Assembly: GCA_003667245.1 (NCBI GenBank)
Contig: RCNN01000068.1
Location: 62,001-126,000, forward strand
Source: Heterostelium multicystogenum
Lineage: Eukaryota; Evosea; Eumycetozoa; Acytosteliales; Acytosteliaceae
DNA length: 64,000 bases
Reading direction: 5' to 3'
Both the position numbers and the translations under genes were made by a program. Below the pieces are notes generated by a model. It made no database searches. It was not told the origin of the DNA and saw only the letters and a program-made list of their open reading frames with translations. Positions 1-64,000 of the stretch are shown piece after piece; the first letter of the stretch is position 1, and every line of letters begins with the position of its first letter.

Positions 1-707
1 TGTAGAGTTCCTCCACCAAAATAGAACTGAAGGTTGTAGCAAATTGGCTATAGTAGAATCAGCGATAAATGGTCACATTGAAGTTCTCAAGTTTTTAATC
101 CTCAACAGAACAGATCAATGGCCAACTATTACATTAGATGAAATTGCCAAAGCCCAACAATTTGAAGCATTCAAATATCTCCATCACCATTTACAAACTA
201 CATGCACAAAGAGAGCAATGGAATATTTCGCAGAGTATAAAAATAGTGAACCACTTGATTGGATTAGTAAGAATCGATGTGAAGGATGTACTTCCAGGGC
301 ATACATTCATGCTTTTATAAAAAAATCGAATTGGTAACATTGAATGGTTGCATACAGTCGCTGAAATTAAATTTCCTTCAAATTCTATTGATTTAGCAGC
401 TGGAAATAATGTTACCCTAGAGATAATACAATATTTACATGAGAATGGTGGAGAATGCACTAGTCTAGCAATGGATTTAGCATCATTAAATGGTAATCTG
501 CCAGTAGTTGAATTTCTTCATTTTAACCGCAGCGAAGGAAGCTCTCATAAGGCTATTGAAAATGCTTATGAAAATATACATCTACCAATTATTAAGTTCC
601 TAACAGTACAAAGAAAAGCCAATCATCACTCTAAATATAAAATAAGAAATATTGCACTTTATAACTATCTTACAAGATTGAATCTCATTAAAAATATACA
701 TAAATAA
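1..707 (+). CDS. Ankyrin-repeat protein, 3' part, one frameshift
   Basis: The reading frame is already open at base 2, so the start lies upstream of the window. The protein shows degenerate ankyrin-like units typical of dictyostelid ankyrin families, with recurring pieces of the form V(V/L)EFLHxNRxEG followed by AIxxAxxNxHLxxIKFL. The frame breaks near 318-325 in a run of seven A: removing one A joins the first part (to 337) to the second (348-707), which continues with an IEWLH-type repeat and ends at TAA 705-707. That indel is either a sequencing error or one disabling mutation. These proteins are thought to be intracellular protein-binding scaffolds; no enzymatic domain is visible here. 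Confidence 0.7.
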
Positions 708-787
708 AATATGTAGCTTAATACAATCATAAAACTGTAAAATTGGGAATAGTATCTTAGTGGGCATAAATTGTCATAGGATTTGAG

Positions 788-886
788 GTTAGAAACAAAA
801 CCATTTCAAAATATCGATTGGATTAAGTACCATTCACAGCATGTCATGATAACAGTGGAATTTCTTCATTCATACAAAATAAGAAG
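788..886 (+). pseudogene. Orphan relic of a BBP propeller
   Basis: About 100 nt align with the C-terminal propeller of the BBP genes, covering the stretch that encodes NKTISEHxxDC then ACHDNNGHFFIHS. The match has stops and substitutions, including GATAACAGTGG for the usual GACAACAATGG. Nothing else of the gene is recognisable around it. The rest of 708-1270 is AT-rich spacer in which I see no gene. Confidence 0.6.
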
Positions 887-1273
887 TTTGCTTCTCTTTA
901 TCACATCTAAGGAGAACTCTGCATATTCTTCTTTGGTGGTTCGTGAACGACAAAGGAGATAATGATGTCATCCTTTTCATCCAGGTCTCAATTTAGAGCT
1001 TAGAGAAGCATGTCGCCCGAGAGTGAAATAAAGAACTCAATGGAAAAGCCACCCAAAGAAAACAATGGAACACACTCTGGTCCTCATGATCCTCAGTCAT
1101 TAACCAAAACTATTTCAAATCTCTAAGTTTACATGGAGAAGGTTAAGTTGTTTTTATTGTAAACTATCATAAAAAACCATTTAGAGATGAACACTTTAAA
1201 TTTAATTAAATTAAATTTTCAAGTTCTTTTTTTGGATGTACATAAAAATCATCACAAATGCAAACAAAACTAT

Positions 1274-1308
1274 GATCATCACCAACAACTCTTATCACAA
1301 TCAGATAT
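1274..1308 (+). promoter_or_regulatory. Conserved upstream element of an MKCTLHNK-type BBP gene
   Basis: A GATCATCACCAAC block followed by CTCTTATCACAATCAGAT lies about 75 nt before the start codon at 1382. The same block precedes the other three BBP genes whose proteins start MKCTLHNK (near 17635, 31041 on the minus strand and 48564 on the minus strand), while the spacers around it differ. It is probably a promoter element; common ancestry alone could also explain it. Confidence 0.5.
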
Positions 1309-1381
1309 ATATTATATTTTATAGATATATCTTACACTTATCAAAGAATTTATATATTTATATATTTATTAATTATAAGAG

Positions 1382-3072
1382 ATGAAGTGTACTCTACATA
1401 ATAAAGCTTATAAATCGATATGTGACAAATGTAATGTATTGATGTGTACAAAATGTATCATCATTCATATCAAGAAAAATGATAATTCTTGTCATCAATA
1501 CATTAATCATATCGATGATATCAGACTACATTTGAATAATGCACTCTTGGAGTCAGATAACACTGATCAAAATCAAACAGAGACCCACGAAAAGCACTTT
1601 GAAATCAAAGATACTCTCAGATCATTGTGGAGATCATTAAAGTCATCGGTATCAGAAATCAAAGAGATCATAACAACAGAGAATGAGATATCACAACACT
1701 TTGAACAATATCATCAATATCTCATCATTGAAGAACAAAGATTAAAGAATACAATGAAAGAGAACAAACAATCATTGACTGATCGAATCAAGAACAACAT
1801 CAATCAATTGAAACATCTCATCAATATCATCAACATCAACAACAGTAATGATAATAATAATGATAATACAACAGATGATAATCAATATGACAGAACAAAC
1901 AGACAATGATAGCACTTCACAATACATGACAACAACATTGATATCATCAATAGAATCATGTTCATCATTGTCATCATTCATCTTGAACAACAAACAAACA
2001 ATATTCAATGATCGATACAATAACCATTATGATATCAATCAACTGATCAATCAATTCGACAATGATCATCAATCAATGATTCTATATCTATTGAGTCAAT
2101 ATAATCAATCATTCAATGACAAAGCAATCGATGATATCAAACAACATTCATATTCATTGACAACCATACCAATCGATTCTGAATCAATACAATCAATCAT
2201 CAAACAATCAATACAATTATCAATCAAATCAGAGACAACAAACAATGAAGATCATCATTCAAACAAATCAACATATATCTTCACAACACACAAATCTAAA
2301 GGAGCAACAGTCATCAATGTTTCAAACAACAATTCAATCAAACAATTACAATTTGATTATTATTTCTATTGCACATTCCAATCGATTATCAGAGTTGATG
2401 AATATATCTATGTATTTGGTGGTTATCATAATCAAAACAAATGGATTCGATTCTCAATCAAATCTCAATCAATTCACATTGGTATCATGGAAGGAATTGA
2501 TTTTGACTATTACATATCAGTTTGTTATGATGGTCAAGATCATATCTATTTGGTTAATGGTGATAAAACACATCGAATTGATCGATTCAACATCAAAACA
2601 ATGACATTTGAAAGATATCATCAATTACCACAACATTATGGTCGACAAGTATCAACAATGATCTTGAATGGAATATTATATTCATTGTCATGGAATGATT
2701 ATATTATATTTTCATTTGACTTGACAAACAAAACTATTTCAGAACATCGATTCGATTGCAGACCATTATCAGCATGTCATGACAACAATGGTCATTTCTT
2801 CTTTCATGAAAATTCAATCAAAGATAAATGTTTCATCAAATACAATGTCTTGACCAAACAAACAAACTAAACTCAATCAGATACCTGCCAAATATGATGA
2901 AGTATATCCAATTTACCATTGTGTATCAGCAACAGAGAGTTATATTTATTCATTTGGTGGTCAAGAGTATGGTAACTTCAAATATTCAATTGAGAATGAT
3001 CAATCTGAACCATTCTATTTGGATGATCCATTTAGCAGAGATCTTTGTGCATCAATTGTTTATTCAAAATAG
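1382..3072 (+). pseudogene. BBP gene 1: B-box / coiled-coil / propeller protein, two frameshifts
   Basis: The N-terminus is a B-box zinc finger (C-x2-H-x7-C-x2-C-x4-C-x2-C spacing around CTLHNKAY...CDKC...CTKC). It is followed by a coiled coil (QHFEQYHQYLIIEEQRLK), an Asn/Asp-rich linker, a conserved helical block (SQYMTTTLISSIES onward) and a C-terminal kelch-like propeller with YIYVFGG, IYLVNG and SYIYSFGG strands. The frame shifts near 1895-1905 (one extra A) and again near 2865, where the usual ACAACCAAACTC reads ACAAACTAAACTC. After that the ending ...CASIVYSK and TAG at 3070-3072 are read in the third frame. RING-less TRIM-like proteins of this layout are generally protein-binding adaptors. 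Variable-loop residues here include THKSKGA, HYGRQVS and VNGDKTH. Confidence 0.75.
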
Positions 3073-3973
3073 ATTAACATAAAAATGACATCAAATCATT
3101 TATCAACAATAAATATTTATAATTTTAAGGATGTCTTAGATTTACTCTTCTCTTTATTATTTATTGTGTATATTTAGTTTATTATGTTGTAGATTTCTTA
3201 TTTTATTATCTTTGTTTTCTTTGTAACTAGTTCATGAACCATTTGAATTCAAAAAGGTGTTCCTTCTCTTAGCACCTTCCTCAATCATTTCCTAACACAA
3301 ACAAAGAGTATAAACAAATCATGTTAGGAAAGCAGTGAGATTATTTAGAAAAAAGTATACAAATCTTTTCTCTAAGATTGGTAATGTAACAACATACCTA
3401 CGCTATGCTTATTTACCACATAGAAACCTTTGATGTTGCTCCATCGAGAAATATTGGTGTTTAGAGATGCTTGACAATTATGGTGTAGAATCGAGACATA
3501 ATTTATAATGTCAAATTGTTCGAAAATGAAACAAACGATTTTATTGATGAGTCTTTTTAAGATCTATGTTGTATCTTCTGTTCTATTCATCTAACAATTA
3601 AAATTTCTGAAGATTGCACTACTGAGGTCATGGATAATGCTGCATTGACTATAGATCCCGAACTTTAAAAATTGATCCATAAAGTACTATCTACTAAAAA
3701 CCATTGATTTACTTCATTATAGATAACAGACAGATTCAAATATTGCAGAAGAAGCAATCAATTATTTTATCCCTATGAAAGACAAGTTTAATGTACTCAA
3801 ACTCCTTTATTCAAAACATCAATTTAATCACTAGAGTATTTTATTAATAAATTGATTTGTTTGGGTTGATGTATCTCTTTTTGTAAACAAACTCCAGAAG
3901 ATAAATTTAATTTAATTTCAATATTATAAATAGTTTTTTGATATTCTATTAATTAATACTTCAGAAAGAAATT
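3073..3973. other. Spacer with an eroded coding-like stretch
   Basis: This is AT-rich spacer. Bases about 3700-3835 can be read on the plus strand as a short ankyrin-like piece containing EEAINYFI and NVLKLLYSK. A diverged copy occurs at about 62340-62460, so the 5' flanks of BBP genes 2 and 12 derive from one ancestor. I see no intact gene. Confidence 0.4.
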
Positions 3974-5784
3974 ATGTCTAATAATAGTAATAGCAGTAGT
4001 AATAACAAGCATCTAAAGTGTCAGATTCACAACAAAAGTTATGAATTCATTTGTTACAAATGTAACATATTGATGTGTTCAAGTTGTTTGTTGAATCACT
4101 CAGAAGAACAACCTGATCATTCCATGTTCCTGGATGATGCTCAACAAATCAGAGAATCATGTAATAGAGATATCATTTATAACATAGATATAAATAAGAT
4201 CTTTGATAGTACTATCAATGATGATGCTATAAGTAATAATAATAATACTTATGATGATGATAATAATGAGTGTAATAAAAGTACATATATCAAGGATCGA
4301 GTAGAATCAATTTGGAGATCATTGAAATCATCATCATCAAAGTATATTTCATACTCAGCAACAGAGAAAGAGATAACTGATCATTTCGAACAGATCTACA
4401 AATACATTTCACTCCAAGAACACCAACTGAAGAAAGAGATCATCCACAACAAAGAAACACTCGAACAATCGATATCTGATGATATCAATCACCTCAAACA
4501 TGTGGATACAATCATAAATATCATTGATAATCTCAATAAATCAATAGACCATATTCATGACAGCAACAAGCATATTATTGATGATAAAGGCAATGCTGAT
4601 CATAATTCACAGTCAACAGACAATGATACAACTTCACAATACATGACAACAACATTGATATCATCAATAGAGTCTTCTTCATCACTGTCATCATTCATCT
4701 TGAACAACAAACAAACAATATTCAATGATCGATACAATCAACGATATGATATCAATCAACTGATCAATCAATTCGACAATGATCATCAATCAATGATTCT
4801 ATATCTATTGAATCAATACAATCAATCATTCAATGACAAAGCAATCGATGATATCAAACAACATTCATATTCATTGACAACCAAAGCAATCGATTCTGAA
4901 TCAATGAAATCAATCATCAAACAATCAATACAATTATCAATCAAATCAGAGACAACAAACAATGAAGATCATCATTCAAACAAATCAACATATATCTTCA
5001 CAACACACAGTAATAATGGAGCAACACTCATCAATGTTTCAAACAACAATTCAATCGAACAATTAGAAATAGATTATGATTTCAATGGTACATTACAATC
5101 AATTATCAGAGTTGATGAATATATCTATGTATTTGGTGGTTATCATAATCAAAACAAATGGATTCGATTCTCAATCAAATCTCAATCAATTGAACTCATT
5201 GGTATCATGGAAGGAATTGATCATGACTATGACATATCAGCTTGTTATGATGGTCAAGATCATATCTATTTGGTTAATGGTTTTAGAACACATCGAATTG
5301 ATCGATTCAACATCAAAAAATGACATTTGAAAGATATCATCAATTACCACAACATTATGGTCGACACGCATCAACAATGATCTTGGATGGAATATTATAT
5401 TCATTGTCATGTGATAATGATATTCTATTTATATTTGACTTGTCAAACAAAACCATTTCAGAACATCAATTAGATTGCAGACCATTCTCAGCATGTCATG
5501 ACAACAATGGTCATTTCTTTATACATTCTACCAAAGATAATTGTTTTATCAAATACAATGTCTTGACCAAACAAACAACCAAACTCAATCAGATACCTGC
5601 CAAAGATGGAGGAGTATTTCTAATTTACCATTGTGTATCAGCAACAGAGAGTTATATTTATTCATTTAGTGGTAAAGTATATGGTAACTTCAAATATTCC
5701 ATTGAGAATGATCAATCAGAACCAATCTATTTGGATGATCCATTTAACAGATATTGGTGTGCATCAATTGTTTATTCAAAATAG
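3974..5784 (+). CDS. BBP gene 2: B-box / coiled-coil / propeller protein, one frameshift
   Basis: The start ATG at 3974 follows an AAGAAATT leader shared with genes 5, 9 and 12. The protein begins with a Ser/Asn tract, then a B-box (CQIHNKSYEFICYKC, CSSC, H residues), an Asn/Asp linker, a coiled coil (DHFEQIYKYISLQEHQLKKE), the conserved SQYMTTTL block and the propeller. Everything is open to about 5320, where a missing C in AACATCAAAACAATG shifts the frame; the propeller then continues to TAG at 5784. Apart from this one base the gene is complete at about 600 residues, so it may be functional. Variable-loop residues include THSNNGA, HYGRHAS and VNGFRTH. Confidence 0.75.
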
Positions 5785-6066
5785 ATTTAACATCAAAATG
5801 AGTATAAAAAATTCATCAGATGTCGAAACCAATGTGTAACAACAACACAATTTTACAATAATTTATAAAAATATCAATTTTTACAAAAATCACCTTAAAA
5901 GGAAAAACCGAAAGAATCTTAATCAGATTAATAATTTACTACAAATAGAGAAAACTAACTAAGTATATTATTTAATTTGATTAAGGTTCTCTATTCAGAG
6001 TTTAGTTTGAGTTATATCTTTTAATAACAATAGGTCTGATCAACCTATTATTTATTAAAAATGCTT

Positions 6067-6239
6067 TGTTACACTATTGTTACACTATTGTTACAACTAT
6101 TGTTACAACTATTGTTACAACTATTGTTACAACTATTGTTACAACTATTGTTACAACTATTGTTACAACTATTGTTACAACTATTGTTACAACTATTGTT
6201 ACAACTATTGTTACAACTATTGTTACAACTATTGTTACG
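6067..6239. repeat. 12-bp satellite array
   Basis: About thirteen perfect tandem copies of TTGTTACAACTA, preceded by two 11-bp variants (TTGTTACACTA). Each unit contains the interrupted palindrome TTGT-T-ACAA, so the array can fold on either strand. It is readable in several frames as Leu/Gln, Thr/Ile/Val or Asn/Cys/Ser repeats, which I treat as meaningless. It ends about 25 bp from the 3' end of the tRNA gene. Confidence 0.95.
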
Positions 6240-6264
6240 CATGCGGAATAGTTCTTTTTTCAAC

Positions 6265-6335
6265 TGCTTTGACCTGGAATCGAACCAGGGTTAGGAGGAC
6301 CACAACCTCATGTACTGCCACTATACGATCAAAGC
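6265..6335 (-). tRNA. tRNA-His (anticodon GTG)
   Basis: Read on the minus strand, the 71 nt fold as a cloverleaf. The acceptor arms GCTTTGA/TCAAAGC pair fully and the discriminator is A. There is a short D arm (GTA...TAC with AGTGG). The anticodon stem (GAGG/CCTC plus one mismatched pair) holds loop TTGTGGT with anticodon GTG. The T arm is CCTGG-TTCGATT-CCAGG. The sequence resembles eukaryotic tRNA-His, including TCGTATAGTGG. There is no intron. The GGTTCGATTCC B box is intact. No T-run follows the 3' end within the first 150 nt downstream, which is unusual for a Pol III gene. Confidence 0.93.
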
Positions 6336-6589
6336 TTTTTCAATAAAATCAAAAATTTTCCAAATATAATTAAAAATCAATTTTATGGAGTGATAAAAAC
6401 AAATGTTTTTATACTAATGAGATTATTTTGATGATAAATGATTACTATATGATTGATTTTCAGTGCTATATTACCATGAATCACAGTTAGGAGTTAACAA
6501 GAAGCTCAAATAGGTATTGTTTGGAATTTATTTTTTGTTCTTTCTTTTGTACAAAAAATTATAAGGCGTTGGAATGTGGAATTGCTTTA

Positions 6590-7653
6590 TTATTGTTTGT
6601 GGAATGACTCAAGATCGGTTACATCTTCTGAACTACCCATGAAAACAGGGTTACGCTGATGAATAGTGGTTGGAACGATATCTAAACAAGCAATCTTTCC
6701 ATTGGAAGACTTTCCGCCAGCTTGTTCCACAATGAATGAGAGTGGAGCAACCTCATAAAGATAACGGAGCTTACCATTTGGTGATTTGCTATCACCTGGG
6801 TACATAAAAATTCCACCATAGAGGAGAGTACGATGAACATCACTAACCATACTACCAATATAACGTGATGAATATGGAGCACGACCATTCTTTCCACTCT
6901 TGATCGAATTGACATACTCTGCTGTCGCCTTTTCCCAGAATACACTGTTACCTTCGTTAATGGAGTAAATGGATCCACGTGGCTTGATCTTCATATCTGC
7001 ATGTGTCAAAACAAACTCTCCAACAGTGTAATCCAAGGTGAATCCAAAGACACCATTTCCAAGGGTCAATACCAACATTGTAGCACTACCATAGAGTGCA
7101 TAACCAGCAGCAAACATTTCTCTTCCTTTTCTCAAAACATCTTTATCAGAATACTTAATAACCACATTAATAATTTGATTAGAAGTCTGTAAACTTTTAA
7201 TATAGATAATATGATAGTTACTTTGTTGTCAGTTGAAACTTTTGGCCAAATGGCAAAGATGGAACCAACTGAAACGTTGGCATCTAGATTGGATGAACCA
7301 TCGAGTGGATCGAATGTAATAACGAAATTACCTGCCTGGTGCTCTGGTACTGGAATGATGGATTCCTCTTCTTCTGATACCATACAGAAGACTTCACGAG
7401 TCGATTTCAAAGCAGCCTTGAAAGCATCGTTGGCAACGATATCCAATTTCTTTACGTCCTCAGAGTGAACATTGGTGACACCAGCCAAACCAAACAATTG
7501 TTCGAAACCGGCTCTCTTGATTGCATTGGAAGTGATCTTACAAGCCAAAGCAATACCACTCATCAAGTTGGAAAATTCAACTTTGTTGATCAACTTGTTG
7601 TGCTCCTCTCTCAACAACCAAGTAGTTAAGGTAATAAGATTTGTGTCACACAT
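6590..7653 (-). CDS. fbp: Fructose-1,6-bisphosphatase
   Basis: The enzyme hydrolyses fructose 1,6-bisphosphate to fructose 6-phosphate in gluconeogenesis, in the cytosol. Exon 1 is 7653-7222 (144 codons) and contains the metal/substrate signature DPLDGSSN at residues 115-122 and the acidic SEEEES metal-site segment near residue 95. Exon 2 is best taken as 7153-6590, containing the substrate-site motif [13 protein letters not shown] [11 protein letters not shown]. The intron is then 7154-7221 (68 nt, GTAACT...TTAAG), giving 331 residues, close to the usual 335-340 and collinear with animal FBPase across the junction. A 35-nt intron ending at ACAG (7187) would add 11 residues and is less likely. 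No frameshift is present. It is transcribed divergently from the gene at 8281. Confidence 0.93.
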
Positions 7654-8280
7654 TGTTATCTCTAATAATAATAATATTTAATTAATAATCATCATTCAAT
7701 ACTTTAAATATTTTTTAAAACTAATTTTTAACTACTATCTTTATAATACTTACTTACTTTGGTATATAATTAAATATAAGTAATAAGTGATGTTAATAAT
7801 AATCTAATTTGTTAATCAAATGAAGGAGTGAACAGTGTATTTAATGATAAACACAAACCCCCAGAATCCCACACATCCTTCTGGATTTAAACATTCATTT
7901 AAAATTAATAATTAAAAATGGGGGTAAATTTCACTTTTTTCGGATGTGCAAATTTAGTTGTGTGAGCCGAGTGAAGTACAAGAATCGTCGACATTCTTGA
8001 ATTGTCATCATTCTATTGGCCAATACTAAAAAGTATTACACTAGCAAAAATGTTGTTTATATAATATGTATATATAATATATTATTTTAGAAAATATATA
8101 ATAATGATAATTTATTATCATTAATATTTTAATGTTAATGAATGGGTGGTAACAATAACCAACTTAAAGTTGAAAAACTAATTCTTTCATTAGTATTATC
8201 ATTGTTATCTATCTCTATCTATTTATCTGTTATTTTTTAATTATATTTGTTAGTTTATCGATAGTTGTTAAAATTGAATT
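7654..8280. other. Divergent intergenic region
   Basis: About 630 bp separate the starts of the FBPase gene (minus strand) and the acidic-protein gene (plus strand), so it should hold both promoters. It contains short C- and G-runs near 7855-7925 and long A/T tracts. I see no coding signal and cannot assign specific binding sites. Confidence 0.5.
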
Positions 8281-8887
8281 ATGTATTCTAATGGTATGAT
8301 ATGTTTTTGAAAATACATTTGTTTTTTGTTTTTTTTATTTTATTTTTTTTGATATTAATACAACCTCTAACTTGTGAGAAGATTATATAGATCTAACATG
8401 TTATTCATCAGATAATGAATATAATGCTAGTGATATCTATGTCAAAACAGAAACAATCAATGACTTTCACATTATTGATGATGATGAGGTTGAAGATTCA
8501 CTATTAAATAATATATGTTCACTCCCCTCCTCTTTGGACCAAACAGAACACCAAGATGACAATGAAGATTTTGTTCCATTTGAAGATATTCAAATGCATG
8601 AAATGAACTTCGAAGATGAAAATCTAGGTGGTGAGCCAAAACAACAAGCGAATGAACCAAAAGAGCTATTGTTCTTACAGCAGCAACCTCGTCATATTCA
8701 AACACAACCCAAACTTAAAAATATAAATGTTCTACATAACTCACTATTAAAAGTTGTTGGAAACCAATTTAAGAGAACATCCTGTGTTGGTTTATGGGAA
8801 GATGATACAGTTGATTTAGAAATACTAAAATCACTCACAATTCTCTTATTCTTTATTTTATTTCATGCAATGAGCTTGAATCAATAA
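8281..8887 (+). CDS. Acidic protein of unknown function, two exons with a 13-nt first exon
   Basis: The long open frame from 8391 has no plausible ATG. A first exon ATGTATTCTAATG (8281-8293) joined across a 97-nt intron (GTATGATATG...TTATATAG, 8294-8390) gives an uninterrupted 169-residue protein, and the phases fit exactly (G + AT makes Asp). The protein is rich in Asp/Glu (FHIIDDDEVEDS, DDNEDFVPFEDIQ), has a Gln-rich middle (FLQQQPRHIQTQPK), a basic segment around GNQFKRTSC and a hydrophobic end (SLTILLFFILFHAM). I do not recognise the family. It converges on the kelch-BTB gene: the two stop codons are 16 bp apart, and AATAAA overlaps this stop. Confidence 0.65.
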
Positions 8888-8903
8888 AGTGCAATGTACA
8901 GTT

Positions 8904-10878
8904 TTATTTTACAACTCTTGATGTTTCTTGGCTTTCGTTGTTGTTTGATTTCTGATTCAAAGATGGATCCAAACAGTACATAATCTCCAAAAGGAACGAA
9001 GAGTCTACATCGTTCAGTGTTCCGGTTGCAAGTACATCTTTATGATTCTTGGCAATGTATGTGATACAGGTCTTACGTAAGCTGGACAGTTTGTAAAAGT
9101 CTGATTGTTTGTAGAGTGCGACTACAGTGTCAAATTCAATACCTTCGATGGCCTTTGCCTCGCAGATAGTCTTTAGTCTGTCGATCATGTAAAGATCTGA
9201 GAGATGCAAAAGTGGAATGCAGTTCTCAAGTGTAACGATATTCTCATCTCCAGAGTAAATGTAACGCAACATTGTCTTAAAGTCGCTGTACTGCTCGTTC
9301 TTGATGACAATTTCTTTGTCGCCCGATTCCTTTAGTCCAGAGGTAAACATCGATTTGAAGTACCGATTACGCACAGATAGAATATTTCTATGTGCATGAA
9401 TTGGCTTATCTTGAACAATAAAAGTAACGTCGCTAAAGTATTCTTGAGCATTGTCGAAAAGCTCACAGAAGTCGAAGCGCATGCTGTCTTTAGGAATATG
9501 TACTTGAGATGGGAAAATAAACTCCCAAATGTCATTGTAATAGCAAGAAAGGTAGGTTCCACCATATAGTAACAAACGTGAACGTCCTCCAGATTCGAGA
9601 ACAATAGAGTTGCAACGACGACGTTTGGGTGGAGCCTCACATGGAATTTCGCTCCACTTCTCTGACTTGCAGTCAAATACAAAGAGATCACGCAAGAATC
9701 CACGCTTATTATATCCACCATATAGATATAGTTTATCTTCGAATGCATTGAGAGTGTGAGAGTGACGATCATAGGGAACTGGATCTTTTTGATCTTTTGT
9801 CTTATTGCTGACTAGTCTCCAGGTCTCAGTTTGGAGATTAAGTACCCAGAGATCGTTGTTTGATCTTCCTGTCTGGTCGTATCCACCAAAGTAATAGATA
9901 AATTTCTTATCCTCTGAAAGTTCATAGCTAGCTGCGGAACCAAGTCTTCCAAATTGTGGCGAATTAATCTGTCTCCATTTATTGGTAGCAATGTTGTAGA
10001 CTTCAGTTGTATTGAAGAACACTGAGAAGATAGATCCCTTTTGGTATATAGTTTGCGAGCCACCCATTATATAAATTTCGTCACCAACAACAACGGATGA
10101 GTGTCCATCACGAGGTTGATGCTCGCCAAGTGTTGTCCATTCATTAGTCAGGAAATCAAACTTCAACAATGTACCAATCGTCTTAAAGAGTTTCTTCGTG
10201 CTGGATGACCAAAAGTATGATGTCTTTTCGTCTTCATAGATACCACCTCCATAGATATACATAGCATTCTGGTGGACAATGGCAGTATGCAACACTCTGC
10301 TCGATACAGTTGTGCAAGGTAACGATTGCCAGGACATAGTCTCCAAGAACAATCTTTGGAAGTGGGAAAAGCCTGATTTCATCTCACTTCCCATCTCACT
10401 ACCACCAAACAAATAAAGATATCCTTGATACAGAACCAAAGAATTATCTATAGATAGATGTTAATTAGGGTCAATGATGTTATTGTCGAAAAAGATGGCT
10501 TGGAGAGCAGTTAACTTACCAAATCTAGGTGTTGGATTATTTGATGTTGGAACTATATTCCATTTGATTGGCTTGGGTTTGTCTTCATTTTCTTCATTTG
10601 GTGGGGGTGGTGATGATGTAGATGTGGTGGATGTGGATGTGGTGGATGTGGTGGATGTGGTATTTTCATTATTAGATAATGGGGTCAGATGATACTGAAA
10701 CTGGAGCTACAGTAGTAGTGGTAGTAGTGGTAGTACCTATGCTAGCAGCTGTTGTATTTAAAGATAAATCACCTATAGTAGAGGTAATATGAAAATGTAC
10801 ATTTTGATTTGAATCATCATTGTCATTGGCAATGTTGTCTGATTCACCAACAACCAAATTATCATTGATTGATTCCAT
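8904..10878 (-). CDS. Kelch-repeat BTB/POZ protein
   Basis: Exon 1 is 10878-10520 and exon 2 is 10447-8904; the intron 10448-10519 (72 nt) runs GTAAGT...CTATAG, phase 1. The protein of about 633 residues has a Thr/Ser/Pro low-complexity head (residues 1-120), six kelch repeats with Gly-Gly pairs (YLFGG, YIYGG, YIMGG, YYFGG, YLYGG, LLYGG; about 123-430), a BTB domain (about 447-550, with FSDVTFIVQDKPIHAHR and Y(F/K)SMF) and a BACK-like tail. Such proteins resemble LZTR1-type adaptors and commonly feed substrates to CUL3 ubiquitin ligases, so that role is inferred. Exon 1 needs one C removed from CCCC near 10682 to stay in frame, probably a homopolymer error. Confidence 0.85.
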
Positions 10879-12028
10879 TGTTGTTTACAAATAATATATA
10901 TATATATATATATATAATGTTAAATAATAAAATAATAGTACAACAAAGATTATTTATAAAACAACAATGATCTTTACTTTAAATTAATTGGTGATTTGAT
11001 TATATTCAATATATGGTAATCCATTTTTAGAATATCATATCTTTGAATAAAATTCTTAATAAATTCATTTTGATACGAGTTTCAAAATTTATAAAGAAAT
11101 GCAACGTCAATAAAAAAACACCTAAAAACACTGAAATTGCAATCCCCCAAAACATAACTATAGCAAAAAATAAGCAGAGCTAGGGTCAAATTTAAAACGT
11201 AGTCATTGATTGTCAGTATTACAACACTTAGACAAATAACAGCAGTTGATTACACTTTTGTGGATGTTTGTTGTTTTCGATCACGTATAATATCACTGTC
11301 AGCTAATTATGAAAATTTAGGTAACAAATGAGAGATCACTTCAATTTTGTGGTTAAATACTTAGTTTCATTTCGAAATAGATTTTGATCTTAAAGTATAT
11401 AATGCAATGTGGACTATTACTTTGTAGTATTAACACAATAAGTCTACATTTGAGGTAATTGAAATATTTTAAATTTAAGTACACACACACATAAGATTAG
11501 ATATTTTATTTAGAAATACCAATCATTGTAAATGATATCTAATTATTAGTTAAACCAGTGAACTAGAATAAAAAGAATAAGTAGTTTATTTTATTTCTAG
11601 ATATAAATTTAAAGCTGGTCTCTTTTTGTAAACTAAACTATTTACATGTTAACTTTTCTGAGAGAACCTGAAAAATTTAAAAAGAATAAATAAATTTATA
11701 TTTTGTCCACCCAGTTTGAAAAACCACGCAAAATAATTGTTGCGAAAAAAATTAATCAAAAACACAGGACCAGCACTAAAAAGGATAGGTGTGAAAGTAC
11801 TGCAAATATTCTGGTCTATTATTAAATAAATAATGATTCCAATCTTGGAAAAACCTGGTATATCAAATACTATTATTATGAATAATAATTTGTAAATATC
11901 GAGCTATGAAATTATCGATCAATTTCAATTTACGAAATATCTATCCTCTAAATTTACTATAAATATTGAGGATCCCCAATCATTTTACATATCATATCAT
12001 CAATCAACCAATACCAACAAATAATACA
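10879..12028. other. Intergenic region
   Basis: About 1.15 kb of AT-rich spacer with an (AT)n run near 10893-10917. It must hold the promoters of the kelch-BTB gene (minus) and the saposin-like gene (plus). I see no further gene. Confidence 0.5.
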
Positions 12029-12815
12029 ATGAAGTTATTATTAACTATTTTAGTTATCTTTACCATTTTTACATCTGCAACTCAAGCTACCAATGACGGT
12101 GTCAAGGTAAGAAATGAAATATTGGAGACCAAACAACAACACCAACAATACCAAAATTACATTCCAAAACTAACTGTTGATTTGATATATGTAGTGCGAC
12201 TTGTGCCAAATCTTGGTCAAAAAAGCTGAAGCCATGATTTTGAGAAATGAAACTCAACAACATATTATCAATTCAATGGAGAAGGCTTGCACTCTCTTGC
12301 CACAAAAGTGGTCACGTCCATGTGTTGCTGTTGTCGATTTCTACGGTCCATTGATCATCCAAAAGATCGTCGAGAAGGAGTCCCCAAAGGTTGTTTGCCA
12401 AAAGCTCCACATCTGCAAGGTTAGCCAATGTGAGATTCAAGACTTGGACTTGGAAGAGCAATTCGAAGCTATTGAAGATGAAATTGAAGAAGAGTTTGAT
12501 TTCGATTTTGAAGAGGAATACCTTGCTGAGAACTTGGAAAAGTGGAAGCCACATATTCCAGGAAAGAACATCATCAAGAAGTTCAAGTGCAAGGCCTGCC
12601 ATTTCTTGGTAAAGAAGGCTGAACACCACGTCAAGATCAACAAGAGTGCCCATGAGATCCAAAAGCACTTGGAACACGCTTGCAATGGATTTGGAATTAA
12701 GCCAGCCGTCAAGGTTTGCAAGAAGATCGTCCACAAGGCCACTTCAAAGATCATCAACGAGATGAAGAAGAACACTTCCCCATCCCACGTTTGCAAGGCC
12801 ATCCATATGTGTTAG
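12029..12815 (+). CDS. Secreted protein with two saposin B domains
   Basis: Exon 1 (12029-12106) encodes a clear signal peptide (MKLLLTILVIFTIFTSATQA). An 88-nt intron (12107-12194, GTAAGA...GTAG, phase 0) is followed by exon 2 (12195-12815), for 232 residues in all. Two SapB domains are visible, at about 27-103 (CDLCQILVKKAEAM start, ending KLHIC) and about 155-232 (CKACHFLVKKAEHH start, ending KAIHMC). Each has the six-cysteine pattern expected for three disulfides. They are joined by a strongly acidic linker (EDEIEEEFDFDFEEE). The family includes saposins (lipid presentation) and amoebapores (membrane-permeabilising antimicrobial proteins of phagocytes). Which activity applies cannot be read from the sequence. 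The gene is intact. Confidence 0.88.
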
Positions 12816-12944
12816 CATATTTATTAATTACAACACATTATTTTTTTAAATAAATCGATTAGTCAGGATAGATACTATACCCGTATTTTATCTATCTTGC
12901 TTGTAATTAATAATTATCATATTCAATATCTAAACCTGGAATAT

Positions 12945-13511
12945 TTAGAATTTAAACTTTTTATTTTCTTTCTTACTACTACTATTACTGCTACTACTAC
13001 TATTATTAGTAATACTGCTACTATTATTATTATTGTTATCAAGTTTATCTAATCTGTTGAAATTCTTATCTGATTGTGCTATGCTATCTTGTTGTTTAAG
13101 GAAACTTTCTAATTCATCAGAGTCATCGTATTCTATTTCATTCTTTTTACTGTTGTTGCTCTCTATGGTTGGTTCTTTAGTTTTACTAGTGTTATTACGA
13201 TCATTATTGTTGTTAAAGAATTTTCTTTTCTTTTGATTATCTGCTTCATCTTCTTTGTCTGTCTTTAGTAGAGCTTCAATCAATTTATCTGTTGTCTTTC
13301 CACCATCTTCACCATCTTTGAATACTGACTTGATTGACTCAAGAAGTACTTTATTCTGTTGTTCATTTTCTTTATATTCATTATCATTATCATTAGATGA
13401 ATCAACAGTTTGTTTTATAATAGTTATAGATTTCGTTGTCGTTGTAGTTGTTGTATTATTTGAACTAGGTGTCTTAGGTGCAGGAACTGCAAATGTATCT
13501 TCTTTCTTCAT
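12945..13511 (-). CDS. Low-complexity Asn/Ser/Lys-rich protein, 188 aa
   Basis: A single open frame with ATG at 13511 and stop at 12945. It has Thr and Asn runs, a central helical segment (KVLLESIKSVFKDGED, DKLIEALLKTDKEDE), a basic patch (NQKKRKFF) that could act as a nuclear localisation signal, an acidic patch (EYDDSDELESFLKQQ) and a Lys-rich tail. I do not recognise a domain family. Conservation of the two helical/charged segments would decide whether this is a nuclear protein. The ORF is convergent with the saposin gene, 130 bp away. Confidence 0.6.
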   Translation of the reverse strand: MKKEDTFAVPAPKTPSSNNTTTTTTTKSITIIKQTVDSSNDNDNEYKENEQQNKVLLESIKSVFKDGEDGGKTTDKLIEALLKTDKEDEADNQKKRKFFNNNNDRNNTSKTKEPTIESNNSKKNEIEYDDSDELESFLKQQDSIAQSDKNFNRLDKLDNNNNNSSSITNNSSSSSNSSSKKENKKFKF

Positions 13512-13722
13512 CTGTACTTATAACTCTTAACAATTAAAACAAAATACTATTGTGATGGTAATTAACTATTTGAATAATTAGTTTATTGCCTTTTTGAAAG
13601 ATTTGGTATGAATTCACAAAAAAAAACATTAATTCCTGCAACTCTACTGAATTGCAAAATTCCCAACATTTTTGAAAAAACAATTTTGTTGTTATTTCCT
13701 TTTAATTTGTTGTGGTCCAGAT

Positions 13723-13803
13723 TATTGATGTACAATTGTACCTGTCATATGGATCATCCAAATAGAATGGTACCTATTGATCATTCTCAAACTGGGAGTA
13801 TGA
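13723..13803 (-). pseudogene. Orphan relic of a BBP C-terminus
   Basis: On the minus strand about 80 nt match the last propeller strand of BBP genes (normally SIENDQSEPIYLDDP... and WCASIVY). GGATCATCCAAATAGAATGG and TTGATCATTCTCAA are preserved, with substitutions elsewhere. It lies just beyond the 3' end of the ankyrin gene. No other BBP sequence is close by. Confidence 0.55.
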
Positions 13804-13809
13804 AATTTA

Positions 13810-15118
13810 TTATTGGGAGGTTATATTCTCTTTTAGCCATTGAATCATCTCTTCGTTGTTCTGTGAAATAGCATACTCCATGGCTGCTTCAGTGCATCCC
13901 TCGGTGCGGTTAATATGCAGCCACTTGACAATATCGATGTGACCTCTCTTAACTGCATTGTCAATTGCTTCTGTTGTGCATCCATCGGTACTATTGGCAT
14001 GTAACCACTCTAAAATTGAAAGATGACCACTCTCGGCTGCCACATCCATTGCTTCTTGAGTACTATCGGCTGGACGATTGACATGTAACCATTGTAGTAC
14101 CTCCAAGTGTCCATATTTTGCTGCTCCATACATTTCATGATTACGGAACTCTTCATTGGCAAATGTCTCTCCCTGAGAATGGAGATACTGGATTATTTCG
14201 AGATTACCTACCTCGATAGCAGTGGTCATGGTATAAAAGGTTGAATCCATGTTGGCTCCACGATTTTCAATGATCCATTTTTATCATTTCAAGATTATTT
14301 CTCTCAATAGCATGGTTGAGGGCATTAGTATTGAATGCACAACCAGCATAATAGTGGTCATCTTCAACATATCTCTTGTGGATCCACTTTAAAAGTTCGA
14401 ATTGACAATCTTGGTTGATTGAAACATATACATTGTTTGGAGGTTTATTACCTTTAATTTTCTCGTAAAGGTAGTTCACTTTTTCCAAAGAACCACTTTG
14501 AAATGCTCTACCCACAACGTAACTATCCATGAAAAACAAAGGGAATGCACCTGAAGTGAGTTGATGATTTGATACCATGTCAATGATATCGTATCTGTCG
14601 CAAGTAAGAGCTGTGCCAATGACAACAAGGATTTGATCTTTTTTCCAACTCGAGATTATTATCCTTCAATAGTTCGAAAATGTACTTTATTATTTGTATT
14701 CCATCAACTTTTGATGAGTTTGATTGCTTCGATTCTATTGCATTTACCAATGCATTTGTGAAATTAAATTAATATCTGACACACTAATACACTCCTTTAG
14801 TGATGAACAAACAAATTTAATTAAGTCTAGTCTTCCAAACTTGGATGCTATTTCCAATAAGTCTCCAACCAAATCACATTGATTTAAAATACTCTTTGTT
14901 ACATCGAAAATAAATTTAAAAATATCTAAACTGTGAATTGAGTCTCTACTTTCTTCTTGTTCTTCTGTTGTATCACTTTTTTGTTCTAATATAATAGTTA
15001 AATATTCACTATGGATATATGAATTATCTTCTGTTAGATCTGGTTTATTGCTGTAGTACTCTCTTAATTGTGTATATTCTCTTTCTTTGGCTAAATCTAC
15101 TAGTTGTTGACAGATCAT
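13810..15118 (-). pseudogene. Ankyrin-repeat protein, three frameshifts
   Basis: Starts at ATG 15118 (MICQQLVDLAKEREYTQLREYY) and ends at 13810 (MIQWLKENITSQ). The C-terminal third has well-formed dictyostelid ankyrin units, such as GHLEVLQWLHVNRPADSTQEAMDVA repeated with variations at about 33-residue spacing (each quoted unit continues GHLSILEWLHAN, GHIDIVKWLHIN). The frame breaks near 14755, in an A-run near 14640, and in an A-run near 14280; the last two are single extra A. Correcting these gives one continuous protein of about 430 residues. All lesions are indels, so sequencing error or recent inactivation are both possible. Confidence 0.75.
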
Positions 15119-15320
15119 TATGTTTTGATTTGGAATTTTGGTTTTTTTTCGATACCATCAGTTCTTTTATACTCGTTTTTTATTTATTTGGACAAAGCAA
15201 AAAACAAACGACATGGTTTTATTTGTAAATTACATGGAAATATTTTAGAATGAACCAATATTTTATCTTAAAAACAGAAATAACTCTGAAATCTAAATTT
15301 TCTTTAGAAAATTAAGATGC

Positions 15321-15504
15321 AAACCTACTTAAAAAGTAGAAAGAAATGTTAGATCTTTAAGGGGATGATTAATGTTTTAATCAAATTTTTTTAATATGAT
15401 ATACAAAATTTTAGCACTAGTAAAAGTATTAAGTAGGTTTTTCATCCTGAAAGATTCGGTCCATCAATCAAAGGTAACAGGAGTGGGCTGAATCTTTCAG
15501 GATG
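15321..15504 (+). ncRNA. Candidate structured RNA with a 22-bp hairpin
   Basis: Inside an 800-bp gene-free stretch there are three helices in order. A perfect 12-bp inverted repeat AAACCTACTTAA (15321-15332) / TTAAGTAGGTTT (15429-15440) encloses a 7-bp hairpin TGATTAA/TTAATCA (15366-15383). Immediately after comes a hairpin of 22 pairs, 15443-15464 with 15483-15504: 15 perfect outer pairs (CATCCTGAAAGATTC), then seven more of which three are G-U, with an 18-nt loop. The G-U pairs are only allowed in plus-strand RNA, which hints at transcription from that strand. I found no class I RNA motif and no promoter. The rest of 15119-15910 shows nothing I can name. Confidence 0.4.
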
Positions 15505-15910
15505 CGGTTGTTTCAAAAATATATATAATTTAGCTGGTGGCAGATCGGTATTTTTTATTTATCAAATATACATTATCTTTTATTTTATAATTAAAGTATA
15601 TACAAATACTATCAGGCACATATAGCAAGGAATTTAAGCAGTACCAATTAGGAGTAGTAAAGTATAACACTGATTATAATTTGGAAAATTAGTCATAGCA
15701 ATATCAATGACACCATAATTAACTGCATCAAGGTTGTTGTGGTTGATATATTGAGTGACCAACATGTGAATAAGCGAAGGAACTATTAGGTTGAACTACC
15801 TGTGGCGCAGAATCCCAATTCAAAGAACGGCTTGTATTTCAAATTTGCCTTGGTAAGATGGACGAAGACAATATTTCCTCTGATTTGGTTGAGAATTGAA
15901 CAGACTATCA

Positions 15911-16366
15911 TCATTGGTGTTGGTTTGTTGGAGTTGCTCGATTTCTAAGAGGTGGAGTTCTTAAAAGGTTTAAGCTGAAGACAGATTTCGGAGGAATAGG
16001 TTTCATTGGAAGTTGAGAAGATGGTCCAAGTGGAACAGTTGTTGGATGTCGCAGTTGAGGCTCTTCTTCACTATCTTCACTTTCACTATCTTCATCCAAT
16101 TCAGCCTCTTCAAAGAAAAAAAATGAGTAAAATGTCAATATTTGGAATCAAAATGAATTAATGTTTGCTGATAACTTACGAAGAGGGTCAAAACCTTCTT
16201 CCATGACAACTTCTTTATCTTCTCTATCTTCTTCATCTTCTTCTTCATCTTCATCTTCATATTCTTCCTCTTCTTCTATCTCACTATCATCTTCATAATC
16301 ATAACAACCAACTTCTTCAACATCATTCCCACTATATCCTATCCTATCAATATCAATAGGATCCAT
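15911..16366 (-). CDS. Acidic protein of unknown function, 127 aa, one intron
   Basis: Exon 1 is 16366-16180 and exon 2 is 16107-15911. The intron (16108-16179, 72 nt) has a good donor GTAAGT and a T-rich tract before AAG, and phase 1 joins EEGFDPL to QAELDEDSES. The first half is almost all Glu/Asp (YEDEDEEEDEEDRED) and the tail is Pro-rich (MKPIPPKSVFSLNLLRTPP). It may be the C-terminal half of a longer protein: the ORF upstream on the same strand (to 16382) is in the same frame and separated only by one TAA and 12 nt. I do not recognise the family. Confidence 0.55.
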
Positions 16367-16381
16367 TGTTTGACTTTGACT

Positions 16382-16912
16382 TTACCTCATCTCTTTCCTA
16401 TTCGCTAAGCTGATAAGATTCTTACAACCATTGCAGGTATCAGTACAACTGTAATGTTTTAATCTCTCATGTTCTACCAAGTTAGAGTTCCTTACTACCA
16501 AACTGCAACCATCGTGTCTGCATCTTTTATGTTTAGCTGATGGTTTCCGGTGTTTATAATCTTTGTCTTGATAGATACATTTAATCCTTCGCAGTGCAAA
16601 AGTGATATAAATACCTTTCATGGTTAGTCCTATAAGGTCCAATATAATCTTTCTTTTCCAAAAGCATCGCATACAGCAATGTCGACAAGGATAATCTTTT
16701 TTACTTTCATCTTCTCTATCTCTTGCTTCCTTATTTAACTTTCCATCTTGGTGATGATTATGATGATTATGGTGATGTCTATGTTTATGTTCATGATGAT
16801 TACTACTACTTTTACTTGCACTAGCACTACTATTACTACTACTATTACTTAGTCGTGAATGTTTACTCTTTGGTGATTTTGTTTGTTCATTTTGTTTTCT
16901 TTTATTGGTCAT
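16382..16912 (-). CDS. Ser/His-rich protein with a zinc-finger-like motif, 176 aa
   Basis: ATG at 16912, TAA at 16382-16384. The N-terminus is basic with Ser runs and a His-rich stretch (HHEHKHRHHHNHHNHHQ). A Cys/His cluster (YPCRHCCMRCFWKR) follows, then a C2H2-like pattern CRHDGC...HERLKH (C-x4-C-x12-H-x4-H) followed by CTDTCNGC. This suggests a zinc-binding protein, perhaps nucleic-acid binding. The middle stretch rich in Ile/Leu might hide an intron. It runs in frame into the acidic ORF downstream after one stop codon, so the two may be one gene. Confidence 0.5.
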   Translation of the reverse strand: MTNKRKQNEQTKSPKSKHSRLSNSSSNSSASASKSSSNHHEHKHRHHHNHHNHHQDGKLNKEARDREDESKKDYPCRHCCMRCFWKRKIILDLIGLTMKGIYITFALRRIKCIYQDKDYKHRKPSAKHKRCRHDGCSLVVRNSNLVEHERLKHYSCTDTCNGCKNLISLANRKEMR

Positions 16913-17804
16913 AATTATAAATTGTTGTTGTTAGAATTACAAAGTTCTCTATACATTTGAATGGTCTGAACTGTTTTATTTACATTTTATTTATTTCAAA
17001 TTAAAAATCTTATTCATATTAAATTTACAAATACACATACTTTGAAGAAATTGGTGTCAAATTTAGGACCAATTTACCAAATTGGGCAATTTGTCATTTT
17101 GGAAATTTGGCACATTGAAAACAAGAATCTGGCAAAATCCACTCTGTGTCGAAAACATTAATCACATCAAACAAAATGATACCACCTCAACCTCAATCAG
17201 ACTTAGCTGCCAGGTACATCAAGAAGTCGAAGTCATATCTACACTGGTCAAGTAGTAGTTGTACAATTATCGCCATCGAAAGAAGTGAATGCGGTGTTAC
17301 CATATAAATATTGAGTACTCTATGGAAATTCCATTTGAATTTTTAATTACCAAATTTTAAGTTTAAAAAAATAAGAATAAGAAAGAGGTTAAAAATAATA
17401 GGAATTAGAATAGAAAATAATATACTGAACCCAAATTTGTCAAATTAAATTTAAATTTTCATTTTTTAAATCATATGTGTATTGTGGATGAAAAAAAAAA
17501 ATCTAAGTTAAGCATTTATTTTAGATACCTAAACTGTAGTTTATTACATTCCCGCTTATCATGAGCAAATTTAATTTTGGAAAATCAAATTTTTAAGTTT
17601 GTTAAATCACCACACAAAGTCACAAACAAAAAATGATCATCACCAACATCTCTTATCACAATCAGATATACATATATTTTATAATTTTATCTATCTCTTA
17701 ACACTTATCAAAGTATTTTTATTCACTAATTTTGAGGGTATTTGAACAATTGATTACCACATTATATTCTATTTTATATTTAATTAATTATTAATTACAA
17801 AGAG
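16913..17804. other. Intergenic region before BBP gene 3
   Basis: About 890 bp of spacer. Bases 17635-17670 carry the GATCATCACCAAC...CTTATCACAATCAGAT element shared by MKCTLHNK-type BBP genes. Elsewhere I see A/T tracts, imperfect reiterations of CAAATTTGG-like words near 17050-17110, and no convincing gene. Confidence 0.5.
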
Positions 17805-19517
17805 ATGAAGTGTACTCTACATAATAAAGCATATGAATCGATATGTGACAAATGTAATGTATTGATGTGTACAAAATGTATCATCATTCATATCAAGGAA
17901 AATGATTCTTGTAATCAATACATTAATCATATCGATGATATGATCAGACTACATTTGAATAATGCACTCTTGGAGTCAGATAACACTGATCAAAATCAAA
18001 CAGAGACCAAAGAAAAAAGCACTTGATATAAAAGATACTCTCAGATCATTGTGGAGTTCATTAAAGTCATCGGTATCAGAAATCAAAGAGATCACAACAA
18101 ACAGAGAATGAGATATCAACAAAACACTTTGAACAATATCATCAATATCTCATCATTGAAGAACAAAGATTAAAGAATACAATGAAAGAGAACAAACAAT
18201 CATTGACTGATCGAATCGAAAACAACATCAATCAATTTGAAAATCTCATCAATATCATCAATATCAATAATCATTTGAATCATAACAATAATAATGATAA
18301 TACAACAGATGATAATCAAGATGGCAACACAACAAACAATGATAGCACTTCACAATACATGACAACAAATTGATATCATCAATGGAATCATGTTCATCTC
18401 TGTCATCATTCATCTTGAACAACAAACAAAACAATATTCAATGATCGATACAATCAAACGATATGATATCAATCAACTGATCAATCAATTCGACAATGAT
18501 CATCAATCAATGATTCTATATCTATTGAATCAATACAATCAATCATTCAATGACAAATCAATCGATGATATCAAACCAACAAATTCATATTCATTGACAA
18601 CCAAAGCAATCGATTCTGAATCAATGAAAATCAATCATCAAACAATCAATACAATTATCAATCAAATCAGAGACAACAAACAATGAAGATCATGATGATC
18701 ATTCAAACAAATCAACATATATCTTCACAACTCACACAAAGAAAGGAGCAACACTCATCAATGTTTCAAACAACAATTCAATCGAACAATTACAATTAGA
18801 TTATCATTTCTATGATACATTCTCATCAACTATCAGAGTTGATGAATATATCTATGTATTTGGTGGTGAGAATAATCGAAACAAATGGATTCGATTCTCA
18901 ATCAAATCTCAATCAATTGAACACATTGGTTACATGGATGGAATTGATCCTGACTTTTCCATATCAGTTTGTTATGATGGTCAAGATCATATCTATTTGG
19001 TTAATGGTGAAGAAAAAACACATCGATTGATCGATTCAACACCAGAACAATGACATTTGAAAGATATCATCAATTACCAAAACATTATGGTGGTGAACAA
19101 GTATCAACAATGATCTTGAATGGAATATTATATTCATTGCCACGTGATAAGAATATTCTATTTAGATTTGACTTGACAAACAAAACCATTTCAGAACATC
19201 AAATAGATTGCATACCATTCTCAGCATGTCATGACAACAATGGTCATTTCTTCATTCATTCAAAATTAGACAAATGTTTCATCAAATACAATGTCTTGAC
19301 CAAAGAAACAACCAAACTCAATCAAATACCTGCCAAAGATGGATATGTATTTCCAATTTACGATTGTGTATCAGCAACAGAGAGTTATATTTATTCATTT
19401 GGTGGTATCGACGATGGTAACTTCAAATATTCCATTGAGAATGATCAATCAGAACCAATCTATTTGGATGATCAATATAACAGATTTTGGTGTTCATCAA
19501 TTGTTTATTCAAAATAG
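17805..19517 (+). pseudogene. BBP gene 3, many small indels
   Basis: The protein is recognisable from MKCTLHNKAYESICDKC to WCSSIVYSK, but the frame changes repeatedly: after 18010 (GAAAAAAGCAC), 18100-18125, 18365, 18425-18460, 18575, 18640 and 19015-19030. Several changes are single extra A or C. The propeller from 19050 to 19517 is open. Variable-loop residues include THTKKGA, HYGGEQV, LPRDKNI and HSKLDK. The last 470 bp and the 3' flank match BBP gene 7, marking the left edge of the large duplication. With this many lesions it is probably a true pseudogene. Confidence 0.7.
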
Positions 19518-19535
19518 ATTAAAATCAAAATAACC

Positions 19536-21356
19536 TCAAATAAGTATCAATAAATATTCGAATTCTGATGAGTTATGGGTGTGGGATCCTTCAGTGGACT
19601 TTGCATGCCTGATTGTGCGACCAGTGATCAAGCGATGAATGACCCAACGTTCGAAGCGTAATCCTCGCTCTTTGGTCGAAAGAACACTTGACAACGGTGG
19701 CAATGGAGAGGCAGTTCCAGAAAAGTGAAATTGAAACAAGGCCAAGAATGCTCCATAGCATGTTGAATGATAGGTTCCATCCTTTGGCTGGTAGTAAATC
19801 AGTCCATGATCGACGAAGGAACCAGGTGATTCTGGTTGTTGGTCATCCTTTGAGAAGAACCGATTGAGGAAGTGGAGATATACCTCAGCCCTGGCTGCAT
19901 TGCTTTGGATCTTTTCCCAGTATGAGAGAGTCTCAGGATAGAAGGTCTTGTTCTTCCTTGAGATGGCAAAGTCCATGGGATTGTCTGAAGATGTTGGGAG
20001 TTGTGACCATTGTTGGAGACAAAGGATCTCTCTTGGTGTTCCACCAGTGATGCGATGGAGCTCTCGCTGTTGCTCCTCGGTCTCTTGCCACTTGGAAGGA
20101 AGTGCAATTGGACCCCCTCTCTTGATTGCTAGGACGAATGAATCAAACGAGAATGGAGTGACATAGTGAAGCCAACGATCGAGGGCAGGTTGAAGGTTGT
20201 GTTCGAATTGAGAGTGAGCAGATCCAGAGATGAGAAGGATGGTTCTCTGACCTTGGAGTTCAGATGTGCCAGTGATGAAAGGTCTGAAGAATGGTCGCTG
20301 ATATGAGTATCGAACGGCTCCACCTGGTGTGTCAATTTGATTCTTCCAGAGCTCGTTGTGTTCATCTACTGCATAGACGACGGGTGACTTTGTGAATACT
20401 CGGAGTTGTTGATAGAGCTCATCACACACTTGAACTGCGAGTGGTTGATTCTTGATTCCAGTTCCGAGGTTGGCGAGATCAAGGAGGGTGGTTGCAGACG
20501 TGAATGTGGAGGAAGTGATTCTGATTTTTGAGGCACGGATCGCATTGAAGGAGATGAATCTATCCAAGAAGTATTGGGCTGCTTCCTCATCTGTCTTCTT
20601 CTTTGCCCATTCAAGTGTTCTTCCCTGTTAACATGTTGGTGAGTTCTCTGATATATGAGCATTATGGTAGGAAGTACTTACAATGTAGACAACAATGCAA
20701 TCGTTCACGTATGAAATGGAAGTGAGGAGATAGGATTCAAATGTCTTTCCACATCCATTTGGGCCTGACAAGATGATGCCGTTGTTCGAGTCTCCCTCTA
20801 CGTCCTTCTCTGACAACTTGATGCTGTTCCAGAACTTCATGACGAGGTCGTATCTCTGTTGTGTGAGAAGAAAGGAATCGAGTTGGCCAAGGTCTGGCCT
20901 CATCTCTTTGGGGAGGTATACCTTGGGGAATGTAGGCAACTGGATAGTCTTGCCGATCATTGACTTGAGAGAGTCAAGAGATCGCAAATGATCCCATTTG
21001 GGGTCATATCGGTCAGGAAGTGACGAGTCCTGTTGCTGCTCGGGCGCTATACACAAAGTCAGAACAATGAGCTTGGATGAATGATCATCATTGTACTACA
21101 TACGTATTGGTGTTGGTTGAATCTTCTCCTCGATAGGGATCTTAAGCTGCTGAAGGATCTTCAAGAGTTTGTTGAGGTTAGATGGAGTGAAGTTGTTGTT
21201 GTCGTCATTGAATGATGCAAAGTGACGCACTGCAGGAGCTTGGTGATGTAGATTCTGCTGAAGTAAAGTAATATCAGTGTCCGAATACAAAGATGGTATG
21301 ACTCTCTTGGAGAGAGAGAGGATGGCACGTCTTGATGATGATATCCTTGACAACAT
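19536..21356 (-). CDS. Crinkler/RHS-like P-loop NTPase, copy A, C-terminus truncated
   Basis: Three exons: 21356-21104, 21046-20682, 20624-19536. Introns are 57 nt each with GTATGT...TATAG and GTAAGT...AACAG. The 568-residue frame is intact. The N-terminus is Arg/Ser-rich and resembles a mitochondrial presequence (MLSRISSSRRAILSL). Walker A (GPNGCGKT, 179-186) and a Walker B of type VVYAVDEHNEL (about 290-298) are clear. The DEHNEL-type Walker B and the layout fit the Crinkler/RHS (CR) NTPase families, which usually carry a C-terminal restriction-like nuclease. Here that region is replaced by a few residues read from the 3' flank of BBP gene 3, owing to a deletion. Family assignment is from motif memory. 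Confidence 0.65.
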
Positions 21357-21960
21357 ATCTGTAAAGATGTACATGAAACTGAGAGCTAATGGTGATGATA
21401 AGAAAAAACAAATCTTATTAACGAATATCGTGCCAATCCTGTCAAATTACAAGATGGAGCGAATGGACAACTTGTAAGATTGAGATTCATCTCAAAGAAG
21501 AATCCTGTGTTTAAAGTTAACCATCGCTCTCTTCTCTCATTAGACAGAAGGATAATAGAAATTGAAGTTGTGACTGGAAGTGATGAGGATGCTTCACATG
21601 TCAACAAGAAAGATAGGTCAGCATCTACAGTTTGATTCCAAATGCCCATCCATTGGAGAGGCAGCACGCTATCAACTTGAACAGCAATATAGACATCTGG
21701 TCCTTGGACAGAAGTTTGAATCCATACATTTTCTTTAATATCTTCTTGATCCTCTTGTCAAAACCAAGTCGATCCAACTAATAGTCAAGTGCATCTGGTT
21801 CTATCTGAATCCAATCCATTGAGAATGAGCGATATTTCCTTGTGATTCAAAGCATAGAGGCGCCTGATGCTAGTTGAGTATCAACTCACAGAGATTGGGC
21901 AACGACTGTGATGATCGATAGCTGTTGGGATGAAGGTTAGTGATTGATCTGGAATGGAAT
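21277..21960 (+). pseudogene. Possible antisense ORF remnant upstream of the NTPase, copy A
   Basis: The plus strand reads like a protein (MTLLERERMARLDDDILDN, then LRANGDDKKKQ, and later CPSIGEAARYQLEQQY) and overlaps NTPase exon 1 by about 80 nt. Relative to copy B (36431-36900) this copy has small deletions that break the frame. I do not recognise it, and the minus strand here is also fairly open, so which strand codes is undecided. Confidence 0.3.
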
Positions 21961-21984
21961 GATGTTGCATTTACGTTTTAGATT

Positions 21985-22431
21985 ATGTTGGAGATATACA
22001 AAAGAGAAGGTATGGTATTACAAGCATCCAAACAGATACTAAAGAATGAGCAGTCGCTGAGAGATGCGAATCCTAACGAGTATGGAGTGAATGGAGTCCA
22101 AAGTGGCGATCGTAGATATATAAAGAATGGATGGAAGAAGGCTGAAGCTGATGCATCTGAAGAATATCGATCAATGGCTGGAACTAAAAGAATCTTAGTT
22201 AGAAGCTATTTCAAGACTTTGATTCGACCAGTAGAGGCAACTTCATTGAATGACAAACTCCATCGTTGAGTTGGTGCTAAAGATTGATTTGCTGAATCAA
22301 TGATGGAGAATATGAACTCAATGAACTCCATATCCCCAGAATGTATGGAGTTGCCTAATGCCTTTGCAAAGACGCATTCGAAGTTGGCCAAACTCTTAGA
22401 TCTTGCATCGTCTTACGAAAAGATAGTGTGA
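21985..22431 (+). pseudogene. Ankyrin-family relic with internal inversion, copy A
   Basis: Starts MLEIYKREGMVLQASKQILK as in copy B at 37186. After ...DANPNEY the next 0.3 kb (about 22088-22395) is in reverse orientation relative to copy B. The piece encoding FECVFAKALGN and SLSFNEVASTGRIKVLK therefore reads on the minus strand here. No functional product is expected. Confidence 0.6.
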
Positions 22432-22605
22432 AAAGATCTAAACATCTCCACAGTCGATTTTGCAGAATATCATCTCAAAAACTTGCCTCACATATTAATT
22501 TTGAGAAATCTTACAGTCAACTGTATTAAATTTTTTTATCTTTAAAATGAAAAAAACACTAAGTTAAAAATGTTAAGATTTCTTAAAATTGATTGTTGAC
22601 CTATG

Positions 22606-22643
22606 TAACAATAACAATCTAATAGAAATAGCAAAAGTAATAT

Positions 22644-22675
<32 letters not shown>

Positions 22676-22751
22676 ACAATAACATAACAGTAACAACAGT
22701 AACAGCAATAGCAATAGTAATAGCGACAGCAACAGTAACAGCAATAATAAA
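22606..22751. repeat. CAACAG/CAATAG microsatellite, copy A
   Basis: Imperfect trinucleotide/hexanucleotide repeats of AACAGC, AACAAT and AATAGC on the plus strand. The copy at 37791-37950 has the same flanks but a different number and order of units, so the tract changed after the duplication. The poly-Leu or Cys/Tyr ORFs on the minus strand are products of the repeat. Confidence 0.85.
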
Positions 22752-23138
22752 GTAAATAAGATCTAAACATGTATATACATAAGTAAACAAGTGTGGACAG
22801 ATCAGTCAATCAATCATAAAATTTCCAGTTGTAAACCTCATGAATCTTTCTCTTCAACTTTCTACTGGTGAATATGAATAATAATATTCTGATGGATGTA
22901 CAATAAACAATTTATCAAACTACATGTGAACAACTAAACTGGAGCACATAAATGAGATAAAAATACACTTGATCCTCAAACTGGTACCAGGGCCTACTCA
23001 TTTTGGCCATGCAAAAGAGAAATGGACACAGAGCGTCATGTCAAGTTGTGATAAATCCATTTATTAAAAGACATATGGTCTGATGATGATGATGGTAAAC
23101 GAACAAATAATAATAATAATAATCTAAATGTAAAAATT

Positions 23139-24880
23139 TTACACGGTTTTTATTAATGCAGCACCAGTACAACACCTATTGACAGTATCTTTATCATTGA
23201 TTTTTAACCACTGGTCGTTTTGAACTGAATAGAGGTGGTTTCCATATTGTGTGCCACTAATGAAGTAAATGTGTGATCCCATAACGTATACTGTTGATTG
23301 ATTTATACGGTACAATTGGGAGAATGGTGATTTAAGATTAACTCGCTTTTTGTCTACCATCGATATCCTGTAGAACGTAGAATCGGCATCTAAAATATAG
23401 AGATATCCATCACCATAGCATACAGAGTTGGTGTGAGTACTATAACCAATGTCACTTATAAACTCGCTGAACTGTTTGTTTCTAAATCGTACTTGGTAAC
23501 TGACCTGTAATGGTTATTAAAAGCATCACCTCCAACTACATAGATTGCATTCTCATGGTGGAAAATGTAGGCACAAGTAGAAGCATATCCAATGTCTCCT
23601 AATACCTCCCACTTTAGAGTTTCTATGTTTAATCTTGCTAGTCGCGATAGATGTGTCAGATGAAAAAAACCACCATATATATATAAATACTTTCCACCAT
23701 CATGGCATACACAAATATGTTCTCCACCACCTTCAGGAATCTCTCCATGGTAGTCCCATTTATGTTCCATCAAAGAGTATCTTGAAAATGTTGTACTCTT
23801 ATCGTTTCCTCCAATACATAGACACTCTGTTGAACCTGTATAATAGAGTTGAGAGTTGCTGATCGATCTTCACTGTCTCCCTCCAATTTCTATCCACACC
23901 TCTGATGAAGTGTCAAACAAGTTGCATCCATCAGGTCCCATTGAAAAATCATGTTGCCACTGGACCTATCTACGTCATCATTTAAATTGACCAATTCATA
24001 GAGAGTTTGAAGCTCTTTCTTTATAGATGTTAGTTTTAGATCATCAAATCGAATTTGATATGATATCGGATCTTGGTACTCCAGAGGATATACTGTTTGA
24101 TGGGTTCTAATTTTCAAAAGAGTGTCATAGACTTGATAATCACATATTGGCTCTGGCGATGCAAATAAAGAAGATTCATTTTGAATTATAAAATTCATTT
24201 ATGGTACTACTGATTTTATGTTGGAAATAACTGTAGATAGGTGGTAGTTTTTTGTTTCTGTATAACCTGGTTATCGACAATTTGGCCTTTGGAATCTAGA
24301 GTTGAGTTTTCGAGAACTGGAAAGCATTTGGATTTCTTTTCTTTGAGATTAGAATTTAGAGATACCAAAATACTTTTGATAGATTTAATTTCCTCGACTA
24401 ATGACTCCATAATTGACTCGGCTTTTTCTTTTTCATCATGAATCGGCTTCAAAAATCTTGTGCTCCTCTAACCTAAGATACTCATGCAGATTCCTATAAA
24501 ATTCATTCACTACTGTAGAAGTATCTTCAAACAACTGATGTTTCTGGGCCAAATCCTTTAGATATATCCAAATTTCAGTCAATCTCTTTGCATAATTGAA
24601 TTGTTCTTTAGTTTTTCGATTTGAGACTCTCTTCATTTTCATCCACATCTTTTCTAATACCACTATTATCTAATTGTTCTCTAATTAACCTATTTTCATT
24701 CTCAATAAGTTGGAATACTGATTTTCTAATACTCTCTATATCTTCAAAACAATGACTACTATGTTTGGATTCTGTTTGACAATATAAGCAAATTATTTCA
24801 TTACAATCTGTACACATGTATTTAAGTTTTTTGGAATGTCTACTACATATATAATAAATTCATCTCTTAAATATTTTCAT
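23139..24880 (-). pseudogene. Divergent B-box/kelch protein, copy A, frameshifted
   Basis: A distant relative of the BBP genes. A B-box (CSRHSKKLKYMCTDCNEIIC, CQTESKHSSHC) comes first. A coiled coil follows (RKTKEQFNYAKRLTEIWIY, LHEYLRLEEHK), and then a kelch-like propeller (VYVFGGNDKSTTFSRYSL, YLYIYGGFFHLTHLS, IYVVGGDAF, IYFISGTQYGNHLYS) ending ALIKTV at 23139. The frame breaks at the start (extra A in ATGAAAATATTT), near 24650, 24440, 24210, 23870 and 23480. Copy B has lesions at partly different places, so an intact common ancestor preceded the duplication or base errors are frequent. Confidence 0.7.
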
Positions 24881-25120
24881 TTCTAAAAAAATAACGAATT
24901 CTATATATAAATTTATTCTTGAGAATAATATTATTAAAAATAATTAGATATATTAAAATTAATTAATATTAATTTAAATATTCTTTTGATTTCAAATTGT
25001 ATCGATAGATATTTAAATTCTAATGATAAATAGGAAATTTTATTTTTTATATATTTGGTAAAAAAATACAACCAAATAAAAAAATAATTATATGGAGAAC
25101 TTGTGAGACCAAAAAAAATG

Positions 25121-25290
25121 GAGTTTTCTAAAAATCTTTAATTGGTAATACCATAAATAGAATCGAACACAACAATGAAAGTTTAAACTATGAACTTCAA
25201 TGTTAGATTTTCCTGGGAAATTGGGGGGCTATATAATAGAGATAACAAAATTAATTATTAAAAAAATAAAACATACTCCAAAATCATCAT
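25121..25290. repeat. Dispersed about 170-bp repeat, copy 1
   Basis: GAGTTTTCTAAAAATCTTTA through CATACTCCAAAATCATC occurs here, at 40350-40517 (expected from the duplication) and, without the remainder of the block and with a short internal deletion, at 45634-45769. It is not coding. It may be a small mobile element or an ancient 3' flank carried with BBP genes. Confidence 0.6.
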
Positions 25291-25324
25291 ACTTTTTTCT
25301 CTAATAATAAAAAAAGAATTCCAT

Positions 25325-25412
25325 ATTTGCCAGGTATTTGATTGAGTTTGTTTGGTCAAGTCATTGTAATTTATCTTTTTTGAATGAATTAAGAAATGAC
25401 CATTACATGCTG
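25325..25412 (-). pseudogene. Orphan relic of a BBP propeller, copy A
   Basis: On the minus strand this matches the stretch encoding GHFFIHS...KYNV-TKQT-KLNQIPAK of BBP genes, with substitutions and small gaps. The counterpart in copy B (40547-40649) retains slightly more (TGCTGTCATGACATGC). The surrounding 25413-25990 holds AT-rich spacer and no gene I can support. Confidence 0.55.
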
Positions 25413-25990
25413 TCCAATTTTTACAACCTTTGGAAGACTATCATTTATCATCCATAAGGATTTAACTAATTCAGATCATGGTTTGGAAAGTCTCTTCAGG
25501 CCATCCTTTTCCAACGTCACTTCAAGAGAGATAGAATCAACAATATTCTCAAGTGACAACATCCGGATTTTTTGTCATTCTTTAGATGAAATGACACCAC
25601 CAGGTTTTACTAATTTCATAATTTAAACTTATTCTCACCTCATACAAGATACTTAATATCTATTTACAGAGGGTTTTATTCTAACAATTTTATATAACAA
25701 TTGTAATAAATATAAAAATTTTAATAATAGAAAATATCCTCTCCTTTTAGGTGGTCGAGATCACTGTGAAAAGTTTGACCTAGAACATGATCGTGGAAGG
25801 TGGTATGAGAAGTAACACCTTTTTTAATTTCAAAGTTAAAAAGAAAACAAAGATCATAAAAGAAGAATCGAACAACCAAATGCAATAAAACATAATAAAT
25901 AATAGACAAAACACTAAAACATATAAATCCTAATAATTATTAATATTTATTGTTGATAAATGATTTAATGTCATTTTAATGTTAATCTAT

Positions 25991-27740
25991 CTATTTTGAA
26001 TAAACAATTGATGCACACAAAAATCTGTTATATTGATCATCCAAATAGAATGGTTCTGATTGATCATTCTCAATTGAATATTTGAAGTTACCATAATCTT
26101 GACCACCAAATGAATAAATATAACTCTCTGTTGCTGATACACAATCGTAAATTGGATATACATATCCATTTTTGGCAGGTATCTGATTGAGTTTGCTTGT
26201 TTGTTTGGTCATGACATTGTATTTGATGAAACATTTATCTACTCTTGAATGAATGAAGAAATGACCATTGTTGTCATGACATGCTGAGAATGGTATGCAA
26301 TCTAATTGATGTTCTGAAATGGTTTTGTTTGTCAAGTCAAATCTAAATAGAATATTATTATCAAAAGACAATGAGTATAATATTCCATTCAAGATCATTG
26401 TTGATACTTGTTCACCATAATGTTTTGGTAATTGATGATATCTTTCAAATGTCATTGTTTTGATGTTGAATCGATCAATTCGATGTGTTCTAGAACCATT
26501 AACCAAATAGATATGATCTTGACCATCATAACAAACTGATATGGAAGTGTCAGGATCAATTCCATCCATGATACCAATGTGTTCAATTGATTGAGATTTG
26601 ATTGAGTATCGAATCCATATGTTTGGATTATTTAAACCACCAAATACATAGATATATTCATCAACTCTGATAATTGATGAGAATGTATCATCGAAATGAT
26701 AATCCAATTGTAATTGTTCGATTGAATTGTTGTTTGAAACATTGATGAGTGTTGCTCCTTTCTTTGTGTGAGTTGTGAAGATATATGTTGATTTGTTTGA
26801 ATGATCATCATGATCTTCATTGTTTGTTGTCTCTGATTTGATTGATAATTGTATTGATTGTTTGATGATTGATTCTATTGATTCAGAATCGAATGATTTG
26901 GTTGTCAATGAATATGAATGTTGTTTGATATCATCGATTGATTTGTCATTGAATGATTGATTGTATTGATTCAATAGATATAGAATCATTGATTGATGAT
27001 CATTGTCGAATTGATTGATCAGTTGATTGATATCATATCGTTGATTGTATCGATCATTGAATATTGTTTGTTTGTTGTTCAAGATGAATGATGACAGAGA
27101 TGAACATGATTCTATTGATGATATCAATGTTGTTGTCATGTATTGTGAAGTGCTATCATTGTTTTGTTGTCTTGACATCTTTATTATCATCTGTTGTATT
27201 ATCATTGTTGTTATTATTTAAATGATTATTGATATTGATGATATTGAGAAGATGTTTCAATTGATTGATGTTGTTCTCGATTCGATCAGTCAATGATTGT
27301 TTGTTCTCTTTCATTGTATTCTTTAATCTTTGTTCTTCAATGATGAGGTATTGATGATATTGTTCAAAGTGTTGTGATATCTCATTCTCTGTTGTTGTGA
27401 TTGATTGTATCTCTGATACCGATGACTTTAATGAACTCCACAATGATGACAGTATTTGTTTGAAAGTTAATTGGTCATTATTAATGTCATGGTTGGTGCT
27501 TATTGTTGTTGAATGATGATCTATGTCATCAAAGATATTGTTGTCATTTAATTGATTGACAATCTCATCGATATGTTCGCAATATCTTCCATGATCATGT
27601 GTTCTGTTGTGTATTGCAATACATTTCGAACACATCAATTGATTACACTTATGACAAATCAGTTCCAATGATTTATTGTGTTGTTGACATCGTGATTCGA
27701 TACCACTGTTTATCTCTATCTCTTCATGTGCTCTCTTCAT
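25991..27740 (-). CDS. BBP gene 4: B-box / coiled-coil / propeller protein, one frameshift
   Basis: Starts MKRAHEEIEINSGIESRCQQH at 27740, a longer N-terminus than other BBP proteins. It has a B-box (CQQHNKSLELICHKC, CSKC), a coiled coil, the conserved SQYMTTTL block and the propeller to TAG at 25991. A single indel near 27170-27200 in the Asn/Asp linker shifts the frame; otherwise about 580 residues are intact, so it could be a working gene. Variable-loop residues include THTKKGA, FGGLNNPN, VNGSRTH, HYGEQVS and HSRVDK. Its duplicate is BBP gene 8 (41236-42995). Confidence 0.75.
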
Positions 27741-28384
27741 TTTAGATCAATGATAGTCTGTTATGTTATTCTATTATTACAAACAAATTTTTTGAAAGAT
27801 GCAAAGTGTGACATTTTGCAGTTACTCTGTGTTCTTTAATATCAAAATATCTTTGGTAAAGTTATTATGCTGAACACGAAACTCATGATGTCATCTTTAT
27901 TAACACAATCATGATTAGTTGGAATCTTTAATTTAATAGAGACCTTTTTTGGAGAATGAAACAGCTTTTGATGGTAGATGAGTAGTGGGGAGGAGGGAGA
28001 GGGAATACACATAAAAGAAAATAATCTAATTTTATCTATGTTTGTTTGGAGTATAAAGTTTTCATTACACACACTATCAATTGTTAGATGATTCTCAAAG
28101 AGTTTGGTAATGTCTTCTGAGATTTAATGAGTTGTCTTAGGACACTCTCTAAAGACATTGATTAGTTCTTACTTCTAGAGACTATTCCCGAACTTCAAAT
28201 GGGGCTTTGCAACGACATTAGGCAATAGTAATATTAAACTGTTCCTCTAATCATGAGATTTTGAGATAATTTAAATTTACAAGGGTTTAACCCAAAAACT
28301 AAATATTTATGTTCATGTTTAAAAACAATAACAAAGCAAAAAAACATAAAGTTATTTATTTTTACTGAATAGTGCAAAGAAATT
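27741..28384. other. Intergenic region duplicated at 42996-43670
   Basis: Shared promoter interval between a minus-strand and a plus-strand BBP gene. It contains a purine-rich tract (GGGGAGGAGGGAGAGGG) near 27990. Both copies are preserved closely although neither encodes a protein I can support. Confidence 0.5.
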
Positions 28385-28773
28385 ATGTCTGATAGTAGTA
28401 GTAATAATAACAAGCATCTAAAGTGTCAGATTCACAACAAAAGATATAAATTCATATGTTACAAATGCAACATATTGATGTGTTCAAGTTGTTTGTGGAA
28501 ACACTCAAAAGTACAACCTGATCATTCACTATACCTTGATGATGCAAAACAAATCAGAGAATCATGTAATAAAGATATCATTTATAACATAGATATAAAT
28601 AAGATCTTTGACAATAGCTGTTGTAAATAATTAATTAGAGTTATATTTATTCATTTTGTGGTAAAGACTGTGGTAACTTCAAGTATTCAATTGAGAATGA
28701 TCAATCAGAACCAATCTATTTGGATGATTCATTTAACAGATAATGGTGTGCATCAATTATTTATTAACAATAG
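28385..28773 (+). pseudogene. BBP gene 5: N-terminus joined to a C-terminal relic
   Basis: The first 230 bp encode the B-box start (MSDSSSNNNKHLKCQIH, CYKCNILMCSSC) as in gene 9. At about 28622 the sequence jumps to the end of the propeller (28636-28773), skipping about 1.4 kb. The remaining propeller end has a stop inside DDSFNR-(stop)-WCAS. That end matches neighbouring gene 6 (FCGKDCGNFKYS-type residues) rather than gene 9, so it probably arose by recombination with gene 6. Confidence 0.75.
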
Positions 28774-29269
28774 ATTAACATCAAAATGACTTCAAAATTG
28801 GTATCGACATAAATATTCATAATTATTTGGATGTATTCGATTTATTATGTTTATTATTTATTGTGTATTCTCTATTTGAGATAGACTCTGAGATATGATG
28901 GATGACGTACAATGATACACTTCCTGATTTTCCATGGTTGATTTTTGATGATTTTGTCTTGATCTTTTGCAATGAGCATAATATTCTACTTCTTGATGGT
29001 TAATTTTTAATAATTAACTTATAATATTATATTTAATTTGTTAATAGTAAAATTACTATGAGATCATTTTGACTTCGTAGGATCTAAAGATACCCTTATT
29101 TTAAAGATCCAGTATATTATTTTTGTGCAATATAAATTTAACAGATCTTGTCTATTATTTTTTATTGTGCTGTAAAAACTTATATTTTAAAGAATTTTTT
29201 ATATTTATATATTCAAATAATTATGAATATTTATTGTTAATAATTATTTGAAGTCATTTTGATGTTAAT
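28774..29269. other. Spacer between converging BBP 3' ends
   Basis: AT-rich spacer containing, on each side, the BBP 3' flank motif (ATCAATAAATATTCATAATTA-like). I see no gene. Confidence 0.5.
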
Positions 29270-30970
29270 CTATTTTGAATAAACAATTGATGCACACCAA
29301 TATCTGCTAAATGGATCATCCAAATAGATTGGTTCTGATTGATCATTCTCAATTGAATACTTGAAGTTACCACAGTCTTTACCACAAAATGAATAAATAT
29401 AACTCTCTGTTGCTGATACACAATGGTAAATTGGAAATACTCCATTTTTGGCAGGTATCACATTGAGTTTGGTTGTTTGTTTGGTCATGACATTGTATTT
29501 GATGAAACATTTATCTTCGATAGAATGAATGAAGAAATGACCATTGTTGTCATGACATGCTGTGTGTATTCTGCAATCCAATTGTTGTTTTGAAATGGCT
29601 TTGTTTGTCAAGTCAAATCTAAATAGAATATTCTTATCACGTGGCAATGAATATAATATTCCATTCAAGATCATTGTTGATACTTGTGCGCCATAATGTT
29701 TTGATAATTTATGATATCTTTCAAATGTCATTGTTTTGATGTTGAATCGATCAATTCGATGTGTATTATAACCATTAACCAAATAGATATGATCTTGACC
29801 ATCATAACAAACTGATATGTCACTTTTAGGATCAATTCCATCCATATCACCAATGTGTTCAATTGATTGAGATTTGATTGAGAATCGAATCCATATGTTT
29901 CGATTAAAATAACCACCAAATACATAGATATGTTCATCAACTCTGATAATTGATTGGAATGTACCATTGAAATCATAATCAAATTGTAATTGTTCGATTG
30001 AATTGTTGTTTGAAATATTGATGAGTGTTGCTCCTTTATATGAGTGTGTTGTTAAGATATATGTTGATTTGTTTGAATGATGATCTTCATTGTTTGTTGT
30101 CTCTGATTTGATTGATAATTGTATTGATTGTTTGATGATTGATTTCATTGATTCAGAATCGATTGCTTTGGTTGTCAATGAATATGAATGTTGTTTGATA
30201 TCATCGATTGTTTTGTCATTGAATGATTGATTGTATTGATTCAATAGATATAGAATCATTGATTGATGATCATTGTCGAATTGCTTGGTGAGTTGATTGA
30301 TATCATAATGGTTATTGTATCGACGATTAAATATTGTTTGTTTGTTGTTCGAGATGAATGATGTCAGTGATGAAGAAGACTGTATTGATGATATCAATGT
30401 TGTTGTCATGTATTGTGAAGTTGTATCATTGTCTGTTGTGTTGTCATCTTGATTATCATCTGTTGTATTATCATTATTGTTGTTGTGGGTGCTGTTGTTA
30501 TTCCAATGATTATTGATATTGATGATATTGATGAGATGTTTCAATTGATTGATGTTGTTCTTGATTCGATCAGTCAATGATTGTTTGTTCTCTTTCATTG
30601 TATTCTTTAATCTTTGTTCTTCAATGATGAGATATTGATGATATTGTTCAAAGTGTTGTGATATCTCATCCTCTGTTGTTGTGATCTTATTGATTTCTGA
30701 TACCGATGACTTTAATGAACTCCACAATGATCTGAGAGTATCTTTGATATCAAAGTGCTTTTCGTTGGTCTCTGTTTGATTTTGATCAGTGTTATCTGAC
30801 TCCAAGAGTGCATTATTCAAATGTAGTCTGATATCATCGATATGATTAATGTATTGATGACAAGAATTATCATTTTCCTTGATATGAATGATGATACATT
30901 TTGTACACATCAATACATTACATTTGTCACATATCGATTCATATGCTTTATTATGTAGAGTACACTTCAT
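29270..30970 (-). CDS. BBP gene 6: intact B-box / coiled-coil / beta-propeller protein, 566 aa
   Basis: The only fully open BBP member in the window and the reference for the family. The B-box is at about 3-45 (C3, H6, C14, C17, C22, C25, then His/Cys). A helical region is at about 75-150 (SLWSSLKSSVSEIN, QHFEQYHQYLIIEEQRLK). An Asn/Asp/Thr linker (150-183) and a conserved helical block (184-305) follow. The kelch-like propeller spans about 305-566, with strands such as HIYVFGG, HIYLVNG, SYIYSFCG. There is no RING, so it is TRIM-like without ligase activity of its own; binding-adaptor is the likely role. Residues at 310-312, 333-338, 354-359, 374-385, 401-402, 427-428, 443-446, 466-469, 483-486, 508-511, 528-533 and 553-558 differ from paralogs. 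Confidence 0.85.
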   Translation of the reverse strand: MKCTLHNKAYESICDKCNVLMCTKCIIIHIKENDNSCHQYINHIDDIRLHLNNALLESDNTDQNQTETNEKHFDIKDTLRSLWSSLKSSVSEINKITTTEDEISQHFEQYHQYLIIEEQRLKNTMKENKQSLTDRIKNNINQLKHLINIININNHWNNNSTHNNNNDNTTDDNQDDNTTDNDTTSQYMTTTLISSIQSSSSLTSFISNNKQTIFNRRYNNHYDINQLTKQFDNDHQSMILYLLNQYNQSFNDKTIDDIKQHSYSLTTKAIDSESMKSIIKQSIQLSIKSETTNNEDHHSNKSTYILTTHSYKGATLINISNNNSIEQLQFDYDFNGTFQSIIRVDEHIYVFGGYFNRNIWIRFSIKSQSIEHIGDMDGIDPKSDISVCYDGQDHIYLVNGYNTHRIDRFNIKTMTFERYHKLSKHYGAQVSTMILNGILYSLPRDKNILFRFDLTNKAISKQQLDCRIHTACHDNNGHFFIHSIEDKCFIKYNVMTKQTTKLNVIPAKNGVFPIYHCVSATESYIYSFCGKDCGNFKYSIENDQSEPIYLDDPFSRYWCASIVYSK

Positions 30971-31040
30971 CTTTTATAATTAATAACTATATAAATATAT
31001 AAATAGAATGATAATGTAGATATCTATAAAATATATTATA

Positions 31041-31072
31041 TATCTGATTGTGATAAGAGTTGGTGGTGATGA
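31041..31072 (-). promoter_or_regulatory. Conserved upstream element of BBP gene 6
   Basis: Minus-strand copy of the CTCTTATCACAATCAGAT block about 70 nt before the gene 6 start. See the element at 1274-1308 for the comparison; a further copy is at 48564-48598 before gene 10, with a 3-nt insertion. Confidence 0.5.
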
Positions 31073-31155
31073 TAATTTTGACTTTGTGTGATGATTGATT
31101 TAGATAACAGAACTTAAAAATTTGATTTTTAAAAAAACCAAAATTAATCCCCCAT

Positions 31156-32336
31156 TAATAGCCAAACACCTGCACAAACACATAAAAGTTGACACAAACT
31201 GATGCAAGACAATCAACGTGGATTCAAGATTTCCAAGAGTTTATCTAAGCTTGACAACGGATACAATCGACTTGGCAGCCATTCTATCGCATCGATTTCA
31301 TTATTCTTGATCGCATAGTCATATACTTTCACTGTACATCCCTCCGTTCGTTAATAAAGTTATCTTGTTGACCTCAGAATGAAAGACGCTCTCCAAGATT
31401 CCTAGCTTCAGAAATTATTCTCAGTCACATGCCAAATGAATCCAAGAAACATGGTCTCATCGTACGGTCCTCTTTTGGTACCGTAAAGATAAGGAGTAAA
31501 ACCATTTTCCGACACTTCTCTATTATCCTTTGGTGTAACATAGTTTGTATCTCTTCCAAAACGAGGTGCCAACGAAGTTGATCGTTGCTTTGAGGAAATG
31601 GGGGGAAAACAACAATTTGAATTTTTTACTTTTATATCATTTGAATGAATTTTATCAAGACAGCTATGGGGAGGAATATGAAATCAAATAGATTCTGAAA
31701 ATTGGCTATTATACCTGGTGACTCCAGATCATAACCATTCTGGGATCTCTTTTGTGATATCATGTAAAATTTCTTTGAATGTTTCAGCAAGGTTGAGTAT
31801 GGTACGATTGCATCTTCTTAATATAGTTGATACACCTCTTTAAGCTTTTGCAGGATATCTATCTTACTTCAACACAGTTAGTGTTAAAGGTCATATACTG
31901 TCTTCTGATCTTATTTTGGTAGTTTTTTGTTCATCTTCATTGAGTGGAATGTACTCTTGAGTGATCTTCAAAGCTTATTAAGTTTCTTGATCTAACGATC
32001 TACCTTTGCAATTAGATGTTTATTTTGGTGTTCCTGTTCCATTCTTTCATTACTTGCTTATGACTTTGTAACCTTAATTATAGATTAAAATCAAAATGAC
32101 AGCAAATCATTGGCCACAATAAATATTCATAATTATTTGGATGTATTTGATTGATTACTTTGTTTTGAGTACATTTATTAGGTTCCAAGAAACCTATCTC
32201 TACTTTTTGCTTTTTGTTTTAATTTTGATCAAGATTTATTTGCTTCTGTTTGATGTTCTATTGTTTATTGTTAATGTTAGCAATTTAATGAGATAGAAAA
32301 CTAATTATAATAATCAGAATAATAGTAATTAGAATA
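31156..32336. pseudogene. Shuffled relic module between BBP genes 6 and 7
   Basis: Made of pieces also found at 48886-50063 but in another order and orientation. C (31156-31352) reads on the minus strand as an ankyrin-like end (EGCTVKVYDYAIKNNEIDA, WLPSRLYPL). A (31359-31598) reads on the minus strand as a short C-terminus (RFGRDTNYVTPKDNREVSE, LYGTKRGPYDET). D (31599-31698) and B (31701-32197) are inverted, and E (32197 on) is the BBP gene 7 promoter. B contains a coding-like stretch (ILQKLKEVYQLYQEDA). No piece is an intact gene and I do not recognise A or B. Confidence 0.65.
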
Positions 32337-34063
32337 ATGCAAGAAAACTCAAACTATAACCATGTTTGTCAAGAACATAATAAGACTCTTAAATATATTT
32401 GCTATCAATGTAATCGATTGATGTGTAGTGTATGTTTTTATGATCACTTCAAACGTCACACTGATCATTCAACACAATGTGAACATATCAATGAGATAAC
32501 ACAATCTTTGAATCACAATACAATCTATAACATCGATAGTATCAATATCAATCAACAAGAGAACAATAATAATAATAGTAATGACAATTATAAAGATAGT
32601 TCATCATCAAGAGAAGATTAGAGAGTATTTGGAAAACATTGAAAGCATTATCATCTGAATACATCAGTTTAACAGCAACTGAGAATGAAATCAGAGAGCA
32701 ATTCAAACAGATCTATAAGTATATCATGGAACAAGAACGTCTATTGACAAGAGATATCACCAATCACAAACAATCAATCGAACAAATCATATCAAACAAC
32801 ATCGATCATCTCAAACAAATCGATAATATAGTGAATATCATCGATCACAATCAACATGAAACCAATGATAATCATGATGATGATATATCATCAACTGTAA
32901 CTGATACCACCTCACAATACATGACAACAACATTGATGTCATCAATAGAATCATGTTCATCACTGTCATCATTCATCTTGAACAACAAACAAACAATATT
33001 CAATGATCGATACAATCAACGATATGATATCAATCAACTGATCAATCAATTCGACAATGATCATCAATCAATGATTCTATATCTATTGAATCAATACAAT
33101 CAATCATTCAATGACAAAGCAATCGATGATATCAAACAACATTCATATTCATTGACAACCATACCAATCGATTCTGAATCAATACAATCAATCATCAAAC
33201 AATCAATACAATTATCAATCAAATCAGAGACAACAAACAATGAAGATCATCATTCAAACAAATCAACATATATCTTCACAACACACTATGAGAAAGGAGC
33301 AACACTCATCAATGTTTCAAACAACAATTCAATCGAACAATTACAATTAGATTATCATTTCTTTAGTACATTCTCATCAATTATCAGAGTTGATGAATAT
33401 ATCTATGTATTTGGTGGTTCGAATAATCCAAACAAATGGATTCGATACTCAATCAAATCTCAATCAATTGAACTCATTGGTGACATGAATGGAATTGATC
33501 CTGACTTTTCCATATCAGTTTGTTATGATGGTCAAGATCATATCTATTTGGTTAATGGTTTGAGTACACATCGAATTGATCGATTCAACATCAGAACAAT
33601 GACATTTGAAAGATATCATCAATTACCACAACATTATGGCACACAAGTATCAACAATGATCTTGAATGGAATATTATATTCAGTGTCATTAAATAAGAAT
33701 ATTCTATTTAGATTTGACTTGACAAACAAAACCATTTCAGAACATCAATTAGATTGCAGACCATACACAGCATGTCATGACAACAATGGTCATTTCTTCA
33801 TTCATTCAAAATTAGACAAATGTTTCATCAAATACAATGTCTTGACCAAAGAAACAAACAAACTCAATCAGATACCTGCCAAAGATGGATATGTATTTCC
33901 AATTTACGATTGTGTATCAGCAACAGAGAGTTATATTTATTCATTTGGTGGTCAAGATTATGGTAACTTCAAATATTCAATTGAGAATGATCAATCAGAA
34001 CCAATCTATTTGGATGATCAATTCAGCAGATTTTGGTGTGCATCAATTGTTTATTCAAAATAG
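32337..34063 (+). CDS. BBP gene 7: B-box / coiled-coil / propeller protein, one frameshift
   Basis: Starts MQENSNYNHVCQEHNKTLK. It has a B-box (CQEHNKTLKYICYQC, CSVC), Asn linker, coiled coil (EQFKQIYKYIMEQERLL), SQYMTTTL block and propeller, ending WCASIVYSK at 34063. One T is missing near 32603 (gene 11 has TTCATTCATC where this has TTCATCATC); with it the protein is one frame of about 575 residues. The first 600 bp are almost identical to gene 11, including the promoter, while the propeller loops differ (THYEKGA, FGGSNNPN, VNGLSTH, HYGTQVS, SVSLNKN). Its 3' end is the right edge of repeat unit 1 and the left edge of unit 2. Confidence 0.75.
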
Positions 34064-34388
34064 TTAAAATCAATCAAAATAACCTCAAATAAGTATCAAT
34101 AAATATTCGAATTCTGATGAGTTATTTAACTATTCAATTTATTTGTTTAATGAATATTATCCTCTCTTTGTATATTGATCTTCAAATATATAGCAGGCCA
34201 CTCTATTCCAACTCTAATTAATACCAGAATTGGAATCAACTCACCTTTAAGGCTTGGTTTAGTATCATCATTCAATCATTGTGTCCAATCACAATTGGAG
34301 GCGAGGGAAGGATGTGATACAGATTGTATATATTGAATGGCTGTGGACTGTAGGATCAGAGTGAACTGCGAGAGTTGATGGATAGGAT

Positions 34389-36510
34389 CTAATTGAGAGC
34401 AATCTTGAGGTCTTCTTCACATGATCTTCCATCGATGATGATCATGTTCTTGAAGTTGGAGGTGTCATTCATAGTTGTTGTGACATAGATGAACTTGGCT
34501 TCGACTCCATCGCAGTCCAAAAACAAGAGTGTCGTCCTTGACAGATGAATGGCACTCCTTTCCAGTGACTCCAGTGACGATTGTTTCAACAAGTGATCTC
34601 GTGTGTGATTTGTTGGGATATCCTCGGTTCATAGACTTCCATGTTCTACCTTTACCATCTTTGGCTTTGTCATGATCTTTGAAACTGGAGATTGACACTT
34701 GAATGAAGTGGGCGCTCGATGATTGGGAGATGGAGGGTGTGGATCCTTCAGTAGACTTTGCATGCATGATTGTGTGACCAGTGATCAAGCGATGAATGAC
34801 CCAACGTTCGAAGCGTAAATCCTCGCTCTTTGGTCGAAAGAACACTTGACAACGGTGGCAATGGAGAGGCAGTTCCAGAAAAGTGAAATTGAAACAAGGC
34901 CAAGAATGCTCCATAGCATGTTGAATGATAGGTTCCATCCTTTGGCTGGTAGTAAATCAGTCCATGATCGACGAAGGAACCAGGTGATTCTGGTTGATGG
35001 TCATCCTTTGAGAAGAACAGATTGAGGAAGTGGAGATATACCTCAGCCCTGGCTGCATTCCTTTGGATCTTTTCCCAGTATGAGAGAGTCTCAGGATAGA
35101 AGGTCTTGTTCTTCCTTGAGATGGCAAAGTCCATGGGATTGTCTGAAGATGTTGGGAGTTGTGACCATTGTCGGAGACGAAGGATCTCTCTTGGTGTTCC
35201 ACCAGTGATGCGATGAAGCTCTCTCTGTTGCTCCTCGATCTTTTGCCACTTGGAAGGAAGTGCAATTGGACCCCCTTCTTTGATTGCAAGGACGAATGAA
35301 TTGAACGAGAATGGAGTGACATAGTGAAGCCAACGATCCAGTGCAGGTTGAAGGTTGTGTTCGAATTGAGAGTGAGCAGAACCAGAGATGAGAAGGATGG
35401 TTCTCTGACCTTGGAGTTCAGATGTGCCAGTGATAAAAGGACTGAAGAATGGTCGCTGATATGGGTATCGAACGGCTCCACCTGGTGTGTCAATTGGATT
35501 CTTCCAGAGCTCGTTGTGTTCATCTACTGCATAGACGACGGGTGACTTTGTGAATACTCGGAGTTGTTGATAGAGCTCATCACACACTTGAACTGCGAGT
35601 GGTTGATTCTTGATTCCAGTTACGAGGTTGGCGAGATCAAGGAGGGTGGTTGCTGACGTGAATGTGGAGGAAGTGATTCTGATTTTTGAGGCACGGATCG
35701 CATTGAAGGAGATGAATCTATTCAAGAAGTATTGGGCTGCTTCCTCATCTTTCTTCTTCTTTGCCCATTCAAGTGTTCTTCCCTGTTAACATGTTGGTGA
35801 GTTCTCTGATATATGAGCATTATCATCTGGTAGGAAGTACTTACAATGTAGACAACAATGCAATCGTTCACGTATGAAATGGAGGTGAGGAGATAGGATT
35901 CAAATGTCTTTCCACATCCATTTGGGCCTGACAAGATGATTCCGTTGTTCGAGTCTCCCTCTACGTCCTTCTCTGACAACTTGATGCTGTTCCAGAACTT
36001 CACGACGAGGTCGTATCTCTGTTGTGTGAGAGGAAAGGAATCGAGTTGGCCAAGGTCTGGCCCCATCTCTTTGGGGAGGTATACCCTGGGGAATGTAGGC
36101 AACTGGATAGTCTTGCCGATCATTGACTTGAGAGAGTCAAGAGATCCCATTTGGGGTCATATCGGTCAGGAAGTGACGAGTCCTGTTGCTGCTCGGGTGC
36201 TATACAGTAAAGTCAGAACAATGAGCTTGGATGAATGATCATCATTGTACTACATACGTATTGGTGTTGGTTGAATCTTCTCCTCGATAGGGATCTTAAG
36301 CTGCTGAAGGATCTTCAAGAGTTTGTTGAGGTCAGACGGAGTGAAGTTGTTGTTGTCGTCATTGAATGATGCAAAGTGACGCAATGCAGGAGCTTGGTGA
36401 TGTTGATTCTGCTGAAGTAAAGTAATATCAGTGTCCGAATACAAAGATGGTATGACTCTCTTGGAGAGAGAGAGGATGGCACGTCTTGATGATGATATCC
36501 TTGACAACAT
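34389..36510 (-). pseudogene. Crinkler/RHS-like P-loop NTPase with C-terminal nuclease-like region, copy B
   Basis: Exons 36510-36258, 36199-35845 and 35782-34389, with introns of 58 and 62 nt at the same sites as copy A. Walker A (GPNGCGKT) and the DEHNEL Walker B are intact. Unlike copy A it continues for about 180 more residues; the end contains FIQVSISSFKDHDK and a DGVEAKFIYV segment that could be the acidic and Lys positions of a restriction-like nuclease core, an inference. Frame is lost by a 10-nt deletion in exon 2 (near 36146), one extra T near 34819 and an A-run indel near 34515. It is described here as found. Confidence 0.65.
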
Positions 36511-36805
36511 ATCTGTAAAGATGTACATGAAACTGAGAGCTAATGGTGATGATAAGAAAAAACAAATTCTTATTAACGAATATCCTCGTGCCAATCCTGT
36601 CAAATCACAAGATGGAGCGAATGGACAACTTGTTCTGTCATCTGTAAGATTGAGATTCATCTCAAAGAAGAATCCTGTGTTTGAAGCTAACCATCGCTCT
36701 CTTCTCTCAGTAGGCATAAGGTCAATAGAAATTGAAGTTGTGACTGGAAGTGATGAGGATGCTTCACATGTCAACAAGAAAGATAGGTCAGCATCTACAG
36801 TTTGA
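36431..36805 (+). CDS. Unrecognised ORF antisense to the NTPase start, copy B
   Basis: Open for 124 codons; the first ATG is at 36452 (MTLLERERMARLDDDILDN). Contains VRLRFISKKNPVFEANHRS and IEIEVVTGSDEDA, and a further coding-like piece (CPSIGEAARYQLEQQYR) follows in another frame to about 36900. It overlaps NTPase exon 1 by 80 nt. Copy A is broken here. It may be a decayed gene sharing a bidirectional start region; I do not recognise it. Confidence 0.35.
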   Translation: MSEYKDGMTLLERERMARLDDDILDNISVKMYMKLRANGDDKKKQILINEYPRANPVKSQDGANGQLVLSSVRLRFISKKNPVFEANHRSLLSVGIRSIEIEVVTGSDEDASHVNKKDRSASTV

Positions 36806-37185
36806 TTCCAAATGCCCATCTATTGGAGAGGCAGCACGCTATCAACTTGAACAGCAATATAGATATCTGGTCCTTGGACAGAAGTTTGAATCCATCCATT
36901 CTCTTTAATATCTTCTTGATCCTCTTGTCTTTGACATTCATATCAAAACCGAGTCGATCCAACTAATAGTCAAGTGCATCTGGTTCCACCTAAATCCAAT
37001 CCATTGAGAATGAGCGATATTTCCTTGTGATTGTAGCATACAAAGCAAGAGGACGCCTGATGCTCGTTGAGTATCAACTCACAGAGATTGGGCAACGACT
37101 GTGATGATCTGTTGTCTGATAGCTGTTGGGATGAAGGTTAGTGATTGATCTGGAATGGAATGATGTTGCATTTACGTTTTAGATT

Positions 37186-37640
37186 ATGTTGGAGAATATA
37201 CTAAGAGAAGGTATGGTATTACAAGCATCCAAACAGATACTAAAGAATGAGCAGTCGCTGAGAGATGCGAATCCTAACAAGTATGTAGTGAGTTTGGCCA
37301 ACTTCGAATGCGTCTTTGCAAAGGCATTAGGCAACTACATACATTCTGGGGATATGGAGTTCATTGAGTTCATATTCTCCATCATTGATTCAGCAAATCA
37401 ATCTTTAGCACCAACTCAACGATGGAGTTTGTCATTCAATGAAGTTGCCTCTACTGGTCGAATCAAAGTCTTGAAATAGCTTCTAACTAAGATTCTTTTA
37501 GTTCCAGCCATTGATCGATATTCTTCGGATGCATCAGCTACAGCCTTCTTCCATCCATTCTTTATATATCCACGATCGCCACTTTGGGCTCCAACTACAT
37601 ACTTACGAAAAGATAGTGTGTGAAAAGATCTGAACATCTC
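37186..37640 (+). pseudogene. Ankyrin-family relic, copy B
   Basis: Reads MLENILREGMVLQASKQILK, FECVFAKALGN, MEFIEFIFSIIDSAN, SLSFNEVASTGRIKVLK, then TAG where a Trp (TGG) is expected in this repeat type, and continues in the same frame (LLTKILLVPAIDRYSSD) to about 37615. The segment 37290-37593 is flanked by the 11-bp inverted repeats AAGTATGTAGT and ACTACATACTT and is inverted in copy A. Confidence 0.55.
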
Positions 37641-37790
37641 CACAGTCGACTACCGCAGAATATCATCTCAAAAACTTGCCTCACATATTAATTTTAAGAA
37701 ATCTTACAGTCAACTGTATTAAAATTTTTTATCTTTAAAATGAAAAAAACACTAAGTTAAAAAATGTTGATTTCCTAAAATTGACTTGTG

Positions 37791-37822
37791 TAACAATAGC
37801 AATAACAATAACATAACAGTAA

Positions 37823-37854
<32 letters not shown>

Positions 37855-37950
37855 ACAGCAACAGCAACAACAGCAACAACAATAACATAACAGTAACAAC
37901 AGCAACAGCAATAGCAATAGTAATAGCGACAGCAACAGTAACAGCAATAA
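37791..37950. repeat. CAACAG/CAATAG microsatellite, copy B
   Basis: Counterpart of 22606-22751 with a longer AACAGC/AACAAC block and an internal duplication of AATAACATAACAGTAAC. Flanking sequence is the same in both copies. Confidence 0.85.
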
Positions 37951-38338
37951 TAAAGTAAAATAAGATCTAAACATGTATATACATAAGTAAACAAGTGTGG
38001 ACAGATCAGTCAATCAATCATAAAATTTCCAGTTGTAAACCTCATGAATCTTTCTCTTCAACTTTCTACTGGTGAATATGAATAATAATATTCTGATGGA
38101 TGTACAATAAACAATTTATCAAACTACATGTGAACAACTAAACTGGAGCACATAAATGAGATAAAAATACACTTGATCCTCAAACTGGTACCAGGGTCTA
38201 CTCATTTTGGCCATGCAAAAGAGAAATGGACACAGAGCGTCATGTCAAGTTGTGATAAATCCATTTATTAAAAGACATATGGTATGATGAGGATGGTAAC
38301 GAACAAATAATAATAATAATAATCTAAATGTAAAAATT

Positions 38339-40096
38339 TTACACGGTTTTTATTAATGCAGCACCAGTACAACACCTATTGACAGTATCTTTATCATTGA
38401 TTTTTAACCACTGGTCGTTTTGAACTGAATAGAGGTGGTTTCCATATTGTGTGCCACTAATGAAGTAAATGTGTGATCCCATATTGTCTTTAACATATAC
38501 TGTTGATGATTTATACGGTACAAATTGGGGAGAATGGTGATTTAAGATTAACTCGCTTTTTGTCTACCATCGATATCCTGTAGAACGTAGAATCGGCATC
38601 TAAAATATAGAGATATCCATCACCATAGCATACAGAGTTGGTGTGAGTACTATAACCAATGTCACTTATAAACTCGCTGAACTGTTTGGTTTCTAAATCG
38701 TACTTGGTAACTTTCCTGTAATGGTTCTTAAAAAGCATCACCTCCAACTACATAGATTGCATTCTCATGGTGGAAAATGTAGGCACAAGTAGAAGCATAT
38801 CCAATGTCTCCTAATACCTCCCACTTTAGAGTTTCTATGTTTAACCTTGCCAGTCGCGATAGATGTGTCAGATGAAAAAAACCACCATAGATATATAAAT
38901 ACTTTCCACCATCATGGCATACACAAATATGTTCTCCACCACCTTCAGGAATCTCTCCATGGTAGTCCCATTTATGTTCCATCAAAGAGTATCTTGAAAA
39001 TGTTGTACTCTTATCGTTTCCCCCAAATACATAGACACTCTGTTGAACCTGTATAATAGAGTTGAGAGTTGCTGATCGATCTTCACTGTCTCCCTCCAAT
39101 TCTATCCACACCTCTGATGAAGTGTCAAACAAATTGCATCCATCAGGTCCCATTGAAAAAATCATGTTGCCACTGGACCTATCTACGTCATCATTTAAAT
39201 TGACCAATTCATAGAGAGTTTGAAGCTCTTTCTTTATAGACGTTAGTTTTAGATCATCAAATCGAATTTGATATGATATCGGATCTTTGGTACTCCAGAG
39301 GATATACTGTTTGATGTGTTCTAATTTTCAAAAGAGTGTCATAGACTTGATAATCACATATTGGCTCTGGCGATGCAAATAAAGAAGATTCATTTTGAAC
39401 TATAAATTCATTTATGGTACTACTTGATTTTATGTTGGAAATAACTGTAGATAGCTGGTAGTTTTTTGTTTCTGTATAACCTGGGTTATCGACAATTTGG
39501 CCTTGGGAAATCTAGAGTTGAGTTTTCGAGAACTGGAAAGCATTTGGATTTCTTTTCTTTGAGATTAGAATTTAGAGATACCAAAATACTTTTGATAGAT
39601 TTAATTTCCTCGACTAATGACTCCATAATTGACTCGGCTTTTTTCTTTTTCATCATGAATCGGCTTCAAAATCTTGTGCTCTTCTAACCTAAGATACTCA
39701 TGCAGATTCCTATAGAATTCATTCACTACTGTAGAAGTATCTTCAAACAACTGATGTTTCTGGGCCAAATCCTTTAGATATATCCAAATTTCAGTCAATC
39801 TCTTTGCATAATTGAATTGTTCTTTAGTTTTTCGATTTGAGACTCTCTTCATTTTCATCCACATCTTTTCTAATACCACTATTATCTAATTGTTCTCTAA
39901 TTAACTTATTTTCATTCTCAATAAGTTGGAATACTGATTTTCTAATACTCTCTATATCTTCAAAACAATGACTACTATGTTTGGATTCTGTTTGACAATA
40001 TAAACAAATTATTTCATTACAATCTGTACACATGTATTTAAGTTTTTTGGAATGTCTACTACATATATAATTAAATTCATCTCTTAAATATTTCAT
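38339..40096 (-). pseudogene. Divergent B-box/kelch protein, copy B, frameshifted
   Basis: Start MKYLRDEFNYICSRHSKKLK at 40096 is intact here, unlike copy A. It has a B-box, a coiled coil (KEQFNYAKRLTEIWIYLKD) and a propeller with YVFGG, LYIYGG and YVVGG strands; the end ALIKTV is at 38339. Frame breaks occur near 39860, 39640, 39500, 39290-39310, 38735 and 38520. It shows only distant similarity to BBP proteins, mainly in architecture and blade pattern, and lacks their N-rich linker and SQYMTTTL block. Confidence 0.7.
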
Positions 40097-40349
40097 TTCT
40101 AAAAAAATAACAAATTCTATATATATATATTTATTCTTGAGAATACTATTATTAAAAATAATAGATATTAAAATTATCTTGATTTAGTGTTTAATATTAA
40201 TTTAAATATTCTTTTGATTTCAAATTGTATCGATAGATATTTAAATTCTAATGATAAAATAGGAAATTTTATTTTTTTATATATTTGGTAAAAAAATAAA
40301 ACCAAATAAAAAAATAATTATATGGAGAACTTGTGAGACCAAAAAAATG

Positions 40350-40649
40350 GAGTTTTCTAAAAATCTTTAATTGGTAATACCATTAATAGAATCGAACACA
40401 ACAATCAAAGTTTAAACTATGAACTTCAATGTTAGATTTTCCTGGGAAATTGGGGGGCTATATAATAGAGATAACAAAATTAATTATTAAAAAATAAATC
40501 ATACTCCAAAATCATCATACTTTTCTCTAATAATAACAAAAGAATTCCATATTTGCCAGGTATTTGATTGAGTTTGTTTGGTCAAGTCATTGTAGTTTAT
40601 CTTTTTTGAATGAATTAAGAAATGACCATTGCTGTCATGACATGCTGTC
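40350..40649. repeat. Dispersed repeat copy 2 and BBP propeller relic, copy B
   Basis: 40350-40517 is the second copy of the 170-bp repeat. 40547-40649 is the minus-strand relic of a BBP propeller (GHFFIHS to NQIPAK region). Both correspond to copy A at 25121-25412. The remaining 40650-41235 is spacer duplicated from copy A. Confidence 0.55.
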
Positions 40650-41235
40650 CAATTTTTACAACCTTTGGAAGACTATCATTTATCATCCATAAGGATTTAA
40701 CTAATTCTGATCATGGTTTGGAAAGTCTCTTCAGGCCATCCTTTTCCAACGTCACTTCTTCAAGAGAGATAGAATCAACAATATTCTCAAGTGACAACAT
40801 CCGGATTTTTGTCATTCTTTAGATGAAATGACACCACCAGGTTTTACTAAATTCATAATTTAAACTTATTCTCATCTCATACAAGATACTTATTTTCTAT
40901 TTACAGAGGGTTTTATTCTAACAATTTTAAATAACAATTGTAATAAATATAAACATTTTAATAATAGAAAATATCCTCTCCTTTTAGGTGGTCGAGATCA
41001 CTGTGAAAAGTTTGACCTAGAACATGATCGTGGAAGGTGGTATGAGAAGTAACACCTTTTTGATTTCAAAGTTAAAGCTAAAAAGAAAACAAAGATCATA
41101 AAAGAAGAATCCAACAACCAAATACAATAAAAATACATAATAAATAATAGACAAAATACTAAATAATATAAATCCTAATAATTATTAATATTTATTGTTG
41201 ATAAATGATTTAATGTCATTTTAATGTTAATCTAT

Positions 41236-42995
41236 CTATTTTGAATAAACAATTGATGAACACCAAAATCTGTTATATTGATCATCCAAATAGATTGGTT
41301 CTGATTGATCATTCTCAATTGAATATTTGAAGTTACCATATTCTTTACCACCAAATGAATAAATATAACTCTCTGTTGCTGATACACAATCGTAAATTAG
41401 AAATACTTCATCATCTTTGGCAGGTATCTGATTGAGTTTGGTTGTTTGTTGAGTCAAGACATTGTATTTGATGAAACATTTATCTTGGATAGAATTAATG
41501 AAGAAATGACCATTGTTGTCATGACATGCTGAGAATGATATGCAATGCAATTGATGTTCTGAAATGGTTTTGTTTGTCAAGTCAAATCTAAATAGAATAT
41601 TATTATCAAAAGACAATGAGTATAATATTCCATTCAAGATCATTGTTGATACTTGTGGACCATAATGTTGTGGTAATTGATGATATCTTTCAAATGTCAT
41701 TGTTTTGATGTTGAATCGATCAATTCGATGTGTTTCTTCACCATTAACCAAATAGATATGATCTTGACCATCATAACAAACTGATATGGAAAGTCAGGAT
41801 CAATTCCATCCATGTAACCAATGTGTTCAATTGATTGAGATTTGATTGAGAATCGAATCCATTTGTTTCGATTATTCCAACCACCAAATACATAGATATA
41901 TTCATCAACTCTGATAATCGATTCGAATGTATAATTGAAATCATAAATCCAATTGTAATTGTTCGATTGAATTGTTGTTTGAAACATTGATGAGTGTTGC
42001 TCCTTTATTATCATGTGTTGTGAAGATATATGTTGATTTGTTTGAATGATGATCTTCATTGTTTGTTGTCTCTGATTTGATTGATAATTGTATTGATTGT
42101 TTGATGATTGATTTCATTGATTCAGAATCGATTGCTTTGGTTGTCAATGAATATGAATGTTGTTTGATATCATCGATTGTTTTGTCATTGAATGATTGAT
42201 TGTATTGATTCAATAGATATAGAATCATTGATTGATGATCATTGTCGAATTGATTGATCAGTTGATTGATATCATATCGTTGATTGTATCGATCATTGAA
42301 TATTGTTTGTTTGTTGTTCAAGATGAATGATGACAGTGATGAACATGATTCTATTGATGATATCAATGTTGTTGTCATGTATTGTGAAGTGTTATCAATG
42401 TCTGTTGTCCTGTCATCTTGATTATCATCTGTTGTATTATCATTATTATTATTATTATCATTGTTGTTGTTGTTCAATGATTATTGATATTGATGATATT
42501 GATGAGATGTTTCAATTGATTGATGTTGTTCTCGATTCGATCAGTCAATGATTGTTTGTTCTCTTTCATTGTATTCTTTAATCTTTGTTCTTCAATGATG
42601 AGATATTGATGATATTGTTCAAAGTGTTGTGATATCTCATTCTCTGTTGTTGTGATTGATTGTATCTCTGATACCGATGACTTTAATGAACTCCACAATG
42701 ATGACAGAATTTGTTTGAAAGTTAATTGGTCATTCATATTGTCTTGGTTGGTGCTTATTGTTGTTGACTGATGATCGATGTCATCAAAGATATTGTTGTC
42801 ATTTAATTGATTGACAATCTCATCGATATGCTCGCAATATTTTCCATGATCATGTGTTCTGTTGTGTATTGCAATACATTTCGAACACATCAATTGATTA
42901 CACTTATGACAAATCAGTTTCAATGATTTATTGTGTTGTTGACATCGTGATTCGATACCATTGTTTATCTCTATCTCTTCATGTGCTCTTTTCAT
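41236..42995 (-). pseudogene. BBP gene 8, three frameshifts
   Basis: Duplicate of gene 4, starting MKRAHEEIEINNGIESRCQQH at 42995 and ending at 41236 (WCSSIVYSK). Frame breaks occur in the Asn linker near 42475, near 41945 (extra A), and near 41790 where AAAA became AAA. The variable loops differ strongly from gene 4 even though the rest is nearly the same: THDNKGA, FGGWNNRN, VNGEETH, HYGPQVS, INSIQDK, DDEVFLI. That contrast is the clearest within-duplication example of loop-specific divergence. Confidence 0.75.
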
Positions 42996-43670
42996 TTTAG
43001 ATCAATGATAGTCTGTTATGTTAATCTATTATTACAAACAAGTTTTACAAATTTTTTGAAAGATGCAAAGTGTGACATTTTGCAGTTACTCTGTGTTCTT
43101 TAATATCAAAATATCTTTGGTAAAGTTATTATAGTGAACACGAAACTCATGATGTCATCTTTATTAACACAATCATGATTAGTTGGAAATTAATCTTTAA
43201 AAAGAGAGCTTTTTTGGAGAATGAAACAGCATTTGATGGTAGATGGGTAGTGGGGAGGAGGGAGAGGGTACATAAAAAAGAAAATAATCTAATTTTATCT
43301 ATGTTTGTTTGGAGTATAAAGTTTTCATTACACACACTATCAATTGTTAGATGATTCTCAAAGAGTTTGGTAATGTCTTCTGAGATTTAATGAGTTGTCT
43401 TAGGACACTCCCTAAAGACATTGCTTAGTTCTTACTTCTAGAGACTATTCCCGAACTTCAAATGGGGCTTTGCAACGACATTAGGCAATAGTAATATTAA
43501 ACTGTTCCTCTAATCATGAGATTTTGAGATAATTTACACCCAGTTTGGTACAAGGGTTTAACCCAAAAACGAAATATTTATGTTCATGTTTAAAATCAAT
43601 AACAAAGCAAAAAACCTAAAGTTATTTTTTTTGTTTTTATTTATTTTTACTGAATAGTGCAAAGAAATTA
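42996..43670. other. Intergenic region duplicated from 27741-28384
   Basis: Counterpart of the copy A interval, with small indels and the same GGGGAGGAGGGAGAGGG tract. No gene seen. Confidence 0.5.
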
Positions 43671-45492
43671 TGTCTGATAGTAGTAGTAATAATAACAAAC
43701 ATCTAAAGTGTCAGATTCACAACAAAAGATATAAATTCATATGTTACAAATGCAACATATTGATGTGTTCAAGTTGTTTGTTGAATCACTCAAAAAGAAC
43801 AACCTGATCATTCACTATACCTTGATGATGCAAAACAAATCAGAGAATCATGTAATAAAGATATCATTTATAACATAGATCTAAATAAGATTATTGACAA
43901 TAGCTGTTGTAATAATAATAATACTAATAATAATAGTAATGATGATGATAATGAGCGTAATAAAAGTACATTTATCAAGGATCGAGTCAAATCAATTTGG
44001 AGATCATTGAAATCATCATCATCTAAATATAGTTCATGCTCAGCAACAGAGAAGGAGATAACTGATCATTTCGAAACAGATCTACAAATACATTTCACTC
44101 CAAGAGCATCAACTGAAGAGAGAGATCCTCCACGACAAAGAAACACTCGAACAATCGATATCTGATGATATCAATCACCTCAAACATTTGGATACAATCA
44201 TCAATATCATTGATAATCTAAATAAATCAATACATTGACAACAACAAGCATATTATCGATGATAAAGGCAATGCTGATCATAATTCAGAGTCAACAGACA
44301 ATGATACATCCTATCAGTACATGACAACTAAAATAATATCATCAATAGAATCATGTTCATCTCTGTCATCATTCATCTTGAACAACAAACAAACAATATT
44401 CAATGATCGATACAATCAACGATATGATATCAATCAACTGATCAATCAATTCGACAATGATCATCAATCAATGATTCTATATCTATTGAATCAATACAAT
44501 CAATCATTCAATGACAAAACAATCGATGATATCAAACAACATTCATATTCATTGACAACCAAAGCATTCGATTCTGAATCAATACAATCAATCATCAAAC
44601 AATCAATACAATTATCAATCAAATCAGAGACAACAAACAATGAAGATCATGATGATCATTCAAACAAATCAACATATATCCTGACAACATGCTTGAATAA
44701 TGGAGCAACACTCATCAATGTTCAAACAACAATTCAATCGAACAATTACAATTGGATTATGATTTCAATTATACATTACAATCAATTATCAGAGTTAATG
44801 AATATATCTATGTATTTGGTGGTTATCATAATCAAAACAAATGGATTCGATTCTCAATCAAATCTCAATCAATTGAACTCATTGGTGATATGGAAGGAAT
44901 TGATCATGACTATTACATATCAGTTTGTTATGATGGTCAAGATCATATCTATTTGGTTAATGGTAAAAGCACTCATCGAATTGATCGATTCAACATCAAA
45001 ACAATGACATTTGAAAGATATCATCAATTACCACAACATTATGGTCTACAAGTATCAACAATGATCTTGAATGGAATATTATATTCAGTGTCATTTAATA
45101 ATATTCTATTTATATTTGACTTGACGAACAAAACCATTTCAGAACATCGATTCGATTGCAGACCATTCACAGCATGTCATGACAACAATGGTCATTTCTT
45201 CATTCATTCTATCGAAGATAAATGTTTCATCAAATACAATGTTTTGACCAAAGAAACAACCAAACTCAATATGATACCTGCCAAATTTGGATTAGTATTT
45301 CCAATTTACCATTGTGTATCAGCAACAGAGAGTTATATTTATTCATTTGGTGGTAAAGATTTTGGTAACTTCAAATATTCAATTGAGAATGATCAATCAG
45401 AACCATTCTATTTGGATGATCAATTTAGCAGAGGTTGTTGTGCATCAATTGTTTATTTAAAATCAAATAATATCAATCGGAATAAGGTATAA
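43671..45492 (+). pseudogene. BBP gene 9, several indels and a lost stop
   Basis: Starts MSDSSSNNNKHLKCQIH. Frame is disturbed by an extra A near 43793, an extra A near 44074, a deletion near 44237 and a missing T near 44720. The propeller from 44752 is open. The usual ...IVYSK-stop is changed (TTTAAAATCAAA), so the frame runs on for SNNINRNKV before TAA at 45492. Loops include CLNNGA, VNGKSTH, HYGLQVS and AKFGLVF. Its 3' flank, including AATATCAATCGGAATA, is shared with gene 11 and not with the other BBP genes. Confidence 0.7.
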
Positions 45493-46766
45493 TTAAAGCA
45501 TCGAAAAATAATCAAATATTTGTTATAATCCTTTACAATAAATAGTATGATTTTTCATATTTTTTGGTTAATGTAATAATACAAGGGTGTTGCATTGACG
45601 ATAGGATGGTAATCATTCAATAAAAAGAAATTTAGAGTTTTCTAAAAATCTTTAATTGGTAATACCATAATTAGAATCGACCACATCAATAAATTTTAAA
45701 CTATGAACTTCATTGTTAGATTTTCCTGGAAATTGAATTAATTATTAAAATAAAACATACTCCAAAAATATATTGGAAGAACAATTCTTTATTATTCTAC
45801 TTTTCACAAGGTGATTTCAGTCAAATTCCAGAGGAAATCAGTACTTTTGGATATACTATTATTGTATTGTTTCTAATAATTCACCATATATTTGTTTTCT
45901 TATTATTAGCGAAAAGTATGATGCTTGTAATTCAAAAGAAATATTGGAGTAATCCAGGTTTAGTCTTTGATGGGACAACTCTAGATGATGCAGCATGTGG
46001 TATGCTATCTCTGGATTCTTGTAAAGATGCCTGATCATCACCTGAGTTAGATGCATCATTATTGAACCGAACACGGGAGTGTGGGTATGAGTACAAATGA
46101 TCAAGCAGATCTTTACCTACAAACGATTCAAAATGACCCTAATAGAAATGACAGTAACCATAGTTTCAAATTTGTATCCAAGATACTCATCTTAACGAAA
46201 AGCAGTACCTCAAGATTTTCTAGATTTACCTAAATAGAGAAACTTTCAAAAGTTTTTTATTGTAAACTATAATCACCTATAAATAAGAGAAGGTCATAAA
46301 ACCATGTAGAGATGGAATAATTAGTGAAGTCCATATAAATCAATATAATTTGGTGGTCTTATTCTTTGTCAGTTTGGAGTTTCTTTGCTCTCCTAAATTT
46401 ATCTCTTTGAGGGTGGGACAAGGCTAGTAAGCAATTCTATCTATATAGGAGTCAAACACTATTGGGTCAATATGATTGTAATACTTGAAGGCAGAATAAA
46501 TATTGAAGATTCAAAGTGTATGATTCCCAGAATGGTTAGTGTTTGCCACGACCTCTATTTGTCAAAATCCTTATGATCCCCCTTCAAAAGAATGTTGAGT
46601 TGAGATAATAACACCTCCATATAGATTTCAATATATCATATGTGTTGATAAAATGAAAGAAATTGTTCATCACTGTCACAGCCCATACTCCAATTACTAA
46701 TTAATAATTTCAAATAATTATGAATATTTATTGTTAATAATGATTTGAAGTCATTTTGATGTTAAT
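45493..46766. other. Intergenic region with dispersed repeat copy 3
   Basis: 45634-45769 is a shortened copy of the 170-bp repeat. A minus-strand open stretch at 45859-46104 (HTPVFGSIMMHLTQVMIRH) has no recognisable similarity and no support. The rest is spacer. Confidence 0.45.
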
Positions 46767-48491
46767 CTAATTTGAATAAACAATTGATGAACACCAAATT
46801 CTGTTAAATGGCTCCGAATAGATTGGTTCTGATTGATCATTCTCAATTGAATATTTGAAGTTACCATAATCTTTACCACCAAATGAATAAATATAACTCT
46901 CTGTTGCTGATACTCGATGATAAATTGGAAATACATATCCATCTTTGGGCAGGTATCTGATTGAGTTTGCTTGTTTGTTGAGTCAAGACATTGTATTTGA
47001 TGAAACATTTATCATAGAAAGAATGAATGAAGAAATGACCATTGTTGTCATGACATGCTGTGAATGGTATGCAATGCAATTGATGTTCTGAAATGGTTTT
47101 GTTTGTCAAGTCAAATCTAAATAGAATATTATTATCACGTGGCAATGAATATAATATTCCATTCAAGATCATTGTTGATACTTGTTCACCACCATAATGT
47201 TTTGGTAATTGATGATATCTTTCAAATGTCATTGTTTTGATGTTGAATCGATCAATTCGATGTGTTCGATAACCATTAACCAAATAGATATGATCTTGAC
47301 CATCATAACAAACTGATATGAAATAGTCACGATTAATTCCTTCCATGATACCAATGTGTTCAATTGATTGAATTTGATTGAGATTCGAATCCATTTGTTT
47401 GGATTATGATAACCACCAAATACATAGATATATTCATCAACTCTGATAATGATGGAATGTACCCCAGAATTTATAATCTAATTGTAATTGTTCGATTGAA
47501 TTGTTGTTTGAAACATTGATGAGTGTTGCTCCTTTATTCCGGTGTGTTGTGAAGATATATGTTGATTTGTTTGAATGATGATCTTCATTGTTTGTTGTCT
47601 CTGATTTGATTGATAATTGTATGATTGTTTGATGATTTGATTGTATTGATTCAGAATCGATTGCTTTGGTTGTCAATGAATATGAATGTTGTTTGATATC
47701 ATCGATTGATTTGTCATTGAATGATTGATTGTATTGATTCAATAGATATAGAATCATTGATTGATGATCATTGTCGAATTGATTGATCAGTTGATTGATA
47801 TCATATCGTTGATTGTATCGATCATTGAATATTGTTTGTTTGTTGTTCAAGATGAATGATGACAGAGATGAACATGATTCTATTGATGATATCAATGTTG
47901 TTGTCATGTATTGTGAAGTGCTATCAATGTCTGTTGTGTTGTCATCTTGATTATCATCTGTTGTATTATCATTATTATCACTGTTGTTGTTGTTGTTGTT
48001 GCTGCTGCTGTTGTTGTTATTCAAATGATTATTGATATTTGATAATATTGATGAGATGTTTCAATTGATTGATGTTGTTCTCCGATTCGATCAGTCAATG
48101 ATTGTTTGTTCTCTTTCATTGTATTCTTTAATCTTTGTTCTTCAATGATGAGATATTGATTGATATTGTTCAAAGTGTTGTGATATCTCATCCTCTGTTG
48201 TTGTGATCTTATTGATTTCTGATACTGATGACTTTAATGAACTCCACAATGATCTGAGAGTATCTTTGATATCAAAGTGCTTTTCTTTGGTCTCTGTTTG
48301 ATTTTGATCAGTGTTATCTGACTCCAAGAGTGCATTATTCAAATGTAGTCTGATATCATCGATATGATTAATGTATTGATTAACAAGAAATCATTTTCTT
48401 GATATGAATGATGATACATTTTGTGGCACATCAATACATTACATTTGTCACATATCGATTCATATGCTTTATTATGTAGAGTACACTTCAT
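46767..48491 (-). pseudogene. BBP gene 10, many indels
   Basis: Partner of gene 6 in the second duplicated block, sharing its promoter element and MKCTLHNKAYESI start at 48491. Frame is broken near 48425, 48390, 48160, 48085, 48040, 47640, 47450, 47370 and 46945, and the end reads IVYSN instead of IVYSK. The propeller is still readable: THRNKGA, GINRDYF, VNGYRTH, HYGGEQV, LPRDNNI, HSFYDK. Probably a true pseudogene given the lesion count. Confidence 0.7.
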
Positions 48492-48797
48492 CTCTTATAA
48501 TTAATAAATATATAAAATATATAAATAGAATGATAATGTAGATATCTATAAAAATATATTATATATCTGATTGTGATAAGAAGAGTTGGTGGTGATGATA
48601 ATTTTGACTTTGTGTAATGATTGATTTAAAAAAAACAGAACTTAAAAATTTGATTTTTAAACAAAAACCAAAATTACAATTAAATTTGTTAAAAAAATTT
48701 TTTTAGATTTCTTTTTAAAAAAGCAGCAATAAATTTGTAAAGAAACAAAGATGACAAAGTTGGGAGATATTGGGATATAAATACCTTAAATTGTCCA

Positions 48798-50063
48798 ATG
48801 GATAAAATCTTTGACATTCTTGTCAAAATTATTGATATGGTAAATGCAGAGTTGGTGTTTGAAGATAAGTATATGCCAGTACCAAGTTATCTTGTTGACC
48901 TCAGAATGAAGAAGCTCTCCAAGATTCCTAGCTTCAGAAATTATTCTCAGTCACATGTCAAAATGAATCCAAGAAACATGGTCTCATAGTACGGTTCCTC
49001 TTTTGGTACCGTAAAGATAAGGAGTAAAACCATTTTCCGAGACTTCTCTATTATCCTTTGGTGTAACATAGTTTGTATCTCTTCCAAAACGAGGTGACAA
49101 CGAAGTTGATCGTTGCTTTGAGGAAAATAGTGATAGGTTTCTTGGAAGCTAATAAATGTACACAAAACAAAGTAATCAATCAAAATACATCCAAATAATT
49201 ATGAATATTTATTGTGGCCAATGATTTGCTGTCATTTTGATTTTAATCTATAATTAAGGTTACATCATAAGCAAGTAATGAAAGAATGGAACAGGAACAC
49301 CAAAAATAAACATCTAATTGCAAAGGTAGATCGTTAGATCAAGAAACTTAATAATCTTTGAAGATCACCCAAGAGTACAGTCCACTCGATGAAGATGAAC
49401 AAAAAAACTACCAAAAAATATGATCAGAAGACAGTATATGACCTTTAACACTAACTGTGTTGAAGTAAAGATAGATATCCTGCAAAAGCTTAAAGAGGTG
49501 TATCAACTATATCAAGAAGATGCAATCGTACCATACTCAAACCTTGCTGAAACATTCAAAGAAATTTTACATGATATCACAAAAGAGATCCCAGAATGGT
49601 TATGATCTGGAGTCACCAGGTATAATAGCCAAACACCTGCACAAACACACAAAAGTTGACACAAACTGATGCAAGACAATCAACGTGGATTCAAGATTTC
49701 CAAGAGTTTATCTAAGCTTGACAACGGATACAATCGACTTGGCAGCCATTCTATCGCATCGATTTCATTATTCTTGATCGCATAGTCATATACTTTCACT
49801 GTACATCCCTCCGTTCGTTTTCAGAATCTATTTGATTTCATATTCCTCCCCATAGCTGTCTTTGATAAAATTCATTCAAATGATATAAAAGTAAAAAATT
49901 CAAAATTGTTGTTTTCCCCCCATCTCTACTTTTTTGCTTTTTGTTTTAATTTTGATCAAGATTTATTTGCTTCTGTTTGATGTTCTATTGTTTATTGTTA
50001 ATGTTAGCAATTTAATGAGATAGAAAACTAATTATAATAATCAGAATAATAGTAATTAGAATA
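48798..50063. pseudogene. Relic module between BBP genes 10 and 11
   Basis: Order A (48886-49127), B (49131-49622), C (49623-49819), D (49819-49920), E (49922-50063, gene 11 promoter). The same pieces occur at 31156-32336 rearranged. A short plus-strand start (MDKIFDILVKIIDMVNAEL) at 48798 runs into A and stops at 48989. B on the plus strand carries ILQKLKEVYQLYQEDA and FKEILHDITKEIPEWL. C on the minus strand is the ankyrin-like end EGCTVKVYDYAIKNNEIDA. None is intact. Confidence 0.6.
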
Positions 50064-51789
50064 ATGCAAGAAAACTCAAACTATAACCATGTTTGTCAAG
50101 AACATAATAAGACTCTTAAATATATTTGCTATCAATGTAATCGATTGATGTGTAGTGTATGTTTTTATGATCACTTCAAACGTCACACTGATCATTCAAC
50201 ACAATGTGAACATATCAATGAGATAACACAATCTTTGAATCACAATACAATCTATAACATCGATAGTATCAATATCAATCAACAAGAGAACAATAATAAT
50301 AATAGTAATGACAATTATAAAGATAGTTCATTCATCAAGAGAAGATTAGAGAGTATTTGGAAAACATTGAAAGCATTATCATCTGAATACATCAGTTTAA
50401 CAGCAACTGAGAATGAAATCAGAGAGCAATTCAAACAGATCTATAAGTATATCATGGAACAAGAACGTCTATTGACAAGAGATATCACCAATCACAAACA
50501 ATCAATCGAACAAATCATATCAAACAACATCGATCATCTCAAACAAATCGATAATATAGTGAATATCATCGATCACAATCAACTTGAAACCAATGATAAT
50601 CATGATGATGATATATCATCAACTGTAACTGATACCACCTCACAATACATGACAACAACATTGATATCATCAATAGAATCATGTTCATCACTGTCATCAT
50701 TCATCTTGAACAACAAACAAACAATATTCAATGATCGATACAATAACCATTATGATATCAATCAACTGATCAATCAATTCGACAATGATCATCAATCAAT
50801 GATTCTATATCTATTGAATCAATACAATCAATCATTCAATGACAAATCAATCGATGATATCAAACAACATTCATATTCATTGACAACCAAAGCATTCGAT
50901 TCTGAATCAATACAATCAATCATCAAACAATCAATACAATTATCAATCAAATCAGAGACAACAAACAATGAAGATCATCATTCAAACAAATCAACATATA
51001 TCTTCACAACACACTGGAATAATGGAGCAACACTCATCAATCTTTCAAACAACAATTCAATCGAACAATTACAATTAGATTATGATTTCAATTATACATT
51101 ACAATCAATTATCAGAGTTGATGAATATATCTATGTATTTGTGGTTTATATAATCAAAACAAATGGATTCGAATCTCAATCAAATCTCAATCAATTGAAC
51201 ACATTGGTGATATGGAAGGAATTAATCGTGACTATTACATATCAGTTTGTTATGATGGTCAAGATCATATCTATTTGGTTAATGGTAAAAGCACTCATCG
51301 AATTGATCGATTCAACATCAAAACAATGACATTTGAAAGATATCATCAATTACCACAACATTATGGTCGACAAGTATCAACAATGATCTTGAATGGAATA
51401 TTATATTCATTGTCACTTAGTAAGAATATTCTATTTAGATTTGACTTGACAAACAAAACCATTTCAGAACATCAATTAGATTGCATACCATTCTCAGCAT
51501 GTCATGACAACAATGGTCATTTCTTCATTCAAGAAAAGATAAATGTTTCATCAAATACAATGTCTTGACTCATCAAACCACCAAACTCAATCAGATACCT
51601 GCCAAAGATGGATTTGTATTTCCAATTTATCATCGAGTATCAGCAACAGAGAGTTATATTTATTCATTTAGTGGTAAAGACGATGGTAACTTCAAATATT
51701 CAATTGAGAATGATCAATCAGAACCAATCTATTTGGATGATCAATTTAACAGATTTTGGTGTCCCTCAATTGTTTATCAAAATAGATAG
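50064..51789 (+). pseudogene. BBP gene 11, frameshifts in the propeller
   Basis: Start MQENSNYNHVCQEHNKTLK and the first half are intact and nearly identical to gene 7. The frame fails near 51140 (GTATTTGTGG for GTATTTGGTGG), near 51170, near 51535 where HSI/HSK-type residues are disrupted, and at the end (TTTATCAAAATAG, one T lost). Loops include THWNNGA, VNGKSTH, HYGRQVS and SLSLSKN. The 3' flank matches gene 9. It marks the right edge of the second tandem unit. Confidence 0.75.
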
Positions 51790-52147
51790 AAATCAAATAA
51801 CATCAATCGGAATATGGTAATTAAAAGATCAAATATTTTTTATAATCCTTTACAATAAATTGTATGATTTTTCATATTTTTTGGTTCATATAATAATATT
51901 AACGAATCATGATTTTTATTTTTCATTATTTCATTATTAATTATATCATTATCAATAAACATACTTTGTCAAACTCTAACTATCTATGTTCTTTATTTTT
52001 TTTTTTCTTCCACAATGATGGCTCAATATATCTGATTGATCATGTTTAAAAATTTTACATAAACATACAAGTGAAAATTTATGGCGGGATGCATTACATT
52101 TATAGATGACTTCGTATTAGATAAATTAAGATATTAAATATATATAT
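51790..52147. other. Spacer
   Basis: AT-rich spacer; the first 110 bp are the 3' flank shared with gene 9. Beyond that I see no repeat of the cluster, so the BBP array ends here. Confidence 0.5.
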
Positions 52148-52957
52148 ATGATCGCTGTTATATTGCCTGTATATATAAATGCTAACAATGACAATAAGAA
52201 TCAGTTGTTAGCGTATTTCAAGGAAGCTGTCGATAGTATCATTGCACAGACTTTTAAGGATTGGTCTTTGATTATTGTAGATGATGGCTCAAACTGTGAC
52301 CAACTCAATGCAATGCTAGCGAGCTATTGTAAAGATGAAAGCAGAATAATAGTATTGAAGAATGATGTCAACCATGGTGTCGTTTATTCATTGAATAGAG
52401 CTATCGATGAACTACCTAAACACTGCCAATACGTTGCTAGAATGGATGCAGACGACATCTCACATCCCGAAAGACTAGAAAGACAACTAAACTATTTGAA
52501 CTCCCATAGAGATGTCAATATTTTGGGTACAAACGTACTGTTGTTCTCTGGCGATGATAGGAACAATGCAAAGTTGATAGAGCATCCTACTGGCCAGAAA
52601 ATGGTAACTTGGTCTATGTTTTTCAATTGTTGCTTGGTGCATCCTTCTGTAATGTTCAGGAGGGATAGTGTGTTTGGTAGATACCGCTACGGCAATGAAT
52701 ACAGGCATTGCGAAGACTATGCACTTTGGTTGGAGATGATAGGCAATAGTGATACTGCATTTGATAATCTCTCTGGGCAACCTCTGCTACACCTTAGAAA
52801 GCACCCTGTATCTATTTCCAAGATACACTCCCAAATACAAAGAGATAGTGCATCCAAGGCATCACTAGGTTGCCTTACCAAGTTGGCAAACTCCTACCAA
52901 ACTGACAGTCGATACTTCAGTTTTAAATCAAAGCAACATTCAGTCACTTCAATTTAA
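52148..52957 (+). CDS. Family 2-type glycosyltransferase domain, probably the N-terminal half of a larger gene
   Basis: A GT-A fold transferase: ILPVYI at the start, a nucleotide-binding IIVDDGS at 43-48, a DxD-type metal site RMDADDIS at 99-105, and a later ED acidic pair (CEDYALWLEM). GT2 enzymes move a sugar from a nucleotide sugar to an acceptor; the acceptor cannot be read here. The frame stops at 52957, but the other frames continue in coding style (SDIQSPETIRQCYKLLIF, then VILIEPLKHNNSID) into the next ORF. The 190-bp gap therefore probably contains about three small indels in one gene of roughly 710 residues (52148-54279). Confidence 0.75.
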   Translation: MIAVILPVYINANNDNKNQLLAYFKEAVDSIIAQTFKDWSLIIVDDGSNCDQLNAMLASYCKDESRIIVLKNDVNHGVVYSLNRAIDELPKHCQYVARMDADDISHPERLERQLNYLNSHRDVNILGTNVLLFSGDDRNNAKLIEHPTGQKMVTWSMFFNCCLVHPSVMFRRDSVFGRYRYGNEYRHCEDYALWLEMIGNSDTAFDNLSGQPLLHLRKHPVSISKIHSQIQRDSASKASLGCLTKLANSYQTDSRYFSFKSKQHSVTSI

Positions 52958-53148
52958 ATCGGATATTCAATCACCGGAAACCATTAGACAATGTTATAAG
53001 CTTTTAATCTTCATCGAAGATATCACCCTTCAGTTATTGTAATATTGATTGAACCTCTGAAGCATAACAACTCAATTGACTAACCAAGTTCACTCTACAT
53101 AGCTCAAATGCAAACAATGATATTATTAAGGATGCAACCAATGGTAGA

Positions 53149-54279
53149 ATGGGTGAGCTGATAGCACTGTTACTTTCTAAATATCCATCAAGTCCAATAA
53201 GATCAGAACTGTGGTCACAGTGGTTAAGTAGATCTCCAACCTCTCACATAGCTTCACTACTCTCATTGATGGGCAATGACAATAGCACAAATAATAATGT
53301 ATTATCAACATTAATGCCAAGCAATATTAATATTAATAGCAATAGAAGTAATAAGGAAGAAGGAATACAGATAATATGCTTTTCCAAAGACAGAGCATTC
53401 CAACTATCAGAATATCTTCGTACTCTATTCAAATACAATACAGACTTCGCACAGGAGAATGAAAAGTTCCCAACTAAATACTATGTATTATATACTTATT
53501 CAAAAGAGTCATTTGGTGACAGCTATAATAAGGTCATTCAGCAATATCCACAAGTAGAATTCATTAAAGAGACCGACTTTACAGGACAGTTTAGAGAGCT
53601 TTTGGATAAAAAGCTAATTTACAAATATACAGTATTCGGTGTAGACGATATCTTGTACTATCGAAAGTTCAGTTTCAAACAATGCTGCTCAAGACTTGCT
53701 ATGTACCCAGATGCCATTGGTTACTTCCTCAAGATGTCTCCTCAAATTACCTATTGTCACACGGCCAACGAACAAATGACAATACCTCCACTTGTTTACC
53801 ACAAAGATAATAGCAGCGTCGACGAGAATACTTATATCGTTTGGAATAGACTAGAGAATGGTTTGGCAAAGAGAGATTGGAACTATGCATGGGATATGTG
53901 CTCCACTGTCTATCTAAGCACTACGGTACAGCATATTGTCAATTCGATGGTGAAGTACCTTGGATTAAAGAGCGGTGCTCTAGGTCATCCAAACAGACTA
54001 GAGGCCAACGGCAACCGTGTAATTATACAAAAGCAATATGAGAAATGGCCACTTTGTTTAGGCGAGATCGACCCTGTCATGTCAGTGGTAACAATCAACC
54101 GTGTTCAAGACATTTATACCAACCCTATTTATCAGTCACCCGAAACACTCACTCTTGACGAACTTGACCAGCTCTACAATGGTTCTGCTCCACCCCAATC
54201 TTTCGACGACGAACAATACCACCAAAATCGACACCAATATAACAGTTGTCACATTGGCAATATTTATCTTAAAAGTTAA
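53149..54279 (+). CDS. Glycosyltransferase-like domain, probably the C-terminal half of the same gene
   Basis: Open for 376 codons. After an Asn-rich insert it reads IQIICFSKDRAFQLSEYLRT, KYYVLYTYS, and a FGVDDILYY segment that looks like the DxD metal site of a second GT-A fold. The frame extends upstream of the first ATG (SSNANNDIIKDATNGR), so the ATG at 53149 is probably internal. I infer a second transferase domain fused to the GT2 domain; the specific family is not recognised. Confidence 0.6.
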   Translation: MGELIALLLSKYPSSPIRSELWSQWLSRSPTSHIASLLSLMGNDNSTNNNVLSTLMPSNININSNRSNKEEGIQIICFSKDRAFQLSEYLRTLFKYNTDFAQENEKFPTKYYVLYTYSKESFGDSYNKVIQQYPQVEFIKETDFTGQFRELLDKKLIYKYTVFGVDDILYYRKFSFKQCCSRLAMYPDAIGYFLKMSPQITYCHTANEQMTIPPLVYHKDNSSVDENTYIVWNRLENGLAKRDWNYAWDMCSTVYLSTTVQHIVNSMVKYLGLKSGALGHPNRLEANGNRVIIQKQYEKWPLCLGEIDPVMSVVTINRVQDIYTNPIYQSPETLTLDELDQLYNGSAPPQSFDDEQYHQNRHQYNSCHIGNIYLKS

Positions 54280-54518
54280 ATAACATTATACCCAATCCAC
54301 CAACCTGAATAAATTTAAATTTATTTTAAGACCATTCGTTGAAAATAGGGTTTGACAAAAATAATTCATCAAATCGGTTTTTTGGGGCAAACGGAGGATC
54401 GAATCGACATTTTAATTAATTCAATTTTTTGATCAAAAAATAGATAGTTAAGCTCGAGCTTAACCCAAAACCAAAAATAATTACAAACATTTGATTATTG
54501 TTAATTTTAGAACAAAGA
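54280..54518. other. Short intergenic region
   Basis: AT-rich spacer that should hold the promoter of the gene at 54519. It contains a short inverted pair GCTCGAGC near 54451. Confidence 0.4.
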
Positions 54519-57500
54519 ATGAATTTAAAATTCTATTTATTTGTAATCCTATATATTATTTATTCAAGTGTTGTTACTTCCACTGAATGTGGTGTAAATG
54601 CTCCTGGTTTGGGATTGATTGAATTTGGAGATTATAATGGCTACCAATATTGGTATGTTGAACTTTTCTACACCGACCCAAGTGATAGCCTGATCGACTT
54701 GGGTGGTATTGGTAGAACTTCTGGTGCTGTAGCCGAAAAGATATTTTCAGTAAATTCCAAATCCAATATTCGCCTTCGTTTCTATGTCAACGATATCTAC
54801 GATGTATACTTTACATACAAAGATTTTAGTGGTGCTCTTTGCAATCATACCTATGTATCCGACAATGCCACTTTATCCATTCCAGCCTTGGACGTCATCC
54901 AGCCAAAGTGCATGTTCTCCAACGCCACGCTCAGCCCTCTCAACAACAATATTATCAATGCAACATTGTTCAAGGTTGAATATTACATGATTCCAACAGT
55001 TGACTTCGAAGGTATCTTTACATCTGCACCTTTCCAATACAGAGCTGCTTTTCCTGGTGAATATATCCTCTACTATGGAAAATTGGTTATACCATTCAAA
55101 CTCAAACCTACCAACACACTATTCCCCATCTATCAAATATCTTCACCACTTATTGGAGAGAACACCACTGTTTCAATTCTTAACTACAAAGAATTCACCT
55201 CAGTCGTATTTCAAGATAAAAACAGAGTTGTAGTTGCACCTTTATCTACCAACGTATATCCAATGAAAAATGCACAAACCTACTATTGGATTTTACAATC
55301 TGAAGAATGTGGTGAACAGGTTATTCCATTCTCATCAAATATGGTTCCAACTCTTTTAAGCAATATACACTCACACAATTGTACTTCGATCAACGTTTCC
55401 TTTAACTTTTTGAACAATGTCACTGGTGCAGACTATACTCTCCAATTTGATAATGGTGAGACATACACTCCTGGACAAATTATTTCAGTATCACCTGGAT
55501 CTTTTCGTCTTAGCTATAAAGGACAATTCACATCTGCATTCTACGGTTACTATATCGAGTACCCACAAGCAATCGTTGACTACTCAATTGACTCATACCC
55601 AACTTGTAACTCGAATGGTTCCATGACATTCCCTGCCTATGCCGTAAATAATACAGTGGTAAATGGTCAGCTATTAACTTCAAATTCCCTAGTAATGGAG
55701 TATGGTACAAAATACGAAATTGTTGAAAGCTGTGGAAATTCTCATTTCGCTTACTATGTCAATGCTCCAGCATACTCTTATGAAGCATCATCCCAAGATT
55801 GTCTTGGTGTTTATTCATTTATTATTTCAAATTACCAAATATTCTCTGAAGTAATACTACAAGATTATAATTATAACATCAACTATACTATGAATAGTGA
55901 TGGTTTTATAAACAATGTAGTTGCATCTCAATCTCTAAAGTTCATTTTTAGAGAAAACAATTGTCAAAGATATAGCGAAATTCGAATTGATACACCCTAT
56001 AACGCAGCCAACCTGTCAACCCTTCAGATATACCAAGAAATTACAAGTAATCCAACCTCCTGTAGTGATTTGGTTTCAGTAACTTTCAGTATTTTCAACT
56101 TTGATGTACCAATTACAAACTATACTGCTCACAATCTTTCATTGGGACAGGACAATGTACCAATATCATTTTTATACGGTACTTGTACTACTATAGTAAC
56201 ATTTGCGAAAGTAGAAAGTATGTATTCTCCATTTAACTTTAAAATCTATATAACTAATTGATTTCATTGTAGATGTCTTCAGTCAAACAACCTATAGCTT
56301 GGTAACTCCCGCTGTTTGCAAATCTTCTTTGGCAACAATTAAATTGGAATCTCCTGATATGGACCATTTGGACGCAATCACAATTGATGGTGTCTATGTT
56401 CCTATCAATGCAAAGGACTCAACATACCAAATTCCAACTGGAAAACATACTATTCATCTATATTATGAAAATAACCCAGCATCATGTGAAGCAATAGTCG
56501 AAGTCAATATTCCATATTCCAAAGAAATTCAATTTTTACCCATAGTTAACAACCAAAACTCAACTAAATGTGAAACTCCAACAGGATCAATCCAATTCTT
56601 ATTCCCTGAGAATTTTTCATCACTTATGATAAATGGCTCTGCAGCAAACTCAGGAATATTTAGAAATCTCCCTTCAGCTCAGTACACAATTGATTACATT
56701 CATAATATATGTGGAGTCGGTAAATTAATTGTTCCAATTCTCACAGATGGTAGTGTTAATGCCAAACCGATTTTTCAACCAACCTGCAATGCTGTAAATA
56801 AGGGTGATGGCATTTATCAACTCTTAGTCTCAGACACAAATGGAAGAGAACTCAATAACTTCTCATTGAGTACAGAATCATACATCAATAGTATGGGACT
56901 TCTTATTAGTCAACCCTATGGAAAAACTTCATATGAAATCAAGAAAGATAATTGTAGATGGGACTTCAATGGCAATTTCGTTCAACAGAAACTTAGTGAG
57001 TATTTGATATATTGGTTGATTCAACAGCAACTATCTTATATTAACCGAATATTTAATTTAGGCTATACTTATTCCAATATTGATCCACCTTATTACCTTC
57101 CAGGATCTTATGATATAGATATTAATCCACATGTTAGAATTAGCCTTGTAACGAATCAAATTGGTGCTATTTATATTTATCCAAAACATATTGGAAATGG
57201 ACTCTATCCATACAGGTCATTACCTCTGACTGTTAGTTATAACGATTATTGCTCTACTGCCATTCCTTCACCTGATTATGAACTACCTAACATCGACATC
57301 TCAATCATCAAGGAATGTGGATCATATGACTCGACCGTGAAATTTGGACAGAGTGTTTTTGATTCTTTCAACATTATTTTCACCACCGGTGATGTCAAAC
57401 TCGACAAAAACAATGAAGCTCGAATCTCAAACTCCATATACTTAACTTTGATCTCAAAGAAGACTGGTGCCATTTTCCAGAGAAGCTTCTCAAATAGCTT

Positions 57501-58356
57501 AAAGCAAACATTCTATGTTCAATACGCAATTACCAACGAAACATGCAGTGGTAGTGGTGATGGTTCATTTTCAATTCTCAACTATGATCCCGAGATAACC
57601 TATAGAATCACCAATAATAGTAACGGAATTGATCTTCCAAAGCCAATCAATGGTGTCCTAAAGGGTCTTGCTCATGGAAGATACAACCTCATTGCTGCTC
57701 CCAGAAACAACTCTATGTGTTCTTCCTCCACTGTATTCTATATTTCAAGTGGAGCACCTCAACTCAATGTGTCGGTCGTCAACCAATGTGTTGCTGGAAA
57801 GTACGGTGTCGCTAAATTCTCAACCTTTGTCAACAACCAAAAGGTAGACAATTTAATATACTCTGTCAATGGTGTCGACTCCAACTCGGATCAAGAGATT
57901 TTGTCAGTTGGAGACTACCAGGTTAAAACATTTGTGAATCAAGGCCAGTGCAGACAAAACGTAAGAAAGTCCTTTTCAGTGCAATCAAACATCATTCAGG
58001 CCGAGGTCACCTCGACATCTTCCTGTGGATCGGCAACTATTGTAGCTAGCTCCGAACTAGAAGATCAACTCACAATCAGATTGACAAACCTAACCAATGG
58101 AATCAGCACTCTGGTTGGACAACCCATCAACGCAAAATCAGCCACATTTAACAATCTATCGTCTGGAACCTATCAATTTACCATCCACGAGTCCACAGGA
58201 TGCTTCATCAACACAGCAACCTTCAACATCATGGCATGTCCAACTGAGCCACCCACCGATACACCCTCGCCCCTCAATCAATCAACACAAACCCTACCAT
58301 CACTCCTTCTCCTCCTAGGCACACTTCTACTATCCATTCTCCTATCATCATTGTAA
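54519..58356 (+). CDS. Large secreted, probably GPI-anchored, repeat-containing surface protein
   Basis: Exon 1 is 54519-56217 and exon 2 is 56273-58356. The 55-nt intron (GTATGT...TTGTAG, phase 1) gives 1,260 residues without a frame break. The upstream in-frame TTG at 54498 is not needed. A signal peptide (MNLKFYLFVILYIIYSSVV) is followed by many N-glycosylation sites. Cys-bounded modules of roughly 80-90 residues resemble bacterial SprB-like or Ig-like beta units (TCSGSGDGSFSI, KGLAHGRYNLI; KCETPTGSIQF, RNLPSAQYTI; NNLSSGTYQFTI). The last 25 residues are hydrophobic (LPSLLLLLGTLLLSILLSSL) with no cytoplasmic tail, after a Pro/Thr spacer, which suggests a GPI signal. A cell-surface adhesion or recognition role is inferred. 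Confidence 0.8.
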
Positions 58357-58933
58357 TCTTTAAATAAAATAAACGATCTGATTAATTTATTACCTAATAC
58401 CAATTAATAGATGCGCCGATTCAAAAAATCGATGAGTGCTCTAGAATTTGAAATTTATTCAAAGAAAAATTAGTTTGTGTGGTCGTAGCATTAGAATTCT
58501 GTCCTTTAGTAAAAAACCAACAAAATTTTAAAAAATAATTTATTAATTTTTTTTAATTTTTTTAATGTCCTGGTTCGAATACAAGGTGTTTGTAACTGAC
58601 TCTACACTAATATATATATTAGATTCTATCAAATAATAAAATTACTACGAATATATTGTTTACAATTTATTATTATTTATTATTAAATATATAGATAGAT
58701 ACTTTGATAGAAAGATAGATTAATTAATATATATCTATTTCCTTCTATCATTCATTCATATATCTTTATCAAAGCATCAATCAATCAATCAATCAATATT
58801 GTATTTGTATTATTACTTTTTGTTATAAACAATTAAGACCTTCTGTGTTAAAACATTGTTTCCTTAATTTAAAATCAATCTTAAGATTATCATTATTTTC
58901 ATATATAAATATTGTAAAAGAATAGAATAAAAC
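58357..58933. other. Intergenic region
   Basis: AT-rich spacer with an imperfect (GATA)n-like stretch near 58688-58740 and (CAAT)n near 58775-58795. No gene seen. Confidence 0.5.
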
Positions 58934-59983
58934 ATGTATAGAAATAATCTTGTGATACTGTTTGGTATCATAGTATTAAGTATGTTGGTTTGTCATAGCT
59001 CAGGTGCTGGTATTTCATTTCAAGGAAGCTCAGCAGGTGGTAAACCTGGTAATGTCACAGTTGCAATGACAAAAGGATTATATACTTCAGACGGCAAATT
59101 TAACATGAAGAACAAAGCAAGATACGATTGGACTTGGGTTAGATTACATATTAGAGACGAAGTTACAAAACTATACTGGATATGCTGATTTCCATCCAAG
59201 AGTAGATGAGTTTACAACACTTAGAATCCCATATCGTATGTTTCCTTTCATATCGAACTGCTTGTAATAAAATCAATTCTAACCAATCACTTTCGAAACA
59301 GTCGGATACGCTGGACTTTTCAATCCAGGTGCAACTATTTGGTTGGAGTTTTTTGGCTAATGAATCAACTACCAACTATATCTATAACAATGTCACTCGT
59401 ACCTATCCATGTCCAGTCGATAATACTTCAACAACCAATCCAGCTCCACCAGCTGGCGCATGCCCCTCCGGAACAACAGAATTTACCATTACCGAAGTTG
59501 TTGCGTCTAATTTTACCACATACGGAAACATGACTCTTCCACCAAAGCGTATTGCTTACTTGAAACCAAATGGTAATCTCGATCCAATTCCATACATGGT
59601 GAACACTTTCACTGTGATTGCGACCATCGACACTGGTGCTCTCGTTAACGTTGAGTGGGACGGTGATCGTGATAAATCGATTTGCAAACAATGCGAATAC
59701 TGTCTACAGAACCAATGCGCAGTCAGAAGATCGACAATGAAATGCGACGGTGATGAATACGATATCAACGAAGTCGACACCAACCAAAAAAGGATGTACA
59801 GTCAAGATATTTATTGCATGGAAAGGCACAGATAGCAAGAAGAAGCCATGCATCAGTATTTCAAAGGCACCATCGAACTTCTCGAAATATTCATTCTATT
59901 CAATTTCACAAATGGGTCTTGGACTTGTCAACGACTTTTTACAACGTGTCGTCGGAAATACCAACAATCCAAACACAGCCTAA
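58934..59983 (+). CDS. Secreted Cys-containing protein, paralog 1, three 1-nt insertions
   Basis: Signal peptide start MYRNNLVILFGIIVLSMLV, then GISFQGSSAGGKPGN, KARYDWTWVRLHIRD, an extracellular Pro/Thr segment, a Cys cluster (CKQCEYCLQNQCAVRR) and the end NNPNTA. The intron is 59236-59301 (GTATGT...AACAG, phase 1), at the same place as in the neighbour. Compared with paralog 2 there is an extra base at 59167-59170 (AAAA), near 59350 (TTTTTTGG) and near 59788 (AAAAAA). All are homopolymer additions in otherwise well conserved sequence, so base-call error is more likely than decay. I do not recognise the family. Confidence 0.75.
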
Positions 59984-60809
59984 AACTGTTTCCATTTTTT
60001 TTATTACATATTATTCTATAAATATACATTTTCATAAAATGTATAATAAATCAAAACAATAAGAAGATCCCTTAAATTAATAACCAATTAAAAATACCAA
60101 ATAAATACAAATTTGTACGAACTTACAAAATAATACTAATAATATTAATTTTTTATACATCTATTATTTATTCTTTCTAATTACTAATATATAATTATAG
60201 ATAACATTATAGTTTGGATCTTACTTAAAATTTTGCCTATTTTACTTTAGCTATTTGCAAGTATTTCCAAATTTAAAGATTAATAATAATAATAAAATCA
60301 ATCAACTCTATTTTTTATTTGAAATTGACCAGTCAGTGGGTTTAAAATAAAAGTAAACTTTTTGTTTTACAACGATGTATTTTGGGTGAAATGCTTACCA
60401 TTTTTAACATAATACCAAATGATCATCTCTATTATTTGATTGAAGCTGTGTGTTGTTGTTAAGTGTTTGTTTAAAATAATATTTTAATTTAATTTAAAAT
60501 TTGATTTTATTTAATACTATTTTTGTATATTAAATTTATTATTTTGATATTGTATAATCCATCCATTGAGTAATGTGGTTTTTTGAAACGTTATTGATTA
60601 TTGATTATTATTGATTATTATTTTATATGGTTGATTTGATTCGACATGAAACAATAGTAGTTCTAATTAGTAACAATCTAATCATCTTACTTTAGTTTTA
60701 TAATTATACTTCTTTTTAATAATATCATCTAAATCTTGATATATATTATATTATATTTTTAATTTAATTCCTAGTTGTAGAATTAATTAATTATTTATTT
60801 ATTTCCAAA
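59984..60809. other. Intergenic region
   Basis: About 825 bp of very AT-rich spacer between the two paralogs, with TTATTGATTATTATTGATTATTA-type short reiterations near 60590-60620. No gene seen. Confidence 0.5.
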
Positions 60810-61878
60810 ATGAAATATATTAATAATAGTATAACATTTTGGATATTTATATTTTTAATTGTATTTACATTTTATATAAACAGTAGTAATGCTGCTGGTA
60901 TTAGTTTTCAAGGTAGTTCTGCTGGTGGAAAGCCAGGAAATATAACTAAATATACCAAAGATACCACTTGGAAATATATAATGACTACCAGAGCGAAAGC
61001 TAGATACGATTGGACTTGGTGTAGATTGCACGTTAGAGATGCCTTAACTAATTATACTGGATATGCTGATTTTCATCCTAGAGTAGATGAGTTTACCACT
61101 CTACGAATACCATTGGGTAAATATATATAGATCTTTAGAATCTAATCTTTTTTCTATTTGTTTATCATCACTAACGCTGGAATATTAATTTATAGCTGGA
61201 TATGGTATATTATTTAATCCAGGTGCAACCATTTGGTTGGAGTTCTTTGCAAATATATCTGTAACTAATCAGATTTATACTAAAGAGAACAAGACCTATG
61301 ATTGTCCTTCAAATAGTTCCACCCCAAATCCAACAGCTCCTCCCCCACCTGCAGGAGCATGCAACAACACGAATACATACATTGTTGAACAGACGGTTGT
61401 GTCAAATTTCACAACCTATAGTAATTTGACACTTCCTCCCAAGCGTGTTTATTATGAAAAGCCCAATGGTAATCTGGATCCAACTCCATACATGGTAAAT
61501 ACCTTCACTGTTATAGCAACCATCGATACAGGAACTTTAGTGAACGTACAATGGGATGGTGATAGAGATCCCTCCATATGCAAGCAATGCGAATACTGTT
61601 TACAGAACCAATGCGCAGTCAGAAGATCGACAATGAAGTGTGATGGTGATGAATACGATGTCAACGAAGTAGATAGCAATCAAAAAGGATGTACATTAAA
61701 GATATTCTTAGCTTGGAAGGGAACAGACAGCAAGAAGAAGCCATGCATCAGTATTTCAAAAGCACCATCGAACTTCTCGAAATATTCATTCTATTCAATT
61801 TCACAGATGGGTCTTGGACTTGTCAACGACTTTTTACAACGTGTTATTGGTAACACCAACAATCCAAACACAGCCTAA
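60810..61878 (+). CDS. Secreted Cys-containing protein, paralog 2, intact
   Basis: Exon 1 is 60810-61116 and exon 2 is 61196-61878. The intron is 79 nt (GTAAAT...TTATAG, phase 1), for 329 residues. It has a signal peptide (ITFWIFIFLIVFTFYI), then AGISFQGSSAGGKPGN, RYDWTWCRLHVRD, NYTGYADFHPRVDEF, a Pro-rich loop (NPTAPPPPAGAC), WDGDRDPSICKQCEYC, and an end rich in Ser/Lys (SKYSFYSISQMGLGLVND). Six or more Cys suggest disulfide bonding outside the cell. The last third is nearly identical at DNA level to paralog 1, whereas the first third and the intron differ. Unrecognised, probably dictyostelid-specific; a developmental or matrix role is a guess. Confidence 0.8.
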
Positions 61879-62659
61879 AAGAGAAAAGCTTTCCTTCGAA
61901 TATGTACAAATATCATTATTCTATGCATATAATATCTTTAATAATAAAATATTCAAACTTATATACCTGTTATTTATTCTTATTGTAGACTGAGTTTTTA
62001 GATGAGATAGTAATTCCTAAAGTTTAAAAAATCGATACCGGGTCAGAGAGCGTATCTAGACGTCTTGTTTAGATTCAAGTAAGTCTTCTAATTTGTTTTT
62101 ATAACCAAGTGATATTTATTTTAGATCTTCTCATCATCATGTCAATCCTCTTAGTTGTAATCTGGATCATCACGATTATGCAATTTTATTGGCAAAGATA
62201 GTATCCTATTGCAATGACATTGTTGTCAATCAGGAGCTGAGTAATACTAACATGGCTTGGTGATGTAAACCTATCAATGATTACAAAATCAATTCAGGAA
62301 AACTATTTGAATTTAACCATCAAATATTGTCAACTCTTGATTAACTTAATTATCGATAACAGAATAGAAGTCAAATATTGAAGAAGCAATCAATTATTTT
62401 ATCTCTAAGAAGACAAGTCTAAAGAGGTTAAACACCTTTATTCTAAACATTCTATTTGATCTGTATATTAACTAAATTGATATGTTTGGATTGAATTCTT
62501 CCTCTATTGATCATACCTACAAAATTAATAAAATAGTTCCTGTAACGTTTGGTTTAATTTTAATCCAATCTCAGAAAATTAAAAAAACTCATAAATATAT
62601 ATATTTCATGAACACCGCCATTAGTGATATTCTATTAATCATTTTTTACTTAAGAAATT
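61879..62659. other. Spacer before BBP gene 12
   Basis: AT-rich spacer. About 62340-62460 resembles 3715-3830 upstream of gene 2 (AAGAAGCAATCAATTATTTT), an eroded common flank. No gene seen. Confidence 0.45.
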
Positions 62660-64000
62660 ATGTCAAATAATAAAAAATAGTGATAGTAATAATAACAAGC
62701 ATCTAAAGTGTCAGATTCACAGCAAAAGTTATGAATTCATTTGTTACAAATGCAACATATTGATGTGTTCAAGTTGTTTGTTGAATCACTCAAAAGAACA
62801 ACCTGATCATTCACTATACCTTGATGATGCAAAACAAATCAGAGAATCATGTAATAAAGATATCATTTATAACATAGATATAAATAAGATCTTTGATAGT
62901 ACTATTAATGATGATGCCACTAGTAATAATAATAATGGTAGTAGTAATGATGATGATAATAATGAATGTAAAAGTACATTTATCAAGAATCGAGTCGAAT
63001 CAATTTGGAGATCATTGAAATCATCATCATCAAAGTATAGTTCATGCTCAGCAACAGAGAAAGAGATAACTGATCATTTCGAACAGATCTACAAATACAT
63101 TTCACTCCAAGAACACCAACTGAAGAGAGAGATCCTCCACGACAAAGAAACACTCGAACAATCGATATCTGATGATATCAATCACCTCAAACATTTGGAT
63201 ACAATCATCAATATCATTGATAATCTCAATAAATCAATAGACCATATTCATGACAACAACAAGCATCTTATCGATGAAGTCAATCCAGATCATAATTCAG
63301 AATCAACAGACAATGATACAACCTCACAATACATGACAACAACATTGATACCATCCATAGAATCATGCTCTACATTGTCATCATTCATCTCGAACAACAA
63401 ACAAACAATATTCAATGATCGATACAATCAACGATATGATATCAATCAACTGATCAATCAATTCGACAATGATCATCAATCAATGATTCTATATCTATTG
63501 AATCAATACAATCAATCATTCAATGACAAATCAATCGATGATATCAAACAACATTCATATTCATTGACAACCAAAGCATTCGATTCTGAATCAATGAAAT
63601 CAATCATCAAACAATCAATACAATTATCAATCAAATCAGAGACAACAAACAATGAAGATCATCATTCAAACAAATCAACATATATCTTCACAACACACAT
63701 AGATAAAGGAGCAACACTCATCAATGTTTCAAACAAACAATTCAATCGAACAATTACAATTAGATTATCATTTCTATGATACATTCTCATCAACTATCAG
63801 AGTTGATGAATATATCTATGTATTTGGTGGTGAGAATAATCGAAACAAATGGATTCGATTCTCAATCAAATCTCAATCAATTGAACTCATTGGTGACATG
63901 AATGGAATTGATCCTGACTTTTCCATATCAGTTTGTTATGATGGTCAAGATCATATCTATTTGGTTAATGGTGAAGAAACACATCGAATTGATCGATTCA
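62660..64000 (+). CDS. BBP gene 12, 5' part, running off the window
   Basis: ATG at 62660 with the same leader as gene 2. An indel in the N-terminal Asn/Ser tract (AATAATAAAAAATAG) breaks the frame almost at once; the B-box (CNILMCSSC, HSKEQPDH), linker, coiled coil and SQYMTTTL block are then open from about 62690 to 63730. An extra A in TTTCAAACAAACAATTC shifts the frame again, and the propeller continues to the window end. Loops seen include THIDKGA, FGGENNRN and VNGEETH. The 3' end lies beyond 64000. Confidence 0.75.

Follow-up and report, generated by a model that had tools for sequence, protein, structure and literature searches.

In the finTRIM proteins of teleost fish and in TRIM5alpha, expanded B-box/coiled-coil genes carry a variable C-terminal ligand domain, and the loops of the finTRIM B30.2 domain are reported to be under positive selection at sites congruent with those of TRIM5alpha (PMC2657112). 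The F-box (DUF38) and MATH adaptors of Caenorhabditis are described as large, lineage-expanded families with positively selected substrate-binding sites, and some of them as induced by virus and microsporidian infection (PMC5392922). For the WD40-NLR proteins HNWD of Podospora, a propeller-type recognition domain is reported to be diversified within a gene family with recombination, near-identical repeat arrays being rearranged in STAND proteins (PMC2873952). Among dictyostelids, the B-box/FNIP family is hugely expanded, with 241, 381, 206 and 55 genes in four species (PMC4334915), and the size of the FNIP repertoire has been compared with that of lamprey VLRs (PMC9525666). A 2018 review names one TRIM protein in D. 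discoideum, the TRIM37 ortholog (PMC5758549). No description of a B-box/kelch family was found among the literature matches listed, in a search that covered few subscription journals.

We analyzed a stretch of 64,000 nucleotides from Heterostelium multicystogenum (contig RCNN01000068.1), which is called the window below. The span 29270-30043, to which the first-pass annotation had drawn attention, is the propeller half of an intact minus-strand ORF at 29270-30970, which encodes a B-box/coiled-coil/kelch propeller protein of 566 amino acids (P0001). The B-box zinc finger (residues 1-46; 30833-30970, minus strand) was assigned from its ligand pattern, a family profile and a sub-threshold Pfam match. 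The ligand pattern in P0001 is C-x2-H-x7-C-x2-C-x4-C-x2-C-x3-H-x8-H, and it was present in 33 of 48 annotated relatives of 500-620 amino acids, starting at residue 3-21. The Pfam zf-B_box match had an E value of 0.012 in P0001; for three window members the E values ran between 0.012 and 7e-5, and every match failed to reach the Pfam cut-off. The family profile matched TRIM25 and TRIM39, and the TRIM25 match spanned profile positions 5-145. A long single helix, the predicted coiled coil, covers residues 75-161 (30488-30748, minus strand), as judged by DSSP on the model and by the TRIM25 profile match; the corresponding helix in the H. album model covers residues 78-171. This helix follows the B-box as in TRIM proteins, and its dimerisation is only predicted. 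An AlphaFold2 model of P0001 was built from a 56-row alignment, and its strands were assigned by DSSP. Residues 303-565 (29276-30064, minus strand) form a six-bladed kelch propeller of 24 strands with a pLDDT of about 95, and the Pfam kelch match covers the C-terminal half of the protein. The pTM of the whole chain was only 0.52, so the relative placement of the domains is unsure. P0001 had no other Pfam matches above the cut-off, which, together with the modelled architecture, suggests a cytoplasmic protein.

The first-pass annotation had compared the family with TRIM variable loops and with fungal WD40-NLR repeats. The first comparison held for the architecture, with the B-box and coiled coil present in the family and the profile matching TRIM25 and TRIM39, but the N-terminal RING of TRIM (RBCC) proteins was not found in the scanned sequence. 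RING was absent from the Pfam scan of 10 window ORFs, and no RING-like pattern was present in three frames upstream of 9 H. multicystogenum family genes, a search that reached about 450-680 nt upstream, an exon farther upstream lying beyond the scanned span. The second comparison is one of analogy only: HNWD proteins rearrange near-identical repeat arrays (PMC2873952), whereas the blades of the family here are distinct and point replacements dominate, and no STAND NTPase with WD40 repeats was matched by Pfam in P0001. The closest principle is that of the finTRIMs, together with the nematode F-box and MATH adaptors. However, finTRIMs are vertebrate proteins with RING and B30.2, whereas P0001 has no B30.2 domain but kelch in its place, and the family here varies in all six blades and had no RING in the scanned sequence. 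The nematode adaptors have different domains, and neither F-box nor MATH had a Pfam match in P0001. The family also differs from the BTB-kelch proteins (KLHL/Keap1), since its loops are hypervariable among paralogs of one genome and it has a B-box and coiled coil instead of BTB, which was not found in the Pfam scan of P0001. A different kelch gene lies beside the family, at 8904-10439 on the minus strand, where an ORF of 511 amino acids contains kelch repeats and then BTB (Pfam E 9e-48 and 2e-23). The dictyostelid B-box/FNIP proteins end in a FNIP leucine-rich repeat, whereas the family here ends in a kelch propeller, and no FNIP repeats were matched by Pfam in P0001 or in other scanned window members. 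At least 168 FNIP matches were found in the H. multicystogenum genome, so two expanded repeat families coexist there.

The assembly (29.7 Mb, 528 contigs) was searched for family members. The DNA search gave 91 candidates, of which 40 were scored, and the scored copies other than the query gene were 87-92% identical. In total 84 loci were collected, 83 of them distinct, with several small matches left out; 71 rows (70 distinct) carried more than 500 nt of propeller in a single alignment. The window itself holds twelve family places, namely 11 copies and one fragment. Apart from the P0001 gene, the propeller is uninterrupted in the copies at 25991-27740 (minus strand; ORFs 25991-27205 and 27156-27740) and 32483-34063 (plus strand), from about residue 320 in the copy at 44074-45463 (plus strand), and from about residue 322 in the copy at 62703-64000 (plus strand), which runs off the window. 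The frame is interrupted in the assembly in the plus-strand copies at 1382-3072, 4013-5784, 17805-19517 and 50064-51785 and in the minus-strand copies at 41236-42995 and 46767-48384. The fragment, from the C-terminus of a propeller, lies at 28636-28767 on the plus strand. In a protein search with the P0001 gene, all 52 matches were Heterostelium album PN500 proteins; the relatives outside Heterostelium amounted to one Acytostelium protein. The profile search gave no relatives outside Heterostelium, by a method that needs shared words and that distant relatives could escape, and among viruses 65 pattern matches yielded no confirmed relative.

Relative to the P0001 gene, frameshifting indels numbered none in 8 of the 71 rows, one in 14 and two or more in 49, counts that the gapped alignment inflates for divergent copies. 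The conserved CCT/Cpn60 genes of the same assembly were likewise split between overlapping reading frames, as on contig C65, where two pieces overlap at the DNA level. This splitting, part of which introns may account for, suggests uncorrected indels, so the frame-break counts need caution, and some of the breaks in family copies are probably assembly errors or introns. Frameshifts were therefore not accepted as proof of pseudogenes. The number of lesions in 45 copies was unrelated to variable-site divergence (Spearman -0.06) and weakly related to third-position divergence (Spearman 0.31, p 0.04). Pseudogene decay was rejected as the cause of the variation, since lesion number does not follow variable-site divergence.

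Variability was examined in 28 uninterrupted propellers, some of them short at the start or end; the 24 closest, several of which lack part of one end, were used for counts, and four divergent ones (L050, L051, L056 and L063) were excluded before counting. Residue entropy among the 24 peaked at two short places in each blade. All of these places are on the minus strand. The B-C loops contribute residues 310-311 in blade 1 (30038-30043), 354, 355 and 357 in blade 2 (29900-29911), 401-402 in blade 3 (29765-29770), 444-445 in blade 4 (29636-29641), 484-485 in blade 5 (29516-29521) and 532-533 in blade 6 (29372-29377). The D-A loops contribute residues 335-336 between blades 1 and 2 (29963-29968), 383-384 between 2 and 3 (29819-29824), 424 and 428 between 3 and 4 (29687-29701), 465 and 467 between 4 and 5 (29570-29578), 504 and 509 between 5 and 6 (29444-29461), and 553, 555 and 557 between 6 and 1 (29300-29314); residue 463 completes the 27 most variable residues. 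The twelve sites listed by the first-pass annotation coincide with these places to within 0-3 residues, and the residues it quoted at TH-X and HYG-X were correct in the three copies compared (S and A in P0001, T and E in the copy starting at 25991, Y and T in the copy at 32.5-34.1 kb). The framework DNA, which it had called nearly identical, was about 90% identical by our measurement. Length was mostly kept, as it had stated (10 gap cells of 5520 over residues 330-559), but there are small in-frame indels, such as those close to residues 426 and 510.

The strings formed by the 27 variable residues were distinct in all 28 propellers. Among the 24 closest, pairs of strings differed at 14-26 of the 27 sites, with a median of 22. 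Changes of two or three bases made up 49% of the differing codons at variable sites and 17% elsewhere. In the variable codons, each of the three positions varied and all four bases were present, and no sign was seen of templated adenine mutagenesis of the kind associated with diversity-generating retroelements.

In the propeller fold, B-C and D-A loops lie on a common face. The claim that the variable sites lie on one face was borne out on the P0001 model, in which B-C loops and D-A loops each contained 13 of the 27 sites and the remaining one lay where a D strand ends, while none of the 44 residues in A-B and C-D loops was among them. Fisher tests for this concentration gave 3.6e-13 against all propeller residues and 5e-6 against loop residues. 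The same distribution was obtained with a model of the H. album protein P0002 and entropies from H. album only, in which 25 of 27 sites were in B-C or D-A loops and none of the 41 residues of the remaining loops was among the top sites. However, when 24 H. album proteins were examined over their whole length, the 40 residues with most variation included 13 that lie N-terminal to the propeller, within the linkers, coiled coil and B-box; the variable set in H. album thus extends beyond the propeller, which counts against the one-face reading.

For the comparison between species, 24 H. album proteins were used out of 55 listed. The two species had 19 of their 27 top sites in common (hypergeometric p=9e-17), and site variability was correlated over 264 residues (Spearman 0.54). 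In a tree of 87 propellers, the 28 H. multicystogenum propellers formed one clade (100/90), and 23 of the 24 H. album proteins grouped in another, which comprised 24 H. album rows (100/100); P0034 was missing from the tree, and five more divergent H. multicystogenum propellers were placed elsewhere. The variable-site pattern is not due to chance, because the same positions vary in H. album paralogs that form a clade of their own; two lineages have therefore either diversified this surface independently or maintained its diversity. Sequencing error is unlikely to be the cause, since the assembly breaks are indels and the pattern recurs in the annotated proteins of H. album.

Selection was estimated at the sites chosen from H. 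album, which served as a set free of bias from the H. multicystogenum data. With one tree of the 24 copies, the codon model gave an omega of 2.64 at these sites (likelihood ratio 28.0) and of 0.50 at the other 236 residues. With six blade-specific trees, used to allow for recombination between blades, omega was 1.99 at the sites (likelihood ratio 14.7) and about 0.45 at residues in neither site set. Across the 24 copies, the residues that belong to neither set are under purifying selection, and omega was 0.47 for those on the variable face and 0.38 for opposite-face loops. All 87 variable-face loop residues pooled had an omega of 0.96, not above 1, and the signal therefore sits in particular sites. 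Single-site tests, which are weak with 24 sequences, gave p<0.1 at 11 of 26 chosen sites, one of which, 532, deviated the other way, and another 9 residues that had not been chosen scored as positively selected as well. Among the 14 closest copies, the framework had a dS of 0.07 and a dN/dS of about 0.8, a sign of weak recent constraint. At the H. album-chosen sites of these copies dN was 0.55 and local dS 0.19, so that site dN was 3.0 times local dS and 8.0 (7.0-9.2) times framework dS.

Between copies, DNA identity rises abruptly, from roughly 0.5-0.7 to roughly 0.9. For the pair L001/L006 this step falls close to where the coiled coil begins, for L001/L024 at about residues 165-180, and for L006/L025 at about nt 630 of L006. 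Compared by amino acid sequence, eight copies with similar propellers had B-boxes that were 39-91% and coiled coils that were 40-97% identical, and the divergent N-terminal halves imply that one propeller half has been combined with no fewer than four kinds of B-box and two or three kinds of coiled coil. In L001, L006, L024 and L025, unlike B-box/coiled-coil types stand on one propeller type, a natural domain swapping. Recombination or gene conversion between paralogs would be the simplest cause of the sharp boundaries, and we propose it for the domain boundaries; inside the propeller, a compatibility test on 19 copies showed no distance decay (p 0.92). Retroposition was considered as the origin of the copies, and the sequence beyond the stop codon drops to background likeness within about 60-90 nt in 13 copies.

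Other repeats were also present in the window. Two inverted block pairs outside the family genes, 31702-32206 with 49124-49632 and 22079-22395 with 37290-37603, are each 96-97% identical; they are probably dispersed repeats and could promote rearrangement of the cluster. A direct block pair at 59114-59985 and 60996-61880 is 75% identical, and one ORF there has a weak sub-threshold Pfam match. The minus-strand ORFs 19536-20567 and 34748-35725 had weak matches, below the cut-off, to the same positions of Pfam DAP3 and are perhaps another repeated gene or element.

The pattern of variable loops at twelve places is real, and the interpretation of the variable face as a recognition surface, which the first-pass annotation had put forward, is well supported. 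The sites were one-faced, their dN/dS was above 1 and far above that of the framework with one tree and with six, and the same sites varied in the second species; scatter over both faces, a dN/dS at background level and an origin in sequencing error, the three outcomes that would have spoken against it, did not occur. We consider it reasonably probable that the P0001 gene belongs to a large, rapidly diversifying recognition family of TRIM-like, RING-less proteins whose targets are foreign or fast-changing. The B-C/D-A face would bind the target directly, as KLHL and Keap1 do, and each paralog would bind a different one. The B-box and coiled coil would form dimers or oligomers and in this way couple binding to an effector step, which may be a recruited ubiquitin ligase, autophagy or sequestration, although neither RING nor BTB, either of which would tie the proteins to a ubiquitin ligase, was found in the scanned sequence. 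The most likely sources of the targets would be microbes that the amoeba ingests or that invade it, viruses or mobile elements. The framework would be kept alike by recombination or gene conversion, and the loops would be kept different by selection.

Divergence between paralogs alone cannot separate recognition of non-self from binding of many endogenous targets. The paralogs might be endogenous adaptors, diversified toward many host proteins for purposes such as regulated turnover in development. KLHL kelch domains are described as using these very loops for diverse endogenous peptides (PMC6720452), and the purifying selection outside the variable sets (omega about 0.45 across the 24 copies) would suit such a role. 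We nevertheless regard it as unlikely, because fixed endogenous targets would favour conserved orthologs, yet the close copies of the two species form separate clades and all 28 loop strings differ, and the repeated replacement of residues at these sites in the two species suggests that change is still going on.

The first-pass annotation had also suggested allorecognition, in which the loops would signal strain or clone identity, like TgrB1/TgrC1, and serve kin discrimination during aggregation. The relatives of this organism are social amoebae, self-recognition in D. discoideum uses the polymorphic tgrB1/tgrC1 genes (PMC4118049), and chtB, described as a FNIP-repeat gene, is a social gene in that species (PMC3559258); moreover, many distinct loop strings would suit identity tags. 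However, the modelled architecture and the lack of other Pfam matches above the cut-off suggest a cytoplasmic protein and not a surface adhesion molecule, and with dozens of paralogs in each genome the family resembles a repertoire more than a matched self pair. Allorecognition therefore seems doubtful to us, and defence against invaders fits equally well or better.

A mutator targeting the loop codons or the sequence immediately around them, with selection merely filtering the outcome, was weighed against the synonymous changes. Pairwise counts gave a dS of 0.19-0.25 at the sites and 0.07 in the framework, about three times, and the excess of multi-base codon differences (49% against 17%) points the same way. 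In codons adjoining variable ones, with sandwiched codons omitted, synonymous diversity computed between pairs with the same amino acid was 0.13, about three times the framework value of 0.043 (permutation p 0.002), and it dropped off within two codons. Polymorphic neighbour codons numbered 12 of 33 with sandwiched codons included (p 0.006), but only 8 of 28 against 30 of 199 with these omitted (p 0.10) and 10 of 36 against 32 of 196 for the H. album-chosen sites (p 0.11). The codon model showed a synonymous rate at the sites that was only slightly raised (1.3 against 0.8-1.1). Raised synonymous diversity in neighbouring codons is expected from linkage to diversified sites, since diversifying selection with recombination also raises it, although a local mutator would give it too. 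As dN is about threefold local dS, selection is needed even with focal hypermutation, and we judge a mutator as the main cause very improbable. Relaxed loops, pseudogene decay or assembly error are hardly credible, even though most copies are frame-broken in the assembly, third-position divergence from P0001 outside variable codons was no higher than that at first and second positions in 7 lesion-free copies, and framework dN/dS was about 0.8 among the 14 closest copies, because drift predicts a dN/dS of 1 where the sites show 2 to 3, opposite-face loops and the remaining same-face residues stand at 0.38 and 0.47 across the 24 copies, and the same sites vary in H. album.

Returning to a recognition family with foreign or fast-changing targets, we put forward a bolder form of it only tentatively. 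The family may be a germline, intracellular, antibody-like repertoire of dozens of RING-less TRIM-like receptors, in which diversification proceeds codon by codon in the twelve propeller loops, perhaps aided by a higher local mutation rate, and frameworks homogenised by conversion are shuffled among several B-box/coiled-coil signalling heads. The principle is already known; new here are the kelch scaffold, the group of organisms and the unusually complete use of one propeller face. Joint variation of all twelve loops of one face, seen in two species, also provides natural data for the design of propeller binders. If the recognition reading is true, receptor diversification of the finTRIM/TRIM5 kind also arose outside animals, on a kelch scaffold. 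The family would then offer an easy laboratory organism for asking what the intracellular receptors of amoebae recognise, and would let one ask how twelve loops diversify while the frame is held.
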